Source of the DNA: Candidatus Zixiibacteriota bacterium
Lineage (GTDB): Bacteria > Zixibacteria > MSB-5A5 > WJJR01 > JAJRUJ01
Length of the DNA: 64,000 nt
Assembly: GCA_020051695.1 (NCBI GenBank)
Contig: JAGVQM010000011.1
Span: 62,001 to 126,000 of the forward strand
Direction: 5' to 3'
A program made the translations under genes and the position numbers. The notes beneath the pieces were generated by a model. It saw nothing but the letters and a program-made list of their open reading frames with translations, was not told the origin of the DNA and ran no database searches. Shown one piece after another: positions 1 through 64,000 of the stretch. Numbering within the stretch: position 1 is the stretch's first letter; each line of letters opens with the position of its first letter.

Positions 1-804
1 AGCGCGATATTTGTGAACGATTCCTTGGCTTTTGCAGTCGATGCCAAAAAACCGCACCTGTATTTCTGGGATATTGCCTATCAGCGGGCAGGCCGGGAAC
101 TACCCATCACGCGCACGGTGGCGCCCCCGGCGTTTTTGCCCCAGGGCCAGTTGGTGCAGATGTACGATGGGACGGTGGCCATGATCGGTCCGGACGGCGA
201 CACGGTCTGGACATATCACCTCCCGCCGCCATTGCTGGTGGAAGCGGCCTATGCCGGGGAGCGGTTATATATCGTCTCCGGCGGCAAGCGGGTCGTCTGT
301 CTGCGGGGGGACGACGGCACACTGCTTTGGGAGCATTCGTCGGCCGGGGGCCACGCGGCCTCGCCCGCAGTCGACGGTCTGGTCTATTTCGGCTCGCTGG
401 ATTCGAATTTCTACGCCCTGGACTGCGAGACGGGCGAGATGCGCTGGTTTTTCCACACCGGCGGTCAGATCTTCACATCGCCGGCGGTCGACCGTGGGCG
501 CGTATACTTCGGCGCCAACGATGGTTTCTTTTATGCTCTGGATAAACAATCCGGCGCTTTGATCTGGAAATTATCGGCGGGCCTGGTACACAATTCATCG
601 CCTGTCGTCTGGGACACTGTCGTCATTTTCGGCACCTCGGATGGCCGCGTGCTGGTGGTTGATGCCAAAGTCGGCCGGCTGGTGCGCGAATTCCGGACCC
701 GAGGCGGCATCTATTGTGCTCCGATTGTCTATCAAGACCGGGTATATGTCGCCGATGCCAAACGCCGGTTGTATTGTTTCGGCCCAGCCACTCGGACCGA
801 GTGA
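1..804 (+). CDS. PQQ/BamB-like beta-propeller repeat protein (5' partial)
   Basis: The frame is open from the first base, so the true start lies left of the window; a GTG at 13 is available but lacks a clear ribosome binding site. The 267 visible residues form repeats of about 40 residues with PQQ/WD40-like signatures (VYFGSLDSNFYALD, VYFGANDGFFYALD, VIFGTSDGRVLVVDA), each followed by a strand such as GEMRWFF or GALIWKL. This is the propeller fold shared by quinoprotein dehydrogenases and BamB. I see no catalytic residues that would make it an enzyme, so a structural or outer-membrane assembly role is only an inference. The gene ends 32 bases before a hairpin and faces the convergent EF-hand gene. 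Confidence 0.75.
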   Translation, partial: SAIFVNDSLAFAVDAKKPHLYFWDIAYQRAGRELPITRTVAPPAFLPQGQLVQMYDGTVAMIGPDGDTVWTYHLPPPLLVEAAYAGERLYIVSGGKRVVCLRGDDGTLLWEHSSAGGHAASPAVDGLVYFGSLDSNFYALDCETGEMRWFFHTGGQIFTSPAVDRGRVYFGANDGFFYALDKQSGALIWKLSAGLVHNSSPVVWDTVVIFGTSDGRVLVVDAKVGRLVREFRTRGGIYCAPIVYQDRVYVADAKRRLYCFGPATRTE

Positions 805-835
805 CATCCCGCCGTTTTTCACCCGCCATGGATAT

Positions 836-870
836 AAAAACCCCGGGCCGACAAAGTGATCGACCCGGGG
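836..870 (-). terminator. Rho-independent terminator of the EF-hand gene
   Basis: An 11-bp stem with one mismatch (841-851 with 860-870, loop 852-859) is followed on the minus strand by a run of five T (complement of 836-840). It lies 103 bases past the stop of the minus-strand EF-hand gene. Read on the plus strand there is no T-run, so it is probably one-directional. Confidence 0.65.
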
Positions 871-973
871 GGCGCAGCGGTGGGGGGGTGTGTATCGTCC
901 AATTATCTCATTGTCTGTCTGTTCCGTTCCTCCAGGCCCCTGTCCGCGTCATGCGGGCAACTTTGCACCGCAA

Positions 974-1726
974 TCAAATATACATATCGATATGCACCGG
1001 CTGCACTTCCTGCGGCTTGATCATGTTTCGTAATTCCGCGAGCGTCGAGTGCAGTTCCACCAGGTCCGGGTTGTCCGTCATAAATTGTTCGACCAGATCT
1101 TCTTGCCGGATGCCGTGTTTCAGCGAACTCGCAATTTTCTTAAATTCATCGAGTGATCCCGGAAATTCCACTGCGGTCAGATAGCCGTCCTGGTCGCCGT
1201 CGTTGCGCACGATGAATTCATCAAAAAACGATTCGACTTGCACGGACAGCTCCTGCACGTCGGCCTGTTCCACGTTGAGTATCCGGTCGTATAACGCGTG
1301 GGCGAACCCGTCGGTCATTTCCCTAATTTCCGGATTGGCCTCGAGGAACTGTCGTTTCAAGTCTGACGCCTCGATCAGGCCGTCTTCGTTCCGGTCCAGT
1401 CCGGCGAATTGCTCATCACTCCCGTAGAATTCCCAACTCCCCAGCCGGCCGTCCCCATCCGTATCATGCCGTCGGAGTTTATCCTCGAAAAAGCGGTCGA
1501 GTAAATCCGAAACCGAATAATACTCTCCCGCAGGCGTGCGGCCATTTTGTTTGCGGTCGGTCACCTGCTCGGGTTTTTCACGGACTTCCGGCTCGAACAA
1601 ATCAAGCTGGTCCTGCACGACCGAGCCCGGGGTTTGTTCGGGTACCGTTCGGGATGTTCTGTTGGCCCCGGTGGTTCGAGCGACAGACCGGAAATCATAA
1701 ATCGGACTGATGGCAGTGATTGTCAT
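974..1726 (-). CDS. EF-hand calcium-binding domain protein
   Basis: A 250-residue acidic protein with three EF-hand-type calcium loops: DTDGDGRLGSWEF (about residue 90), DRNEDGLIEASDL (about 114) and DGDQDGYLTAVEF (about 180). The loops keep the Asp/Asn ligands at positions 1, 3 and 5 and the Gly at 6. I chose the ATG at 1726, where the sequence begins MTITAISPIYDF, because a purine-rich GGTGGGTGG stretch precedes it; the frame is open upstream to 1801 but without a better start. There is no signal peptide or membrane segment. Function is unknown; calcium-dependent binding or sensing is inferred from the loops. The gene is transcribed alone, away from the kinase. Confidence 0.7.
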   Translation of the reverse strand: MTITAISPIYDFRSVARTTGANRTSRTVPEQTPGSVVQDQLDLFEPEVREKPEQVTDRKQNGRTPAGEYYSVSDLLDRFFEDKLRRHDTDGDGRLGSWEFYGSDEQFAGLDRNEDGLIEASDLKRQFLEANPEIREMTDGFAHALYDRILNVEQADVQELSVQVESFFDEFIVRNDGDQDGYLTAVEFPGSLDEFKKIASSLKHGIRQEDLVEQFMTDNPDLVELHSTLAELRNMIKPQEVQPVHIDMYI

Positions 1727-2010
1727 ATTCCACCCACCCAACGGGTCCTCCAAGTATGAGAACAGCAAGCCGCATACCGGCCGGCCGTGTCGATACCACA
1801 CTTTTCCAACTCAATGATTTTAAGTGGCTTCGGCTGATTGGCAGGTGGCCCGCAATTGCGGTGGGCCCGGCTGGGTGAGGGAAGGAGATCCCGGCTTATG
1901 GGAGTTTTCCCATAGATAACAATCCGGAGATAATGCTTAACTGCGGGGAAAGTGTTCCGGATCGAAGTGCCGGTCATTATGCCGAGATCGGCTGCAGTGC
2001 GTCCCGGTTT

Positions 2011-5000
2011 TCAGCAGACGCTCGGCTGGCACTGTTTGCCGGCGGGTGCCGGTTCCCGATCGAGCACCTGGCGGACGGCACGGGCCAGGGCTTGCATGGT
2101 CACCGGTTTTTTCACAAAGCCCCCGGCGCCCAGACGCAACGCCTCAGTGGCCCGCACGCTTTCGGCGTACCCGGAAACGATAATCGCCTTCTGTGTCGGG
2201 TATATCTCGCGCGCGCATTTGAATGTATCGGTACCGTCCATCCCGCCGGGCATCACCATATCCAGGACCACCAGGTCCGGCTGGCGTTTGCTCAGCATTT
2301 CCAACGCCTGTTCTCCGCTGATTGCGGTTTGGACCGTATAACCAAGTTCCTGCAGCAGTTCGCTTGAGACTTCCCGCTGAATCTGATCATCATCGACCAG
2401 CAGGATGTATTCCTCGCCGCCGATCAGCTGCTCGTCATCGGTCGTTGTCTTCCGCTCGCGGGTGATCGGGAAATACAGGAAAAACGACGTCCCGCGCCCC
2501 GGTTGTGATTGGCAATCGGCATAGGCCCGATGGTCGTCGAGCACGGCATGGACGATGGACAAACCCAGCCCCGACCCCCGCTGCTGGTCGGTTGTTTTGG
2601 TCGTGTAAAAGGGGTCGAAGATCCGTGGCATGTCCTTCGCATCGATGCCCGATCCGGTGTCGGCGATGGTCAGCTTGACATACTCGCCCCGGGGAATACT
2701 CACCAGGTGACCGAACGACTCCATGACATAGTAGTTTTCACTTTTAACCGTCAATTTTCCGCAATCATGCATGGCGTCGCGCGCGTTGGCGATCAGGTTG
2801 CTGACCGCGCGCAGGATTTGGGTTTTGCCGCCGTTGATATTCATCAATTCCGGCGACAGCTCGCGGCAGACGTGCAACGAGGCGGGCAGCGGGAAGATCT
2901 GATCGATGGCTTCATTGACGACTTCGTTGAGGTCCATCGGCTCGTGGTTGTAATGCCCGCGCCGGCCCAGTGTCAGCAGTTGCTGGTTGATATCGGACAT
3001 CTGCCCGGCTGCTTTCTCCATGGCCGCCAGATAACGCCGCGCCGGATGGGCTGGGGACAGCAGGTTGTTGATCAGTTCGGGGTACGCGACCAGCGGTCCC
3101 AGGAGATTATTGAAATCATGGGCCACCTGGCCGGCGATCCGCCCGGCGGTCTCCAGCCGCTGGGCGCGCGCGGTGAATTCCTGCAGCCGTTTGGTCTCGG
3201 TGATATCCATTATCCCGCCGAAGGCTCCCCGATAGTTGCCCTTGTCATCCCAACGTGGCGATACCGACACCAGGATTGTACGCGCGTTCCCTCTGGCGGT
3301 AATAATGTCGAGTTCATATACCGCGTTTTCGCCCTGCATGCGCTGTGCGGTCTGTTGCAGGATGAAATCGTGCTTGGCCTCGGGGATATATTCAAAGAGA
3401 CTCTTGCCGATTACCCTCCCCGGGGAGTCTTCTTCCAGTATCCGTGCAAATGCCGGGTTGCAGAACGTAACGGTCTCATGTTCATCGCAAATGGAGATTC
3501 CCTCAATTACCGAATTGAACATTTCCTGGTACCGCTTTTCGGAATCCTTTATCGCTTCTTCCGCGCGTTTGCGTTCGGTGATATCGCGGACAATTGCCTG
3601 GATCATGTGCCGGCCGTCGATCTCGATGCGGTTGAGGCCGACTTCGGCGTCGAATTTTATGCCGTCCAGTCTGGTATGTGTCCATTCGAAAAACTGAGGC
3701 ACTCCGGCAAAAGCGGCGTTGATTTTTTCCAAGGCTTTTTCCATGGAGTCCCGGCCGTCGGGCTGCGCGGCCGGCGAAAACTCGTAGGGTTTCCGCTGCA
3801 GGATTTCTCCGCGCGCGCAACCGAACATCTGTTCTGTCCTCGGGTTGCAGTCGACGAACGTATCGCCTTCCATCAGGAAAATAGCGTCGTTGGCGGCCTC
3901 GAAGATCGTGCGGAATTTGCGTTCCGAATTGGTAATGCGGTCCTGGATATTTTTGCGCTCGGTGATGTCGCGGGCGAAGGCACAGTCGAATTCCTGTCCC
4001 TCAAACTCCAGGTAATTGCCGGTAATTTCAACCGGGATGAATCGGCCGTCTTTTGTCCGGTGTCGTGTTTCAGTGTTGCATGACCCCTGTTGCCTCAGGC
4101 CCTGCCAGTGTTTCGCCCAGATCTCGATCGGGCAATCGGGATCGATATCGCAGACGGTCATGGAAAGCAATTCTTCGCGCGAATAGCCCAGCCGGTTACA
4201 GGCAGTATCATTGACATAGACGAAGCGGCCCTCCGCGTTCATCCAGAATGCCGCATCGCTGGAGCGGTCGGTGGAAAATTTCGTCAACCGCAGTTCTTCT
4301 TCGGCCTTTTTACGCTCGATAGCGATGGCAATATGCCGTGAGACAAAGGTCAGCAAGTTCAAATCGTCACGGGAATATCTTTCCGGATCGTCATAACTTT
4401 GCACCGCCACGACGCCAATCGTCCCGCCGGCCGTCGACAAGGGCACCCCCAGCCAGACCGCCGAGGGGGCGCCGACCAGCGTCACTTCTCCCGCCTGTTC
4501 CAGTTCCCGGTCGGTAGTTTCATCTGCGAACAACGGTTTGCCTGTCCGCCGGACATAGTCGGTCAGGCTTTTCCGCAGCTCCAGCGGAGTAAAATCAGCT
4601 TCATCGTACTGGTCAACCAGATAGGGGAAGGTGTACAGCCCCGTCGTTGCGTCGTATAACGCCACATAAAAATTGGTCGTGTCGATCAATGTCCCGAGAA
4701 TGTGATGGATAGTCTGCAATAATTCCTTCACTGTGCCGGCCCGGTGCGTGGCCTCGGAGATGTTGAATAATGCCGACTGCATGTCTTCCATCCGCTTGCG
4801 CGCCGTGATATCCTCGGAGATGACCTGAATTTCCTGCACGGCGCCCGTATCGTCTTTGAGCGGATGAAAGAGATTCTTATGCCAAAACACCCGCGTGCCC
4901 AGGCGGACGGGGTCTTCGGATTCAGCGCTTGCGCCCGAAGAGGCAATACTGTCGAATTGTCTTTCGGCCTGCGCGACAAACTCCGGGTCCGCGAAAACTT

Positions 5001-5973
5001 CAGCCACGCTCAGTCCGGCCAGTTCCTCGGCTGGGCGCCCCAGGAACCGCGCGGCTTGCTCATTGACTTTTACAATCCGCCACTGCCCGTGCTGAAAAAC
5101 CCAGAAAGAAATCGATACGGGAGTATGCTCCAGCAGCGACCCGTATTTCTCTTCACTCCGGATGAGTTTGCCGTTGCGATCGGCAATGAGGTTCTCCAGT
5201 GTTTCGCGGTGGAGGCACAGTTCTTCCTCGGTCCTTTTCCGTTCGGAGATATCGGTGATCACGTTCGCTATACACAGCGGTTCGCCGGCATCGTCCTTAA
5301 TCAGAAAAATGCTCTGTATCGTGGGCGTAAGCACGCCGTCCACGGACTTGAGGGGCAACTCCACTACCCGGTGACCCAGCTCCATAACTGCCGGCAGAAT
5401 GTTATGCTGCAGGTTCGGCAGGTCTTCCTCGGTGTAATAGGCAGCGACATTCTTCCCACAGGCGGCTTCCGGAGAGGGTTCGCCGAGTAAATGGCAGAGT
5501 CGGGGGTTGGCATAAATGATGTTACCCGTCAGGTCCGCCATTCCCATGCCCTGTTCGGACGTCTCGGCGAACCGGCGGAAGATTTTCATTTCCTCTTCGG
5601 CTGTGCGGCGCTCGGTCTGGTCGAGGACCACGCCCATCACATAGCGTTCACCTTTCGTTCCCCCGAATGAAACCATCGTCTCGACATAGATCCGACCTTC
5701 GAGCGCAAATTCAAAATCCTGTTTTTGCCCGTTGAACGCCGCCCGGTAACGCGGTTCGATCAAATCGCAGTACTCTGCCGGAAACAGTTCGCGCATGCTC
5801 CGGCCGATCATCTTTTCTTTGACCAGCCCGACTTTGGCCAGACCCTGGCCTGCCGCGGCGACATAGCGCAGGTTTTCATCCTGGATTACGATGATGCCGT
5901 CGGGGAAATTTTCCGCGACTAGCCGAAATAACTTGTCATCCTGCGGCAGGTCGTCCGATAGAGGTGAATTCAT
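2011..5973 (-). CDS. Multi-PAS/GAF hybrid histidine kinase with C-terminal receiver domain
   Basis: A 1320-residue soluble sensor kinase. Domains in order: three PAS domains (about 15-395), a GAF domain (about 400-560), three more PAS domains (about 565-925), a dimerisation/phosphoacceptor helix with the His in GQVAHDFNN (about 935), a HATPase domain (N box [11 protein letters not shown]1 box DTGSGI, G2 box GSGLGLS) and a receiver domain with the acidic pair in LLVDDD and phosphoacceptor Asp in VVLDMVMPG. No transmembrane helices are seen, so it should sense cytoplasmic cues such as redox state, ligands or light. The receiver on the same chain implies intramolecular phosphotransfer. No partner regulator lies next to it. 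The start at 5973 has only a distant GGAAAG as binding site. Confidence 0.9.
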
Positions 5974-6399
5974 CAGATTTGTTTCTTTCCTGTGTCCGTC
6001 GGCCGGCGCCGGTCACCTGTGCGCCGGATTTTTCCGGGCATCTCCACCGCGAGGGCAGGTGCTGCCGTGGTTTTCGTTCAAAGTCGGATCCCACCCCGAT
6101 CTGCGCCATCGGGAATGGTTTATCAATATTATTATCGACAAAAAACGAAATCGTCTGAGTCCTGTCCATTATCGCTTTATCCAATAACTTGTTGTTGGAT
6201 AACGGGAAATAGTCTTCGCGTCGGCAATATTTCTCTTTCGGCGCCACCTCGCGGGAGGACCGTCACCGGCTCCGGCCGGTTTATCGGTGTCTCCGGCATT
6301 TGCATCTTTGCGCTCGGCATGGTAATGTGCTACTTTCGGGGCTTGGAAACGGGGCCGGCCCGGCCCCGGGAACACATGCGGGCCGAGGAGAGGGACACC
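5974..6399. other. Divergent intergenic region, no gene seen
   Basis: This is 426 bases between the divergent kinase and small exported protein genes. I see no credible coding frame. It holds a perfect 8-bp inverted repeat, TTATCCAA at 6177-6184 and TTGGATAA at 6195-6202, which could be an operator or a hairpin, and several GC-rich dyads near 6000. Confidence 0.4.
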
Positions 6400-6774
6400 A
6401 TGTATTACAAAATCGGATGGCTAATGCTCGTGATGTGCGTTGCCGGTGCGGTGCAGGTTTCGGCGCAAACTTTTACTTTCGAAAAAATTTCCAACGAATT
6501 GTCCGTGTATCAGAACTATGCCGATGATGTCCACACCCGCGGCCAGACAGTGCAGGTGGTTTCGATCAACCGTTTCAGGATCGGCTGGTGGTTTCAGACT
6601 GAGTTTACTGCTGATTTCAATCATGATTACGACAAAGCCCGGGCCTGGGATTACTACCTCGAGGTCGGCATTGTCAAACCGCTGTTCAGCGGGCTATCGG
6701 TGAATTATCAGCGCGTCGAAGGGACGTTTGTCACCGAACCGACCAACCAGGTGGGTTTGCGCTGGACTTTTTGA
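6400..6774 (+). CDS. Small exported beta-barrel-like protein
   Basis: 124 residues starting at an ATG preceded by GAGGAGAGG. The first 22 residues form a signal peptide (hydrophobic core WLMLVMCVAGA, cleavage expected after VSA). The mature part has alternating polar and aromatic residues typical of amphipathic strands and ends in NQVGLRWTF, a C-terminal Phe preceded by alternating hydrophobics as in outer-membrane barrel proteins recognised by the Bam complex. Residues such as WWFQTEFTADF and WDYYLEVGIVKPL look like barrel strands. At this length it could supply only a few strands, so it is either a very small barrel, an oligomer or the remnant of a larger one. I do not recognise the family. 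Confidence 0.6.
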   Translation: MYYKIGWLMLVMCVAGAVQVSAQTFTFEKISNELSVYQNYADDVHTRGQTVQVVSINRFRIGWWFQTEFTADFNHDYDKARAWDYYLEVGIVKPLFSGLSVNYQRVEGTFVTEPTNQVGLRWTF

Positions 6775-6841
6775 AATGCAGCATGTTGCCGGCGGTGCTG
6801 TGGCGCGAGAGATCGCCGCACCGTGGTAATCCGGATTGCGC

Positions 6842-8389
6842 ATGAACGACAATAAATTCACAGGCCGAGTGTACCTGGTTGGCGCGGGCCCCGGCGACCC
6901 GGATCTGATCACCCGGCGCGGCTACGCCCTGCTTTCGACCTGCGACGCCGTGGTGTACGATAACCTGGTTTCCCGGGAATTACTCGCCGAATTGCCCGCC
7001 CGGGTCGAGTGCCATTATGTCGGCAAACAGGCCGGCCGGCATACGCTGCCGCAGGAGCAGATCAACGAGCTGCTGGTACGGCTGGCCGGCCAGGGCAAAA
7101 ACGTTGTCCGCCTCAAAGGCGGCGATCCGTTTGTTTTCGGCCGGGGTGGGGAAGAGGCGCTGGCCCTGGCCGAACATGGTATCCCGTTTTCTGTGGTCCC
7201 CGGCATTACTGCGGGGATCGCCGGTCCGGCGTACGCGGGGATCCCGGTGACCCACCGTGGGAAATCGGGTCATGTCGTGTTCGTTACCGGCCATGAAACG
7301 TCCGGCCCCGACGCCGCGGATGTGCCCTGGTCGAAACTGGCCGGTCTACGCAACGGCACCCTCGTGGGTTACATGGGTGTCGCCCAGTTGCCGGCCATCG
7401 TCGAAAGACTCCTTGCTGAGGGTATGCCGCCTGATCGGCCGGCCGCAGTCATTGAACGGGCGACCTCCACCGCCCAGCGGACAATCACCGCACCGCTGTG
7501 CGAACTGCCCCACCGGGCCGCGCAGGCCGATGTTAAACCACCGGCGCTGTTTGTCATCGGCGAGGTGATTTCCCTCCATGATCGGCTGGACTGGTTCGAG
7601 ACCCTGCCGTTATTCGGCAGGCGAGTATTACTTGTGCAGCCTTTCCCGCACGCGGAGGAGCTTGGCTGCCGCCTGCGCGAATTGGGGGCCGAGTTCAGCA
7701 ATCTGCGGGTGTTCCATATCAAATCCGAATATGACCGCCGGGCCTGGGCCCGAGTGCAGGCCCGGACGCGCCCCGGCGATTGGCTGCATTTTTCCGAGGC
7801 ACCCGGTGTGGCAAATTTCCTGGAAATGTGGCGCAAGCAAGGCAAAGATATTCGCGCACTTTCGATTTATTCCATCGCCGTTGCAGGCGTGGACGCCGAG
7901 AGTGAACTGAACGCAGCCGGGATTATCCCTGATTTGATTACCACTTCGGAGATCGAAAGCGACATAGCTGCGGAAATGGCCGATCAACTTGATTTACAGG
8001 ACCGACGGGTGGTCATGGTGCGGGGCACGATGGCTGATGCCGGGAGTGATTTGCGCCCGCCCGGATCAGGCGCAGAAATAATCCCCATGATCGTGTATCG
8101 CCGAATGCCCGCCGTACTGGAACAAAATGATTTGGAACAACTTACGATCAATTTTCCCCATATGCTTCTCCTGCCGGGCACGACTGCAATCCGGGCGGTG
8201 GCAGAGTTTTTGACGATTGACGGGTTCAAAAAATTGGCGAATAACACTACTTGTGTGGCCCTCGGAGCGTCGGCCGTGGACGCAGCGCGCACACTGGGCA
8301 TTACCGTAATTGAATCGCCGGTGACAGCCATAGACACTATCGTTCAATTGATACTGGATTCAGCGTCAAAACGCCGCGACACTCGTTAA
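6842..8389 (+). CDS. cobA-hemD: Fused uroporphyrinogen-III C-methyltransferase / uroporphyrinogen-III synthase
   Basis: A 515-residue bifunctional protein. The N-terminal half (about 1-245) is a SUMT methyltransferase with the glycine-rich SAM site VGAGPGDPDLITRR and the motif RLKGGDPFVFGRGGEE; it methylates uroporphyrinogen III at C2 and C7 to precorrin-2. The C-terminal half (about 255-510) is a HemD-type synthase that closes hydroxymethylbilane into uroporphyrinogen III, with its weakly conserved two-lobe pattern. The fusion links ring closure to the siroheme/cobalamin branch and is known in Firmicutes and several other phyla. I chose ATG 6842 over an upstream TTG at 6836; neither has a strong binding site. 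hemA, hemC and the siroheme genes are not in the window. Confidence 0.9.
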   Translation: MNDNKFTGRVYLVGAGPGDPDLITRRGYALLSTCDAVVYDNLVSRELLAELPARVECHYVGKQAGRHTLPQEQINELLVRLAGQGKNVVRLKGGDPFVFGRGGEEALALAEHGIPFSVVPGITAGIAGPAYAGIPVTHRGKSGHVVFVTGHETSGPDAADVPWSKLAGLRNGTLVGYMGVAQLPAIVERLLAEGMPPDRPAAVIERATSTAQRTITAPLCELPHRAAQADVKPPALFVIGEVISLHDRLDWFETLPLFGRRVLLVQPFPHAEELGCRLRELGAEFSNLRVFHIKSEYDRRAWARVQARTRPGDWLHFSEAPGVANFLEMWRKQGKDIRALSIYSIAVAGVDAESELNAAGIIPDLITTSEIESDIAAEMADQLDLQDRRVVMVRGTMADAGSDLRPPGSGAEIIPMIVYRRMPAVLEQNDLEQLTINFPHMLLLPGTTAIRAVAEFLTIDGFKKLANNTTCVALGASAVDAARTLGITVIESPVTAIDTIVQLILDSASKRRDTR

Positions 8390-8605
8390 CGCTAAATATT
8401 AGAATAAGTTATCTCTTCTCGACGGTGATTTTAGTCGTTAGCCGGACTCTTCGGCTTTCATCGAAATCATCAGTCAATCGTATGTATTTAGGGGAAACGA
8501 CCGGAGGTGTGCCGGAACAGCGGATTGCTGCGGTTCATTGCCAGTGTGGGGGCGCCGGCAGCAGGTCCGAGGTTGAGAAACTCCACAAATGCGGGCAAAA
8601 TGCTG

Positions 8606-8633
8606 TTGACAATATCGGCCGGTCCGATATCTT
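8606..8633 (+). promoter_or_regulatory. Candidate promoter with operator-like dyad in the spacer
   Basis: A consensus -35 TTGACA (8606-8611) is followed after 16 bases by TATCTT (8628-8633). The spacer contains the inverted repeat ATATCGG / CCGATAT (8612-8618 and 8624-8630), which would place a repressor between the -35 and -10 boxes. It lies about 110 bases before the first DUF3857 gene. Nothing in the window identifies the regulator. Confidence 0.4.
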
Positions 8634-8717
8634 GAATAAGGGATGGAAGCCCCTGCCGCCTGCAAGTCCTTCCACTGTCCCGGGAGTGCATCTCCTGTGG
8701 GGGTGGTTAGTGGTGTG

Positions 8718-8726
8718 TGATATAAT
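8718..8726 (+). promoter_or_regulatory. Candidate extended -10 promoter
   Basis: The sequence TGATATAAT is a perfect extended -10 (TGnTATAAT) without a matching -35. It lies 14 bases before the GTG at 8740 and would give a very short leader. It is an alternative to the promoter at 8606. Confidence 0.3.
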
Positions 8727-8739
8727 CAAAATCCGGCTG

Positions 8740-10746
8740 GTGTATCGGCGGATCGTGGGTTACCCGTCATCGCTGTCGCGACAGCTCCTTGCCACATTTC
8801 TTTATATATCTTCTTCTGTTTGTTTGTCTTATGCACTGCCTGTGTCGGCCGGAGAAATCCCGACCCCGACCTGGGGCGTGATGGACCGGCTGGAAATGGG
8901 GCGCGATTATCTCGTCGACGACCCGGCCGCAGCCGCTTCTGTTGTCTTCGATAAGGGAGATATTGTCGTCGGGCCGGGATACACATTTGCCTTCCGCCGC
9001 CGTTGCCGAATGCAAATTTTTTCTCCCGCGGGTTATCGTTACGCCACGACTAAAATCCCCTACCACCGGGGGGAGAAGATTATCGGCCTGGAAGCCCATA
9101 CGATCACGCCGGATGGACGCCGGGTCAAAGTGCCGAAAAACCGGATTTACAATATTGATAATGGCCGCTGGCGCGCCCTGGTTTTCGCTTTTCCGGAGGT
9201 GACGCCGGGTTGCATTGTCGAATACCGGTATGAGCTGCAGAGCCGGGATTTCTATTATCTGCGGCCCTGGGTGTTTCAAACCGATATCCCGACGGAGCAC
9301 TCCCAACTAGTGGTGCATTTGCCGCCGGGTTTCGAATACGCGGCGGTAATCAACGGCTATAACAGCGTCAATTCGCCGATTATCGATTCGTATTATTCGG
9401 CAGAACACCATAACGCGCGGGTCAAGACTTTCGGCTGGGTGGCCGAGCATCTGCCCGCGTTGCGCCCGTTACCCTATATGGCGAGTCTGGAAGACCATCG
9501 CACTCGGCTTGATTTTCAGATTGTCAGCTATCGGACCAAGGAAGCCGACCGGAGATTTATTGACTCCTGGCCTGACCTGGTCGACCGCGTGCGTTCATGG
9601 TATGAAGAATTGCTCGATCTTTCGCCGGAAGTCGAACAGTTTGCCGAGAACCTGGCCTCGGAGACGACCGGGCGGCGGAAATTCGCCGAGTCGGCCTACC
9701 GTTTTTGCCGTGATTCAATTGGGTTCGTGGCCGGCAGCCGGACCGTTTCGGCCGAGGACTTGCAGCCGATTTGCCGGGTGTTGCGCGAGCGGCGGGGCAG
9801 TGCCGTGGAAAAAAACCTGCTGCTGGTCGCCCTATTGCGCTGGGCCGGCCTGAACGCCGATCCGGTGCTGATCTCGACTTTGGACCATTTGTATTTTGAT
9901 GTTCGCGATCACCGCCTGGACCAGCTCAACCATGTTATTGTCCGTTGGGCGATGCCCGATGATATGGTTTTTCTGGATGCCTCGGACCCGGCCGGATGGT
10001 TCGGGCTTTTGCCCCCGTCGGCGATTGTCGACCAGGGGATATGGATTGGCCGGGATGATGGCGGCATTATTGATATCCCCGCCGATGATTTCGAGCATTC
10101 CGCACAATTGCAGGCCGAGTTCAATTTGACTCCTGATGGCAACGCCACCGGCCGACTGACCGGCCGGTTGACCGGTTTTCGGGCTTGGGAATGGGCCGGC
10201 CGCGCCGCCCCGGGAGATATCGAATCATATCTCCGGTCGACCCTGATGCCGGCGGCGACCGGTCTCCGTGTTCTCGAATTGCGTGCTCCGAGCCGTGTCG
10301 AGGACGGCGCGGTGGAATTCGCTCTGGAGATTGCGCTGCAGGGGGCGGCAATGGCGGGCGCGGGCGGTTTGTATTTCCGTTCCACCGGTCCGTTTGCGCA
10401 CATGGATAATCCGTTTGTTGATCCTCAACGCCCTTTCCCGGTGGCCTTTGATTTCCCTTATAGTGATCTGGTGAGGATTACCTGGCGCCTGCCCGAGGGA
10501 TATACGGTTGCGGAGATACCCCGGGGCGGCGGCAAGCACACGAATGACCTCGATTATACCTGCGGGATAGTTGCTGACGGCAGGACGATCACCGTTGAAC
10601 GGCGCCTGAATGTCGGGCGGCGCCATTTTCCCCGTTCGGCATACGGGGAGTTGCAGGATTTCTTCGGCGGGATAGTGGATATCGACCGTAGTCTCGCCGT
10701 GGGCATTAAAACCGCCGGTCAGACCACCGCCGCATATTCTCGGTAA
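8740..10746 (+). CDS. DUF3857 / transglutaminase-like exported protein lacking the catalytic Cys
   Basis: About 668 residues. The frame is open from 8425, but the convincing start is near the GTG at 8740 (or 8755), because a signal peptide follows directly (hydrophobic core LLATFLYISSSVCLSYA, cleavage after VSA). A DUF3857 domain occupies roughly residues 60-260 and a transglutaminase-like domain about 290-450. In the family the catalytic motif reads roughly GDCKDKATLL; here it reads RGSAVEKNLLLVALLR, so the Cys position is Ala. The later His (QLNHVIVRW) and Asp (FLDASDP) remain. It is therefore probably a binding or structural envelope protein. A second family member follows after 12 bases, so the two are likely one operon. 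Confidence 0.75.
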   Translation: MYRRIVGYPSSLSRQLLATFLYISSSVCLSYALPVSAGEIPTPTWGVMDRLEMGRDYLVDDPAAAASVVFDKGDIVVGPGYTFAFRRRCRMQIFSPAGYRYATTKIPYHRGEKIIGLEAHTITPDGRRVKVPKNRIYNIDNGRWRALVFAFPEVTPGCIVEYRYELQSRDFYYLRPWVFQTDIPTEHSQLVVHLPPGFEYAAVINGYNSVNSPIIDSYYSAEHHNARVKTFGWVAEHLPALRPLPYMASLEDHRTRLDFQIVSYRTKEADRRFIDSWPDLVDRVRSWYEELLDLSPEVEQFAENLASETTGRRKFAESAYRFCRDSIGFVAGSRTVSAEDLQPICRVLRERRGSAVEKNLLLVALLRWAGLNADPVLISTLDHLYFDVRDHRLDQLNHVIVRWAMPDDMVFLDASDPAGWFGLLPPSAIVDQGIWIGRDDGGIIDIPADDFEHSAQLQAEFNLTPDGNATGRLTGRLTGFRAWEWAGRAAPGDIESYLRSTLMPAATGLRVLELRAPSRVEDGAVEFALEIALQGAAMAGAGGLYFRSTGPFAHMDNPFVDPQRPFPVAFDFPYSDLVRITWRLPEGYTVAEIPRGGGKHTNDLDYTCGIVADGRTITVERRLNVGRRHFPRSAYGELQDFFGGIVDIDRSLAVGIKTAGQTTAAYSR

Positions 10747-10758
10747 TCGGTTATTGAT

Positions 10759-12666
10759 GTGGCCAGCGACTCCCGCTTTTTCCGCTTTGTGCTGCATATA
10801 ACCCTGGTATTGAATTTCGTCCTTCCCCGCAGCGTCTCCGGGCAGCCCGCGGCATTTGTCGCCGACCGTCCGGCGGCGGAATGGTTGTACGATTACTGGA
10901 AGATCGAGGTCTCGCCCACCCGGGGAATAATCCTGGATATCGACCGCAAGGCGCGGGTCAATGCGCTGCAGGGCCGCGCGGTGGGCCGGCTGAAAATCTG
11001 GGAGACCTTCTATCAATCATTGCAGAAATTCAGCGGGACACTCAGCGATACCCTCGGTGGAATCCTGTTCCAAATCGAAAAAGCAGATCTCAAATCCGGT
11101 TTTCCCTTTTCCGATTATCGGTTGTATTCCGAAGACCGTTTGTATGAAGTCGACCTGGCCGCGCCGTCGTTCCCGTATTTTGTGGAGTACCATTACCAGG
11201 TACTGATTGATAATACTTTTTTCTGGCCCGATTGGGTGTTTCTTGATGAGTACCCACGGGACAGCGTGTCCTACACGGTTGCCGTGCCGCACCGTTTCGC
11301 CTACCGCACGCGGGAAGTGTGGCCCGGGTTGCGGGTGGACACCGACCGCTCCCTTAAACGGGACATCACCGTATGGTCGGCGGTCGATGTCCTGCCGGAA
11401 ACCGTGGCGGGAAGTGCCCCCCTGCCGGTGATGTATATCGCCCCCGAGAATTTTGTTGTTGCCCGACAGCGCGGGAGTACAGAATCATGGGCCAGTCTCG
11501 GCAGTTGGTACGATAAGTTGACTGAAGGCCGCCGGAAAATCACCAAACAGCAGGCGCGGGAAATCAAAGCGCTGCCCACCAATCCCGCAGACCCCTACAC
11601 GGTTGTCTTGGAGCTTAAGGATTTTGTTTCCCATAACTGGCGGTATGTGGCCATTGAGGTCGGCATCGGCGGCTGGCGTCCTCATGAGGCCGCGTCTGTG
11701 TTCGACAGCAAATATGGCGATTGCAAGGACCTGACCTATCTGTGGCTGGCCATGCTCGACCAGTTCGGCATCGAAGCACACCCGGCATTGCTGCGCACGC
11801 GCCTCCGCCAGCCCATCATGGCGGATTTCCCCAAGGATTGGTTTGACCATGTTGTCGGTTGTGCAGTCATCGGCGCCGACACGATCTGGGCCGATCTGAC
11901 CGCCCCCGGATACCGCGCGGGCACACTACCCTACCAGGCCGAGGGCCGGCATGCACTGGTCATTACCAAAAACGGCGGTGTGTTGTGTCGTACGCCCGGC
12001 TCGCGGCCGGCGGATAACGTGGTGATTCGATCACTGACCGGGAATCTGCAGCGGAACGGCGATCTCGCTTTCTCGCTGCGCGCGGAGGTGACCGGGCACA
12101 AATTGCGCGTGCTGGGTACCGGGACGTCAACCAACAACGACGATCGCCGGGCCGCGGAAGTCCTGGGCGTGCTTCCCGGACGGTTGACGGCTGAGGCCAT
12201 GTCCTTTGCGGCGAATCCGGACGGCATCTCGGCCGGCGTACAGGTCACCGGGATCATCGCGGAATGGGCGGAGTTTACCGGTCAGCGAATTGTTTTCCCC
12301 CTGACGTTTGCCGGCTGGGCCGCGCCGCAGCCGATGGTTGAGCCGGGCGACGGCTATTCTGCGACGCGACGGCCCTATCCCTGCCGCGAAATCGATTCAT
12401 TGCTGATTATCCTGCCAAGTGGGTATGCGTGCGAATTTATGCCCGCGGACGTGGTCGTCGATGAAGGCCCGGTGCATTTTGCATTCTCTTCCCGTTTTGC
12501 CGGGGACACCTTAATCTATTGTCGGGATTTTCAGTATGCCGCCGGCCGTGATCAGGCGGAGACCCCCGACCTGGATGGGCATTCCATCGCCGCCATTCAG
12601 AATGCCGATGCAGTATTCGTTCGTGTGGCCGAGCCCGCGGGGGATTCCGCCACGAGTACATTTTAG
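10759..12666 (+). CDS. DUF3857 / transglutaminase exported protein with intact active site
   Basis: 635 residues starting at GTG 10759 with a signal peptide (core FVLHITLVLNFVL, cleavage after VSG). A DUF3857 domain covers about 40-240 and a transglutaminase core about 250-400. The catalytic Cys is present in KYGDCKDLTYLW, with His in WFDHVVG and Asp in IWADLTAPG, so all three members of the triad can be assigned. The protein could cross-link or cleave peptides in the periplasm; the substrate is unknown. It sits 12 bases after its catalytically dead paralogue and converges on the saccharopine-dehydrogenase-like gene with a 17-base gap. The pair suggests an active and inactive subunit acting together, which is an inference. 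Confidence 0.8.
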   Translation: MASDSRFFRFVLHITLVLNFVLPRSVSGQPAAFVADRPAAEWLYDYWKIEVSPTRGIILDIDRKARVNALQGRAVGRLKIWETFYQSLQKFSGTLSDTLGGILFQIEKADLKSGFPFSDYRLYSEDRLYEVDLAAPSFPYFVEYHYQVLIDNTFFWPDWVFLDEYPRDSVSYTVAVPHRFAYRTREVWPGLRVDTDRSLKRDITVWSAVDVLPETVAGSAPLPVMYIAPENFVVARQRGSTESWASLGSWYDKLTEGRRKITKQQAREIKALPTNPADPYTVVLELKDFVSHNWRYVAIEVGIGGWRPHEAASVFDSKYGDCKDLTYLWLAMLDQFGIEAHPALLRTRLRQPIMADFPKDWFDHVVGCAVIGADTIWADLTAPGYRAGTLPYQAEGRHALVITKNGGVLCRTPGSRPADNVVIRSLTGNLQRNGDLAFSLRAEVTGHKLRVLGTGTSTNNDDRRAAEVLGVLPGRLTAEAMSFAANPDGISAGVQVTGIIAEWAEFTGQRIVFPLTFAGWAAPQPMVEPGDGYSATRRPYPCREIDSLLIILPSGYACEFMPADVVVDEGPVHFAFSSRFAGDTLIYCRDFQYAAGRDQAETPDLDGHSIAAIQNADAVFVRVAEPAGDSATSTF

Positions 12667-12683
12667 CCCGGCGGCGTGCTGCT

Positions 12684-13826
12684 TCAGTCGATGCCTGTGA
12701 TCTGAATATTGCGGCGCCGCAATTCTTCGATGAATTCGGTGGGCGGCACGCCCAGCTCCTGGCCGAATACGCCGGTGCGCGTAATGCGCCCGGCGGCCTG
12801 CATCTGGGAAACAATTGCCGCGGGGTAGGAAGTCATCCGCGCCATCGAGGTTATTTCCCGCCGCTCATCGTAATAGTCGACGATGGTCAATTCCCGGGAC
12901 CGGCGCGTCGTGCCTTCCGAGCCGGAAAACGCGACGCGGACCAGGGTCACATCCTGCTGATTGTGCGGCAGGCGTTCCAGCAGCATCCGTGCTGTTATTT
13001 CACGCGGCGCAATGGCGCCCGATTGCGTCTTGATTTTTTCCGAGGAGAACAATCCCAGCCGATACATCGCGGCGATTATCGCGCCATGTCCGGGATATCT
13101 GATCGTTTTATAGTCGAGGTTTTTCAGGCGGCCGGCATATGTCTCCGGCAAGGTGGACGTCCCGCCCGAGGTATAAAACGCCTCGACTTCTTCAAAGGGC
13201 GTGGGGAACGCCAGCGTTTCAATTTCGGTGAGCGGCTCGACAGTTACGACCTGTCCGTCGCGCAAAATGGTTACGGGTTCGACGTATTCGTTGATCAGAC
13301 CCTCGACCGAGAAAATCAGCGAGTAATTCAATGGCGGCTCCGGGCGCTGGGGCAATCCTCCGACCCGGATGCCAATGGAGTCAACCCACGGCCAGCGGTC
13401 CACGCCCCAGGCGGCCAGTACACTGACCATCCCCGGCGCCAGTCCGCAATCGGGAATAACGGAAATCCCGGCCCGGCGTGCCCGGTCATCCAGTTCCAAT
13501 TGGCGGCGGACAATTGTATTGTTGCCCCCCAGGTCGCAAAAATGAGTCCGGGTATCGATTGCCGCTTCGGTAAAATGGACATTGAAGCCGTAATGAATGG
13601 CCGCGAGGCAGGCGTCCGCCGGCTGCATCAGTCTGCGGACCTGTTCGGGGTCGGCGGCGTCAAATTCCAAGGTCGTCAGCCGGGGATCGCCGAAGCGTTC
13701 CTGCAATCGTAACAGGTTATCCGGATTGTAGTCTGCGGCCGTTACCGCTGTTGTCGATTGTTGTTGCAGGAAGTCATAACAGGCGACTTGCCCCATCTTG
13801 CCGGCGCCCAGGACCAGATATTTCAT
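12684..13826 (-). CDS. Saccharopine dehydrogenase family oxidoreductase
   Basis: 380 residues with an N-terminal Rossmann fold (MKYLVLGAGKMGQVACYDFL) binding NAD(P). The catalytic/C-terminal domain follows saccharopine reductases and lysine 6-dehydrogenases, with DLGGNNTIVRRQLELD and PDCGLAPGMVSVLA. Family members oxidise or form saccharopine or lysine-derived imines in lysine metabolism, and this short single-domain form is closest in layout to L-lysine 6-dehydrogenase-like proteins. The exact substrate cannot be read from the sequence. The divergently read gene beside it is a broken solute symporter, which may once have imported a related amino acid. Confidence 0.75.
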   Translation of the reverse strand: MKYLVLGAGKMGQVACYDFLQQQSTTAVTAADYNPDNLLRLQERFGDPRLTTLEFDAADPEQVRRLMQPADACLAAIHYGFNVHFTEAAIDTRTHFCDLGGNNTIVRRQLELDDRARRAGISVIPDCGLAPGMVSVLAAWGVDRWPWVDSIGIRVGGLPQRPEPPLNYSLIFSVEGLINEYVEPVTILRDGQVVTVEPLTEIETLAFPTPFEEVEAFYTSGGTSTLPETYAGRLKNLDYKTIRYPGHGAIIAAMYRLGLFSSEKIKTQSGAIAPREITARMLLERLPHNQQDVTLVRVAFSGSEGTTRRSRELTIVDYYDERREITSMARMTSYPAAIVSQMQAAGRITRTGVFGQELGVPPTEFIEELRRRNIQITGID

Positions 13827-13992
13827 TGCCGCTCCCGCCAGGTTTCGTGCGTTTTTTTAAATTATCCATTGACTGACTACGCAGATCCCGGCCCGGTTTA
13901 TGGCCGCCTGCTGTCTAATTCCGGGTGGGCAAAACAACGGGGGCGGTGTATATTCCCGCTCAGCGTAATTTTTGACTGGTGGAGGCGCAGCC

Positions 13993-14941
13993 GTGGTCTA
14001 TTTCTGGTTTATTCTGGTGTACCTGATTTTTTTGATCGGCGTCGGCATGTACCGCAGCAAATATGTTCGCACCTAGGAGGATTTTGTCGTGGCCGGGCGC
14101 AACCTGTCGGCCAAAGTGCTGGTCGGCACCCTGCTGGCGACCTGGATCGGTTCGGGGAGTATCATCGGCGGGGCCGGGCTGGCTTTCGACCGTGGTTTTT
14201 CCGCGCTGTGGTTTTCGGTGGGGGCCTGGGCGGCCATTGTTGTCCTCTATATGGTCGCCGGACGGGCACGAAATCTGGCCCAGTTTACCGTTCCGGACAT
14301 GCTGGAGATGCGCTACAACAAATATGCCCGCGCGTTGGGCACGCTGGTGACCGTGATCGCCTACACCGCCATTGTCTCCTACCAGTTCCGGGCCGGCGGC
14401 TAAGTGCTCAACCTGGTGACCGGCGTCCATCCCGATATCGGGATCGTCACTACGGCCGTGTTTGTGATCGGGTATACGGTGTTGGCCGGGATGATTTCGG
14501 TGGCGTATACCGATGTCGTCAACGGCATCTTCATGGTCCTGGGCTTGTTTATTGCGTTGCCGTTCATGCTGGCCAACGCCGGGGGGTGGTCGGCCGTCGT
14601 TGCCGCCCTGCCCGCCGATCATTTTACGGTCATGGGGGAAATGACCGTCTGGGAGGCGCTGGGGTACACCCTGCCGACGATGCTGTTGATGCTCGGCGAA
14701 TCGGGGATGTACCAGCGGTTCTTCTCCACCAAAAATGCGGGGATCGCTAAACGATCGGTCGGGGGGTGGATTCGATGGCCGGCGGGATGATCGTTACGCT
14801 GCTGTGGGAAATATTGAAACAACCATTCGGGATGAATACTGTCTACCCGGCGCTGGCCACCTCGTGATCTTGTTGATCGTCGTCAGTTTATGCGGTAAAA
14901 AACCGGACGAAGCCAAATGGGGACCGTTTTTCACTACGTAG
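13993..14941 (+). pseudogene. Sodium:solute symporter (SSF family) pseudogene
   Basis: A GTG start at 13993 with a good GGAGG seven bases upstream opens a typical SSF N-terminus (VVYFWFILVYLIFLIGVG). The frame is stopped by TAG at 14074 (between VRT and EDFVVAGRNLS) and TAA at 14401 (between FRAGG and VLNLVTG), yet clear SSF sequence continues through both (GTLLATWIGSGSIIGGAGLA; GEMTVWEALGYTLPTMLLML). Near 14765, after KRSVGGWI, a large internal part is missing, and the C-terminal end (MIVTLLWEILKQPFGMNT, then KKPDEAKWGPFF) is spread over other frames. Two stops, frameshifts and a deletion mean a decayed gene. Intact family members have about 480-500 residues. Confidence 0.85.
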
Positions 14942-15028
14942 GTACTATGCTATCCCCAATGAGGCGTTGTGGCGGGGATAGGATGAGGCTACACTTCGGG
15001 AAACGAACACAACACGTGGTCATCGTGT

Positions 15029-15080
15029 TTGGCGTACGTCCTTCCCCGCACGTTGTGCGGGGATCTTCGACGTGCGCCAA
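15029..15080. repeat. Palindromic element with nested hairpin
   Basis: Outer arms TTGGCGTACGTC and GACGTGCGCCAA (11 of 12 paired) enclose a GC-rich hairpin CCCCGCAC..GTGCGGGG. Short relatives of the outer arms occur at 29761-29781 and 31968-31988. A further dyad (TCGGG..CCCGA) follows at about 15097-15118. The stretch between the symporter pseudogene and glyA holds no gene. Confidence 0.55.
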
Positions 15081-15128
15081 CAATCAATTCTTGTCGGGGT
15101 TCTTCGGAACCCGACCTACATCTGTTGC

Positions 15129-16388
15129 CTACAGCGGTTTGTCCTCCAGCCGTTTGCCGTAGAGCGGGAACAACCGGCATAACTCCAGCACGTCCGCAGC
15201 CACTTGGGCATAGGTTGCCTCATCGCCGAGATTGGAGATGACCTTGTGAATAAATCCGGCGATTGTTTTCATTTCCCGTTCTTTCATGCCGCGTGTGGTG
15301 ATCGCCGGGGTGCCGATGCGGACGCCGGAGGTCACCAGCGGTTTGCGGGTGTCGAACGGCACGGTGTTTTTATTCACGGTGATGTTCGAAGCGTCCAGCG
15401 CGTTTTCGACTTTCTTGCCGGAGTAGTCGGCCTCGATGAACGACAGCAGCATGAGGTGTGTGTCTGTCCCGCCCGCGACGACATGATATCCATAGTTGAG
15501 AAATTCCTGTGCCATCGCTTTGGCGTTGGCGACAATCTGTGTCTGGTACTGTTTGAATTCCGGCGTGGCGGCTTCTTTAAACGCCACGGCTTTGGCGGCG
15601 ATGACATGCATCAGCGGTCCGCCCTGGATGCCGGGCATGACCATGCGGTCGAGGTCGGCCGCGTATTGTTCCTTGCACATCACCAGCCCGCCGCGCGGCC
15701 CGCGCAGGGTTTTATGCGTGGTCGAGGTCACAAAATCCGCAAAGGGCACCGGCGAGGGATGCAATCCCGCCACGATCAGCCCCGCGATATGCGCGATATC
15801 GACCATCAATTTCGCGCCGCAGTTGTCGGCGATCTCGCGGAATTTCTGGAAATCGATGAAACGGGGATAGGCCGAGGCGCCGGTGACGATCAATTTCGGT
15901 TTGTGTTCATTTGCCAGCCGGGCGACCTGGTCATAGTCAATTTGTTCGGTGTCTTTGCGTACGCCGTAGCCGTAGACCTTGTACAGCTTCCCCGAAAAAT
16001 TCAGCGGATGGCCGTGCGTGAGGTGGCCGCCGCAGGCGAGGTCCAGCCCCAGGATCGTGTCGCCGGGGCTGCAGACGGTCATGTACACCGCCATGTTGGC
16101 CTGCGAGCCGGCGTGCGGCTGGACATTGGCGTGCTCGCAGCCGAATAGCGCGGTGAGTCGTTCGCGGGCGAGGTTTTCGGCGACATCGACATATTCGCAC
16201 CCGCCGTAGTAGCGCCGTCCTGGGTACCCCTCGGCGTACTTGTTGGTCATCACGCCGCCCTGTGCCTCGAGGACGGCCTCGGAAACGAAGTTTTCCGAGG
16301 CGATCAGCTCCAGCTTTTCGGCCTGCCGCTTCGTTTCGTTATACAACGCTGCGTAAATTTCCGGGTCTTTGGTTTTGAGTATGCTCAT
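15129..16388 (-). CDS. glyA: Serine hydroxymethyltransferase
   Basis: 419 residues, the usual length. GlyA interconverts serine and tetrahydrofolate with glycine and 5,10-methylene-tetrahydrofolate, using PLP. Visible signatures are [10 protein letters not shown] near the N-terminus, YYGGCEYVD, the DIAHIAGLI motif, and the PLP-binding lysine in [13 protein letters not shown]. The ATG at 16388 is chosen because GGAAGGAAAC precedes it and the protein then begins [15 protein letters not shown] as in the family. The start overlaps the stop of the upstream DUF5677-like gene by ATGA, so its translation may be coupled. It supplies glycine and one-carbon units that tie in with the gcvH/gcvPA genes at 49 kb. 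Confidence 0.96.
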
Positions 16389-17383
16389 ATATGTTTCCTT
16401 CCGCCATGATTTCTGTTTGCCCGTGTTGAAAACGTGGTAATCGCATTCCCGCAATATTTGTTGCATAGCTCATTGACTGTGTTTGCAAACGTGGCCAATT
16501 CTTCGCCCAAAGCTCCGTCTACGGGAATGCCCACCAGTCGCTCCAAAGCGCCAATCAATCGTAACGTATAATCCAGCGCTGAGTATAATACAGTATCAAC
16601 ACCGATGGCGCTGGGTGCGACATAGTATTTTTCTCCATCGGCGTCTTTAATTCGCATTATCGAATCATGCATCCCGATAGCATGTGTCAGTTCATTTAAA
16701 GCGCTATAATCCCAAACGTATGATCTCCACAAGCTGATGCAAAGTTCTACCGGGGTCGATTCGGACTGGCATACATTTTTTAATAGGTCTTTATTGTTCT
16801 GCCCGAACCATTCGCTTTTATACTTGTAAGCCAACTCTTCTTCATCTTTTGGCGGTTCAAAGTCCGCGTCCTTGAATTGTCTCACCAAATCCTGGAATTT
16901 GTGCGGTAATTTTTCTATTCGTTTGTCATCGTCTTCTTTAAGAGGAGCGAATTTACGATGGGGCGATTGCCTGATTTTGTACACTCTTCGTAACGCAGTA
17001 ATTGTTGGTTCGCGATTATAAATGAACGACAATAGATCTTTATTTGTGATGATGAATTCAATATGTAACCTAGTTTCCCATATTCTTCTGGTCAAAGCAG
17101 CACCTTCCGGTGCGCGCCCAAAATTGCACAATATCATGCAACTTTCTAAGCTTGGATAGGTCTTGGCAATGGCCTTTTTGCTTGTCCAAATGTATTCAGA
17201 ATTAACCTTTTGCTTGTTTTCTGACTGCGACCAATAATCCGGCAATCTCCTAAGCAAATTCATGGCAACGCCAAATTCTTCAAAGACGTCTTGCAGATCC
17301 CACCAGAGCTTGGAAGGAGCGAACGCCGCTCTAAAATATTCTGGGCGGTACTTGGAAGGATCGAATGGTTTTTCGTTATTCAT
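16385..17383 (-). CDS. DUF5677-like hypothetical protein, coupled to glyA
   Basis: 332 residues, mainly helical, AT-richer than its neighbours. The part [22 protein letters not shown] followed by [16 protein letters not shown] resembles the conserved region of DUF5677 proteins, which often occur in defence or mobile contexts; that match is by eye and function is unknown.
Its last codons (NHGGRKHI) are encoded by the glyA ribosome binding site, and its TGA overlaps the glyA ATG. A 121-bp MITE-like element lies 33 bases upstream of its start. Composition, the element and the overlap suggest insertion in front of glyA, possibly with loss of its original C-terminus. No signal peptide or membrane helix is seen. 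Confidence 0.6.
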
Positions 17384-17415
17384 TGCAATTCACGTTCCGT
17401 GGGCGGCAGATATCC

Positions 17416-17536
17416 AGAGGCTGTCCCAAAACATTCCCATTCTTGTCTTGCCCGCGAAAGCGGGCATCCAAGCCTTTGTGCTACAATCACTGGATTCCCG
17501 CCTGCGCGGGAATGACGGACTTTTGAGACAACCTCT
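17416..17536. repeat. MITE-like element with terminal inverted repeats
   Basis: 121 bases bounded by AGAGGCTGTCCCAAAA and TTTTGAGACAACCTCT, which pair at 14 of 16 positions. Inside are two hairpins, CCCGCGAAAGCGGG and ATTCCCGCCTGCGCGGGAAT. It has no coding capacity. Elements of this style (GATTCCCGC..GCGGGAATGACGG) are scattered through many bacterial genomes. It sits directly upstream of the AT-rich DUF5677-like gene. Confidence 0.7.
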
Positions 17537-17767
17537 CCACATCTGCCCCGATCTCCTCGTGACCTTCTAAATTCCCCGTCGCGGTGGGCTCGCATCAGCC
17601 TGCCATTACTTTCTCACCCACCCGTTGGGTGGGGTACCATTACCCATACGACCCCGGTAGGGCAAGACCCAAGCGGAGCGACGCGGTCCTGCCGTATTCT
17701 TCTCATTATGACAGGACCGCTAAAGGGTCCTGTTCTACTCCGGCTTCTCTCTATTTCAACATTTCCT

Positions 17768-17840
17768 GTGCGGGTCAGCCCTTGGGCTGACCGATTTATT
17801 ATTTTTGTAATTCCGTCAGCCTAAAGGCTGACCGGCACAT
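17768..17840. repeat. Two GTCAGCC/GGCTGAC palindromes
   Basis: Two copies of a short palindrome family in opposite orientation, GCGGGTCAGCCC..GGGCTGACC at 17770-17792 and GTCAGCCTAAAGGCTGACC at 17815-17833, each with a CACA or TGTG flank. Further copies are at 21603-21632 and 54074-54106. Together with CACCCACCCGTTGGGTGGGG near 17616 they fill the gap upstream of the DUF5677-like gene and downstream of the aconitase gene; no gene is seen here. Confidence 0.65.
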
Positions 17841-17861
17841 TATGGGTTTCAATTTTCCCGT

Positions 17862-19790
17862 TTACAACCTCGCCTTCACCAGATTCTCCGCGCCACCGGC
17901 GACGACCAGTTCCTGCGCTACGGTGGACAGTGGCGGGAACGTGAATGATTGGCCGTCACAGATGATCGTCGAATTTCGATAATCGACCGTGAGCGCCGGG
18001 CCGACGATGGTCGGTTTCTTTTCGGCGGCGTATTTATTCCGCAGATAATCGACCAGCGCCGGGCATTCAAACACGACAAAGCCGTTGTTGAATGCGTTAC
18101 GCTTGTACGTCTCGGAAAATGACACCGCGGCCACACAACTAATCCCCCGATAAGCCAGCGCGGTGGCGGCCTGCTCGCGCGAGGACCCGCTGCCGAAATT
18201 CCGCCCGGCGACGATGACATCGTTGGTCTGCGCCAGTTTCTGGAATTCGGAATCGTAGTTAAGCATACACGCCGCCGCCATCTCGTCTTTGGTCAGGTTA
18301 TCTTTATACGTAAACTCGCCGCCGTAAATGCCGTCGGTGTTGAGATTATCGATATTCAACCATAATGCGCGGCCGGTCACCGACGCGGGGAAACCCTCGA
18401 TGATCGTCACCGGCTCGGAGGGCCGCTTGGCCGAGCCGTGGACGATGATCGTCGTTTTCCCTTTCATGTCGCTGTATTTGACCGGCCCGCTGATATACCC
18501 GGCCACTGCGGAGGCAGCGACCACGGCGGGGCTGCCGAGGTATACCTGCGCGTCACGATGACCCATACGACCCTTGAAATTGCGGTTGGTGGCGCTGATT
18601 CCCACCTCACCCGCTTTTAGCGTGCCCACTCCCAGCCCGATACACGGCCCGCAACCGGGGGATAAGGTCAGCGCACCGGCATCCACCAGCGCCTGCCAAT
18701 AGCCCAGATCCTCGGCGGCCTTTTGGACATTGGCTGACGCGGCGGCAATGAAAAAATCGACGCCGTCGGCAACTTTTTTACCCTTAACAACCCTGGCGGC
18801 CTCGGCAAAATCCTCCAGCCGGGCATTGACACAACTAAGCAGATAGGCCTTCTGGATTTTGACTTTCTTCTGTTCCATCTCCGGTACGGAAGTCATTGTC
18901 TTCACATTGGCCGGTCCCGAGACATGCGGGATGACGGTCGATAAATCGAGCGTCAAATCGATGTGATAATGCGCGTCGCAGTCCGGGGTCAGTTGGACGG
19001 TAAACCCTCGTTTTATTTCGTCATGGTTGCAGCGTGACACGCCTTTCGCCTTGAGATAGTCGGCCCGCATGTTTAGGAAATCGTACAGGACATCATCATA
19101 GGGGAACACCCCGGCCAGCGCGCCCCATTCAGTGGTCATATTGGCGATACTCATCCGCTGGTCCATGGAAAGCTCGGCGATACCCTCGCCGGTGAATTCA
19201 ACCGCCATGTTGAGGACTTCATCATGGTTAAACAACCCGCACAACGCGATGATGACATCCTTGCCGACGACACCGGGCTGGAGTTTGCCGGTCAGGGTCA
19301 CCCGCGCGATTTGCGGGACTTGCCACCAGGTTTGGCCGGTGGCCCAGATCGACGCGGCATCCGTGCGCACGACCGGGGTCCCCAGGGCATTGATCGCGCC
19401 GTAGATATTCGAATGCGAGTCACTGGCCACCACCATACTGCCGGGGGTGACATACCCCTCCTCGATCATCACCTGATGACTGATCCCGGTGCCTGCCGGA
19501 TAAAAATCCACCCCATGCTCGCGGGCGAAATTCTCTATTTTTTTATATTTAGCCAGGTTTTCGGGCGAGGTGTTCTGGATGTCGTGGTCGATCGCAAAGA
19601 CCGGTTGGCGGGGATCGGCGATTCGGGCTGCGCCGATTGTCCTAAACTTGCCGATGACCGCGCTGGTGTTGTCGTGGGTCATGATATGTTTGGGGCGGCA
19701 GGTAATGAAATCCCCGGCGTAGATTTTCGTCCCCGGTTTCAGTCCGACAGCGTGAGCGGTGGCAATTTTTTCGACGATGGTTTGACCCAT
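17862..19790 (-). CDS. Aconitate hydratase, Aquifex type
   Basis: 642 residues, a single-chain aconitase of the shorter homoaconitase-like (Aquifex) type rather than the 850-900-residue AcnA or AcnB. It interconverts citrate and isocitrate with a 4Fe-4S cluster. The three cluster cysteines are in LLSCVNARL (about 318) and SPGCGPCIGLG (about 380). The C-terminal swivel domain carries GRNFGSGSSREQAATAL and the substrate motif around TYKRNAFNNG. Start ATG 19790 has AGGAAAGGG upstream. It lies at the end of a minus-strand block with citryl-CoA lyase and a CoA-synthetase pair, the expected company for a reductive or bidirectional citrate pathway. Confidence 0.92.
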   Translation of the reverse strand: MGQTIVEKIATAHAVGLKPGTKIYAGDFITCRPKHIMTHDNTSAVIGKFRTIGAARIADPRQPVFAIDHDIQNTSPENLAKYKKIENFAREHGVDFYPAGTGISHQVMIEEGYVTPGSMVVASDSHSNIYGAINALGTPVVRTDAASIWATGQTWWQVPQIARVTLTGKLQPGVVGKDVIIALCGLFNHDEVLNMAVEFTGEGIAELSMDQRMSIANMTTEWGALAGVFPYDDVLYDFLNMRADYLKAKGVSRCNHDEIKRGFTVQLTPDCDAHYHIDLTLDLSTVIPHVSGPANVKTMTSVPEMEQKKVKIQKAYLLSCVNARLEDFAEAARVVKGKKVADGVDFFIAAASANVQKAAEDLGYWQALVDAGALTLSPGCGPCIGLGVGTLKAGEVGISATNRNFKGRMGHRDAQVYLGSPAVVAASAVAGYISGPVKYSDMKGKTTIIVHGSAKRPSEPVTIIEGFPASVTGRALWLNIDNLNTDGIYGGEFTYKDNLTKDEMAAACMLNYDSEFQKLAQTNDVIVAGRNFGSGSSREQAATALAYRGISCVAAVSFSETYKRNAFNNGFVVFECPALVDYLRNKYAAEKKPTIVGPALTVDYRNSTIICDGQSFTFPPLSTVAQELVVAGGAENLVKARL

Positions 19791-19874
19791 TTTTCGGCCC
19801 TTTCCTGAGAACAGTGTCGGTGGCCAATATACAGGGGAAGAGCCGTTCGGGCAAGATACCTGTCGTCGATCGGA

Positions 19875-20462
19875 TTACCGCAACTTCCGTCGCATAATCG
19901 GCCGGGTGGGCGAACGGCGGGCGACCTCGGAGAATCCGGCCTCACGGAAAGCCGCCGCCAGGCCGGTATACGCGAAAACATCCGGCATCTGGTCTTTCTG
20001 GGGTTCGACCGGGTAGCCCTCGAGGATTTTGGCGCCCTGCTTTTTGGCGTAGGCGCTGGCGGCTTTGAGCAACCGGACGGTGATTTTTTTGAGGCGATAC
20101 TCTTTGGTCACAAAAAAGCAAACCACCGACCACACCGGCGATTCATCCACCGGTTTCAAAATGCGCGAACGCTCCAGCGAGCCGAACGACTCGCGGGGGG
20201 CCACCGAACACCAGCCCACCGGTTCATCGCCGATATAGGCCAGCAGGCCGGGGACATGGCCGGAATCGATCAATTGTTTCATTTTCCGGCGGTTGCCGTC
20301 GCCTTTGGCTTTTTCGAATTCCGACCGGGTCTGCCGCCAGTACATACACCAACACCCGCCGCAGGCGCCGCGCTTGCCGAACAGTTGTGTGAAGTCAGTC
20401 CAGCGGTCCGGGGTGAGCGGGTGGACCGCGAAACCGGGGATTTTGGACAGCTTGTTCGTCAT
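19875..20462 (-). CDS. GNAT family N-acetyltransferase
   Basis: 195 residues with the GNAT fold: a substrate half followed by VPGLLAYIGDEPVGWCSVAP (strands beta 2-4) and the acetyl-CoA region VVCFFVTKEYRLKKITVRLL with the KxxxLLKAASAYAKKQG helix. A Cys-rich N-terminal patch (RGACGGCWCMYW) is typical of one uncharacterised GNAT subfamily. The substrate is unknown. The ribosome binding site (GGAGTAAACA) lies in the end of the upstream flavin-nucleotide-binding-like gene, three bases separate the genes, and both are probably cotranscribed. Confidence 0.85.
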   Translation of the reverse strand: MTNKLSKIPGFAVHPLTPDRWTDFTQLFGKRGACGGCWCMYWRQTRSEFEKAKGDGNRRKMKQLIDSGHVPGLLAYIGDEPVGWCSVAPRESFGSLERSRILKPVDESPVWSVVCFFVTKEYRLKKITVRLLKAASAYAKKQGAKILEGYPVEPQKDQMPDVFAYTGLAAAFREAGFSEVARRSPTRPIMRRKLR

Positions 20463-20465
20463 TGT

Positions 20466-20924
20466 TTACTCCAATGATTGTTTGCCGGTCATCGATTCAA
20501 TGTCGATTTTGATAATCACCATCCTATCCAACAGTGTTTGCGGATATTCCTGGCCGTCGGATTGATATTGCGTCATCAAGACGTCCAATCCTGCTATTTT
20601 GCCCGTATCGTCGGTGATAATCGATGCGGTACCGTAACCGATGATGCTTTTGTACCTGGTGTTGCAGTTGTGCACCGAGTCGGTGTTGATGACGGCAACG
20701 TCGGTATCAACCTGAAAGCAGACGCGGTTATTTCGGCGGAGCATGTCGATTTTCTTGCCTTCCGGCGCCGAATGAATGTACAAGGCGTTATCGGCATAGC
20801 CGTAATTCACCGCAACGACATAGGGGATATCGTTTTCCGCCATGGCCAGACGGCAGATTTCTCCGCGACGGAGGATATTTTCCATCTCGGTGTGGTCGGT
20901 GATTTCTTTCTCTTTGCGGCGCAT
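20466..20924 (-). CDS. Pyridoxamine 5'-phosphate oxidase family (NimA-like) protein
   Basis: 152 residues from the ATG at 20924 (MRRKEKEITDHTEMENIL). The frame is open to 20978, but that part is encoded by an intergenic palindrome. It has the split-barrel FMN-binding fold: EICRLAMAENDIPYVVAVNYGY, LYIHSAPEGKKIDMLRRNNRVCFQVD, and the later YKSIIGYGTASII. Members include nitroimidazole reductase NimA and other small flavoproteins; without biochemistry the role is general flavin- or heme-dependent reduction. It is followed at once by the GNAT gene. Confidence 0.85.
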   Translation of the reverse strand: MRRKEKEITDHTEMENILRRGEICRLAMAENDIPYVVAVNYGYADNALYIHSAPEGKKIDMLRRNNRVCFQVDTDVAVINTDSVHNCNTRYKSIIGYGTASIITDDTGKIAGLDVLMTQYQSDGQEYPQTLLDRMVIIKIDIESMTGKQSLE

Positions 20925-20942
20925 GGGATGATTCTCGTATTT

Positions 20943-21047
20943 CGGTACCCCACCGCTTGCGGTGGGTTTTTTCACCATTTACTGACCCGCCCCAAGGGGC
21001 GGGGTACCGTCCGGTCAGGAGGGGTTTCCTGACCGTGCGGCAACTCC
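20943..21047. repeat. Cluster of intergenic palindromes
   Basis: Three dyads in 105 bases: CCCACCGCTTGCGGTGGG (followed by six T on the plus strand), CCGCCCCAAGGGGCGG, and GGTCAGGAGGGGTTTCCTGACC. Two have a GGTACC flank, as does the copy at 17612-17638. They separate the HD-like gene from the flavin gene. Confidence 0.6.
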
Positions 21048-21048
21048 A

Positions 21049-21582
21049 TCATCCTCCGACCAGTTCAAAATCAATAAAATCGCAATGGTGGAACACAATG
21101 CCCTCCGGCGTGCGTTTGCCGCCGGCGGCTTCCTTGGAGTGCATGGCGATCACATGCAGCACCGCATCGGGAATTTTCTGCTCCCAGGCCAGTCCGACAC
21201 CGGAAAATGGATGACGCAAGTATTTGGCATGTTCGGATTTGACATACTTCCCGTCGACATAGGCAAACTCCAGCACCTTGCCGACATCGGCGAGCAAGGC
21301 CCCGGCAATCAAGATATCGCGGTTGACATTGTTGCGGTCGCCATAGGCCTTCTGTAACACGTCCCACGTAGCCATACACATGCGGCACACCGTGCGCACA
21401 TGTTCGATAAAAGTCACCTTCACTCCGGAAACCAGCAGGGTGAACGGCATCGTCTTCAGGTTGTCCAGCGACAGGTCGCCTTTGTCCAGCGCAGCGCCCC
21501 AGGTGTTAATCGTGTTTTCGCGCAGCGTGGCGTCGGCGATTTCGTTGACTTCGGGGAGCATCTTGATGATTTGATCACGCAT
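21049..21582 (-). CDS. HD-superfamily-like protein with altered HD motif
   Basis: 177 residues resembling small HD phosphohydrolases: an N-terminal metal His (EHVRTVCRM), a core helix GALLADVGKVLEF, then YLRHPFSGVGLAWE and VLHVIAMHS. The hallmark HD doublet, normally in a motif like LLHDVGK, reads A-D here, so the first metal ligand is missing and classic hydrolysis is doubtful. It may bind a nucleotide or act as a regulator. It lies 69 bases downstream of the citryl-CoA lyase gene with a good binding site (AAGGAATTT), so it is probably part of that operon. Confidence 0.7.
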   Translation of the reverse strand: MRDQIIKMLPEVNEIADATLRENTINTWGAALDKGDLSLDNLKTMPFTLLVSGVKVTFIEHVRTVCRMCMATWDVLQKAYGDRNNVNRDILIAGALLADVGKVLEFAYVDGKYVKSEHAKYLRHPFSGVGLAWEQKIPDAVLHVIAMHSKEAAGGKRTPEGIVFHHCDFIDFELVGG

Positions 21583-21602
21583 ATAAATTCCTTCGTCTCA
21601 AT

Positions 21603-21632
21603 GCGCGGTCAGCTCATGGGCTGATCCGCACA
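21603..21632. repeat. GGTCAGC/GCTGATCC palindrome copy
   Basis: GCGGTCAGCTCATGGGCTGA followed by TCCGCACAT, a member of the palindrome family also present at 17768-17840 and 54074-54106. It sits between the HD-like gene and citryl-CoA lyase. Confidence 0.55.
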
Positions 21633-21651
21633 TGTTGATCCAATCACATCT

Positions 21652-22428
21652 CTATGGCTTGCGCTCGGCCGGGCCGTCATAGGTCCAGGCGCCGGGATCG
21701 ATCTTGCGCATCGGTTTGTGCCGGGTGCGTTCTTCGTGAACGTGTGCGATGATCCCTGCCGTGCGCGAGAGAATAAAAAACGCATTGGACAGGTCCGGAG
21801 GCACATTCAATTCGCACAACACGGCGCCGATAGCGCCGTCCACATTCAACGGCAATTCTTTGCCCAACACCTTCGGCAAAGCACTTGCGATGGCCAGGGA
21901 CATCGTGACATACGGGCCGCCAAACCCGAGTTCCTCGGCCAGTCGCATCAATTTCACTTTGCGCGGGTCCTCGGTGTGCACGCGATGGCCGTAACCGAAC
22001 AAAGTCTTTTTGGCGGCGCGATAGTCGGTGACCAGTTTTGTCGCGGCGTCGGCGGCGGAGAGGTTGTTCTCCTTTTGCAGCTTCACGGCCGCGATCAGCA
22101 TTTTCATGCAATTTTCAATGGCGCCGCCGTGATACTGGTTGATCGACATGATCCCCGCCGCGATGGACGCCGACAGCGATGCCCCGGTGGAGGCCACGAC
22201 CAATGAAGACAAAATCGACGGCGGGGTGACGCCATGATCGACCGATGAAACGAGGATCGCATCGATCATTCTGCCGGTCTTGTCGTCGGGCAACTCACCG
22301 AAAATCGCCAGATAGGCGACCTGCGCGAAACTGGCCGTGCCCATCAGCTCCGCAATCGGATAACCACGGACGTTGATTTTATTTTTGCCGATATCGGTGA
22401 TCGCGGTCGGCCAGTTATTTTCACTCAT
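21652..22428 (-). CDS. ccl: Citryl-CoA lyase (citrate-synthase fold)
   Basis: 258 residues: a citrate-synthase-fold protein much shorter than true citrate synthases (about 370-430), matching the length of citryl-CoA lyases. It should split citryl-CoA into acetyl-CoA and oxaloacetate. Conserved catalytic-type residues are His in SSVDHGVTPPS, the motif GYGHRVHTEDPR, and Asp in NVDGAIGAVLCEL. The binding site AGGGGTGAAC precedes the ATG at 22428. The stop of the synthetase small subunit is 17 bases upstream, so the three genes 24972 to 21652 form a natural citrate-cleavage operon. Citrate synthase in the forward direction is an alternative but less likely at this length. Confidence 0.85.
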   Translation of the reverse strand: MSENNWPTAITDIGKNKINVRGYPIAELMGTASFAQVAYLAIFGELPDDKTGRMIDAILVSSVDHGVTPPSILSSLVVASTGASLSASIAAGIMSINQYHGGAIENCMKMLIAAVKLQKENNLSAADAATKLVTDYRAAKKTLFGYGHRVHTEDPRKVKLMRLAEELGFGGPYVTMSLAIASALPKVLGKELPLNVDGAIGAVLCELNVPPDLSNAFFILSRTAGIIAHVHEERTRHKPMRKIDPGAWTYDGPAERKP

Positions 22429-22445
22429 AGTTCACCCCTGGTTGC

Positions 22446-23357
22446 TTACATCTTTCCCGATAAACTTGCCAGCACCTTTTTGGTGACGGCCGGAATATCG
22501 CCGAAATTTTCCACGACATGCGCACCGGCGGTTTTCAGCCGTTCGACTTTGCCTTCATACGTGCCTCGGCCGCCCTCGATGATCGCTCCGGCATGGGAAA
22601 AACGTGTGCCGGATTTGGCGCCGCGTCCGCCGATGTAGGCGATAATCGGTTTGGTGACCGCGCCGGACTCAATCAAATCGGCGACGGTTTCCTCCTGTGA
22701 GCCGCCGATCTCGCCGAACATGACCACGGCTTTTGTCTCCGGATCGGCCTCGTATTTTTTGATGATTTCCGGGTGGGGGAGACCGACGACCGCATCGCCG
22801 CCCACATGGACGATTGACGACAATCCCACACCGGCCCGGGACAGGTAATAGGCAATCGATGAGGTAATCCCGCCCGAACGGGAGGTCACCCCGCAGTTGC
22901 CCGGCAAAAACCAGTTGCGCGCTGAGGCCGCGCTGCCGCCGATCATGCCTAAAACGGCCTTACCAGGGGACAGCAGACCCAGCGTGTTGGGCCCGACGAA
23001 CTCCGCGCCCATTTCTTTGGCGACTGCAGCGATTTCCAGCACATCGTAAATCGGCACGCGGTCGGGGACAATCACCAGCAGCTTGATCCCGGCGGACAAC
23101 GCCTCGATGGCCGCGTCCTTGACCAGGGGCGCGGGAACAAATATCGTGGAGATGTCGACCTGTCCGATGGTTTCGACCGCCTCTTCCAGCGTGTCGAAGA
23201 CCGGGACCCCCAGCACGGTTTCGCCGCCTTTGCCGGGGGTACACCCCGCTACAACAGTGGTGCCGTATTCAATCATCAATTTCGCCCGGGCCATGCCCTC
23301 GCGGCCGGTGATGCCCTGGACGATGACTTTTTTGGTTTGATCGATGAGGATGCTCAT
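22446..23357 (-). CDS. Succinyl/citryl-CoA synthetase alpha-like subunit
   Basis: 303 residues from the ATG at 23357 ([18 protein letters not shown]). It has the CoA-binding Rossmann domain ([38 protein letters not shown]) and the ligase domain with the phosphorylated His in [11 protein letters not shown]. It is the SucD-like partner of the ATP-grasp subunit encoded just upstream. Together the pair would make an acyl-CoA from ATP, CoA and a carboxylic acid. The neighbouring citryl-CoA lyase argues for citrate as substrate (CcsB-like), while succinate remains possible. The sequence alone does not decide between them. Confidence 0.88.
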
Positions 23358-23430
23358 GAGTTTTCTCGTTCTCAATATATCCATGTCGGGTTTCTCCGTC
23401 CCCGCCGTGGCGGGGCCTCCGGAACCCGAC

Positions 23431-24972
23431 CTACGTTCTACCCAAATATTTGTCCAGGCCCGCAATCGGCAAATCCACGTACCCGCCGGCGGCGCCGTGC
23501 TGCTCGCATTCGATCTCGCAGGCCAGGCATTCGGTACATTTGCCTTTGGCCGCATCCTCGACAGTGATCGCCAGGACCGGCAAACCATTCTCCAGTTTCA
23601 GGATTTTCGGCACACACTTTTCGACACAAATTTTTGATTCACATTTCGCGCATCGATCGTGATCGAAGGTAACCTTGCCGGTAATGGTCTTGAATGAATA
23701 CGGTTTCGCCGCCATCGGCTTTGGCCGGGGTTTGGGTTTTTCCGCCGGGGGCCGGTATTCGGCCAGCAGTTTTTGCATCCGCTCGGCACAGTAATCGGCC
23801 GGGTCGTCTTTTTTGTACCCCTCCACCGGCGCAGGCAGGTCGGTCGTATATTCCGTTAAAATCTTGATCGCCAGGTCTTCAAGGTTGCCGCCCAGCCGGA
23901 TGACTACCGGGACCGAGATATTTTCCTCGCGGAAGGCCTTGACCAGTCCACGCGCCGAGTGAAATTGTTCCTGCGAAGCCACGCCGGAACCCGAGCCGAA
24001 ATAGCCGTCAATATTGGGCTGGGCCAGGATGATTTTCGCCGCGCGATAGACTTTCGAGGCCGGGGGGTTGCCGGAGGTGTCGCAGAAATTGGCGATCTGG
24101 TAGCCGCGTTTGGTTAGCGCGTCCATGGACATCATCGACCCCCCGCCGCCCGCGCCATGGAAGCCGAGGTATTTTTCGCCTTTGTTGTATCCCCGGGCCA
24201 GTTCGATGAAATAGAACGTCCCGCGCCAATCGTTTTTTTCCACGTCGTAGGCGATTTTATCGAGTGCGGTGGGCGGGTGGCCGAATTCCCGGGCGATTTC
24301 GATGCCCAGGTCGGCGTGCCGGAAAACCGCATAGTCATCGACGGTGAACCGGCAGTCGGCGGCGACAATCTCGCCGGATTCGACAACCACCAGCGGATTA
24401 ATCTCCGCCGAACGGGCCTCGTATTTCCGGGCTGCCTCATATAATTTGACCGCCGTCCCGGCAAGCTGGACTTGCAGTTTGCCGGTAACGCCGGTTTTGC
24501 GGATGGCGTTACGTGCCTCGAAATCCCGTAGACCCCAGCGGATATCGACCAGGGCATGAGCGACTTTGTCCGGGTGGGCCCGGGCGATTTCCTCGATACC
24601 GGTGCCGCCGACCGAAGAAAAAATCATGCGCGGGCATTTGTTGGTGTCGTCGATGATTATCCCGAGATAGAATTCGCGCGTAATTTTTAATTTTTCTTCA
24701 ACGAGTACTTCGGTGACCGGGAAGCCCTTGATTTCCAGTCCCAGCATTTTTTGCACCGCGGCCCGGGCCTCCGCGGGCGAACCGGCGAACGCGATGGCGC
24801 CGATCGAGGCGCGGCCGGTGGTCCAGGCCTGAGCTTTGATCACCGCGGGAAGGCCGACGGTTTCTATTGCCTCGTCGGTTTCGCCGACATTTCGGACGAC
24901 ACGATATTGAGGAATTTTAATCCCGGCCTCGGCCAGGAGTTTTTTGCCTTGATATTCATGCAGTCGAGCCAT
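23431..24972 (-). CDS. ATP-grasp CoA synthetase beta subunit fused to a 2x[4Fe-4S] ferredoxin domain
   Basis: 513 residues; ordinary SucC has about 390. Residues 1-230 are an ATP-grasp domain (RLHEYQGKKLLAEAGI, AEINPLVVVESGE), about 250-400 the flavodoxin-like ligase domain (GSGSGVASQEQFHSARG, VVIRLGGNLEDLAIKI). After a Pro/Lys linker (PKPRPKPMAAKP) comes an extra domain with eight cysteines in two ferredoxin sets, CAKCESKICVEKC (about 443) and CTECLACEIEC (about 480). This predicts two 4Fe-4S clusters on a CoA synthetase, which needs no redox cofactor. The start has AGGAGG ten bases upstream. With the alpha-like subunit and lyase it would cleave citrate in two steps, as in Hydrogenobacter CcsA/CcsB/Ccl, perhaps docked to a ferredoxin-dependent partner. 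Confidence 0.88.
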   Translation of the reverse strand: MARLHEYQGKKLLAEAGIKIPQYRVVRNVGETDEAIETVGLPAVIKAQAWTTGRASIGAIAFAGSPAEARAAVQKMLGLEIKGFPVTEVLVEEKLKITREFYLGIIIDDTNKCPRMIFSSVGGTGIEEIARAHPDKVAHALVDIRWGLRDFEARNAIRKTGVTGKLQVQLAGTAVKLYEAARKYEARSAEINPLVVVESGEIVAADCRFTVDDYAVFRHADLGIEIAREFGHPPTALDKIAYDVEKNDWRGTFYFIELARGYNKGEKYLGFHGAGGGGSMMSMDALTKRGYQIANFCDTSGNPPASKVYRAAKIILAQPNIDGYFGSGSGVASQEQFHSARGLVKAFREENISVPVVIRLGGNLEDLAIKILTEYTTDLPAPVEGYKKDDPADYCAERMQKLLAEYRPPAEKPKPRPKPMAAKPYSFKTITGKVTFDHDRCAKCESKICVEKCVPKILKLENGLPVLAITVEDAAKGKCTECLACEIECEQHGAAGGYVDLPIAGLDKYLGRT

Positions 24973-25155
24973 AAAATGCCTTTCCTCCTGAGTCGGCCCC
25001 TAAGAAAACCGATTCGGATCGGGAAAGCAACTGCCGGGTGGCGGCGAAATGATTGTAGACAGTGAGCATAACGGGTTTTGTCAATCCTATGACTAGTATT
25101 GCAGAAGCGAAATAGTAAATCCGGTAATACTGACTTGGACGGGCCATGAACAGGG

Positions 25156-26301
25156 CTAATTATTTTTTTCCAGCCAAGCCAGCCATTTTTCATCGTCCTC
25201 ACCGTAGGCCAGGCCGGTACACCGCTCCAACGCCTTAATCGATTCCTCGCGGTACTTTTTATATCTGAGCCCGATCCGGATCAGGGCGGGTATACCGCGG
25301 TCGTCGCCCAGACGGCACAGCGCGATACAAGTCACCACGCGTGTTTCACGGTTGCTTTCGTAATAGCGGGAGAATATTGCCGGAATCGATGACGTATCAC
25401 CCTCGGCCGAAAGGGTCAGCATGGCCTCGTACACCCATTCTTTTGTTTTGCCGCCGTAAATAATGCCCCGCATCAGCGGCCGGTAGACTGCCGTGTCGGA
25501 TTTCGCGGCATGCTGCAACACCCGATGGGCGGCATCACCCCAGGCAAAACGGGCCAGGGAATCGGCCTGAGCGGGCCACAACGAGGATTTGCAGGCCTCA
25601 AGCCGGTCGAGGAGTAAATTCTGAACTTCGGGGATTCCCGTGAGGATCAATAACTTCCACATACGCCCATCGTCCGCGCAAGCGGAAGCCAGCCGCTCGA
25701 TGATCCGCCGCTGGGAAGTGGAATCCACATGCCGGAAGCAAACCCAGTAACCGTTGTCCGCGCCGGGGAATTCAGTTTCGGTCAGGCAGACGATCATCGA
25801 GGAATCAGCGTAGGTCGGGCTCTTGAACAAGGCCTTCGTAAACAGGTCGGCCCACTCATCCTCCGGCAGACCGTGGCGCAGGACAAACGGAATGGCCGCC
25901 GCCACCCTTCTGGTATATGAAACCAGTTTCCGCGGGCTGAGCAGGTCCTCGCCGAGTTTATCCAGCGCGGGCCGGTCTTTCAAATGGGCCAGCAGCATCG
26001 TGCCGATGAGCGTATCAATGCGGCCGGCTTCTATTCCCTTTCGGATGGCCTGGATGGCTTCAGCCCCGCCTTCGAGGTATTCGTCGGGGAACAGTACTTT
26101 CGTCCGATTAAGTTCAAACTCGTACCCCAACTCCGAGTCTGCCCGTCCGACTGCCACCATATTGGGCAGTTGTTTCTCCAGTGTTTCCCAGTCGGTTTGT
26201 GCTGCCCCATCCGTTGCGCCAATCAGGGCCTGCGCGCCTAGGATGATCAATAGTGCCAAGTGCGCGGGCGTTCTTTGTTTGTGTACCATTTTCTGTCTCA
26301 T
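25156..26301 (-). CDS. Exported helical-repeat (HEAT-like) protein of unknown function
   Basis: About 381 residues. The frame is open to 26364, but a signal peptide begins at the ATG at 26301 or 26289 (core LALLIILGAQALIGA, cleavage before AQTDWETL), so the start is placed there. The mature protein consists of paired helices with a C-terminal part typical of HEAT repeats (DTSSIPAIFSRYYESN, TRVVTCIALCRLGDDRGIPA, EESIKALERCTG). No catalytic motif is visible. It probably acts as a periplasmic scaffold. It is upstream of the synthetase gene on the same strand but separated by 183 bases. Confidence 0.6.
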   Translation of the reverse strand: MRQKMVHKQRTPAHLALLIILGAQALIGATDGAAQTDWETLEKQLPNMVAVGRADSELGYEFELNRTKVLFPDEYLEGGAEAIQAIRKGIEAGRIDTLIGTMLLAHLKDRPALDKLGEDLLSPRKLVSYTRRVAAAIPFVLRHGLPEDEWADLFTKALFKSPTYADSSMIVCLTETEFPGADNGYWVCFRHVDSTSQRRIIERLASACADDGRMWKLLILTGIPEVQNLLLDRLEACKSSLWPAQADSLARFAWGDAAHRVLQHAAKSDTAVYRPLMRGIIYGGKTKEWVYEAMLTLSAEGDTSSIPAIFSRYYESNRETRVVTCIALCRLGDDRGIPALIRIGLRYKKYREESIKALERCTGLAYGEDDEKWLAWLEKNN

Positions 26302-26544
26302 AACGCGGTAGTATATGTCAGTGGGCGGATTTTTCCAAGCGTGCTGTGATTTCTCCGGCGCCACATTTGATTATTGTACCGCCGGGGAACCGGGAAGATC
26401 CAATTTGCCGGGTCCGACCGACCTGCGGAATCGTTTGCCTTGCAAAAAGATGGCCGATAGATTCGGCTAAGGCAACAGTGGGGGATAGGATTACTCGCTC
26501 CCGGTCCGAGTCACAAATCCCCGATGTTCGCGCGGGGTTCACGG

Positions 26545-26574
26545 TTGCTTTCGATGAAGATATTCCGTTATGAT
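26545..26574 (+). promoter_or_regulatory. Candidate promoter of the aldehyde dehydrogenase gene
   Basis: TTGCTT (26545-26550), an 18-base spacer and TATGAT (26569-26574) give a fair sigma-70-type promoter 82 bases before the start codon. The rest of the gap from 26302 holds no gene that I can see. Confidence 0.35.
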
Positions 26575-26655
26575 CCGGGGTGGACGGGAATGGACCATGC
26601 CCCTTAAATGAGATGTTGGGAATGTTGCTGCGAGGCAGAATAACAGGAGCAGATC

Positions 26656-28089
26656 ATGAACAATACCCCATGGAAGTATATCGTTGACGGCGCACACGGC
26701 GCCGGGGTGCAGGTGGAGGTCAAATCCCCGTATTCGGGCGAAGTGCTGGCCACGGTCGAATTTGCGACGGCGGCGGTCATCGAACGCGCGCTGGCCAATG
26801 CCGAGGAAGCCAAACGCACGATTATGCCGAACCTCCCCGGTTACAAGCGCGCGGAAATCCTGCTCAAAACCGCCACGCTGATGGAGCGCGAATTCGAAAC
26901 ACTGGCCATGGGCATCGCGCAAGAAGGCGGCAAGCCGTACACCGACGCCAAAATAGAAGTCTCGCGGGCGATTAATACGGTCACTCTGGCCGCGCACGAG
27001 GCAACCTCATTGGACGGCGAGCAATTGCAGATGGACCGCTCGGCGGGACATGAAAATAGAATGGCGTTTGTTACCCGCGAACCGATCGGCGTCGTCGCGG
27101 CGATTTCGGCGTTCAATCATCCGGTGAATTTGATTGCCCATCAGGTGGCCCCGGCGATTGCGGCGGGGTGTCCGGTGGTGGTCAAGCCGGCATCGAGCAC
27201 GCCGTTGTCGTGCATCCGTATGGGGCGATTGTTCCTCGAAGCCGGGTTGCCGCCGAAAGCGTTGAGTGTGGTGCCCTGCCGGGGGGCGGAGGCCCTGTCA
27301 TTGGCTGCCGACAGGCGGGTCGGTTTTCTGACGTTCATCGGCAGCGCGGCAGTGGGCTGGAAATTGCGCAGCAAGTTGCATCCGGGAATTCGGCTGTCGC
27401 TGGAGCATGGCGGTACTGGGACATCGATTGTTGCTAAAGACGCCGATCTTGACCTGGTCGTTGAAAAATCGCTCAAGGGCGGCTACTACCATGCCGGGCA
27501 AGTGTGCGTTTCTGTGCAAAATATGCTTTTGCATCGCAGTCTGTATGACAAGTTTATCGAGAAATTCACCCCACTGGTGGAAAAGCTGAAGGTGGGCGAT
27601 CCGACCGACCCGGCGACCGAAGTCGGGCCGATTATTGATACTTCGGAGTTGAACCGCATAGCAACGACGGTCGAAGACGCGCTGGCGCATGGCGCGAAAT
27701 TGATCACCGGCGGCGAGCGTATGGACCACCAATGCTATCGCCCCACGCTGCTGGGCGGCATGCATCGCGGAATTATGGGTTTCGATGAGGAATTTTTCGG
27801 CCCGGTGGTCAACCTGTGCGCGTTTGATGATATCAACGAAGCGGTGAATATTGCCAATGACTCGAAATTCGGCTTCCAAGCCTCGGTGTATTCGGCGAAT
27901 ATCGATACTGCATTCCGTGTCGCCCGGCGGCTGAACGCTACGGCGGTGATGATCAACGACCATACGGCGTATCGGGTGGACTGGATGCCGTTCGGCGGCC
28001 GCGATTTTTCGGGGATCGGCATCGGTGGGGTCAAATATGCCGTGCACGAGATGACCCGGCCGAAGTTGTATGTGATGAATGTGCGGTAG
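26656..28089 (+). CDS. Aldehyde dehydrogenase family protein
   Basis: 477 residues, full length. It oxidises an aldehyde to the acid with NAD(P). Visible motifs are the NAD-binding ISAFNHPVNLIAHQVAPAIA and VVVKPASSTPLS, the general base Glu in LSLEHGGTGTSIV, the catalytic Cys in HAGQVCVSVQN, and EEFFGPVVN near the C-terminus. The set resembles the succinate-semialdehyde, lactaldehyde and non-phosphorylating glyceraldehyde-3-phosphate group; the substrate is not clear. AACAGGAGCAGATC before the ATG is a good binding site. Its last 28 bases are duplicated behind the downstream transposase (28824-28851). Confidence 0.93.
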   Translation: MNNTPWKYIVDGAHGAGVQVEVKSPYSGEVLATVEFATAAVIERALANAEEAKRTIMPNLPGYKRAEILLKTATLMEREFETLAMGIAQEGGKPYTDAKIEVSRAINTVTLAAHEATSLDGEQLQMDRSAGHENRMAFVTREPIGVVAAISAFNHPVNLIAHQVAPAIAAGCPVVVKPASSTPLSCIRMGRLFLEAGLPPKALSVVPCRGAEALSLAADRRVGFLTFIGSAAVGWKLRSKLHPGIRLSLEHGGTGTSIVAKDADLDLVVEKSLKGGYYHAGQVCVSVQNMLLHRSLYDKFIEKFTPLVEKLKVGDPTDPATEVGPIIDTSELNRIATTVEDALAHGAKLITGGERMDHQCYRPTLLGGMHRGIMGFDEEFFGPVVNLCAFDDINEAVNIANDSKFGFQASVYSANIDTAFRVARRLNATAVMINDHTAYRVDWMPFGGRDFSGIGIGGVKYAVHEMTRPKLYVMNVR

Positions 28090-28116
28090 GCAAGGGGATG
28101 CACCATTCCCGAACAC

Positions 28117-28217
28117 GGTGGCCCACCATTTTATGGTGGGCTGGCAGACGATTAACAGAGGGCGGCCCACCATTTTATGACAGGGTGGCCCACCATTTCA
28201 TGGTGGGCGGGCAGACG
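28117..28217. repeat. REP palindromes upstream of the RAYT transposase
   Basis: Two full copies and one truncated copy of a REP-type unit, GGTGGCCCACCATTTTATGG then TGGGC with a GGCAGACG tail (28117-28150 and about 28182-28217), the truncated one at 28160-28180. An inverted copy is at 28795-28818 behind the transposase. This is the classic arrangement for a REP-associated tyrosine transposase. Confidence 0.85.
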
Positions 28218-28253
28218 TTTGATTATTACGGCGAGTGTTGTATATTTGATACG

Positions 28254-28790
28254 ATGACGCGATTGCGGCATTATGATCATCTGGGAACGGCGCGGTTCGT
28301 TACTTTTGGCTGCTATCGCCGGTATCCCCTCCTGGGCGAGGATTCAGCCGCATCGTTATTTATCGAACAGCTGACGGCGATGCGCAAAGCGCACGACATT
28401 AAAATACTTGGGTACGTGCTGATGCCGGAGCACGTGCATCTGGTTTTGCATCCTCCCGACGACGTGCGCCTTGGTGTGGTGATTGGGCAATTGAAAGCAC
28501 GGACCGCATTGGCGATTCTGGCGGTATGGGCGGAACAGGGTGTCGAGGTGCCCCGGCAACTGATTGTCGTGGGCAGGGGTTGGCGGAGGCATTGCCTGTG
28601 GCAGCGACGGTGTTACGATCATAATTGCCGGACACCGGAAACAGTGCGGGAGAAAATTAACTATTGTCATAACAACCCGGTGGTACGAAAATTGGTCGAT
28701 GACCCGGGGGATTGGCGCTGGTCGAGTTATCGATGGTATGCGGGGAAAAGTGAGGTGCCCCTGGCCGTTGATGCGACACCAATATTTTAG
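28254..28790 (+). mobile_element. REP-associated tyrosine transposase (RAYT, IS200-like Y1 family)
   Basis: 178 residues from the ATG at 28254 (MTRLRHYDHLGTARFVTFGC). The single-strand nuclease motif HUH is seen in LMPEHVHLVLHP, and the catalytic Tyr in EKINYCHNNPVVRKL. The usual C-terminal WRWSSYRWY follows. RAYT proteins cut and join single-stranded REP palindromes and spread them through the chromosome. The palindromes lie on both sides in opposite orientation, so the whole unit (28117-28818) behaves as one mobilised block. The gene looks intact. The frame is open further upstream, but that part is REP DNA. Confidence 0.92.
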
Positions 28791-28794
28791 CAAG

Positions 28795-28818
28795 CCCACC
28801 ATGGAATGGTGGGCCACC
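28795..28818. repeat. Inverted REP copy downstream of RAYT
   Basis: CCCACCATGGAATGGTGGGC followed by CACC is the reverse complement of the REP unit found at 28117-28217. It closes the RAYT block on the right. Confidence 0.8.
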
Positions 28819-28823
28819 CGGTC

Positions 28824-28851
28824 AAGTTGTATGTGGTAAATGTGCGGTAGG
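28824..28851 (+). repeat. Duplicate of the 3' end of the aldehyde dehydrogenase gene
   Basis: 28 bases here match 28063-28090 at 26 of 28 positions and include the dehydrogenase stop codon; read in frame they give KLYVVNVR-stop against KLYVMNVR-stop. The similarity reaches a few bases further left (ACCCGG) with one indel. The two copies flank the REP/RAYT block directly. Confidence 0.8.
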
Positions 28852-28914
28852 TGGGAATAAAGTGATGGCTGCGACTTGCATTGATGGAAATCCTAAAATG
28901 GGAGGGCATCGAAG

Positions 28915-29541
28915 ATGAATTGCTTTTATTGGATGACATCCATGGATTATGCCTGGATTCGGCAATGGCTAGAGACTTTTGCATTAGTCGCAACATTGGT
29001 GGTCGTTATAGTCTATACTATCAAGACCGCGAAAATCGCCAAAGCTCAAGAGGAAGAGGTTGGATTAAGGAAAAGGCCGGTAGTTTCATTTTGGCTTGAG
29101 CCTACAAACAAGCCGTCAGGTCTTCCTGATTTAGAACCTTACGTTGTCTGCAAAAATTATAGTCTTGTACACGCAAAAGCCCGAGTAAAATTAACGATAA
29201 TCCTTCCGAATCAGACTATCGAGTTCGAGCCTCCTGATCCATACTCAGGGACGCCCGTATGGCATATACAGGCAATGGGGCCCGGCGACATGAAATTTCG
29301 AGGTCACTTTCACTTTAAGGAACGATTAGGTGATGATAATTTGAGGGCAATGAGTGACGGAAGGGTCCGAGCGGAGCTTAGACTGGAATCGTGGGTGATC
29401 AATTACCACGATTCTGAGGACATGCTGTGGGAAAATAAAAATAGAAATCCTATATTAATCTGGTTGTGGGGCACAAAAAAGCATTGGATACCATACATAA
29501 CACCTAATGATTTACCTGAAAGGCTTTTTGACGTGGAATAG
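28915..29541 (+). CDS. Hypothetical membrane-anchored protein
   Basis: 208 residues, AT-richer than most neighbours. One N-terminal transmembrane helix (about 20-40: TFALVATLVVVIVYTI) is followed by a polar, charged stretch (KTAKIAKAQEEEV) and a soluble domain with beta-rich character (VKLTIILPNQTIEFEPP, RAELRLESWVINY). GGAGGGCATCGAAG precedes the ATG. I do not recognise the family; small proteins of this layout are common in accessory regions. It ends just before a strong terminator, so it is a single-gene unit placed directly to the right of the REP/RAYT block. Confidence 0.6.
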   Translation: MNCFYWMTSMDYAWIRQWLETFALVATLVVVIVYTIKTAKIAKAQEEEVGLRKRPVVSFWLEPTNKPSGLPDLEPYVVCKNYSLVHAKARVKLTIILPNQTIEFEPPDPYSGTPVWHIQAMGPGDMKFRGHFHFKERLGDDNLRAMSDGRVRAELRLESWVINYHDSEDMLWENKNRNPILIWLWGTKKHWIPYITPNDLPERLFDVE

Positions 29542-29552
29542 TCGCAACCCGT

Positions 29553-29580
29553 AACCAACCGGAACGGTGGGTTTTTTTTT
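29553..29580 (+). terminator. Rho-independent terminator
   Basis: AACCAACC (29553-29560) pairs with GGTGGGTT (29566-29573) with one A-G mismatch and a five-base loop, followed by nine T in a row. It ends the hypothetical gene 12 bases upstream. The remaining gap to 29791 holds a copy of the TGGCGCAC..GTACGCCA hairpin at 29761-29781 and no gene. Confidence 0.75.
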
Positions 29581-29791
29581 ATTGTCTACGCCTATGGTTC
29601 ATCCGGAGTACTATCCATAATTGAGCGTCGGTGGGCTGGCGTGGCCCCGGTCGAAAACCGGAGTTTCCAGGGAAGTCCCCCGAGGAAATGCGGATCACCG
29701 CTAGCTCGCTTCGCGATCCGGGGTCAGAGACCCCGGTCACGCAAATCCGATCCTTCATGTTGGCGCACGAGATGTACGCCAGCCACACCAA

Positions 29792-30133
29792 TCAGCTTTT
29801 GAATATCCCGATGCAATTGCCCGACGGATCGGTGAACATCGCAAACGAGCCGATGCCCGGAATAGGCGTGGGCGGGACTACCGCCGTGCCGCCCAAGTTT
29901 ACAGCTTTGTCCAGCGATTTTTGCAGATCGTCAACCTGGACATATAAGGTGACATAATTGGGGATATCACCCTGGGCTTTGAACAGCCCGCCGCCCAGCC
30001 CGCCGGGGTTGACCATCCCGTAGTTCATCGGGTTGTTATCGTCGATTTTCCAGTCGAACAATTTGGAGTAGAATTCTTTGGCCTTGGGGTAATCCTTGAC
30101 CGCGATTTCCCAGTGGACTATCGGATTCGGCAT
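29792..30133 (-). CDS. VOC (glyoxalase/bleomycin resistance) family protein
   Basis: 113 residues from the ATG at 30133, chosen because AGGAGGTTAGC precedes it; the frame is open 33 bases further. It shows the typical single-module pair of beta-alpha-beta-beta-beta units: IVHWEIAVKDYPKAKEFYSKL and VTLYVQVDDLQKSLDKAV, ending in FAMFTDPSGNCIGIF. Metal ligands of the family (His in HWEIAV and an acidic residue near the C-terminus) are only partly visible. Members include glyoxalases, dioxygenases and drug-binding proteins; the substrate is unknown. Confidence 0.88.
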   Translation of the reverse strand: MPNPIVHWEIAVKDYPKAKEFYSKLFDWKIDDNNPMNYGMVNPGGLGGGLFKAQGDIPNYVTLYVQVDDLQKSLDKAVNLGGTAVVPPTPIPGIGSFAMFTDPSGNCIGIFKS

Positions 30134-30258
30134 GCTAACCTCCTGTGCGAAAATGGGATGTATCATCTAATGTGTGTTGTCGTCTTCCTCGCCAATCCCC
30201 TGCCCCCCGGCCCGACTGTAATATACGACTAAAATGATTGATTTATTATGGCCCAGCA

Positions 30259-30291
30259 ATCATTTTGTTGGACGACACAAGCCAAAATGAT
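30259..30291. promoter_or_regulatory. Inverted repeat upstream of the DinB gene
   Basis: ATCATTTTG (30259-30267) and CAAAATGAT (30283-30291) form a perfect 9-bp dyad with a 15-base gap about 60 bases before the DinB-family start. It could be an operator. A further AAAATGATT occurs at 30232. Confidence 0.35.
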
Positions 30292-30349
30292 AACCCTGGG
30301 GAAAATATTTGCATATTGATTCGTAGAACAATAAACAGGTGGAGGCGGC

Positions 30350-30853
30350 ATGTTTATAACGATTGAAGAATTCATGGGCGCGTGGAAACAGCAGACAGAG
30401 GGCACGGGGAAAATCATGGCCGCGTTGACCGATGGCTCGTTGAAGCAGGCGGTGGCGAAGGACCATCGGACCCTGGCGCGAATTGCCTGGCATATTATTG
30501 GGAGTATTCCGGAGATGATGAATCGCACCGGGCTGGAAGTCAACTCGCCGAAAGAAAGCGATCCCATACCGACAAGCGCCGCAAAAATTAGAGAGGCCTA
30601 CGATAAGGCCGCTACGAAGCTGGCCGGCGAGGTTAAGGCGAAGTGGACCGATGCCACATTGCAGGTCGAGGACAACATGTACGGCATGACCTGGAAACGC
30701 GGTTTGACGCTGGGCATTCTGATGAATCATGAAATCCACCATCGCAGCCAGATGACCGTGTTGATGCGGCAAGCCGGGTTGAAAGTCCCGGGTGTGTATG
30801 GTCCGTCCAAAGAGGAATGGGTCAACTACAAAATGGAACCGCCGGCGGTGTGA
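30350..30853 (+). CDS. DinB family protein
   Basis: 167 residues of the DinB/YfiT four-helix-bundle fold. Metal-binding histidines are expected in LARIAWHIIGS and in NHEIHHRSQMTVLMRQAG, and all are present; the following PGVYGPSKEEW is the usual end of the family. These proteins use a Ni or Zn site for thiol-dependent transferase chemistry in known cases, or are of unknown function. GGTGGAGGCGGC before the ATG is a good binding site. It stands alone between palindromes. Confidence 0.88.
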   Translation: MFITIEEFMGAWKQQTEGTGKIMAALTDGSLKQAVAKDHRTLARIAWHIIGSIPEMMNRTGLEVNSPKESDPIPTSAAKIREAYDKAATKLAGEVKAKWTDATLQVEDNMYGMTWKRGLTLGILMNHEIHHRSQMTVLMRQAGLKVPGVYGPSKEEWVNYKMEPPAV

Positions 30854-30953
30854 ACCGCTATTCGGCGGCATCGCAAACCTCCGCCGTCGCAATCGATGTT
30901 AAGCCGGTTGCAGGGGAGGTCGCGCGTCGTCGGCAGTATAGAAAGATCGGCGC

Positions 30954-30978
30954 AGGGGCGGGTTTGAAACCCGCCCCT
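30954..30978. repeat. GC-rich palindrome
   Basis: AGGGGCGGGTTT (30954-30965) and AAACCCGCCCCT (30967-30978) form a near-perfect palindrome with a one-base centre. There is no T-run, so it is a repeat unit rather than a terminator. Confidence 0.55.
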
Positions 30979-31021
30979 ACTTGACGATATGTAGTAGAAT
31001 TATGCGGTGAGGATATACAGC

Positions 31022-31813
31022 GTGGATTTCACCAAGAAACGAGTACTAGGCCGGACCGGTCTGGAAGTAAGCAGACTCGGCTTGGCGAGTGGGTATGGTA
31101 TTCCGGCCGCGGGTGTGGAGCGGGCGTTCCATGAATACGGCATCAACTATTTCTACTGGAGTACGCCGCGCCGGTCAGGCATGCGGGACGGTTTGCGCAA
31201 CCTGGTCAAAGCCAATCGTGAAAATATCGTTATCGTCCTCCAGACCTATGATCATCTCGGTCTCACCATTAGACGTTCGGTGATCAAGGGATTGAAAACG
31301 CTGGGGACCGACCATGTCGATGCGGTCTTGCTGGGCTGGCATAACCGGCGGCCGTTCAAGAAAATTATCGATGAGGCGCTGGTACTCAAAGAGCAGGGAT
31401 TGATTCGGTTTATCGCGATGTCGGGGCATAGCCGCAGTTACTTCGGCAAGATCGCGCAGACGAATGATCCGCCGGTCGACATTTTCATGCTGCGCTATAA
31501 TGCCGCGCATACCGGCGCGGAGGAGGATATCTTCCCGCACCTGCCGAAGGATAATTGTCCGGGCGTGACAATCTATACCGCGACCCGCTGGGGCAAGCTG
31601 CTCAATCCGAAGAAAATGCCGGCTGATGAAAAACCGCTGAGCGCGGCCGAATGCTATCGTTTCGTGTTATCCAATCCACACGTTGATCTATGCATGATGG
31701 GGTCGAAAAACGAACAACAGATGCTCGAGGGGCTTATCGCTCTGCAGCAGGGGCCGCTTTCACCGGAGGAAATGGCGCATATTCGGAAGATTGGGGAGTA
31801 TGTGCACGGGTAG
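31022..31813 (+). CDS. Aldo/keto reductase family protein with altered catalytic tetrad
   Basis: 263 residues from GTG 31022, which has GAGG nine bases upstream (GTG 31007 is an alternative). The N-terminus VLGRTGLEVSRLGLAS and the TIM-barrel order follow aldo/keto reductases. However, the expected Asp-x4-Tyr motif reads GINYFYWSTPRR and the Lys position reads VIVLQTYD, while the His is kept in LLGWHN. Three of four catalytic residues therefore differ by my alignment. The C-terminal cofactor region GSKNEQQMLEGL is normal. It may still bind NADP(H) with other chemistry. Confidence 0.8.
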   Translation: MDFTKKRVLGRTGLEVSRLGLASGYGIPAAGVERAFHEYGINYFYWSTPRRSGMRDGLRNLVKANRENIVIVLQTYDHLGLTIRRSVIKGLKTLGTDHVDAVLLGWHNRRPFKKIIDEALVLKEQGLIRFIAMSGHSRSYFGKIAQTNDPPVDIFMLRYNAAHTGAEEDIFPHLPKDNCPGVTIYTATRWGKLLNPKKMPADEKPLSAAECYRFVLSNPHVDLCMMGSKNEQQMLEGLIALQQGPLSPEEMAHIRKIGEYVHG

Positions 31814-31823
31814 CGTGGGATCC

Positions 31824-31890
31824 GTGGCACGGGCATCTTCCGCCAAAGGCGGACAAGTGCCCATGCGCATGGTCGATACGCCCATGCCAC
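31824..31890. repeat. GTGGCAYGGGC element, long form
   Basis: 67 bases with terminal inverted repeats GTGGCACGGGC / GCCCATGCCAC and an inner hairpin CCGCCAAAGGCGG. The same element is at 56969-57035, a shorter form without the inner hairpin at 53835-53883, and a fragment at 53666-53686. The rest of the gap to 32031 holds a TGGCGCAC..GTACGCCA hairpin at 31968-31988 and no gene. Confidence 0.75.
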
Positions 31891-32031
31891 CATGGATGCA
31901 TTGGGCAGGTTCGTACGTCAGTGCCGCGGCGGGGGACGCCGACCGATGAAAGATCATTGTCATTTGATGGCGCACGAGACGTACGCCATCCACAGAATAC
32001 TATAACCAAAATTCCCCGAACATCAAGACAC

Positions 32032-32604
32032 TCACTGCATCTTTTGCACCTGTTTATATCGAAAACAACTTATCAGATGATCGTTGACCATCCCGGTGGC
32101 CTGCATGTGTGCATAGCAGATCGTCGGGCCGACAAATTTGAACCCGCGCTGTTTTAGATCATGGCTCATGGTTTCAGCTTCAGGGGACAACGGCGGAATC
32201 TCTCGAATGGTTTTCCAACGGTTGACAATCATCCGGCCATTGGTGAATTGCCAGATATACTTGTCGAAACTGCCGAATTCCCGCTGCACCTGCAAAAACG
32301 CCCGGGCGTTCGTGACGGTTGCTTCGATCTTCAGCCGATTGCGGATGATCCCGGCATCCTGCAGGAGCTTGTCGATTTTCGTCTGCCGGTAACGAGCAAT
32401 CCTGGCCGGATCAAAACGATCGAACGCCTTACGGAAATTTTCGCGTTTGTTTAATATCGTTGACCAGCTTAACCCCGCCTGCATCCCCTCGAGGACGAGA
32501 AATTCAAAAAGCTTCTGCTCGTCATGCAGGGGCACCCCCCATTCCGTATCATGATAGGCCAGCATCAGGGGATTATCGGCCGGCCAGGGGCAGCGGGTTT
32601 TCAT
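32032..32604 (-). CDS. tag: DNA-3-methyladenine glycosylase I
   Basis: 190 residues, standard length for Tag. It removes 3-methyladenine from alkylated DNA in base excision repair. Family signatures are MKTRCPWPADNPLMLAYHD, TEWGVPLHDEQKLFEFLVL, GMQAGLSWSTILNKRENF and GFKFVGPTICYAHMQATGMV. The zinc-binding Cys/His set (Cys near the N-terminus, two His and a Cys-equivalent near the C-terminus) is largely present. GGGAG lies seven bases before the ATG. The Fe-S membrane protein gene ends 51 bases upstream. Confidence 0.95.
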   Translation of the reverse strand: MKTRCPWPADNPLMLAYHDTEWGVPLHDEQKLFEFLVLEGMQAGLSWSTILNKRENFRKAFDRFDPARIARYRQTKIDKLLQDAGIIRNRLKIEATVTNARAFLQVQREFGSFDKYIWQFTNGRMIVNRWKTIREIPPLSPEAETMSHDLKQRGFKFVGPTICYAHMQATGMVNDHLISCFRYKQVQKMQ

Positions 32605-32655
32605 AGTGCAACTCCCATCTTGTGGTCAATTTGCCTTGCGATGGGTCGGTAAAAA

Positions 32656-34491
32656 TCATCCCAGTCGTTCAGCAACATACTGCGCGATGTCTTTGACCTG
32701 CACATCCTCGACATCTTTAACCGCCAGCGCATCACGCAGCATGATCGGGCAAAACGGGCAACCCGCCGCAATTTCTTTGGCCCCGGTTGCCAGCAGCTCC
32801 TCGGTCCGTTTATGCGGTACGCGTTCGCCCTGGTTTTCCTCATTAAACAACTGTGCGCCGCCGGCGCCGCAACAGAACGATGTCTCCCGTGTCCGCCGGG
32901 GTTCCAGAATATTCACACCTGCCGAGCGCAACACCGAACGCGGCGCGTCGCAGCCGGCCTTGCCCTCGTACCGTGACAGGTAGCACGGGTCGTGATAGAC
33001 CGCGCAGGTGCCGTTACCGCCGGTCAGCTGGAGCTTGCCCGAGGCGAGCAGTTCTTCGATAAACAGCGCATGATGGACAACACGGATATTCGCGTTTAAG
33101 CCGAGTTGGGTATATTCGGTCAATGTGCGCAGGCAATGCGGGCAGGTGGTGACGATGGTTGTCGGGTTGGCGGCATTAAGCGCCTCGATATTTTCCAGGG
33201 CCAGTTCCTGAAATTGATACTCATTTCCGGCGCGGCGGGCGGCATCGCCGGTGCATTTTTCCTCGCGCAGCACACCCCAGCCGACCCCGGCGGCGCTGAG
33301 GATTTTGGTGAAGGCCAGCGACACCTGCCGATATTGCACGTCATAGCGGGCTAGACACCCCATCCAGTACAACACCTCCTGGCCGTCATACGATGGGTAT
33401 TCGTGCGTATCGAGAAATTCCTCGGCCTGGTTTTGGGTATACCCCCACGGGTTGCCGTTGCGTTCGAGGTTTTTCATCAACGCGGTCATCGGCTCGGGGA
33501 ATTCGCCCTCGGCTCCAAGGCCGCGCCGCAGTTCGAGGATCGGGACTACCTGATCGATCCCCACCGGACATTGGTAGGTGCAGGCGCCGCATGTCGTGCA
33601 CTGCCAGATGGCTTCGACCGGCAGGATTTCGTCGGTCAACACGCCCGCATCGGCCGGTTTAGTCAAATACCCCTGCCGTAAATCGAGCATGAGTTGCTTG
33701 GGGTTGAGTACCTTGCCGGTCTGGTAGGCCGGGCAGTTGTCCTGGCAGCGGCCGCATTCCACGCAGGTAAACGCCCCTAGCGCGGTGTGCGTCGAGAGGT
33801 CCTTCAACGCCACTGCACCGAATTCCTCGGCTTCAAAATCGAGCGGCCTGACATCGGCCAGGCGGAACGACTTGGTGAATGTGGTCAGCGGCGAAAATAC
33901 CAGGTGCAGGTGTTTACTGTGCGGGATCAGTGCGGCGAAGGCCAGGATCGTCATCGTGTGCACCCACCAGTTGATTTTGTACGCCGGGGAGTCCGGCGGG
34001 AACAGGTGAATGCCGAAAAGGTAGGTCAGCATCAATATCGTAATGAATACCGCCACAATCCCGGATGTCGCCGACAGATGCTTGCCCAATGCCTCGGGAC
34101 GCATAACAAACCGCCGAAAGGCCAGATAGAGAATGCCCATCAACACCAGCACCGACCACAGCGAGACTACCTGTGAGACAATTCGGAAAACCACGCCATG
34201 CCCTAAAAGCGAAAAACCGAAACCCTCGGCAAAGTGGTGCAAGGTGGCGGGAATATAAAATATAAAGCCCCAGAACACCAGGGCATGCATGAACCCCGGC
34301 ACCCGCCGCTGGGAAATCACCGTACTCTGGAACACGACTTCAGCGAACCAACGCCCCAACCGCCGCCCGAAATCATCAAAAGCCAGCGTGCTTTTGCCGG
34401 AGGTGATCAAGTCAATACGCTTTTTGACCGGCAGCCAGAAGGCCACAGCAGCCGCCACAATTAATACTGCCAGAATAATCGCTTCAATCAT
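32656..34491 (-). CDS. Membrane (Fe-S) oxidoreductase, EtfQO/HdrD-like
   Basis: 611 residues. The N-terminal third has about five to six transmembrane helices with His residues suited to heme b, as in the NarI/cytochrome b-type domain (MHALVFWGFIFYIPATLHHF). Two 4Fe-4S motifs follow (CVECGRCQDNCP about 265, CTTCGACTYQCP about 320), then two CCG domains (GCLARYD..CTGDAARRAG..CPHC and DPCYLSRYEG..CCGAGGAQ..CPFC) of the HdrB/HdrD/GlcF type. Such fusions pass electrons from ETF or an acyl-CoA/2-hydroxyacid dehydrogenase to menaquinone. No etfAB genes are adjacent, so the electron donor is not known. Confidence 0.9.
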   Translation of the reverse strand: MIEAIILAVLIVAAAVAFWLPVKKRIDLITSGKSTLAFDDFGRRLGRWFAEVVFQSTVISQRRVPGFMHALVFWGFIFYIPATLHHFAEGFGFSLLGHGVVFRIVSQVVSLWSVLVLMGILYLAFRRFVMRPEALGKHLSATSGIVAVFITILMLTYLFGIHLFPPDSPAYKINWWVHTMTILAFAALIPHSKHLHLVFSPLTTFTKSFRLADVRPLDFEAEEFGAVALKDLSTHTALGAFTCVECGRCQDNCPAYQTGKVLNPKQLMLDLRQGYLTKPADAGVLTDEILPVEAIWQCTTCGACTYQCPVGIDQVVPILELRRGLGAEGEFPEPMTALMKNLERNGNPWGYTQNQAEEFLDTHEYPSYDGQEVLYWMGCLARYDVQYRQVSLAFTKILSAAGVGWGVLREEKCTGDAARRAGNEYQFQELALENIEALNAANPTTIVTTCPHCLRTLTEYTQLGLNANIRVVHHALFIEELLASGKLQLTGGNGTCAVYHDPCYLSRYEGKAGCDAPRSVLRSAGVNILEPRRTRETSFCCGAGGAQLFNEENQGERVPHKRTEELLATGAKEIAAGCPFCPIMLRDALAVKDVEDVQVKDIAQYVAERLG

Positions 34492-34678
34492 CGGTCAGTT
34501 CCTCGTTTCGCTCGTGCGCCAACGGGCTTCCTGCCAACATTCGGGGCAGGCAGTCAGCCGGGCCGCCCGGCACGTTATATAACATTTCACCGGGGACCCG
34601 GAAACTGCAAAGTGTGTCAATTCCGTGCCGGTTCGAGCGAGCTTGTCCAACGGAAATGCGCAACATGCAACGATCTTG

Positions 34679-34930
34679 TTATTTCGCCAGGTTATGCCGT
34701 CCGCCGAACTGCTCGATCAGACGATAAAAGCGGGCTTCGTAAATGAGGGTATACGTATCCATTTGGTCGGGGATGAGCTTTTCCGCTTCGCGGCGGGTGG
34801 TGATCAGCAGTTCATCGCGCGCGGTCTCGGTCAGCGGCACATTGGCCAGCAGGAAAGCCGTGCGATCGACCAGCTTGCGCAGTGCCTCCAGTTTATCATC
34901 CTCTGACTGACAGTCCGGCACGGTGTTCAT
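34679..34930 (-). CDS. Small conserved-looking hypothetical protein
   Basis: 83 residues from the ATG at 34930 with AGAGGCACCA upstream. It is charged and mostly helical (DDKLEALRKLVDRTAFLLA, ARDELLITTRREAEKLI, ARFYRLIEQFGGRHNL), with no signal or membrane segment. It follows dprA after 23 bases on the same strand and is probably the last gene of that operon. The family is not recognised. Confidence 0.6.
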   Translation of the reverse strand: MNTVPDCQSEDDKLEALRKLVDRTAFLLANVPLTETARDELLITTRREAEKLIPDQMDTYTLIYEARFYRLIEQFGGRHNLAK

Positions 34931-34953
34931 TGGTGCCTCTGGCTTCGGATTTA

Positions 34954-35820
34954 CTAGAGGTAATTGAGTACCCAGTCCGCGCACTTTTTTTCCTCGACGA
35001 TTACGCCACCGAGGGCTTTGAGTTGTCCGAGCTGGGGAATTCTGGCGCGTTCGACAACAAACACCGGTTTGCCCTGTTGGTGGGCGCGCGTGGCGGCATC
35101 CATGGTCCCGGTGGAGGATTCATGCACCTGGACGATCAGTACCGCATCGGCCAACCCCACGACGATCCGGTTACGGGCCATCAGCCGGCCGACTGCGACC
35201 CTGGTCGAGGGATGATATTCCGACAGGACCACGCCGTTTTCGGCAATCTGCCCGGCCAGCATACTGTTTTCGGGCGGATACATCTGAGCGAAGCCGCAGC
35301 CCAGGACGCCCCATGTTGTCCCTGCGGCCTGCAACGCCCCGACATGTGCCGCCGCGTCGATCCCCCGGGCCAGGCCTGAAACTATCACTGCACCGCGACC
35401 GGCGATTTCCTCGCTTAATTTTTCAGTCTGCAGGATGCCGGCGGCATCTGCTTCATGCGTCCCGACAATCGCCACGACCGGCCCGTCAATATTGGTCATT
35501 TTGCCGCGGGCAAACAAGACAGATGGCGGATCACCGATTCTGGCCAGCCGTGCCGGGTAGTTTTTGTCGAGGAAGGTGATAATATCGATGTTCTGCTCAT
35601 CAAGGCCGATCAGCTGCTCCTGCGTTTCGTCCTGGTGTTTTCGGCCTTCGATGATGCGCTCGATTATTTTGTCGCCGATTCGCGGGATCTGGGCCAATTC
35701 CTCGGGTTCCGCTTCCCAGATCGCTTCGGGTGAGCAGAAATGCCGCAAGAGCGCCTGCATCGTGCGGGGGCCGACTTTCCCCGCTTCCTTCAGGTTATAA
35801 ATGATTGCCCGATCATCCAT
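34954..35820 (-). CDS. dprA: DNA processing protein DprA
   Basis: 288 residues. An N-terminal helix-hairpin-helix part (about 1-65: AGKVGPRTMQALLRHFCSP, IPRIGDKIIERI) precedes the Rossmann-like DprA domain with VAIVGTHEADAAG, VSGLARGIDAAAHVGAL and GCGFAQMYPPEN. DprA binds incoming single-stranded DNA and loads RecA during natural transformation. The final winged-helix domain found in longer members is absent. It sits seven bases behind a comF-like gene, giving a small competence-related group, while pilT at 45 kb would provide retraction of a DNA-uptake pilus. Confidence 0.93.
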   Translation of the reverse strand: MDDRAIIYNLKEAGKVGPRTMQALLRHFCSPEAIWEAEPEELAQIPRIGDKIIERIIEGRKHQDETQEQLIGLDEQNIDIITFLDKNYPARLARIGDPPSVLFARGKMTNIDGPVVAIVGTHEADAAGILQTEKLSEEIAGRGAVIVSGLARGIDAAAHVGALQAAGTTWGVLGCGFAQMYPPENSMLAGQIAENGVVLSEYHPSTRVAVGRLMARNRIVVGLADAVLIVQVHESSTGTMDAATRAHQQGKPVFVVERARIPQLGQLKALGGVIVEEKKCADWVLNYL

Positions 35821-35827
35821 TGGTCTG

Positions 35828-36526
35828 TCACAATCCCCGGCGAAGCCCGCGCACCGCAGTGAACGCGAACGGCAGGACTTTCCCGCCCCCGGCCTCTTGG
35901 AGCGCCCGTCGTAACTCGGCCAGGGTATGACCCGACCGGCTCAGGTCATCAATGAGCAAAGCCCGTTTCCCGACGATGTGCCGTTTCTTATTTTGCGCCA
36001 CTTTAAACACTGCGCTGATATTGGTTCTTCGGGCTTGAAACGACGGCAGTTCTTTTTGCGGCAGGCAAAGCCGCGTTCGCACGAACAGGTCGTTGACTAC
36101 CGGTTTGCCGATTGTCTCGCCCAGTTTTTCGCCCAGCCAGCGCGAGGGCGAATATTCGCGGAAGACCGGCGAGGACGGCGCCGGGATCACACACTCAAAG
36201 CCGTCTATGGTTTGCTGTTCATTGAGCAAACGGGCCGCGGCGAAAACCAGCTGCCAGCCGGCGTCAAGATCATCGCGATACTTGAACCGCCACACTGCCA
36301 GCCCTACCGGAGTGCGACCGGTCCACCGCCGTTTGCGGCGGTAATAATCAAGTGCCTGTCCGGAGGACACCGGCTGGGGCAGGGGTACACCGGTCGCTTG
36401 AGGAAGACAATCGCAATCGGGCGGCATTGGCCGGGTTTCCGGCGACGTTTCATATCCCGCCACCCAGCGAGTCCACATCTCACGCCCGGCGCGTTGCCAC
36501 CGGGCCAGTGTCCGTTGCTTCAACAT
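35828..36526 (-). CDS. ComF-like phosphoribosyltransferase-fold protein
   Basis: 232 residues from the ATG at 36526. The C-terminal half has the type I phosphoribosyltransferase core: VIPAPSSPVFREYSPSRWLG, FQARRTNIS, and the PRPP-type loop RALLIDDLSRSGHTLAE. This is the layout of ComF/GntX proteins, although the usual N-terminal zinc cluster is not present; one Cys pair (DCDCLP) is seen at about 38. ComF supports DNA uptake. Its start overlaps the stop of the Memo-AMMECR1 gene by one base (TGATG), so translation is likely coupled. Confidence 0.8.
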   Translation of the reverse strand: MLKQRTLARWQRAGREMWTRWVAGYETSPETRPMPPDCDCLPQATGVPLPQPVSSGQALDYYRRKRRWTGRTPVGLAVWRFKYRDDLDAGWQLVFAAARLLNEQQTIDGFECVIPAPSSPVFREYSPSRWLGEKLGETIGKPVVNDLFVRTRLCLPQKELPSFQARRTNISAVFKVAQNKKRHIVGKRALLIDDLSRSGHTLAELRRALQEAGGGKVLPFAFTAVRGLRRGL

Positions 36527-37998
36527 CAGAAGATTATCGCCGAAAAACGAAAGATTTCCGCTTCCGGTTCTCGCCAGGCGTCCGGCGGAAGATTGGCTTT
36601 CAGGCAGGTCTGGGCCAGAAACGTCTCCCGGTCCCACTGTTCCTCCACGGCCACCTGGGGCAGCAGGACGCCCGATTGGTAGCCGAGCCGGACGAAGAGG
36701 CCATCCCGCCCGACCAGGACATCCAGCTCGTCGCGCACTTTTATTAACGGCGAGAGGACCGTAATTTCGATCTCAAGTTGTTCCATCTCGCCGGGGGCGA
36801 TCGGAACGAAGCGGTCGTCATCGACCGCCGCCGCCCGTGCCATCTCGCGGATTGCGTCGGCCAGCGGCTTAATCGGCTGGATATATCCGATACATCCCCG
36901 CAGGTTGCCGTCGATTTTCAGCGTTACAAAAGCCCCGCGTTTCATGGATAGCTGCGCCGTGGGCGGGGACAGGTCGGGGAAGTGCGAACCTTTTACCGCA
37001 TTTTCGATTGATTTTCGCGCCACGCGCTTCAAAAACAGTTTTTCCTCTTCGGTAAAATCCAACGGGGCCGCCGGATCAGGGCGTGTTTTCCCCGAGGGTG
37101 TCTCCAGTTGATGAACCTTGCCGTTGGACTCCGGCACAGTGACGGCATGGATTACAGCAGAAAGATAGCCGACAACCTGGTCCCTGCTGCCGGGCTCAAT
37201 GTCCCCTGAGTTTGCCATGTTCAGGACGGTCACGGTATCGCCGCCCAGTTTTTTCGCCGCAATCATTGCCGCGGCGATCGGCCCCCCGCCGCAGGCCTCG
37301 GCTTCACCGTTTTCCAGAAGTTTCAGCAGTTTTCCCGGGGAAAAATCCTCGATCGCCTCTGCTGCGCGCCGGTCCAGTTGCCGTGCCTCGGCGGTCGAAT
37401 GAAAATGGGACAAATCCGAAGAGGCGACAATCAACGTTTTCCCAGGGCGGGCGAACTGGCCCAGCGCCTCACCCAGCACGCGGCAGGTGTTGTATTCCTG
37501 ATCGCCCATCACAATGGGTACCAGCATGAAATTGCCGAGCACTACCTGCAAGAACGGCAGTTGGACTTCCAACGCGTGTTCGTGCCGTCCGCCACGACCG
37601 TTATGTCCGGCATCGGATAGCGCCAGCCGGGGGTCGATGCCGGTTAACCGCCCGACAAAATCGATATCTACCGGAATATCGCCCAGCGGTGTCCGGTAGA
37701 ACCCGCCGTCAAAAACCGCCACTCCCTGAAAAAAGACAGTGTGTGACGGTGAAATAACCACCACAGTATCAAAAGATTGTGCTTCAAGTAGCTTATAGGC
37801 ATGTGCGGCCACCTTTCCGGAATACATATACCCGGCGTGGGGGACAATCAGCGCGAGTGTCTGGCCCTCGATGTCGGGTTTGGCGGCCCGACTGAAATAC
37901 CCGGCGATCGTTTTGGTCAATTCGACCGGGTTGTCGGGATAAAACTGTCCCGCCACGCGCGGCGGACGGATTTTTTTGCGGTCGGATTGCATATACAT
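36526..37998 (-). CDS. AmmeMemoRadiSam system protein B-A fusion (Memo + AMMECR1)
   Basis: 490 residues from the ATG at 37998 (GGAG upstream). Residues 1-290 are the Memo domain, related to class III extradiol dioxygenases, with metal-site histidines in IVPHAGYMYSG, HEHALEVQLPF and SSDLSHFHS. Residues about 325-490 are AMMECR1 with the invariant LRGCIGYIQP. Elsewhere these are AmmeMemoRadiSam proteins B and A, which co-occur with a radical SAM enzyme; the biochemical role is not established. The radical SAM partner is not in this window. The gene leads the comF-dprA operon. Confidence 0.92.
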   Translation of the reverse strand: MYMQSDRKKIRPPRVAGQFYPDNPVELTKTIAGYFSRAAKPDIEGQTLALIVPHAGYMYSGKVAAHAYKLLEAQSFDTVVVISPSHTVFFQGVAVFDGGFYRTPLGDIPVDIDFVGRLTGIDPRLALSDAGHNGRGGRHEHALEVQLPFLQVVLGNFMLVPIVMGDQEYNTCRVLGEALGQFARPGKTLIVASSDLSHFHSTAEARQLDRRAAEAIEDFSPGKLLKLLENGEAEACGGGPIAAAMIAAKKLGGDTVTVLNMANSGDIEPGSRDQVVGYLSAVIHAVTVPESNGKVHQLETPSGKTRPDPAAPLDFTEEEKLFLKRVARKSIENAVKGSHFPDLSPPTAQLSMKRGAFVTLKIDGNLRGCIGYIQPIKPLADAIREMARAAAVDDDRFVPIAPGEMEQLEIEITVLSPLIKVRDELDVLVGRDGLFVRLGYQSGVLLPQVAVEEQWDRETFLAQTCLKANLPPDAWREPEAEIFRFSAIIF

Positions 37999-38079
37999 GA
38001 CACAGTACTCCGTTCGGGCATTCCCCCAGCGATTATAACAGATCATGCCCGACCAATGCTATCATAAAGGATGCCGGAC

Positions 38080-38505
38080 TCACCGGCTGCCGGACGGCAG
38101 GATTTTGTATTCGTAACTCATTTTGGCCGTGGCGCCCAGCATTGCCCCCACCGAACAGTATTTCTCGTGAGATAATTTTACCGCCTTTTTGACCTTGCTC
38201 TCAGGAATGTCTCCGGTAAGGGTATACAAGACATGTATTTTGGTCCAGACCCGGGGATGTTCTTCGGCCGTTTCCGCTTCAATGGCGATTTCAAAGGCCT
38301 CGATGGGGACTTTCATCTTGTTCAAGATCATCACTACGTCGATGCCGGTACACCCGCCCAGGGCGATCAGCGGTAATTCGCCCGGCCGGACCGCGGAGTC
38401 CTCGCCTCCGTGATCTCCGTCGGCATCCATGACCACCGCATGACCCGAATCCGCCTTGCCGACAAACTGCATTCCCCCGGTCCATTTGATTTGAGCTTTT
38501 TTCAT
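38080..38505 (-). CDS. OsmC family peroxiredoxin-like protein
   Basis: 141 residues with the OsmC/Ohr fold. The two redox cysteines are in LGGCTGIDVVMIL and HEKYCSVGAML, the pattern of the YhfA/OsmC-like subfamily. Such proteins reduce organic hydroperoxides through a Cys pair. The N-terminus MKKAQIKWTGGMQFVGKAD is typical. It stands divergent to mfd with about 240 bases between. Confidence 0.93.
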   Translation of the reverse strand: MKKAQIKWTGGMQFVGKADSGHAVVMDADGDHGGEDSAVRPGELPLIALGGCTGIDVVMILNKMKVPIEAFEIAIEAETAEEHPRVWTKIHVLYTLTGDIPESKVKKAVKLSHEKYCSVGAMLGATAKMSYEYKILPSGSR

Positions 38506-38686
38506 CGTGGGCCATCCTCCTTATTGATCGCTCCCAGAGCGCCTGTGGCGGAATATACGTTCAGCCAAGATAAGCGATTGCCGGCCATTGCGCCAACAAT
38601 CGAGGTTTCCCCAAAATACGCGGGAAGACCGCTGCCGAAAACTTGCGTCCGGGAAGCCGATACAATATATTGTCCGGCCGATACAA

Positions 38687-38719
38687 CCCACCCCATGGAC
38701 AAATGGGGCTGGGTTTTTT
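38687..38719 (+). terminator. Rho-independent terminator inside the mfd leader
   Basis: CCCACCCCAT (38687-38696) pairs with ATGGGGcTGGG (38703-38713, one bulged C), followed by six T. It reads on the plus strand although no plus-strand gene lies upstream, and it is 25 bases before the mfd start. Upstream are the perfect palindrome ACAATATATTGT and a doubled GCCGATACAA. It may be an attenuator of mfd or the end of a short RNA from the OsmC-mfd gap. Confidence 0.6.
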
Positions 38720-38744
38720 GTGTATGTGGCGGACGGCACGACCG

Positions 38745-41700
38745 ATGAAAAAAATGCCATTGATACCCGCAGCGATGGCGGGTTACGGCTCCGCCGCCGA
38801 ACCCGGTGGCGTCGCCCGTATCGGGCAGCCAATTATCGGCAAAATCTGTGGACTGGATGCTTTCCAGCAATTATCCGCAGCCATCGTTCAGCATCGACCG
38901 GCCAGGGCCGAGGTCTCCGGTTTGGCCGGTTCCGCCGGGGCGTTTGTCGCCGCCGCATTATTCGAACAATCGCCACGGACAACGCTGATTTTTGCGGTGA
39001 ACGGCGATGCCGCAACCCGCTGGTACGACGATCTGGCGGCACTCCTGGGTCCGGAGCGGGTCTATCGTTTTCCCACCTGGGAACTGTCGCCGTATGAGTT
39101 TCGCCGGCCCGCCGCCGAGCCGGTCGGTCAGCGGATCGAATGCCTCTGGGCTTTGGCCCAACCCCGGCCAGTTGTGGTGGTGACGCATTTGCGTGCTGCT
39201 CTGGAGTTGACCGTGCCCCCGGAAGAGCTGCGCGATAAGACCGTTTCCCTGATGGTAGGCCAGGATATCGATATTGAGGACATTATCACCCGGTTGGTCG
39301 ACCTGGGGTATGAGCGATGCTCGCTGGTCGAGGAAGCCGGCAGCTTCGCGCGACGTGGCGGGATCATTGATGTCTTTACGTATTCCTCGGAACACCCCGT
39401 GCGGATCGAGCTGTTCGGTGATACCATCGAATCGATCCGGACGTTCTCGGTTTCGTCTCAACGTTCGGTGACGCAGCTGGCTGATTGTCTGATCTTGCCC
39501 TCCCGGGAGGTGCTGACCGACCGTCATGAGCTTGCCGCACGACTGGCGGCAGTCCGGGCCAATACCGCATTATGTGAACGAGTCGAGGGCGATCCTGATT
39601 TCCCCGGCTTGGAGTGGCTGGCCGCCTCCCTGGGGATCCCCCGTGCCACAGTCATGGACCACCTGCCTGCTGAGGCCCGGGTCTGGACCGACGACCCCGA
39701 GGGTTTCCAGTACAAGACCGAATCAATTCTGGGCAACGTAAGAAAATTCCATTCCCGCACCGAACGGAATTATTCGCCCATCCCTGGTCCCGACTCGATC
39801 GGACAAACCATCACTGCGCTGCCGGCCAAAGCAGCACATTTTTCCGGAGTGCGGCAGCATTACCTCAGATTTCCGGATGCGCTTGATTTTTCAACAATAG
39901 AACCTCCGGCTTTTGCCTCACACATTGGCCGTCTCACCGAATTCCTCGAGAGGCAGGAGCAGGCCGCCAGAGCGACCTGGATTTTATGCGACGCCAAGCC
40001 GCATGTCCAGCGGCTGCAGGAAATCCTGGCCGCCGAGGGCGGGACCGGACTGCATACCACGCTGGCCGCCCCCGGGGTCCACGGCGGCTTTTGTTTTGCC
40101 GACGGCGATTGCGTGCTGACCGACCACCAGATTTTCAACCGGCATTACAAGCAGTACCGGCGGCGGCGATTTAAAGAGGGTGTGGCCCTGTCCAGCTACA
40201 ATCAACTGAGCAAGGGCGATTATGTGGTGCATATTGATTATGGGATCGGCCGCTTCCGGGGTCTGCAACGGATCACCGTCCAGGGACAGCAGCGTGATTG
40301 TCTGCTCATCCATTATCAAAACGACGATAAGCTATATGTCCCGATCGAAGAATTCAACCGGGTGCAGAAATTCACCGGCAAAGAGGGCAATCCCACACTG
40401 ACCAAACTCGGCGGGACCACCTGGGAAAAGGCCAAGCGCAAAACCAAAAAGGCGCTGTTGGAGATGGCGACCGGACTGGTGCGCTTATATGCCGAACGCA
40501 AGACCCGCCCGGGATTTGTTTTTTCTCCCGATGCCGAATGGCAAAAACAGCTGGAGGCCTCCTTTGCCTACGAGGAAACACCGGATCAGCTTAAAGCCAT
40601 CAACCAGATAAAAAACGACATGATGGGGCCTGCGCCCACCGACCGTCTGGTCTGCGGTGATGTCGGGTACGGCAAAACCGAGGTGGCTATCCGCGCGGCA
40701 TTCAAAGCGGTCGTCGATCACAAGCAGGTCGCGGTACTGGTCCCGACCACCATCCTGGCCGAACAGCATCTTAATACGTTCCGCGAGCGGTTGGCGGAGT
40801 TCCCGCTGAAGATCGAAATGCTTTCGCGTTTCCGTACTGCCCGCGAGCAGAAAAATACAATCGCCGAGCTGGCCGCAGGCCGGGTCGATATCATTATCGG
40901 GACCCACCGGCTGTTGTCCAAAGATGTTGGTTTTGCGAACCTGGGTTTGCTGGTCGTCGATGAAGAACAGCATTTCGGCGTGGCCCACAAAGAAAAAATT
41001 CGCCAACTCAAAACTCAGGTGGATACAGTGACGCTGACCGCCACGCCGATCCCGCGCACGCTGCAGATGTCGTTGTTGGGCGCCCGGGACATGTCGCTGA
41101 TCGCCACTTCGCCCAAAGACCGCCTGCCGATCCACACGGAGATCCGGGAATTTTCGCCCGAGGTGATCATCGAGGCTGCGCGGCAGGAATTGGAGCGAGG
41201 CGGACAAATCTTTTTCGTCCATAACCGCGTGCGCTCGATTGCGGCCATGGCCAATTTCCTGCGGCGGATTCTGCCGGAAATGACCGTCGGCGTAGCTCAT
41301 GGCCAGATGAAAGAACGGGAACTCGAATCGATCATGGTTGATTTCCTGCACCGCAAGTTCGATTGTCTGCTGTCCACGGCGATTATCGAATCGGGACTGG
41401 ATATTCCCTCGGTCAACACGATCATTATCAACCGCGCCGACCGGTTCGGCTTGGCTCAATTGTACCAGCTGCGCGGGCGGGTCGGTCGGTCGCATGTGAA
41501 GGCCTACGCCTATTTATTGACGCCCGCATTCAGCGGCTTGACTCCGGTGGCCCGCAAACGGCTTAAAGCGCTGGAAGAACACACTGCGCTGGGCTCGGGA
41601 TTTCACCTGGCCATGCGCGATCTGGAAATCCGTGGCGCCGGTAATCTGCTTGGGCCGCAACAGCATGGCTATATCGAGGAAGTCGGGTTCGATTTGTATT

Positions 41701-42209
41701 GCCGGTTGCTCGAAGAGGCCGTCAACGAAATCCGTGGTGAACAACCGGCGCCGGAACGGTCAACGACGAAAATAGATTATCCGGGAGAAACCTTTATCCC
41801 GGAACACTATATCCCCGACAACCAACAGCGTTTTGAGGTGTATAAACGCCTGGCCGATATCCAGACCACCCATGAACTGGATGATTTGCGTCTGGAATTG
41901 GCCGATCGTTTTGGGGCGCCGCCCGAGGCGGTGCAGGTGTTGCTGGATTTGGCGTACGCCCGGGTGCTGGGCACCGGTTCGCAGGTAAAAAAGGCGGCTG
42001 TAGAAAAACATACCGGAATAATTACAATTGAGTTTATGCCGGAACGCCCGGTGCAGCGGACAGAAATAGAGCGCTGGCGGCGCGGGATAGCTGAGGGGTT
42101 GTCATTTTCTCCGGGCCCGCCGTTTGTGTTACGGATAATCCCGGCGAAATCCGCGGGTCCGCTGCCGCGGCCGGCAACGGTCCTGAAAAACGCCTTGGAA
42201 AAAATATAA
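38745..42209 (+). CDS. mfd: Transcription-repair coupling factor Mfd
   Basis: 1154 residues, family length. Mfd removes RNA polymerase stalled at DNA lesions and recruits UvrA. The N-terminal UvrB-homology region (about 20-330) includes PTWELSPYEF. The CarD-like RNAP-interaction domain starts at GDYVVHIDYGIGRFRG. The translocase has Walker A in CGDVGYGKTEVA, the box DEEQHFG, and motif VI-type QLRGRVGRSHVKAYAY. The TRCF domain ends the chain. The ATG at 38745 is chosen by protein length; the frame is open further upstream through a terminator hairpin. Two foldase genes follow on the same strand. Confidence 0.96.
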   Translation: MKKMPLIPAAMAGYGSAAEPGGVARIGQPIIGKICGLDAFQQLSAAIVQHRPARAEVSGLAGSAGAFVAAALFEQSPRTTLIFAVNGDAATRWYDDLAALLGPERVYRFPTWELSPYEFRRPAAEPVGQRIECLWALAQPRPVVVVTHLRAALELTVPPEELRDKTVSLMVGQDIDIEDIITRLVDLGYERCSLVEEAGSFARRGGIIDVFTYSSEHPVRIELFGDTIESIRTFSVSSQRSVTQLADCLILPSREVLTDRHELAARLAAVRANTALCERVEGDPDFPGLEWLAASLGIPRATVMDHLPAEARVWTDDPEGFQYKTESILGNVRKFHSRTERNYSPIPGPDSIGQTITALPAKAAHFSGVRQHYLRFPDALDFSTIEPPAFASHIGRLTEFLERQEQAARATWILCDAKPHVQRLQEILAAEGGTGLHTTLAAPGVHGGFCFADGDCVLTDHQIFNRHYKQYRRRRFKEGVALSSYNQLSKGDYVVHIDYGIGRFRGLQRITVQGQQRDCLLIHYQNDDKLYVPIEEFNRVQKFTGKEGNPTLTKLGGTTWEKAKRKTKKALLEMATGLVRLYAERKTRPGFVFSPDAEWQKQLEASFAYEETPDQLKAINQIKNDMMGPAPTDRLVCGDVGYGKTEVAIRAAFKAVVDHKQVAVLVPTTILAEQHLNTFRERLAEFPLKIEMLSRFRTAREQKNTIAELAAGRVDIIIGTHRLLSKDVGFANLGLLVVDEEQHFGVAHKEKIRQLKTQVDTVTLTATPIPRTLQMSLLGARDMSLIATSPKDRLPIHTEIREFSPEVIIEAARQELERGGQIFFVHNRVRSIAAMANFLRRILPEMTVGVAHGQMKERELESIMVDFLHRKFDCLLSTAIIESGLDIPSVNTIIINRADRFGLAQLYQLRGRVGRSHVKAYAYLLTPAFSGLTPVARKRLKALEEHTALGSGFHLAMRDLEIRGAGNLLGPQQHGYIEEVGFDLYCRLLEEAVNEIRGEQPAPERSTTKIDYPGETFIPEHYIPDNQQRFEVYKRLADIQTTHELDDLRLELADRFGAPPEAVQVLLDLAYARVLGTGSQVKKAAVEKHTGIITIEFMPERPVQRTEIERWRRGIAEGLSFSPGPPFVLRIIPAKSAGPLPRPATVLKNALEKI

Positions 42210-42285
42210 TGGGGCATATATTGACCGCTTACGTTTGCGGAGAATGGTGAAACATGACCCGGGAAGATGTGATCAGGAGTAGACG

Positions 42286-43986
42286 ATGAAGAAACTGTGG
42301 TGGCTGGCGGCGGCCTGCGTTATCTTGTCCGGCTGCGCCGAAAAAAATGATCGCGAAGTCGTTGCTGTAGTGGGTGATCGGGAGATCCCGCTGACGGAAA
42401 TCACCGAAAACTTCATGCAGGTAGGGATGCCGGAATTTACCTCCGTCGAGGACGAGCTCGACGCCAAGAAAAAATATCTTGATCAGCGTATCGAGGAAGC
42501 CCTGCTGGTTAAAGCGGCGTATACCCATGGCTTGGATACAGACATCGAAATCCTGGAGCTGGTGGAAAACGAGCGGGCGAAATTCCTGCTCGATGAACTC
42601 TTCCGCGTGGTCATTATCGAAAAATGCGAAGTCGCCGAAAAAGAAATCCGGGAATGGTACGAACACTGGTTCACCAAAATCCGGGCGCGTCACATCCTCG
42701 TGGAGGACAAGGCGCGGGCCGATTCTGTGCGCCAGGCGGTCCTCAACGGCGCGGATTTCGCCCAAATTGCCCGGGATATTTCCCGCGATCCGCTTTCCCG
42801 CGCGCGTGGCGGGGATATGGGCCGCCATTTCGGCTGGGGCGAGCTGGTCCCCGATTTTCAGAAAGTATTATTCACCATGAAGACCAATGAAATTTCTCAG
42901 CCGGTAAAAACCGAATACGGCTGGCACATCATCGAGGTCCTCGACATAAAAGAAGAGGGTGTCATGCCTCTGGATTCGATCCGGCAGGTCATCAACAGCA
43001 GGATCATGGCCGTGAAACAGGAACAACGCCAGCGGGAACACCGCGATGAATTGCTGAAGGCCTATCCCATTGAATTGGTGCCGGAAACGATCACGTTTTT
43101 GCGGGAAAAAATCGCGGAGTATGCCAAAATCGATACGGTGGTCATCGCTGATTCCCTGCGCCGCGACGTCCCCCTGGAGTTCCTTTCGGAAATGGAACTG
43201 GAAAAACCCATCGCCCATTACCTGGGCGACCAGGTGATGCCCCTCGGGCATTATCTGCAGCTGTCCAATTCACGGCCCGCGGAAGCCAAACCCCCGCTCG
43301 CTCAACCGGAGCTGGTCAATCAATTCATCTTCACCAACGTTTTGCTCGAACTGCTGCTCGACCAGGCCCACAAGCTGGGACTTGAGGAAGCGCCGCTATA
43401 TAAAACTCGGTTGAAGGAATTCACCGAGACCGTCATGGCCGACAAGCTGAAAAACACCATTCTGCGGCGCGGTATTTCCGTCGGGGAAACCGAACTTCAG
43501 GAATACTTTGACTCACACCCCGAGGAATTCCTGACCGAAGTCCGCATTCATGTCAATGAGATCCTGGTGGCCGACAAGGCCACGGCCGATGACCTGTACA
43601 AACAGCTCCGGGCGGGGGCGTCGTTTGAAGACCTGGCGCGCCGCCATACCACGCGGAAGGGCTATCAGCGCAACGGCGGCGACTTGGGCATCGTCAAGCC
43701 ATACCGTTTCCCGGAGATTTTCGAGTACGCGCAGAACATGAAAGTGGGGGAATTGTCAGCGCCGTTTCTCACGCAGGACGACTGGTCGATCATCAAGATC
43801 CTCGAGCGCGAGGAACCCCGGCCGCAGGATTTTGCGACAGTCAAGGGCGAATTGTTCACCCGGCTGCGTGAAGAGCGGATCGACTCCTCGCAGGTAGCCT
43901 ACATCGATTCGCTGCGGGCGGCAACGCCGATCACCATTGATGAGGACAAGCTGGCGGCTTCAGTGGACCACAAAAAGTACGAGTGA
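42286..43986 (+). CDS. Parvulin-type peptidyl-prolyl isomerase lipoprotein
   Basis: 566 residues. A lipoprotein signal (MKKLWWLAAACVILSGCAEK, lipobox LSGC) places it on a membrane facing the periplasm. It has an N-terminal SurA/PrsA-like helical region and two PPIC (rotamase) modules: the first from IRARHILVEDKARADSV to EYGWHIIEVLD, the second from VRIHVNEILVADKATAD to DDWSIIKILER. It should help fold or deliver exported and outer-membrane proteins. The start has ATCAGGAGTAGACG upstream. It precedes a SurA-like gene by 43 bases. Confidence 0.92.
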   Translation: MKKLWWLAAACVILSGCAEKNDREVVAVVGDREIPLTEITENFMQVGMPEFTSVEDELDAKKKYLDQRIEEALLVKAAYTHGLDTDIEILELVENERAKFLLDELFRVVIIEKCEVAEKEIREWYEHWFTKIRARHILVEDKARADSVRQAVLNGADFAQIARDISRDPLSRARGGDMGRHFGWGELVPDFQKVLFTMKTNEISQPVKTEYGWHIIEVLDIKEEGVMPLDSIRQVINSRIMAVKQEQRQREHRDELLKAYPIELVPETITFLREKIAEYAKIDTVVIADSLRRDVPLEFLSEMELEKPIAHYLGDQVMPLGHYLQLSNSRPAEAKPPLAQPELVNQFIFTNVLLELLLDQAHKLGLEEAPLYKTRLKEFTETVMADKLKNTILRRGISVGETELQEYFDSHPEEFLTEVRIHVNEILVADKATADDLYKQLRAGASFEDLARRHTTRKGYQRNGGDLGIVKPYRFPEIFEYAQNMKVGELSAPFLTQDDWSIIKILEREEPRPQDFATVKGELFTRLREERIDSSQVAYIDSLRAATPITIDEDKLAASVDHKKYE

Positions 43987-44029
43987 TCGGCCCTTGTAGC
44001 ATGGAGATTAACAAAATAAGGATGTCGGG

Positions 44030-45331
44030 ATGGGGGAACAAACAGTGAGCGTTCGGCTGATTGTCGCTGTGGTCTTGGTTGCGGGATGGTTCGCCACGCC
44101 TGTGGAGGCCGACACTTTCGACCGCCCGGCCGCGGTGGTCGGCAGCAAGATCATCCTGGAATCCGAGCTGCAGGCCCAGATGCAAATTCTGGCCCTGCAA
44201 AACCAGATCGACCTGTCCAAGCCCGCCCGCAAAGCCGAGTTACGAGAGGAAGTCCTGCGCCAGATGATCGATGACCGGCTGATCCTCACGGAGGCGGAAA
44301 AAGACACCCTGATTTCCGTGACCCCCGAAGAGATTGAGCAGGCGCTGTCCGAGCATATCGAAAATCTGCGCGCGCAGTTCGGGACCGCTGAACAATTCGA
44401 GGCGGAACTGGCAAAAGAGGGTTTGACGTTCGGTGAACTGCGCCGGCGTTTCCGTGCCGATACCGGCAATCAACTGCTCAAACAGAAGCTGATCTCGCGC
44501 AAGGTGGGCACCGTTTCGATCACCAACGGCGAGGTTAAGGAGTTTTTTACCCTCTACGCCGATTCGCTGCCCCCCCTGCCGGCCTCGGTCAAACTGGCGC
44601 ATATTCTCATCCCGATCACGATCGATTCCAGCCGCATCCTTGCCGCGCGCGAGCGGCTGACCGAGATCCACGCGCAGATTGAAGCCGGCGCCGATTTCGC
44701 CGAGATGGCCCGGCAATACTCTGATGACCCGACTGCGGAGCAGGGCGGTGAACTCGGCTGGTTCGGCCCCGGCGATCTGGTCTCGGAATTCGAAAACGCC
44801 GCGCAACGGCTGCAGCCGGGGCAACTTTCGGGTGTAGTGCGCACCATGTACGGTTTTCATCTCATTGAAATCGAGGAAAAACGCGGCGACCGCTATCGCA
44901 CGCGGCATATCCTGCTGCAGTTGTCCCCGGATGCGGCCGATACGGCGGCGGCGATGCGGCTGGCCGATTCTGTGCGTAATGAAATCCTGGCCGGCGCCGA
45001 TTTCTGCGAACTGGTAGTCAGGCATACGGGCGACAACGACTCGCGCAAAAACTGCGGTGAGCTGGGCTGGTATCCGGTCGAACAAATGTATCCCGAATTC
45101 AAAGCCGCGCTGGCTGCTGTGGATACCGGCGGGTATTCCGCACCGACCATTTCGGAATTCGGCGTCCATATTCTGCACATTCTCGACCGCAAAGAGGGCC
45201 GGGACTACACCCTTGCCGATGATTGGGATGCGATCAAGGAAATGGCCCGCCGCGAAAAAACCGGCCGTGTGGTTGCCGCCTGGATCGCCGACATTCGGGA
45301 AGAAACCTACATTGATATCAAGCAGTATTAG
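44030..45331 (+). CDS. SurA-like periplasmic peptidyl-prolyl isomerase
   Basis: 433 residues with a cleaved-type signal peptide (core LIVAVVLVAGWFA, cleavage after VEA). A SurA N-domain (about 25-170: AAVVGSKIILESELQAQM) is followed by two parvulin modules: VKLAHILIPITIDS..YGFHLIEIEEK and YRTRHILLQLSPDA..FGVHILHILDR. This is the SurA layout for chaperoning outer-membrane proteins toward the Bam complex. With the preceding lipoprotein isomerase it forms a folding pair, behind mfd on the same strand. Confidence 0.92.
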   Translation: MGEQTVSVRLIVAVVLVAGWFATPVEADTFDRPAAVVGSKIILESELQAQMQILALQNQIDLSKPARKAELREEVLRQMIDDRLILTEAEKDTLISVTPEEIEQALSEHIENLRAQFGTAEQFEAELAKEGLTFGELRRRFRADTGNQLLKQKLISRKVGTVSITNGEVKEFFTLYADSLPPLPASVKLAHILIPITIDSSRILAARERLTEIHAQIEAGADFAEMARQYSDDPTAEQGGELGWFGPGDLVSEFENAAQRLQPGQLSGVVRTMYGFHLIEIEEKRGDRYRTRHILLQLSPDAADTAAAMRLADSVRNEILAGADFCELVVRHTGDNDSRKNCGELGWYPVEQMYPEFKAALAAVDTGGYSAPTISEFGVHILHILDRKEGRDYTLADDWDAIKEMARREKTGRVVAAWIADIREETYIDIKQY

Positions 45332-45500
45332 CCCCCGCCGGGGCTGCCGGATTTGATTTGTCGTCCCGGCCCGCGCCGCGCTTCCCTTTAATCTGCCGTC
45401 AATCCCCCGCCGGCCCCTGCCGATACTAATGTCAGGGGAGTCACAAACCCTTCCGTGGGCGGACACCGCTCACCGGCAATTATCACCGTGGAGTGGCCCG

Positions 45501-46613
45501 ATGAATCTAAAACAACTACTCTCTGAAATGACCGCCCGGGGCGCATCGGATTTGCATATCCGCGTGGGGATCAAGCCGGTCCTGCGTATCGACGGCAAGC
45601 TGGTACCCATTGACGGTGATGCAGTTTCCCGGGAAAAGGGCGAAGAGTTCGTCAAGCAGATCCTTTCCGAAAAACAACTCGAGCGGTTTTACAGCCGTAA
45701 TGAGATGGACCTGGCGCTGTCTGTCGCGCAAATGGGGCGTTTCCGGGTGAACTTGTACCGGCAGCGCGGCACTGTCGGGCTGGCGCTTCGGGCCGTCAAT
45801 ACAACCGTACCCTCGTTCTCCGAGTTAAACCTTCCCGAGGTCATCAAGAAACTCTGCGGCGAACGCCGCGGCCTGATTATTGTCACCGGCACCACCGGCT
45901 CGGGGAAATCGACGACCCTGGCGGCCATGATCGAACAGATTAACAGTACCCGTGCCGACAATATCCTGACCATCGAAGACCCGATTGAGTATATTTATCA
46001 GAACCGTAAATCGTTCATCTGTCAGCGTGAAGTCGGCGGCGATACCGAATCGTTCGGCTCGGCATTGCGGCATGCGTTCCGCCAGGACCCCAATGTCATC
46101 CTGATCGGTGAGATCCGCGACCTGGAAACGATGTCCATTGCCCTGACCGCTGCAGACACCGGACACCTGGTCCTGACAACCCTGCATACGCTGGACGCAG
46201 TCGAGACGATCTCACGTGTCGTTTCCTTCTTTCCACCGCACCAGCATCAGCAGGTGCGGCTGTTGTTGTCCGGGACACTGAAAGCCATTATCTCGCAGCG
46301 GCTGCTGTCGCGGAGCGACCAGCAGGGCCGGGTCCCGGCCATTGAAGTGCTTATCGGGACCGCCGCGATCTGCGATGCCCTCCTTGATGAGAATAAGATC
46401 AGGACGATTCAGGACTTGATTCAGGATGGTCAGGTGCAGTATGGGATGCAGACCTTTGACCAGTCGATCATGAAACTGCACCGCGCGGGGATGATTTCCT
46501 ATGAAGAGGCGATGAGTTACGCGACCAACCCTGATGATTTCGATCTGCGCGTGCGCGGGATTACCGGGGCTTCCGATCGCGGCTGGTCGGAAGTGGGTCA
46601 CGCAAAACCCTGA
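45501..46613 (+). CDS. pilT: Twitching motility ATPase PilT
   Basis: 370 residues from the ATG at 45501 (GGAG nine bases upstream); the frame is open to 45429. PilT drives retraction of type IV pili. Signatures are the N-terminal SDLHIRVG, Walker A GTTGSGKSTT, the Asp box, Walker B VILIGEIRDLETM, and the His box GHLVLTTLHT. The C-terminal part ending DFDLRVRGI matches PilT/PilU. No other pilus genes are in the window. Retraction could serve motility or DNA uptake together with DprA/ComF. Confidence 0.94.
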   Translation: MNLKQLLSEMTARGASDLHIRVGIKPVLRIDGKLVPIDGDAVSREKGEEFVKQILSEKQLERFYSRNEMDLALSVAQMGRFRVNLYRQRGTVGLALRAVNTTVPSFSELNLPEVIKKLCGERRGLIIVTGTTGSGKSTTLAAMIEQINSTRADNILTIEDPIEYIYQNRKSFICQREVGGDTESFGSALRHAFRQDPNVILIGEIRDLETMSIALTAADTGHLVLTTLHTLDAVETISRVVSFFPPHQHQQVRLLLSGTLKAIISQRLLSRSDQQGRVPAIEVLIGTAAICDALLDENKIRTIQDLIQDGQVQYGMQTFDQSIMKLHRAGMISYEEAMSYATNPDDFDLRVRGITGASDRGWSEVGHAKP

Positions 46614-46644
46614 GCGAAGTTTCAGTTCTTATTGCAGAAAATAC

Positions 46645-46676
46645 GCCGGCCCCGGGGAACACGAGGCCGGCATTTC
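46645..46676. terminator. Hairpin between convergent pilT and NYN genes
   Basis: GCCGGCC (46645-46651) pairs with GGCCGGC (46665-46671), followed by ATTTCC on the plus strand and GTATTTTC on the minus strand. It is a likely shared terminator with short T-tracts for the two converging genes. Confidence 0.5.
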
Positions 46677-46681
46677 CATGT

Positions 46682-47248
46682 CTATATCGCGCGATCGACC
46701 GGTGCCGCTGCGGGTTGTTGTTCCACCGGCGCCGCCCGATTTATCACGATATCTCCCACCAGATCATCGAGATAGGTGAATTTGTCGGCCTTGAGTTTAA
46801 GCTCGTCGGCCATAGCGTGCCGATAGAAAGAAACCTGCACGCGCAAGCCCTGAGATTGTACCTGCTCGATTGCTTCGCAATAGTCCTGATCGCCCGAAAC
46901 GATAATCGCCCAGTCGAACGAGCGGCGCATGCCGTTGGCCACCAGGTCGGTGGCCAGGGCCACGTCCACGCCCTTTTCCCGGGTTTCCCGCCGGCCATTT
47001 TCGCCGTAGGATTCACGCAGGGGTTTGATCCGGGTTTTAAAACCCATGTACCCCATTTTCTTGAAAAAACCTTCCTGTTCTGATGTGGCGTTTGCCGGAC
47101 GAGACGCATAGTAAAACGTCCGCACCAGATCAAAACCTGCGGAAAGGCCTTCGCGTAGTTTTTCAAAATCGATGCGTAATCCCTTTTGATAGCGATCCGT
47201 TTCATGATAAAGATTCGAACCATCAATAAAAATCATAAGTCGATGCAT
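46682..47248 (-). CDS. NYN/PIN-like (DUF88, LabA-type) ribonuclease-fold protein
   Basis: 188 residues from the ATG at 47248. The NYN fold is seen in [33 protein letters not shown] and [17 protein letters not shown], which supply the conserved acidic residues for a Mg-dependent nuclease site. Related proteins act on RNA or are LabA-type regulators; the target here is unknown. The Pro/Ala/Gln-rich tail ([12 protein letters not shown]) is probably flexible. It diverges from accC. Confidence 0.88.
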
Positions 47249-47488
47249 CTGATACCGCCTTTCAGTGGCCTCCTTATACGTTATTCCGTCGGCCGCAATT
47301 TCGGCCGCCATCGTTTAAAAGGCAAGGGGCATTTCTTTGGTTCCCGCCGATTTAAGTTGCCCCCTCCTTATGTTCTCACTACACTGTACACGGTTGGAGT
47401 GCGGAAGGTTTGCAAAATATTTTCCGCGCTGTCAAATCCGCTGGGGCGGATGCGGGTCACCGGGAGCGGTCAAAAACATGAGCGGGAT

Positions 47489-48856
47489 ATGATAAAGAAA
47501 ATCCTTATCGCTAATCGGGGTGAAATTGCCCTACGGGTCATTAGAGCATGCCGTGAAATGGGCATCGAGACCGTTGCCGTATACTCTGAAGCCGATGCCG
47601 AATCGCTGCATGTAAAGTTTGCTGACCAGGATGTCTGTATCGGTCCGCCCCCGCCCGCCAAATCGTATTTGGATCCAAAACGGATCATTGCCGCCGCGGA
47701 AGTCACCAACGCCGAGGCGATCCACCCGGGGTACGGCTTTCTGGCGGAAAATGCCGAATTCGCCGAGATTTGTGAATCATGCGGAATTGAATTTATTGGT
47801 CCACCGGCGAAAGTCATCCGCGAAATGGGCGATAAATCGTTGGCGCGAAAGAAAATGCGCGCTGCAGGTGTCCCGGTTACCCCCGGTTCGATAGAGGATT
47901 TGACCTCGGTGGAGGAGGCGCTCGACCTGGCTCGGGAAATCGGCTATCCGGTCATTATCAAAGCGGCAGCCGGCGGGGGCGGGCGCGGCATGCGGATTTG
48001 CGAGGACGAAAAGGCCTGCCGCAACAATTTTCAAGCCGCCCAGACTGAAGCTGCCGCAGCGTTCGGCAACCCGGCGATTTATCTGGAAAAGTACCTCCGT
48101 GCCGCCCGCCATGTGGAAATCCAGGTCCTCGGTGATAAACACGGCAATGTCATTCACTTGGGGGAGCGGGACTGCACGGTGCAGCGCCGTCATCAAAAAC
48201 TCATCGAGGAATCGCCGTCCACGGCGGTCAATCCTGTATTGCGCGAGGCGCTGGGCGAAGTGGCCGTGCAGGCGGCCCGGGCAGTTGGCTACTATTCCAC
48301 CGGCACGGTGGAGTTTCTCCTCGGCGACTCGGGCAGCTTGTATTTCATGGAGATGAATACCCGGATTCAGGTCGAACACCCGGTCACGGAGGAACAAACC
48401 GATATCGATCTGGTCAAGGAACAAATCCGCGTGGCCGCCGGTGAAAAATTGGAGTTGCAGCAAGCCGATGTCCACTTCCAGGGGCACACCATCGAATTGC
48501 GGATCAACGCCGAGGACCCTTGGCATGATTTTGCACCGCGCCCCGGCCAAATCACCAGCTTTCATGTCCCCGGGGGGCATGGGATCCGGGTCGACACCCA
48601 CGCCTACGCCAAGTACGTGATTCCGCCGTTTTACGACTCCCTGATTGCCAAATTGATTGCCCACGGAAAGACCCGCGACCAAGCCCTGCGCAAACTCCGG
48701 CGGGCTTTGGATGAGTTTATTATCGAGGGCATCCCCACGACCATCGACTTTTTCAAGCAGGTCATTGATCATGAAGTGTTTATCTCGGGCGAGTACGACA
48801 CGTCCTTTGTTGAGCGGCACCTGCCCGAACTGATTAAATCCAGAAGCAAACCATAG
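47489..48856 (+). CDS. accC: Biotin carboxylase
   Basis: 455 residues from the ATG at 47489; the frame is open upstream to 47186 without family similarity. AccC carboxylates biotin on its carrier protein with ATP and bicarbonate, the first half of acetyl-CoA carboxylase. Signatures are [18 protein letters not shown], the glycine-rich ATP loop [27 protein letters not shown], and [15 protein letters not shown] with the catalytic Arg. The usual partner accB is not next to it; gcvH follows instead after about 170 bases. It could also serve another biotin-dependent carboxylase. Confidence 0.94.
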
Positions 48857-49029
48857 GCGGGGCCGGCCTTCCGGAGCTTCGCGCAGATCACGAGTCCGGC
48901 CGGTCCGGCAATCAACATAGAATAAATTCCGCCGCGATGTCAAATTATTGTCCAAACGCCATTGCCCGGCGTCGCCGCCCAGTATTTCTTACGCCGTTGT
49001 TGGAGGCCTTGATATTGAGGGAGGGAACA

Positions 49030-49383
49030 ATGATTCTCGATGAATTAAAGTACACCAAAGAGCATGAGTGGGTTTTAATCGAGGATGATATCGCCACGGT
49101 CGGCATCACTGATTTTGCCCAGGGCGAACTCGGCGATATCGTGTTTGTTGAATTTCCCGCAGTCGGGGACAGTGTCACCGCCAATGAACCGTTCGGCACG
49201 ATCGAGGCGGTCAAAGCAGTGGCCGAGTTGTTTGCCCCGTTGTCCGGGACGGTCGAAGAAACCAATAGCGCGGCCGCCGATGACGCCGGGATTATCAACG
49301 CTGATCCCTACGGCAAGGGGTGGATGATTAGGATTAAAATGTCCGATCCCGCGGAACTCGATTCTCTGCTGACGCCGGACTAG
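49030..49383 (+). CDS. gcvH: Glycine cleavage system H protein
   Basis: 117 residues from the ATG at 49030 (GGGAGGGAACA upstream). H protein carries the lipoyl arm that shuttles the aminomethyl group between P, T and L proteins. The lipoylated Lys lies in GTIEAVKAVAELFAP. The start MILDELKYTKEHEWV and the end NADPYGKGWMIRIK are typical. gcvPA follows after 77 bases. Together with glyA it would provide one-carbon units and glycine turnover. Confidence 0.95.
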   Translation: MILDELKYTKEHEWVLIEDDIATVGITDFAQGELGDIVFVEFPAVGDSVTANEPFGTIEAVKAVAELFAPLSGTVEETNSAAADDAGIINADPYGKGWMIRIKMSDPAELDSLLTPD

Positions 49384-49460
49384 TACCGGGAATTATCCGG
49401 AGATAACTGATAAGGGACTAACGGCCGGTACGCGTACCAGCCGGCTTTCAGAAAAATAAT

Positions 49461-50810
49461 ATGGCATATATCCCGCATACCCCGGACGATCGGGACGAGA
49501 TGTTGTCTGCGATCGGGGCCCGCTCCATTGAGGATTTGTTCCATACCATACCCGAGAACCTGCGACTGGCCGGTCCGCTGGCCGTCCCCGCGGCGCTCTC
49601 CGAGGCCGAACTTGCCGAACATCTGGAGACCCTGGCCGCGCGCAACGATGCGCCCGGCCGGCTGGTGTCCTTCCTCGGCGGGGGTGTCTACGATCATTAT
49701 GTCCCCGCCGCGGTCGATGCCCTCAGTTCCCGATCGGAATTTTATACGGCGTATACCCCCTATCAGCCCGAAGTGGCCCAGGGGACGCTGCAGGTCATCT
49801 ATGAATTCCAGAGTTTGATCTGCCGCCTGACCGGGATGGATGTCGCCAATGCCTCAATGTACGATTGCGCCTCGGCGGTGGCCGAGGCGACACTGGTCGC
49901 GCTGGCCGCCACCGGCCGGCCGCATGTGATTGTCTCCGAAAGTGTACACCCGCGTTACCGGGAAGTCCTGGTCTCCTACACGCAGGGCCGCGACATCATG
50001 ATCGACACAGTGATCGCGCCGCGCGGACACAGCGATGTTGAATCGATAGGCAGACTGGTCAGCGAGCAGACCGCCTGTGTGATTACCCAGTCACCGAACT
50101 TTTTCGGGCAATTGGAAGAGCTGGCCGGGATCGAACAGGCCGTTCACGGGAAAGGCGGGTTGCTGATCAATATCTTTTATCCGGCGGCGCTGGGCCTTTG
50201 CCGGACTCCCGGTGAGTGGGGGGCCGACCTGGCGGTCGGCGAGGGGCAGTCGCTGGGCAATCCGCCGAATTACGGCGGCCCGCTGCTGGGGTTGCTGGCG
50301 GCGAAAAAAGATTACCTCCGCCGTGTTCCGGGCAGGATTGTCGGCCGCACGGCCGACAAACAGGGCCAGACGGGGTATGTCATGACCCTGCAGACCCGCG
50401 AGCAGCATATCCGGCGGGAAAAAGCCACCTCGAATATCTGCACATCGCAGGCCCTGATCGCCACACGCGCCACGATGTATCTGTCGTTGCTGGGGCGGCA
50501 GGGTTTCCGCGCGCTGGCCCTGGTCTGCGCCCGCCGCGCACACTATCTGGCCGACAAGATCGCTGCTCTCGATGGTTTCACGATCAAATATCCCGGCCCA
50601 TTTTTCAATGAATTTGTCGTCACCTGCCCGGCGCCTGCCACGCTGGTCGTTGAAGCCATGTCCGCGCAGGGGATCGCGCCGGGGATTGCATTATCCCGGT
50701 TTTTCCCCGATTGCGACCATGACCTGCTGGTGTGCGTTACCGAAAAGCATCCACCGGCGTTGTTGGATCGTTATGTCGCGGCCCTCAAAGAACTGGCGCG
50801 GGTCGGATAA
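49461..50810 (+). CDS. gcvPA: Glycine dehydrogenase (decarboxylating) subunit 1
   Basis: 449 residues, the length of the N-terminal half in organisms with a split P protein. It has MAYIPHTPDDRDEMLSAIG, YTPYQPEVAQGTLQ, and the C-terminal GIAPGIALSRFFPD. The PLP-binding Lys resides in the other subunit (gcvPB), which is not in this window; neither is gcvT. The two subunits decarboxylate glycine and load the H protein encoded just upstream. Confidence 0.94.
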   Translation: MAYIPHTPDDRDEMLSAIGARSIEDLFHTIPENLRLAGPLAVPAALSEAELAEHLETLAARNDAPGRLVSFLGGGVYDHYVPAAVDALSSRSEFYTAYTPYQPEVAQGTLQVIYEFQSLICRLTGMDVANASMYDCASAVAEATLVALAATGRPHVIVSESVHPRYREVLVSYTQGRDIMIDTVIAPRGHSDVESIGRLVSEQTACVITQSPNFFGQLEELAGIEQAVHGKGGLLINIFYPAALGLCRTPGEWGADLAVGEGQSLGNPPNYGGPLLGLLAAKKDYLRRVPGRIVGRTADKQGQTGYVMTLQTREQHIRREKATSNICTSQALIATRATMYLSLLGRQGFRALALVCARRAHYLADKIAALDGFTIKYPGPFFNEFVVTCPAPATLVVEAMSAQGIAPGIALSRFFPDCDHDLLVCVTEKHPPALLDRYVAALKELARVG

Positions 50811-50879
50811 GCAGTTGTAACCGGGGGTCAAGCGTTGCCGATGCCCGCCGCCCGGTGGCGGAACAGGAGCAGTGGAAAC

Positions 50880-51272
50880 ATGCCGTTTTGTCCGAGTTGC
50901 CGCTACGAATACATTGCCGAAGTCACGGTCTGTCCTGACTGTGGCCGGCCACTGGTTGCCATATTGCCGGAGATTGACGCGGGTTCCGGCGAAGCGGACA
51001 AAAAACGCGAATGGAAACTGCTGTATTATGCCACATCGCGACCGGCCGCGGAATTTCTGAAAGAAACTTTACTAGCTTCGGGTGTTGAGGTCGTAGTAAA
51101 ATATCGGGGCCGATTTTTCGGCCGCGGTGTATCATACGGCCTCGGAGCCATCGCCGACGCTGCCGATGCCGAAGTCTGGGTCAACAAAGAGCAGTTTGCC
51201 CGGGCGGAGGAAATCAGGGAACAGACGGTGGGAGATGAGGACACCCGGCATGGCTTTTTACCGGAACAATAA
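50880..51272 (+). CDS. Zinc-ribbon DUF2007 (putative signal transducing) protein
   Basis: 130 residues. An N-terminal zinc ribbon (CPSC at 4-7, CPDCG at 19-23) precedes a DUF2007-type domain: LLYYATSRPAAEFLKETLLA, then GVEVVVKY and EVWVNKEQFARAEEI. DUF2007 proteins are GlnB-like in fold and of unknown function. ACAGGAGCAGTGG lies upstream of the ATG. It is followed after 30 bases by the thioredoxin-TPR gene, so both may be cotranscribed. Confidence 0.82.
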   Translation: MPFCPSCRYEYIAEVTVCPDCGRPLVAILPEIDAGSGEADKKREWKLLYYATSRPAAEFLKETLLASGVEVVVKYRGRFFGRGVSYGLGAIADAADAEVWVNKEQFARAEEIREQTVGDEDTRHGFLPEQ

Positions 51273-51302
51273 CAGGCACGTGGAAGCAGGAATGGAGGAA
51301 CA

Positions 51303-52166
51303 ATGGTGAAAACAGCACTGGCCGCATCATTGCTGCTGTTACTGGTTGCTCCCGGGACGTCCGCAGATACAATTTCAGAAAGTATCTCGTGGGCGCCGTC
51401 GTATGAAGTGGGGCTGGCCCAGGCCAAAACGACCAACCGGCATCTGGTGGTTGATTTTTACACACCCACGTGAAGCTGGTGCACGATGATGGATACCACT
51501 ACCTTCATCGACCCGGCCGTGGTCGGGTTTGCCAAAAATTTCGTGTTTGCCAAGGTCAACGGTCATGTCGATTCGCTTCTTGAACGTAATGTGGGGATCA
51601 GCGGCCATCCGACAGTCATCCTGTTCGCCCCGGACGGCCAAGAGGTTGACCGGCTGCTGGGATATTTCCCCGCCGATACGTTTATGCTTGAGTTGAACAA
51701 CTATCTGGCCGGCAAGAATACACTGGCCGACTATCTTTCGCGTGTGGCCGCCGCGCCGAATGATCCCCAATTGCATTATACGCTCGCCGACAAATGGACC
51801 GCCCGCAGCAAGTATGCCGAGGCCCGCACACATTATAACAAAGTGCTCGAGCTGGACCCGGAAAATAAATTGGGCTTGAATGACGATGCCTCGTACTACC
51901 TTGCCTTTTTATGCCGCAAGGAAAAGAATTTCCTGAAAGCCATTGACGGTTTCCGGGCGATGATTAAGGCCTATCCCGCATCGGAGTTGCGGGAAGATGC
52001 CGAGACCTATATTCCCTGGCTGTACGCTCAGGCGGGGGACAGTGCGCAGGCGTTGAAATATTACAAGGAGTTCCTGGTCAACTTCCCGGCCTCGAAAGAA
52101 ACCGAGTGGGTCACTGAACAAATTCAAAAAATTGAACATCCGGGAGATTCCACCAAAACGGAGTGA
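51303..52166 (+). CDS. Exported thioredoxin-fold/TPR protein with in-frame TGA at the redox site (candidate selenoprotein)
   Basis: The ATG at 51303 has a strong GGAGG five bases upstream and opens a signal peptide (core ASLLLLLVAPG, cleavage after TSA). The frame continues to 51470 (HLVVDFYTPT), meets TGA at 51471-51473 (codon 57), and goes on unbroken to 52166 (SWCTMMDTTTFIDPAVVG), 287 residues in all. In related thioredoxins the same place reads like DFYTDWCGWCKKLD, so the TGA replaces the first Cys of CxxC and the second Cys (codon 60) is kept: U-S-W-C. The cis-Pro motif SGHPTVIL is present. After about residue 150 come TPR-like repeats (YAEARTHYNKVLELDPEN, DSAQALKYYKEFLVNFP). Selenocysteine is the best explanation; a single nonsense mutation or a base error are the alternatives. 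Confidence 0.8.
51484..51510 (+). promoter_or_regulatory. Candidate bacterial SECIS stem-loop
   Basis: CGATGATGG (51484-51492) pairs with CCTTCATCG (51502-51510) with one U-U mismatch and a nine-base loop, starting ten bases after the TGA. If the two inner G-C pairs open, the loop starts with GG, 18 bases after the TGA. Bacterial SECIS elements are stem-loops at this distance with a G near the start of the loop. The fold was made by eye and is only suggestive. Confidence 0.45.
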
Positions 52167-52232
52167 ACAATATTGGGGTGCTCCGGGGGCGGCGAAATCA
52201 ACGCCCGTCCCCCGGACCATCCGACCCCAGCC

Positions 52233-53075
52233 ATGAAAGAGCAGCCCATCGGCATCTTCGACTCTGGTGTCGGCGGTTTAACCGTCTACCGGGAAATCGA
52301 GCGGGTCTGTCCCGCCGATGATATCGTGTATTTCGGCGACCGCGCGCGTTTTCCCTTCGGGGTCCGCTCGCCGCGCGTGCTGGTCGAATACACGCGGCAG
52401 ATTTTGCATTTTTTGCTGTCGTTCAAGGTGAAATTCGTGGTCGTGGCCTGCAATTCCGCCTCGGCGATGGCCCTGGACACGATCGCCCCCGAATGCCCCG
52501 TGCCGATTATCGGCGTGATCAAACCCGTAGCCAAAGCCGCCGTAGCCGCCACCCGCAATAATAAAATCGGGATCATCGGCACCGAGGGCACCATCGCCTC
52601 CGGCTCGTATGCCGAGGCGATCCAAAACGCGGATCCGAATATCGATGTCTTCGGCATTCCCTGCCCGCTGCTTGTCTCGCTGGCCGAGGAAGGATATCTC
52701 GACCGGCCTGCCACCAGACTGATCGTCGCCGATTATCTGCAACCGCTGAAAGAGGCCGGGATTGATACACTCGTGCTGGGCTGCACGCATTATCCGCTGT
52801 TAAAATCTGTCATCGCCGCCGAAATGGGCGTGGAAGTGGCGATTCTCGATTCGGCGATTTCCACCGCCGCCGAGACCAAAAAAATGCTGCAGGACAGCGG
52901 CGAGTTCCGCGATGATGATCATAAACCAGTCCATCGCTTCTATGTCTCGGACACCCCCGGCAAATTCGCGCAAGTGGGGGAATTGTTTTTGGGCCGCCCG
53001 ATCGGCACTGTGACCCAGATCGACATCGCCCGCTACGGCCAACACATTACGCAACCGGCGGAGGACGCCGGATGA
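52233..53075 (+). CDS. murI: Glutamate racemase
   Basis: 280 residues from the ATG at 52233. MurI makes D-glutamate for peptidoglycan. Signatures are IGIFDSGVGGLTVYREI, the two catalytic Cys in VVACNSASA and LGCTHYPLL, and FGDRARFPFG. The stop overlaps the start of rdgB by four bases (ATGA), so the two are translationally coupled. It presumes a normal murein sacculus. Confidence 0.95.
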   Translation: MKEQPIGIFDSGVGGLTVYREIERVCPADDIVYFGDRARFPFGVRSPRVLVEYTRQILHFLLSFKVKFVVVACNSASAMALDTIAPECPVPIIGVIKPVAKAAVAATRNNKIGIIGTEGTIASGSYAEAIQNADPNIDVFGIPCPLLVSLAEEGYLDRPATRLIVADYLQPLKEAGIDTLVLGCTHYPLLKSVIAAEMGVEVAILDSAISTAAETKKMLQDSGEFRDDDHKPVHRFYVSDTPGKFAQVGELFLGRPIGTVTQIDIARYGQHITQPAEDAG

Positions 53076-53662
53076 AACTCGTGCTGGCCACCAACAACGA
53101 ACACAAAATCCGCGAAATCAAAAGCATCATGATCGGGCTGGATGTACAATTCCTGACTGCAGCCGATTTCCCGAAATTTCCCGATCCTGATGAAACCGGC
53201 GCGACGCTCGAGGACAATGCCCGGATCAAAGCCATCGAAATCTGCCGCGCCACCGGGTTGCCTGCGCTGGCGGATGATTCCGGGCTGGAGGTCGATTTTC
53301 TGAACGGTCAGCCGGGGGTGCTGTCGGCGCGTTTCGCCGGGCCGGGGTGCACGTTTGCCGATAACAACCGCAAGCTGCTGAAATTGCTGGAGGGCGTCCC
53401 CGCCAAAGAGCGCACCGCCCGTTTCCGCTGTGTGGCCGGGCTGGCTTTGAGCGTGGATGATGTCCACCTGTTCGAGGGTGTGGTGGAGGGTGTGATTACC
53501 TCCGACCTGCAGGGCCGGGAGGGTTTCGGCTACGATCCGGTGTTCTATTCACCTGAAATCGGCAAGACCTTTGCGGAGATCCCTGAGCAGGAAAAAAATA
53601 AATATTCCCACCGCGGTCGCGCCTTCCGCAAGGCCGCCGAATTCCTGCGCAATTTGGCATAA
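53072..53662 (+). CDS. rdgB: XTP/dITP diphosphatase (RdgB/HAM1 family)
   Basis: 196 residues. It hydrolyses non-canonical purine triphosphates (ITP, dITP, XTP) to monophosphates to keep them out of nucleic acids. Motifs are LVLATNNEHKIREIKSI, ALADDSGLEVDFLNGQPG, GREGFGYDPVFYSPE and YSHRGRAFRKAAEFL. The ATGA overlap with murI is a common gene pair in bacteria. Confidence 0.95.
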   Translation: MKLVLATNNEHKIREIKSIMIGLDVQFLTAADFPKFPDPDETGATLEDNARIKAIEICRATGLPALADDSGLEVDFLNGQPGVLSARFAGPGCTFADNNRKLLKLLEGVPAKERTARFRCVAGLALSVDDVHLFEGVVEGVITSDLQGREGFGYDPVFYSPEIGKTFAEIPEQEKNKYSHRGRAFRKAAEFLRNLA

Positions 53663-53665
53663 ATC

Positions 53666-54195
53666 GTGGCATGGGCATCTTGCCGCTGTGGATTTGGGGA
53701 AGTTGCCGATGTCTGTCGTCCCGGCGTAGGCCGGGACCCAGTTTTCCCCGCGCCGGGATTCCCATCCCGGCGGAATGGGACAATCGTAGGTCAACACCCC
53801 TGCGGTTTTGACATACGCCCGACAGGGCGTACTCGTGGCATGGGCATCCTACCCATGCGCACGGGCCGGGACGCCCGTGCCACGGTTTATCATCCTTGCG
53901 TGGTTTTTGTCGCCCCCGCGCTTGTCCGCCTTTGGTGGGCAGGCGGGGACACCGGTTTTTTCCCCGCGCCGGCAGGAATCTTTTCTGCCGATCAGGCGGG
54001 ATCAGGACAACGACCACCGACCCACCGCAAGCGGATAGGCTACCCGGTGTAATCTTATGTTGTACAATAAATTGTGCGGGTCAGCCCCTGGGCTGACCGG
54101 GCACATCCCTCACCCGTCAAATCCTCTGGCGAAATCGTATCCGTCTTGATATATTGGCCCGGTTGCCGAAAACGAATACGGCAACGGTCATATTT
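53666..54195. repeat. Intergenic repeat tract before tRNA-Pro
   Basis: About 530 bases without a gene. It contains a fragment (53666-53686) and a short copy (53835-53883) of the GTGGCATGGGC element, a CGTCCCGGCGTAGGCCGGGA dyad near 53720, further GC-rich dyads, a GTCAGCCC palindrome copy (54074-54106), and a GTTGCCG..CGGCAAC dyad about 10 bases before the tRNA. Confidence 0.6.
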
Positions 54196-54270
<75 letters not shown>

Positions 54271-54340
54271 TTTTTGTTGAATCTCCCCGTCATTTTTTGT
54301 ATCTTATTCCTGCATGATGTGGCTGGTCCGCCGTGGCGGA

Positions 54341-54414
54341 TCCACATCTGCCGCAATGCTGATGAAGTACTATCGTCCATGCTGGGGCACATGTGGACAT
54401 GTGCTGCCCACGAA
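54341..54414 (+). repeat. 74-bp repeat, left copy flanking the dockerin gene
   Basis: Direct repeat of 56877-56950, identical in the blocks TCCACATCTGCCGCA, GATGAAGTA, a 25-base block around GGGGCACATGTGGACATGTG, and CACGAA. The repeat contains the hairpin GGCACATGTGGACATGTGC. It lies between tRNA-Pro and the secreted protein gene. Confidence 0.8.
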
Positions 54415-54441
54415 ATCCACCCTCAATCAGGGGGAGGGGAT

Positions 54442-56826
54442 ATGAAGGGCATGATGCGCTTACTGGCAGGGGGGCTTGATTGGAAAGCCCTATCGATTAT
54501 TTTGCTTACTCTAATTCCGACCTTTTGTCTTGCACAGTCCGCACCTCGGATTGTTACAATCTCACCAGCCATGAATGAATTGAACGTGTCCGCAAGTACC
54601 AATATGTCGGTAACATTCGATGTCGAAATGGACGAAACGACCCTGGACAGTTCGACTTTTGTGGCCTATGGGCGATACTCTGGGTTGCATCATGGAACAT
54701 TTACATATGACGACATAACGATGACAGTTGTATTTAATCCGGAAGAAGACTTTCTGAAAGGCGAAACCGTCGATATAACCTTAACCACCAGCATTAAGTC
54801 TTTGGCAGGGCATGCTTTAGGAGTTAGTCATGTGTGGACCTTTACAATAGGAGTAACTGCGGGGGCAGGCCTATTTGTGTTCGGCGGGGAATATGATGTT
54901 ATTGGCACTGCCACTTCAATTACCTCTGCAGATTTTGATGACGATGGTGATCTTGACTTGGCAACGGCACATTTTTATTCCAATGCGATCACAATTTTGT
55001 TGAACCCAGGTGACGGTGCCTTCAATCTCTATGATGTTTATTCCTTGGGCGGAAACTACAATCCGTGGCAGATTCATGCAGTAGACATTAATATGGACAA
55101 CTCCATTGATATAATATGTTCTTCCGAACTAAATATTGCAGTCTTTGTCAATGACGGTAATGGCGTATTTACGCTCGATAGTCTTTATTCTGAAGGAATC
55201 TACTTCACTTATGCGGCTGATTATGATGGAGACGGCGATTATGACCTCGCCACCGGAGATTCTGGTTGGGCCACCAGCGACGTGTCAATTCTTCTTAATG
55301 ATGGCGAGGGAACATTAATATATGATTCCACTTATTCGACCGGCTATTATCCGTACGCAGCAGATTTTGATAATGATGCCGACTATGATATTGTGTCTGG
55401 GAATTTATACACGCTATTTAATAACGGCAATGCCGTATTTTCCGAGCCAATTAAAATATCATCTTATGAGCGGGCAATTGTTGCTGATTTTGACGGTGAT
55501 GGTGATAATGACATAACGACTCCTTATGTCGCAATTCTGTTAAATGATGGCGGCGGCGATTTTGTCCTTGATTCTACATATCGAGTTAATGGGGAATGTG
55601 CCGCTATTGGCGATTATGATGCTGATGGAGATATTGATTTGGCCACAGCCAATTCTTCAACCGACGATGTGTCTGTATTGGAAAATGACGGTTCAGGTAG
55701 GTTTACAATTATCAATACTTATAGTGTTGGTGACCTCCCCCTTTCAATCTGCACAGGTGACTTTGACGGAGATGGCGATTTAGACCTTGCCACAGCAAAT
55801 GCTTATTCAAGCTCCATTTCTATACTGTTAAACAAGTTCTGTGTGGATTCAGATTTTGACGGATATGGAGACCACGGTATTCCTGATAACGAATGTGAGG
55901 ATGATAACTGTCAAACTATATTTAATCCAAGTCAAGAAGATCATGATGGTGATGGATTGGGCGATTTATGTGATAAGTGCAGTGACTATGACGGCGACGG
56001 TTATGGTGATATTCCACAATATGACACGTGCGAGCACGACAATTGCTCGGGTGTTTATAATCCAAACCAGGCAGATCACGATGGTGATGGCGTCGGAGAT
56101 CTATGCGATAACTGTCCCCTTGTTGCCGGTGTATCACAATCTGATTCTGATGGCGATGGTAGAGGAGACATGTGCGACAATTGCGTATCAGTATCAAATC
56201 CAGACCAAATAGACTCTGATGGCGATTGGGTTGGGGACGAATGTGACTTATGCCCCGGCTATGATGACAGGATTGATAGCGATGGAGATGGGACACCAGA
56301 CAGTTGCGACTTGTGCCCCGGTTTCCCTGATTACAAAGACCCCGATGTAGACGGAATTCCGAGCAGTTGCGACAATTGCAAATATGATGCAAATCATAAT
56401 CAAGAAAACGGTGACTTAGATAGTCTTGGCGATGTATGTGACAATTGCCTGGAAATCACAAATGATGACCAATCCGATGTCGATATTGATGGAATAGGTG
56501 ATGCATGCGACAATTGCCGGACTGTTGCGAATCCTCAGCAGGAAGATGCAGATGGTGATGGGATTGGCAATGTGTGTGATGATTGTGATTGTACAGGATT
56601 GGGAGACTATGAGCCGGACGGGTCGATTAATCCTTTGGATGTAGTTTATATGGTCAATTATGTATACAGGGGTCAAGGCCCGGGGCTTTGGGCAATACAG
56701 AACTGCCCCATTCTCAATGGAGATTGGAATTGTGACGGCAACATGAATCCAGTGGATGTTGCGTTTATTGTAAAATATGTATATAAGTCGATGGGCGACG
56801 GCCCCTGCAACCCCTGCCCTGAATAA
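54442..56826 (+). CDS. Large secreted protein: Ig-like, FG-GAP/VCBS repeats, thrombospondin type 3 repeats and dockerin
   Basis: 794 residues from the ATG at 54442 (GGGGGAGGGG upstream), with a signal peptide (core [15 protein letters not shown]). An Ig-like domain (about 30-135, [19 protein letters not shown]) is followed by FG-GAP/VCBS propeller repeats ([36 protein letters not shown]). Next is a long series of thrombospondin type 3 calcium repeats ([28 protein letters not shown]). The C-terminus is a dockerin-like pair ([34 protein letters not shown]). It should be a calcium-loaded extracellular protein that attaches by its dockerin-like end. The gene is AT-richer than its surroundings and lies between a tRNA and direct repeats. 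Confidence 0.9.
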
Positions 56827-56876
56827 CCAGCCCATTTCATTCCCGGCAGAGGCCCATATTCTGTGTCCGGCAGATG

Positions 56877-56950
56877 TCCACATCTGCCGCATCGACGATG
56901 AAGTATAATGGTCTATGCTGGGGCACATGTGGACATGTGCCGGACACGAA
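56877..56950 (+). repeat. 74-bp repeat, right copy, with nested palindromes
   Basis: This copy is the better preserved one. With its left flank it shows terminal inverted repeats TGTCCGGCA..TGCCGGACA (56865-56946) and two hairpins, CGGCAGATGTCCACATCTG (plus CCG) and GGCACATGTGGACATGTGCC. It is the partner of 54341-54414. Confidence 0.8.
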
Positions 56951-56968
56951 CCCCTGCGATTGATGCTT

Positions 56969-57035
56969 GTGGCATGGGCATCTTCCGCCAAAGGCGGACA
57001 AGTGCCCATGCGCACGGGCGAGACGCCCGTGCCAC
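56969..57035. repeat. GTGGCAYGGGC element, long form
   Basis: 67 bases with arms GTGGCATGGGC / GCCCGTGCCAC and the inner hairpin CCGCCAAAGGCGG, matching 31824-31890 closely. It lies 19 bases behind the right 74-bp repeat and about 100 bases before the DUF6754 gene. Confidence 0.8.
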
Positions 57036-57138
57036 AGGAACACCACCAACCCGCCTCCCACTGCGGCGGGTCGTCCACTGACAATGATTCCCCACCTTCC
57101 CCATTGACTCCCGCCCCCGATTAGGTTATATCCTATCA

Positions 57139-57969
57139 ATGCTGGCGTGGGTGGACAGTGTCGGGTGGGTGATTGCCGCCGGAGTGCCGGGGTTGATCCG
57201 CACCGACCGGCTCAACGCTTTGGTTCTGCTGATCGTCTTCTCCATTGTCGTGATCTATTTCATCCGCCGGGCGGCCCGGGGGGAGAAGCTGTATGTCCGG
57301 CCGCTGGCCGGGTTGCAGGCGGTCGAGGAGGCGGTCGGCCGCGCCACCGAAATGGGCAAGCCGGTGTTGTTCATCCCCGGCACCGGTGATATCGACGAAA
57401 TCCAGACTATCGCCGGGTTGTCGATTCTCGGATTGGTGGCCAAAGTGACCGCGCGGTATGAAACCCCACTGCTGGTCCCGGTGTTATATCCGATGCCGAT
57501 GGCCGCCGCGCAGGAGGTCGTGCGCGAGTCGTATATCGATGAGGGCAAGGCCGATCATCTTAGACCAGAAACCGTGCAGTACATCGCCGGGGAATCGTTC
57601 TCCTATTCAGCGCGCGTGGGGGGCATGATGCTGCGCGAAAAACCGGCCGCCAATATTTTTATGGGGACATTCCACGCCGAATCGCTGTTGATCTCCGAGG
57701 TCGGCCAATCGACCGGCGCCATCCAGATCGCCGGCACCGCCGAACCCGAACAACTGCCGTTTTTTATCGCCGCCTGTGATTACACATTGATCGGCGAGGA
57801 GTTGTACGCGGCCAGCGCCTATTTGTCCCAAGAATCCAAGATGCTCGGCTCGCTCAAGGGCCAGGATTTGGTGAAGATGATCATCATTTTTTGCCTGCTT
57901 GCAGGTATCCTGGCGGTCACGTTTGGTGTCTATCCCGAATTTGTCGTTGATCTGTTTACCGCGAATTGA
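57139..57969 (+). CDS. DUF6754-like membrane protein
   Basis: 276 residues. Transmembrane helices are predicted near residues 29-44 (LNALVLLIVFSIVVIYFI) and 245-265 (MIIIFCLLAGILAVTFGVY). Between them is a soluble domain with LYVRPLAGLQAVEEAVGRAT, EMGKPVLFIPGTGDIDEIQT and GMMLREKPAANIFMG, which I recognise as the DUF6754 pattern; its function is unknown. It opens a tight run of four membrane-protein genes, with the next ATG two bases after its stop. Confidence 0.75.
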   Translation: MLAWVDSVGWVIAAGVPGLIRTDRLNALVLLIVFSIVVIYFIRRAARGEKLYVRPLAGLQAVEEAVGRATEMGKPVLFIPGTGDIDEIQTIAGLSILGLVAKVTARYETPLLVPVLYPMPMAAAQEVVRESYIDEGKADHLRPETVQYIAGESFSYSARVGGMMLREKPAANIFMGTFHAESLLISEVGQSTGAIQIAGTAEPEQLPFFIAACDYTLIGEELYAASAYLSQESKMLGSLKGQDLVKMIIIFCLLAGILAVTFGVYPEFVVDLFTAN

Positions 57970-57971
57970 TT

Positions 57972-58592
57972 ATGAAAACACACCTGCCTGTCGCTATCGC
58001 ATTTTTATCCGGGATGCTGATGATTATCGCCTTCTTCGGCACCGGCGACACCCTGGCCGATTTTTCCAATGAGGCGTTGCGCTATATGAGCATCGTCGCC
58101 GGGTTTGCCCTGCTGCTGGGCGTGATTTCCATTACCCAGGTCAGCGCCGGTGTGGTCCGCAAACGCGAAAAAGACTGGCCGTACAAGATCGTCTTGTTGT
58201 TGTGTTTATTTACAATGGCCGGGTTTGGCATCTTTCAGGGGATCACCTCCGGCACGGTTTTCGAGTGGCTGTTTGAGAATATCCAGAAGCCGATGATGGC
58301 CACGATGTTTTCGGTGCTGGCGTTTTTTATCGCCTCGGCGGCGTACCGGGCATTCCGCGCGCGTACGGTGGAGGCGACGATCCTGCTGATCACGGCAATC
58401 GTGGTCATGCTGGGCCGCGTGCCGATGGGCCAGTACGTGTATGAGGATTTCCCGGCAGTGGCCAACTGGATCATGATGTTCCCCAGCGTGGCGGTGCAGC
58501 GGGGGATCATTATCGGCGCGGCGCTGGGCGCGGCCTCGATGTCGTTGCGCATTATCCTCGGTATCGAACGCACCTATATGGGGCGGGGGTAA
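57972..58592 (+). CDS. Multi-pass membrane protein of the DUF6754 cassette
   Basis: 206 residues with about six transmembrane helices (VAIAFLSGMLMIIAFFG, YMSIVAGFALLLGVISI, IVLLLCLFTMAGFGIF, MMATMFSVLAFFIASA, ATILLITAIVVMLG, and a C-terminal one). The loops are basic (VRKREKDWPYK, YRAFRARTVE). The ATG at 57972 is used; a TTG at 57966 overlaps the previous stop. The family is not recognised. It is the second gene of the cassette. Confidence 0.7.
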   Translation: MKTHLPVAIAFLSGMLMIIAFFGTGDTLADFSNEALRYMSIVAGFALLLGVISITQVSAGVVRKREKDWPYKIVLLLCLFTMAGFGIFQGITSGTVFEWLFENIQKPMMATMFSVLAFFIASAAYRAFRARTVEATILLITAIVVMLGRVPMGQYVYEDFPAVANWIMMFPSVAVQRGIIIGAALGAASMSLRIILGIERTYMGRG

Positions 58593-58616
58593 GGCCTGCG
58601 TTGACGGTGGTTGGTA

Positions 58617-59465
58617 ATGGCGGACGAAACCCCAAAATCTTTTCTGGCGCGCATTCAGAATATCGACCGGCGCGTGTTGTATGCGCTGATTTTCGTTTCG
58701 GTGATCGTACCGCTGTTTTTGCCGTTGAAATTGCCGGTCCCGGTCACCCCGGAAACCCAGAATTTCTTCGACGCGGTCGAAGCCCTGCCCGATTCGTCGA
58801 TTGTGATGCTGCCGTTTGATTTCTGGCCCTCGACCCTCGCCGAAACCGAACCGATGGCCGTGGTCGGGCTGCGCCACCTGTTCCGCAAAAACTGTTATGT
58901 CGTCGGGTTATCCAATGTCGGCATGGGCGGGCCGACCATTGCCGACCGGTTGCTGGACTCCATCGGCGGCGAGTTCCACAAGACGTATGGTGTGGATTAT
59001 GTCAACCTCGGCTACAAACCGGATTATCGCGCGGTGATGCTCGGCATGGGCACGCGCATTTCCGATATTTTTCCTACCGATTATCGCGATACGCCGCTGG
59101 AGGAACTCCCGCTCATGCGCCGCGTCCCCAACTATGACAGTGTCGCGTTCATCTTCATTGTTTCCGACAATGTCGCGGTGGACTATTGGGTTGGACTGGT
59201 CAACGCGCGGTTCGGGATACCGATGGGCGCCGGCGTGACTGCAGTGATGGCACCCAAAAGCCTGTCGTTCGTGCAGGCCAATCAATTGGTTGGTCTGCTG
59301 GGCGGGATGAAAGGGTGCGCCGAATATGAAAATCTGCTCGAACGCCCGGCCCGCGCCATCCGGGGCATGGACTCGCAGTCGATGATCCATCTGTTGATCG
59401 TGGTGTTTATTATTATGGGTAATGTGGGGTATTTCGCAAGCAAACGGCGGGTGCCACGGAGTTGA
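58617..59465 (+). CDS. Membrane-anchored protein with periplasmic domain, DUF6754 cassette
   Basis: 282 residues. One transmembrane helix near the N-terminus (VLYALIFVSVIVPLFLPL) and one at the C-terminus (MIHLLIVVFIIMGNVGYFA) bracket a soluble domain of about 215 residues (SIVMLPFDFWPSTLAETEP, VGMGGPTIADRLLDSIGG, GVTAVMAPKSLSFVQANQL). No catalytic motif is recognised. The ATG at 58617 follows GGTGGTTGGTA. Its TGA overlaps the next ATG by one base. Confidence 0.7.
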   Translation: MADETPKSFLARIQNIDRRVLYALIFVSVIVPLFLPLKLPVPVTPETQNFFDAVEALPDSSIVMLPFDFWPSTLAETEPMAVVGLRHLFRKNCYVVGLSNVGMGGPTIADRLLDSIGGEFHKTYGVDYVNLGYKPDYRAVMLGMGTRISDIFPTDYRDTPLEELPLMRRVPNYDSVAFIFIVSDNVAVDYWVGLVNARFGIPMGAGVTAVMAPKSLSFVQANQLVGLLGGMKGCAEYENLLERPARAIRGMDSQSMIHLLIVVFIIMGNVGYFASKRRVPRS

Positions 59466-60085
59466 TGATGGATTCGATCTGGACACAGCCGTTCTTCTAT
59501 TTTTTTCTGCCGGCGTTTTTTACGCTGGCGGTATACTCGCTTCTGTTCAAAGACAACCCGTGGTTTAAATTTGCCGAACATGTTTTCGCCGGATTGTCCG
59601 CCGGGTACTATGCCGGATTGATTTTTACGTCGGTGATCAAACAACAGATGTTCGTGCCGATGCTTTCCTCCGGCCGCTGGGATATGCTTATCCCCGGGGC
59701 CTTGGGCTGCCTGCTGTTTGTGCGGTTTTTTCCCCGGATACGCTGGCTGACCCGCATCCCGCTGGCCTTTGTGATCGGAACCACGGCGGGCATCATGTTT
59801 TTGCAGCAACTCCATGGCTTAATCCTGCCGCAGTTGCAAAGCACGCTCCTGCCACTGAACGACTTGAGCAACATTATTATCGTGGTCGGGGTTTTAACCA
59901 CCCTCGTTTATTTTTATTTTTCCAAGCCGCACACCGGCGCATTGGGCGGCGTGGCCAAGGCCGGGATGTGGTTCATTATGGTAGCTTTCGGCGCCCATTT
60001 CGGTTACACGGTCATGGCCCGCGTCTCACTTCTAATCGGGCGCATGCAGTTTTTATTCGTCGACTGGCTGCATTGGGCGCAATAG
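59465..60085 (+). CDS. Multi-pass membrane protein, last gene of the DUF6754 cassette
   Basis: 206 residues with about five to six transmembrane helices (FFYFFLPAFFTLAVYSLLF, MLIPGALGCLLFVRFF, IPLAFVIGTTAGIMFL, NIIIVVGVLTTLVYFYF, and a C-terminal one). It starts on an ATG that overlaps the upstream stop (TGATG). The family is not recognised. The chain of near-overlapping genes implies that the four products assemble together. Confidence 0.7.
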   Translation: MMDSIWTQPFFYFFLPAFFTLAVYSLLFKDNPWFKFAEHVFAGLSAGYYAGLIFTSVIKQQMFVPMLSSGRWDMLIPGALGCLLFVRFFPRIRWLTRIPLAFVIGTTAGIMFLQQLHGLILPQLQSTLLPLNDLSNIIIVVGVLTTLVYFYFSKPHTGALGGVAKAGMWFIMVAFGAHFGYTVMARVSLLIGRMQFLFVDWLHWAQ

Positions 60086-60157
60086 CCGGCCCGACGCGGT
60101 GACCGGTTTGCATCATCGCCGGAAAAGTATATATTTATCGGCGGAGGAGGTTGTGGC

Positions 60158-60910
60158 ATGTCCAAATCGGTGATGCGTGGCGCCTGGTGTGGTTTGATCG
60201 CCGGTATTGCACTTTGCTGCCTAGCCGGCTGTGAAACAAGTGGGACGAAAACGTCCCGGCTGAAGCAAAACTGGGAGTCGTATCCCTCGGAACATTTTGT
60301 TTTTTATTACCCGCCGAATTCGCCCCGGCTGGCCCGTATGGCGGAATTTGCGGAAAGCTGCGAGGAAATCAGCGGCCATCTCTGCGGCGTGCTGCAGATC
60401 AAAGCCGACCGGACCGTGGATTTTTTCGTGTTTAATTCCGATCCCCAGTGCGATTCGGTGCTGGGCCGGGCCGCGGGATTTTTCGAGGACGACCAGATCG
60501 TTATGCGTATCGGACAGCACCCCGGCGGATATGTGGCGCTGGCGATGTGCCATTTCATCAACCGGCAGCCGCCGGTGTTTGATTTCCTGGCCACCGGGTT
60601 GTTTAAACTGTACGCCCAGCCGTCGGTCAACGTCCATGCGGAGACCTTTACCTTTGAACGCCAGGACCGGCTTATTCCCCTGGCCGATCTGACCGATACT
60701 GCCTCGGTAAAAGACCCCGCCGTATACGCCACCGAGGCCGCGTCGTTTTGCGCCTTTATGCTGGCCAATTACGGCCCCGAACGCTTCAAGATGATGTGGA
60801 GTTCGACACTTAACCTGCCGGAATCGATCGCGAAAATTTACGGGATGGACCTCGATCGTTTCGAGACAGAATGGCGAAAATACTACCGGCGGGAAACCGG
60901 CCGCACCTGA
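60158..60910 (+). CDS. Lipoprotein with degenerate peptidase-MA-like domain
   Basis: 250 residues with a lipoprotein signal (lipobox LAGC in IALCCLAGCETSG). The mature part, WESYPSEHFVFYYPPNSPR..MAEFAESCEEISGHL, has the look of gluzincin-type Peptidase_MA-like domains, which normally contain HExxH and a later Glu. Here the matching stretch reads ALAMCHFINRQP and FLATGLFKLYA, so the zinc site is lost. It may be a non-catalytic binding protein. CGGAGGAGG precedes the ATG. Confidence 0.65.
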   Translation: MSKSVMRGAWCGLIAGIALCCLAGCETSGTKTSRLKQNWESYPSEHFVFYYPPNSPRLARMAEFAESCEEISGHLCGVLQIKADRTVDFFVFNSDPQCDSVLGRAAGFFEDDQIVMRIGQHPGGYVALAMCHFINRQPPVFDFLATGLFKLYAQPSVNVHAETFTFERQDRLIPLADLTDTASVKDPAVYATEAASFCAFMLANYGPERFKMMWSSTLNLPESIAKIYGMDLDRFETEWRKYYRRETGRT

Positions 60911-60953
60911 CAGCCATCACCCGCCGAAAACATCATCCTCTGATCGAGAGAAT

Positions 60954-61829
60954 ATGACAAACGATCCCCGGGACCCGATGAAGTGGATGTTTTTGTGCCT
61001 GGCGGGCCTGGGTACCGCAGCGTTCCTTGTCCTGGGGTGCAGTGCGCCCCAACCCCGGCCGGAAGTCCGGGAGCCGGAACGGCCACTGTTTGCGCCATCC
61101 GGCCTGCATGTCGATCATCAGCCGTTCAGCCTCACACTGACTTGGCAGACCAACCGCCGGGTCGGGGACGCCATCTCGGGTTATCATATTTACCTTTCCC
61201 CCGAAAAAAGTATCCGTGATCTGGCGCCCGACTCGCCGGAAGCGCAGGCATATTTGTGGCAATTTGCCGTGTATCCCGGGGACACCGATCCGCGTACCGA
61301 TATCGAGACCGCGATGATCGACGCGGTCGAGTACGGTGTGGAATACCACATTTATGTCCGCACGGTCGGCGCCGACGGCCGGGTTAGCCCGCCGTCAGAG
61401 GAAATCAGGGTCATCCCCCGCCCGTCCGGCAGAATCGAGCTGGTGCCGCGGCACGTTGACCGGCGGGACGGTTTCAGTTTTGCGGAAAGCGACTATGTGC
61501 GCGCCCAGGATGAGCGCAACGACCTGTATCTTTTTGTGCGAAACGACAGTGTTTTTGCCGCCAGCCCGCATCGGTTGGAACGGTCTAACCGGCATGTCGA
61601 ATTTCACGAGTTGGGCCCGGCTGTTTCGGTAGAGGATTACCCCACCGTCGATATCGCCCGAAAGGGAAAGGATTTCATTCACTTACAGCAGGGTTTCGCG
61701 TATATTCTATCGACCCCGGAGAATTGCCCGGCGAAATTGTTCGTTGCCGGTATTGCGGGCAGTGCGGGTCAGACAGTGGTGACCGTGGATTATGTTTTTC
61801 AAACGCGGAGTGGAGTCGGGATATTTTGA
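60954..61829 (+). CDS. Lipoprotein with fibronectin-like domain, unknown function
   Basis: 291 residues with a lipobox in FLVLGCSAPQP. A fibronectin type III-like beta-sandwich (about 45-160: PFSLTLTWQTNRRVGDAISG, YHIYVRTVGADGRVSPPSE) precedes a domain of unknown type (about 165-290) rich in beta strands. GAGAGAAT before the ATG at 60954 is a fair binding site; ATG 60978 would also give a lipoprotein signal. It follows the degenerate peptidase lipoprotein on the same strand. Confidence 0.65.
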   Translation: MTNDPRDPMKWMFLCLAGLGTAAFLVLGCSAPQPRPEVREPERPLFAPSGLHVDHQPFSLTLTWQTNRRVGDAISGYHIYLSPEKSIRDLAPDSPEAQAYLWQFAVYPGDTDPRTDIETAMIDAVEYGVEYHIYVRTVGADGRVSPPSEEIRVIPRPSGRIELVPRHVDRRDGFSFAESDYVRAQDERNDLYLFVRNDSVFAASPHRLERSNRHVEFHELGPAVSVEDYPTVDIARKGKDFIHLQQGFAYILSTPENCPAKLFVAGIAGSAGQTVVTVDYVFQTRSGVGIF

Positions 61830-61903
61830 ATTGGGCAGTATTACCTGGGAATTGGTATAACAGCTAGGGCCGTGGCACAGCCCCCGCGGCCGCAGGAGGA
61901 ACG

Positions 61904-62836
61904 ATGAGACTGATGCGTGCAACATGTGCCGTCGTGGTCCTGGCCGGAGCGTCGCTGTTCCTGGCGTTGGGGTGCGGCGGCGATGACGGGCCGACCGGGC
62001 CGACCATCGAAAATAATAGACTCATGATGCAGTTTTATAACGCGCCGCCGCTGCCCTCCCCCTGGATGTATCGCGCTTCAGTATTAAACGGCGGCCAGTG
62101 GGTGGATGGCGGTACCTTCAATGTCGATCTGGGGGGCAATCTTGTCAATGCGCAGGGCCAGCCCATCGACGATAACACACTGAACTTCGGCACGCTGGAC
62201 CTCCTCACCTGCGATTCGCTGCGGATCACGTTTGCCGAGAGCGGCGCCGGTATGTTGTTTCTGGCGGCGGCGATCGATTCCAATGTCAGTGTCAGACTGG
62301 AATCTCCCATGAAAGAAGAAGTGGGAGCGCGGGACCTGTATTATACCTATGGCACGCCCTCGGATGCTTTTGATGATAACGAACTTTCCGGCATTTGGTT
62401 TGCCGATGTCGACGGCCAGTCACCGAGTTTGGACTCACTCCCCGACCTGCCCGCAGGCTGGATTTTCGAGGGGTGGGCGAATCATGGCGGCGTGTATTTG
62501 TCCACCGGCAAATTTTCGGGCAAGGCGGGGGCGGATCAGAATTGTCGTTACTACAACTGTAGCGCCTCGACCCCGGCGTTTCCCGGGGAGGACTTCCTGG
62601 TCAATCCGCCGGCGGGTATACAGTTCCCGTTCGAATTTGATGAGGGCGATTCGGTGGTGATTTCCATCGAACCTGAGGATGATCCGGACTCCGGTTTGCC
62701 GTTCATCCGCTGGCATTTCCGCCATATCGATCGGACATCTGCGGAACTCCTTGAACAACTGGAACAAACCCATTTCATCTCGGCCAACGTTTCGCCCTAT
62801 TGGCCGGCCGCAAATGCCTTTATTACAAGCGATTAG
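61904..62836 (+). CDS. Lipoprotein with anti-sigma-factor-like (RskA-type) domain
   Basis: 310 residues, lipobox in FLALGCGGDDGP, then a Gly/Asp/Thr-rich linker. The part DLPAGWIFEGWANHGGVYLSTGKF resembles the C-terminal domain of anti-sigma-K factors (LPxGWxYEGW..STGxF), but no cytoplasmic anti-sigma region is present, so a direct regulatory role is doubtful. The rest is beta-rich with acidic stretches (EPEDDPDSG). GGAGGAACG precedes the ATG. Confidence 0.65.
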   Translation: MRLMRATCAVVVLAGASLFLALGCGGDDGPTGPTIENNRLMMQFYNAPPLPSPWMYRASVLNGGQWVDGGTFNVDLGGNLVNAQGQPIDDNTLNFGTLDLLTCDSLRITFAESGAGMLFLAAAIDSNVSVRLESPMKEEVGARDLYYTYGTPSDAFDDNELSGIWFADVDGQSPSLDSLPDLPAGWIFEGWANHGGVYLSTGKFSGKAGADQNCRYYNCSASTPAFPGEDFLVNPPAGIQFPFEFDEGDSVVISIEPEDDPDSGLPFIRWHFRHIDRTSAELLEQLEQTHFISANVSPYWPAANAFITSD

Positions 62837-63002
62837 GTGGCGTATGGCGCTGTCGTAAAGAGGGTGAGAGACAGCGTTGGGGGCCGGTGCTTCGGTGTCA
62901 AAAAACGGAGTAGCAAAGGCAGGTTCTGCAAATTCAAGCAATACGACCGGAATAAAAAGGTATATTGCGTACTATTAAGAGGGGGGAGAATAACCAGCTA
63001 AG

Positions 63003-63236
63003 ATGATGGGCGAAAAAACCGGCGGAGCAAGCCGGTGGACACGGTGGACCGGGGCGGTTCTGTTTGGAGTGCTCGGAGTGGTGGTCTTGTTGGGGGGGAT
63101 GGGATTGCTCGGATTAAAAGAACACCCCATGAGGCCGGCAATCGGTGTTGCTTTGTTGTGTTACAGTGCGTTACGGATTCTAGTGAACATCTGGCTCGGG
63201 CGCTCCAAACGCAATTCAAGGATTGAGATTCACTAA
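63003..63236 (+). CDS. Small two-helix membrane protein
   Basis: 77 residues with two hydrophobic helices (WTGAVLFGVLGVVVLLGGM, AIGVALLCYSALRILVNIWL) and a basic tail (GRSKRNSRIEIH). AGAGGGGGGAG lies upstream at an unusual distance, and ATG 63006 is an equal choice. The family is not recognised. It could be a spurious frame, but composition and a proper two-helix topology favour a real gene. Confidence 0.45.
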   Translation: MMGEKTGGASRWTRWTGAVLFGVLGVVVLLGGMGLLGLKEHPMRPAIGVALLCYSALRILVNIWLGRSKRNSRIEIH

Positions 63237-63276
63237 GCCGTTCCGTCATAAGCATGAAGGGGTGGGCAAAAACCGC

Positions 63277-63305
63277 TTGACACTGAGATAAAATCGGGGA
63301 ATAAT
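63277..63305 (+). promoter_or_regulatory. Sigma-70-type promoter of the TPR gene
   Basis: A consensus -35 TTGACA (63277-63282), a 17-base spacer and AATAAT (63300-63305) lie 37 bases before the ATG at 63342. It is the best-matching promoter I see in the window. Confidence 0.6.
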
Positions 63306-63341
63306 TGAAAATTATGTAAAAATGGGGATGTGTTGAAAAAC

Positions 63342-64000
63342 ATGATAAAGACTCGCGGAATACTGTTAATTGTGGTTCTCCTTGCGGTGACCCTTACCGC
63401 CCCGCGGGCGGCTTTGGGCAAGGTCGACCTCGGACTCGCGCAGACCATGATCAATGACGGTCGGTACCAGGAAGCCGTCGATTATCTGTTGCAGGCCGAA
63501 AAAGACGAGGCCCGGAATATCGACTTGTATAAGTTGCTGGGCGACGCCTATGTCGGCCTGGCCGACTATGCCAAAGCCGGAGAATCACTTGAACAGGCCC
63601 TGAAGCTGAAAAGCGGGGACACCGACGCCCGCTTGAAATTGGGCGATGTCCTGGTCAAGCTTGGTCAATCCGCCGGGGCCGTCGATGTCCTGAAAAAGGG
63701 GTTGGACAAAGCCAAAAAAGATTCTGAAAAAGCGGTGTTCAATGACGCCATCGGCCGGGCACTGATCGCCGGCGGTGATTGCAATGGTGCTCAGGAATAT
63801 TTGCTGAAAGCCACGATCCAGGACGGGGAAAACCTCGAGTATCGTGTCGATTTGGGTCAGGCATATTATGAATGTCAGGTGTATTCGCTGGCCAAAATCG
63901 AGTACCAGGCCGTCCTCAGTGCCGACTCGAACAACTGCAAGGCATGGTACCGCATCGGCTTCGCCCAGTTTCGCGATCGCGCGTTCAATGATGCGTTGTA
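63342..64000 (+). CDS. Exported TPR-repeat protein (3' partial)
   Basis: At least 219 residues; the gene runs out of the window. The ATG at 63342 opens a signal peptide (core GILLIVVLLAVTLTA, cleavage after ALG). TPR units follow: QTMINDGRYQEAVDYLLQAE, YVGLADYAKAGESLEQALKL, GQSAGAVDVLKKGLDKA, and AYYECQVYSLAKIEYQAVL. It probably serves as a protein-binding scaffold in the periplasm or outer membrane. Confidence 0.85.
   Translation, partial: MIKTRGILLIVVLLAVTLTAPRAALGKVDLGLAQTMINDGRYQEAVDYLLQAEKDEARNIDLYKLLGDAYVGLADYAKAGESLEQALKLKSGDTDARLKLGDVLVKLGQSAGAVDVLKKGLDKAKKDSEKAVFNDAIGRALIAGGDCNGAQEYLLKATIQDGENLEYRVDLGQAYYECQVYSLAKIEYQAVLSADSNNCKAWYRIGFAQFRDRAFNDAL

Follow-up and report, generated by a model that had tools for sequence, protein, structure and literature searches.

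Analysis of the window, a 64,000-nucleotide stretch of a Candidatus Zixiibacteriota genome, showed the presence of genes of a SucC-like protein, a SucD-like protein and a citrate-synthase-fold protein, the last beginning 17 bp past the SucD-like stop codon. All three open reading frames described in the earlier note were found again on the minus strand, together with genes of an HD-domain protein and an aconitase:

24972-23431, minus strand: gene of the SucC-like beta subunit, 513 aa, with an ATG start and GGAGG upstream
23357-22446, minus strand: gene of the SucD-like alpha subunit, 303 aa, with an ATG start (MSILID...) conserved in homologues
22428-21652, minus strand: gene of the predicted citryl-CoA lyase (Ccl), citrate-synthase fold, 258 aa, NF004869
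21049-21582, minus strand: gene of the HD-domain protein, 177 aa (PF01966, E=4.9e-5), directly after the lyase
17862-19790, minus strand: gene of an aconitase of the homoaconitase (TIGR00139) type, found by profile search

In Pfam and NCBIfam searches, the first protein is represented by ATP-grasp_2/SucC, the second by CoA_binding and Ligase_CoA/SucD, and the third by citryl-CoA lyase. The same gene order is kept in relatives of the same class, and SucC-SucD-Ccl is kept in 38 of the 44 loci of sufficient length, which come from many phyla; chance or misread open reading frames are accordingly ruled out. Cassettes whose SucC carries an additional predicted iron-sulfur domain, hereafter SucC(Fe-S), were seen across about ten bacterial phyla, and the order SucC(Fe-S)-SucD-Ccl-HD protein-aconitase was found in Zixibacteria, Gemmatimonadota, KSB1, Marinimicrobia, Aminicenantes, Chloroflexota, Acidobacteriota and others. 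IDH-like genes are present in 20 of the 44 long loci, and OGOR genes adjoin the cassette at loci L099 and L125. Locus L141 (Syntrophobacteraceae) contains the run OGOR-FRD-fumarase-SucC(Fe-S)-SucD-Ccl, an arrangement which would also suit a succinyl-CoA synthetase (SCS).

The HD protein is kept directly after the lyase in 31 of the 44 long loci. Profile and fold searches lead to HD phosphohydrolases, with YhaM as the best, weak, fold match of the AF2 model (pLDDT 93.5); in this lineage, the HD pair has Ala in place of His (LLADVGK). The aconitase directly follows the HD gene at L047-L049 and is separated by spacers elsewhere; in the window it lies three open reading frames away. Its position downstream on the same strand agrees with the earlier note, but the designation 'Aquifex-type' is not supported, since the protein exceeds the cut-off of TIGR00139 'homoaconitase' (740.7 bits, cut-off 529.9) and is far below that of the aconitate hydratase model PRK07229 (363.7, cut-off 612).

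The lyase scores above the cut-offs of NF004869 (240 bits, cut-off 212) and NF004868 (210 bits, cut-off 193), the remaining CCL models being below cut-off, and its best PDB match is the CCL of Hydrogenobacter (6hxp), with 175 bits against 74 for citrate synthase. The predicted catalytic residues His100, His148 and Asp197, together with Arg156, Arg222 and Arg241, are invariant in 24 homologues and align with 6hxp; they include counterparts of the oxaloacetate-binding residues of citrate synthase. By profile and structure-database scores, the 258-aa protein is CCL-like, as had been proposed, and clearly not a citrate synthase. A fragment of citrate synthase is ruled out by these scores and by the separate full citrate synthase of 425 aa encoded elsewhere in the genome (C22).

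Assignment of the synthetase subunits is less direct. The SucC-like protein matches Pfam ATP-grasp_2 (E=7.6e-49), and its AF2 model (mean pLDDT 93.5) has the fold of SCS/CCS/ACLY beta subunits, where CCS is citryl-CoA synthetase. Its scores are below the SucC cut-offs of TIGR01016 (236.5, cut-off 375.6) and PRK00696 (242, cut-off 370), and those of the SucD-like protein are below the SucD cut-offs of TIGR01019 (289, cut-off 353) and PRK05678 (287, cut-off 336). The following motifs were identified in the two proteins:

24220-24276, minus strand: PPT-x13-D-W-R-G, residues 233-251 of the SucC-like protein, from HMMER alignments
24136-24150, minus strand: GGGGS, residues 275-279, CCS-type substrate loop by alignment, G275-S279 invariant
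24058-24081, minus strand: DTSGNPPA, residues 298-305, CCS-type by alignment
23614-23652, minus strand: first cluster motif C-x2-C-x4-C-x3-C (C441, C444, C449, C453), invariant in 86/86
23506-23538, minus strand: second cluster motif C-x2-C-x2-C-x3-C (C479, C482, C485, C489), invariant in 86/86
within the gene at 22446-23357, minus strand: candidate phosphohistidine His255 of the SucD-like protein, in RFSHAGAI, by alignment

In HMMER alignments, the first motif corresponds to RPPT...RDDHRG of the Hydrogenobacter CCS and to a gap in the Thermus SCS. The counterpart of the GGGGS loop in SCS is GAGLA/GAGLV, while DTSGNPPA corresponds to DIGGNPPA in CCS and to DVGGGA and similar sequences in SCS; thus GGGGS, GNPPA and PPT..D-x-R-G are common to the SucC-like protein and 6hxq_B and absent in SCS. 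CCS likeness is concentrated in this substrate region, and whole-length PDB scores place SCS above CCS for both subunits. The SucD-like protein (303 aa) is shorter than 6hxq_A (CcsB, 353 aa), the match ending at chain residue 291; comparison of a short segment gave SCS first and CCS weakly, and this part of the small subunit shows no CCS signal.

In a tree constructed without AclB and Planctomycetes OTU-14 sequences, the SucC-like protein and its relatives form their own clade outside the true SucC/SCS clade. In this unrooted tree, true SucC groups with a second SucC paralogue on one side of a branch with support 91/91, and the Fe-S clade and CCS lie on the other, CCS being represented by one partial, very long-branched sequence (residues 3-346, taken from a HMMER alignment with a hybrid query; the rank of CCS in that search is no evidence, as the query was a hybrid). 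The reading of the pair as a citryl-CoA synthetase in the earlier note is therefore upheld in part: the CCS substrate motifs and the position outside SCS agree with it, but the SucC-like protein belongs to a separate, Fe-S-fused clade, and both subunits are nearer SCS in whole-length scores. SucC(Fe-S) is a widespread and apparently undescribed family.

The C-terminal domain of the SucC-like protein, about 90 residues, contains the two four-cysteine motifs listed above, all eight cysteines of which are invariant in 86/86 complete SucC(Fe-S) sequences. The tail matches Fer4_9 with E=2.2e-5 and 24.8 bits, under the Pfam gathering cut-off of 27, and is therefore named ferredoxin-like and not a Pfam member; a Fer4-type match at E<=0.01 was found in 21/28 SucC(Fe-S) members. 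Its fold is confidently predicted in the AF2 model, and the only PDB sequence match of the tail profile is a weak one (E=0.0013) to the D chain of 2-oxoglutarate:acceptor oxidoreductase (8ys5). The tail is a ferredoxin-like domain with two predicted [4Fe-4S] clusters. This dicluster domain was not mentioned in the earlier note. An exact-term literature search for citryl-CoA synthetase with 'ferredoxin domain' returned nothing, a search for a ferredoxin domain fused to succinyl-CoA synthetase matched only eukaryote work in the records returned, and titles and abstract openings of literature on citryl-CoA lyase and 4Fe-4S note no such fusion. As ATP-grasp acyl-CoA synthetases catalyse a reaction without electron transfer, such a domain on one of them is chemically unexpected, and it opens control by redox state or coupling to OGOR to direct test.

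The home genome contains a separate true sucCD (C17), which rules out the cassette pair as a duplicate of sucCD, and several 2-oxoacid:ferredoxin oxidoreductases, with seven POR_N proteins including a KorA-type. Also present are a Sdh/Frd-family flavoprotein, one 376-aa E1 and, at C19, a homocitrate/isopropylmalate-synthase-type gene with isomerase and dehydrogenase; a search of the genome for a long OGDH E1 found none. Of the 34 other carriers that were searched, 33 contain a separate SucC that is 45% or more identical to the true SucC of the home genome. With Re-type enzymes left out, citrate synthase, full or contig-cut, was found in 33/42 carriers including the home genome, and in 7/42 Ccl is present and full-length citrate synthase was not detected. 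Elsewhere in the class, the presence of Ccl is associated with that of another SucC paralogue (51/3/15/21, Fisher p=3e-8, by a test that ignores relatedness); no co-occurrence of this paralogue with the Fe-S type was observed. In 15 related genomes, Ccl is present and both special synthetases are missing, and Ccl may accordingly be independent of them.

Comparison with known systems places the cassette nearest to CcsAB and Ccl of Hydrogenobacter thermophilus (6hxq, 6hxp), with which it shares a two-subunit SCS-fold synthetase, a separate CS-fold lyase of about 260 aa, the GGGGS and GNPPA motifs and the lyase catalytic residues; the Fe-S domain on the large subunit, the shorter small subunit, the distinct clade and the contiguous arrangement with the HD protein and aconitase/IDH set it apart. 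Overall fold, ATP-grasp, phosphohistidine and the best whole-length scores are common with SucCD, which differs in its loops, GAGLA and DVGGGA, and in having no Fe-S domain. ATP-citrate lyases of types I and II likewise combine activation and cleavage of citrate, but fuse the alpha and lyase modules. CCS/CCL-like proteins of Planctomycetes OTU-14, encoded by three separate genes annotated as SucCD and citrate synthase (PMC5459899), differ by description only, the relevant part of that paper mentioning no Fe-S domain. In 8ys5, the dicluster ferredoxin-like D chain, weakly similar and also with two Cys-rich cluster motifs, is a separate subunit, unlike the fusion to an acyl-CoA synthetase here.

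Judged from sequence, the cassette is probably a citryl-CoA synthetase/lyase, an ATP-linked citrate module in which SucC carries a fused ferredoxin-like domain. By family chemistry and substrate motifs, SucC(Fe-S)/SucD would convert citrate, CoA and ATP to citryl-CoA via a phosphohistidine, and the lyase, by its conserved catalytic residues, would cleave citryl-CoA to acetyl-CoA and oxaloacetate. Aconitase, with the IDH-like enzyme in many relatives, would lead from citrate to isocitrate and 2-oxoglutarate. The tail is probably a redox sensor or a dock for ferredoxin-dependent partners, such as 2-oxoglutarate:ferredoxin oxidoreductase. The reactions are expected to be reversible.

Net citrate cleavage, supplying acetyl-CoA and oxaloacetate or turning a reductive TCA cycle, seems to have a slight edge in likelihood over citrate synthesis with a yield of ATP, because most carriers also own citrate synthase, next to which an extra forward enzyme would be redundant unless regulated. 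The same enzymes running from acetyl-CoA and oxaloacetate through citryl-CoA to citrate, with ATP formed by substrate-level phosphorylation, are a possibility that we do not favour; it is consistent with the seven carriers in which full-length citrate synthase was not detected, with KSB1 cassettes located beside lipoamide dehydrogenase, LipB, IDH-like and NuoB/NuoCD genes, and with the precedent of the ATP-citrate lyase of Desulfobacter postgatei, reported in the oxidative direction (Moller 1987, cited in PMC9768450). Carbon fixation, offered in the earlier note as one purpose of cleavage, is not inferable, since citrate synthase is present and the cycle enzymes found also serve the oxidative cycle.

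It is unlikely that the Fe-S pair is a second succinyl-CoA synthetase or another dicarboxylate-CoA ligase, with the lyase working apart. The whole-length PDB matches, the linkage of SucC(Fe-S) to OGOR, fumarate reductase and fumarase at L141 and the 15 related genomes with Ccl and no Fe-S type point that way; the invariant CCS-type substrate motifs, the gene order maintained across phyla and the separate SucC retained by carriers, closer to true SucC, argue against it. None of the findings named in the earlier note as contrary to its reading was obtained: the SucC-like protein lies outside the SCS clade, another sucCD exists, and the lyase is CCL-like. A citrate relative, homocitrate or 2-methylcitrate, is a very unlikely substrate. 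The homoaconitase model matched by the aconitase, an IDH-like neighbour scoring highest, under every cut-off, against homoisocitrate/isopropylmalate models, and MmgE/PrpD genes in 9 of the 44 long loci would suit it; TCA enzymes are neighbours at L141 and L099, the home genome has its own set at C19, and the conserved oxaloacetate-site residues of the lyase oppose a 2-oxoglutarate acceptor, though not 2-methylcitrate.

For the citryl-CoA synthetase/lyase module, a broader proposal is made tentatively: it may represent a new class of enzyme cleaving or forming citrate, in which an acyl-CoA synthetase has its own dicluster ferredoxin, through which the ferredoxin pool and 2-oxoacid:ferredoxin oxidoreductases would gate the activation of citrate or be physically coupled to it. 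It would form a reversible citrate node in about ten phyla, most of them uncultured, that has escaped notice owing to the annotation of its genes as SucCD. A widespread synthetase of this kind, linked to Ccl and resembling SucCD, could escape surveys, and it would have a bearing on which uncultured anaerobes are able to fix carbon or to obtain ATP at the citrate step.

The third gene of the locus is of the citryl-CoA lyase (Ccl) type, as the earlier note had proposed in reading a citryl-CoA synthetase pair (CCS, CcsAB) followed by this lyase. Re-derived open reading frames confirmed the coordinates of the three genes and the 17-bp gap.

24972-23431, minus strand: SucC-like gene, 513 aa
23357-22446, minus strand: SucD-like gene, 303 aa counted from the ATG conserved among homologues
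22428-21652, minus strand: citrate-synthase-fold gene (lyase), 258 aa, 17 bp past the SucD-like gene
21582-21049, minus strand: HD-domain protein gene, next after the lyase
between the HD-domain gene and the aconitase: pyridoxamine-oxidase-like gene, then GNAT acetyltransferase gene
19790-17862, minus strand: aconitase, matching the TIGR00139 homoaconitase profile with 740.7 bits against a cut-off of 529.9

The lyase scores above the cut-offs of two curated models for citryl-CoA lyase (NF004869, NF004868) but falls far under those for citrate synthase; among solved structures, Hydrogenobacter CCL (6hxp) scores 175 bits versus 74 for the top citrate synthase. Residues His100, His148, Asp197, Arg156, Arg222 and Arg241, which we take to be catalytic or oxaloacetate-binding positions of the fold, are unchanged across 24 homologues from many phyla. 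An aconitase is indeed present downstream, but its proposed Aquifex type is not demonstrable, the profile being of homoaconitase type, and it is not adjacent to the cassette. Also on the minus strand are genes of a heterodisulfide-reductase-like protein of 611 aa, in which Fer4 and CCG domains are combined (32656-34491), and a protein resembling saccharopine dehydrogenase (PF16653, PF03435; 12684-13826).

Neither synthetase subunit reaches the curated succinyl-CoA synthetase (SCS) cut-offs. At full length both resemble SCS more than CCS, and Thermus SCS is also the best structural match to the model of the large subunit, with a TM score, normalised by target length, of 0.85 against 0.67 for CCS. 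In the acid-binding region, by contrast, the large subunit shares GGGGS, GNPPA and PPT..D-x-R-G with Hydrogenobacter CCS, motifs absent from SCS. Phylogeny, run on the SucC side (30 rows), places the family of the large subunit, SucC(Fe-S), in a single clade (support 99/98), and a 91/91 branch sets true SucC (with the copy of the home genome) together with another SucC paralogue opposite this family and CCS; CCS is represented by one partial sequence with a very long branch, which makes its position unsure. A separate true sucCD was found on contig C17 of the home genome, near ORFs resembling, by eye, malate and isocitrate dehydrogenases.

The SucC-like protein ends in a tail, on which the earlier note was silent, with C-x2-C-x4-C-x3-C and C-x2-C-x2-C-x3-C at residues 441-489. 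No complete sequence lacks any of the eight cysteines (86 of 86, counting that of the window; three genomes enter twice, and an incomplete 87th row, L119, was left out). Single matches of the tail to Pfam Fer4 models were all under the gathering score; its domain is predicted with pLDDT mostly >90, and the sole sequence match of its profile in the PDB is 8ys5 chain D (E=0.0013), a small subunit of a 2-oxoglutarate:acceptor oxidoreductase. We infer that the predicted domain binds two [4Fe-4S] clusters. CCS and CCL are known in Aquificota and Leptospirillum. Separate CCS/CCL-like genes, annotated as SucCD and citrate synthase, have been reported for a mat-dwelling member of the Planctomycetes (PMC5459899). 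MAGs, Zixibacteria among them, are reported to carry acl or ccl markers (PMC11279179). No description of the Fe-S fusion was found in the open-access literature; its novelty is provisional because the search covered open access only.

Scanning GTDB with a single genome for each species gave 336 relatives. The best 80 are metagenome-assembled almost throughout and belong, by record title, to Zixibacteria, Gemmatimonadota, KSB1, Calditrichota, Marinimicrobia, Cloacimonadota, Aminicenantes, Acidobacteriota, Chloroflexota, Coatesbacteria, Eremiobacterota and Syntrophobacteraceae; since the ranking favours full-length relatives, tail-less members may be under-represented. In 44 loci the downstream sequence extends for 4.5 kb or more; of these, SucD and Ccl are present in 38, together with the HD gene in 31; genes of the aconitase family were found in 25, isocitrate/homoisocitrate-dehydrogenase-like genes in 20 and MmgE/PrpD genes in nine. 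The HD protein (window 21049-21582) is conserved in the cassette; in alignment A4 the His of its HD pair is replaced by Ala or Cys in Zixibacteria, Gemmatimonadota, KSB1, Marinimicrobia and some Anaerolineae, and is intact in Aminicenantes and other Chloroflexota. MmgE/PrpD-family genes lie in the cassettes of loci L066, L067, L071, L076, L083, L084, L120, L123 and L137, in several of which no aconitase separates them from the lyase; their products are perhaps citrate dehydratases replacing or supplementing aconitase. Past the cassette in L105, L106, L111, L115, L121 and L131, mostly Aminicenantes, an isocitrate/isopropylmalate-dehydrogenase-like gene stands between two aconitase/LeuCD-type genes or gene pairs.

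Neighbouring genes point to citrate as the substrate. The order in L141 (Syntrophobacteraceae) is 2-oxoglutarate:ferredoxin oxidoreductase (OGOR) beta and gamma, fumarate-reductase-like flavoprotein, fumarase beta and alpha, SucC(Fe-S), SucD, Ccl and HdrB-like; divergent OGOR genes adjoin the cassette in L099/L125 (Anaerolineae), and in L071/L076 (KSB1) it is flanked by lipoamide dehydrogenase/LipB on one side and NuoB- and NuoCD-like genes on the other.

Within the class, Ccl is much more frequent than the Fe-S synthetase, being present in roughly three quarters of 98 relatives; G003, a genome of the same order as the home genome, has Ccl and aconitase without the Fe-S pair. Outside Fe-S carriers, Ccl is accompanied by the other SucC paralogue, marked by GGAGFGIMGND (51 genomes with both, three with the paralogue only, 15 with Ccl only, 21 with neither; Fisher p=3e-8, relatedness not corrected for), which was found in none of the eight Fe-S carriers among the class relatives examined. 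This fits two interchangeable synthetases serving one lyase, a link that is not strict because of the 15 genomes with Ccl only. The paralogue, about 399 aa, carries GGAGFGIMGND and GARFGGISRCDDFA and was seen in same-class relatives at L022, L023, L026-L037 and L039-L043.

In the home genome, citrate synthase is encoded on C22, and the search for 2-oxoacid:ferredoxin oxidoreductases yielded KorA-type enzymes, alongside an Sdh/Frd-family flavoprotein; E1 is a single short subunit (376 aa), and no long OGDH E1 was found. On C19 (48000-66000; locus L062), a single cluster at 3058-15819 contains 3-hydroxyacyl-CoA dehydrogenase-like, acyl-CoA dehydrogenase, 2-oxoacid:ferredoxin oxidoreductase, LeuA/homocitrate-synthase-like, LeuCD-like, IPMDH/HICDH-like and thiolase-like genes, and could serve 2-oxoacid elongation coupled to ferredoxin-dependent decarboxylation and beta-oxidation.

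Citrate synthase was found in 33 of 42 Fe-S carriers (two cut by contig ends); seven have Ccl without a detected full citrate synthase, in an incomplete genome nothing but a cut Ccl was detected, and in one neither was seen. ATP-yielding citrate formation has a precedent in Desulfobacter postgatei (Moller 1987, as cited in PMC9768450). An ATP-linked enzyme beside citrate synthase is most simply explained by cleavage, and net cleavage is slightly favoured over ATP-yielding formation. The enzyme set of the home genome would allow a reductive, reversible or ferredoxin-based oxidative cycle.
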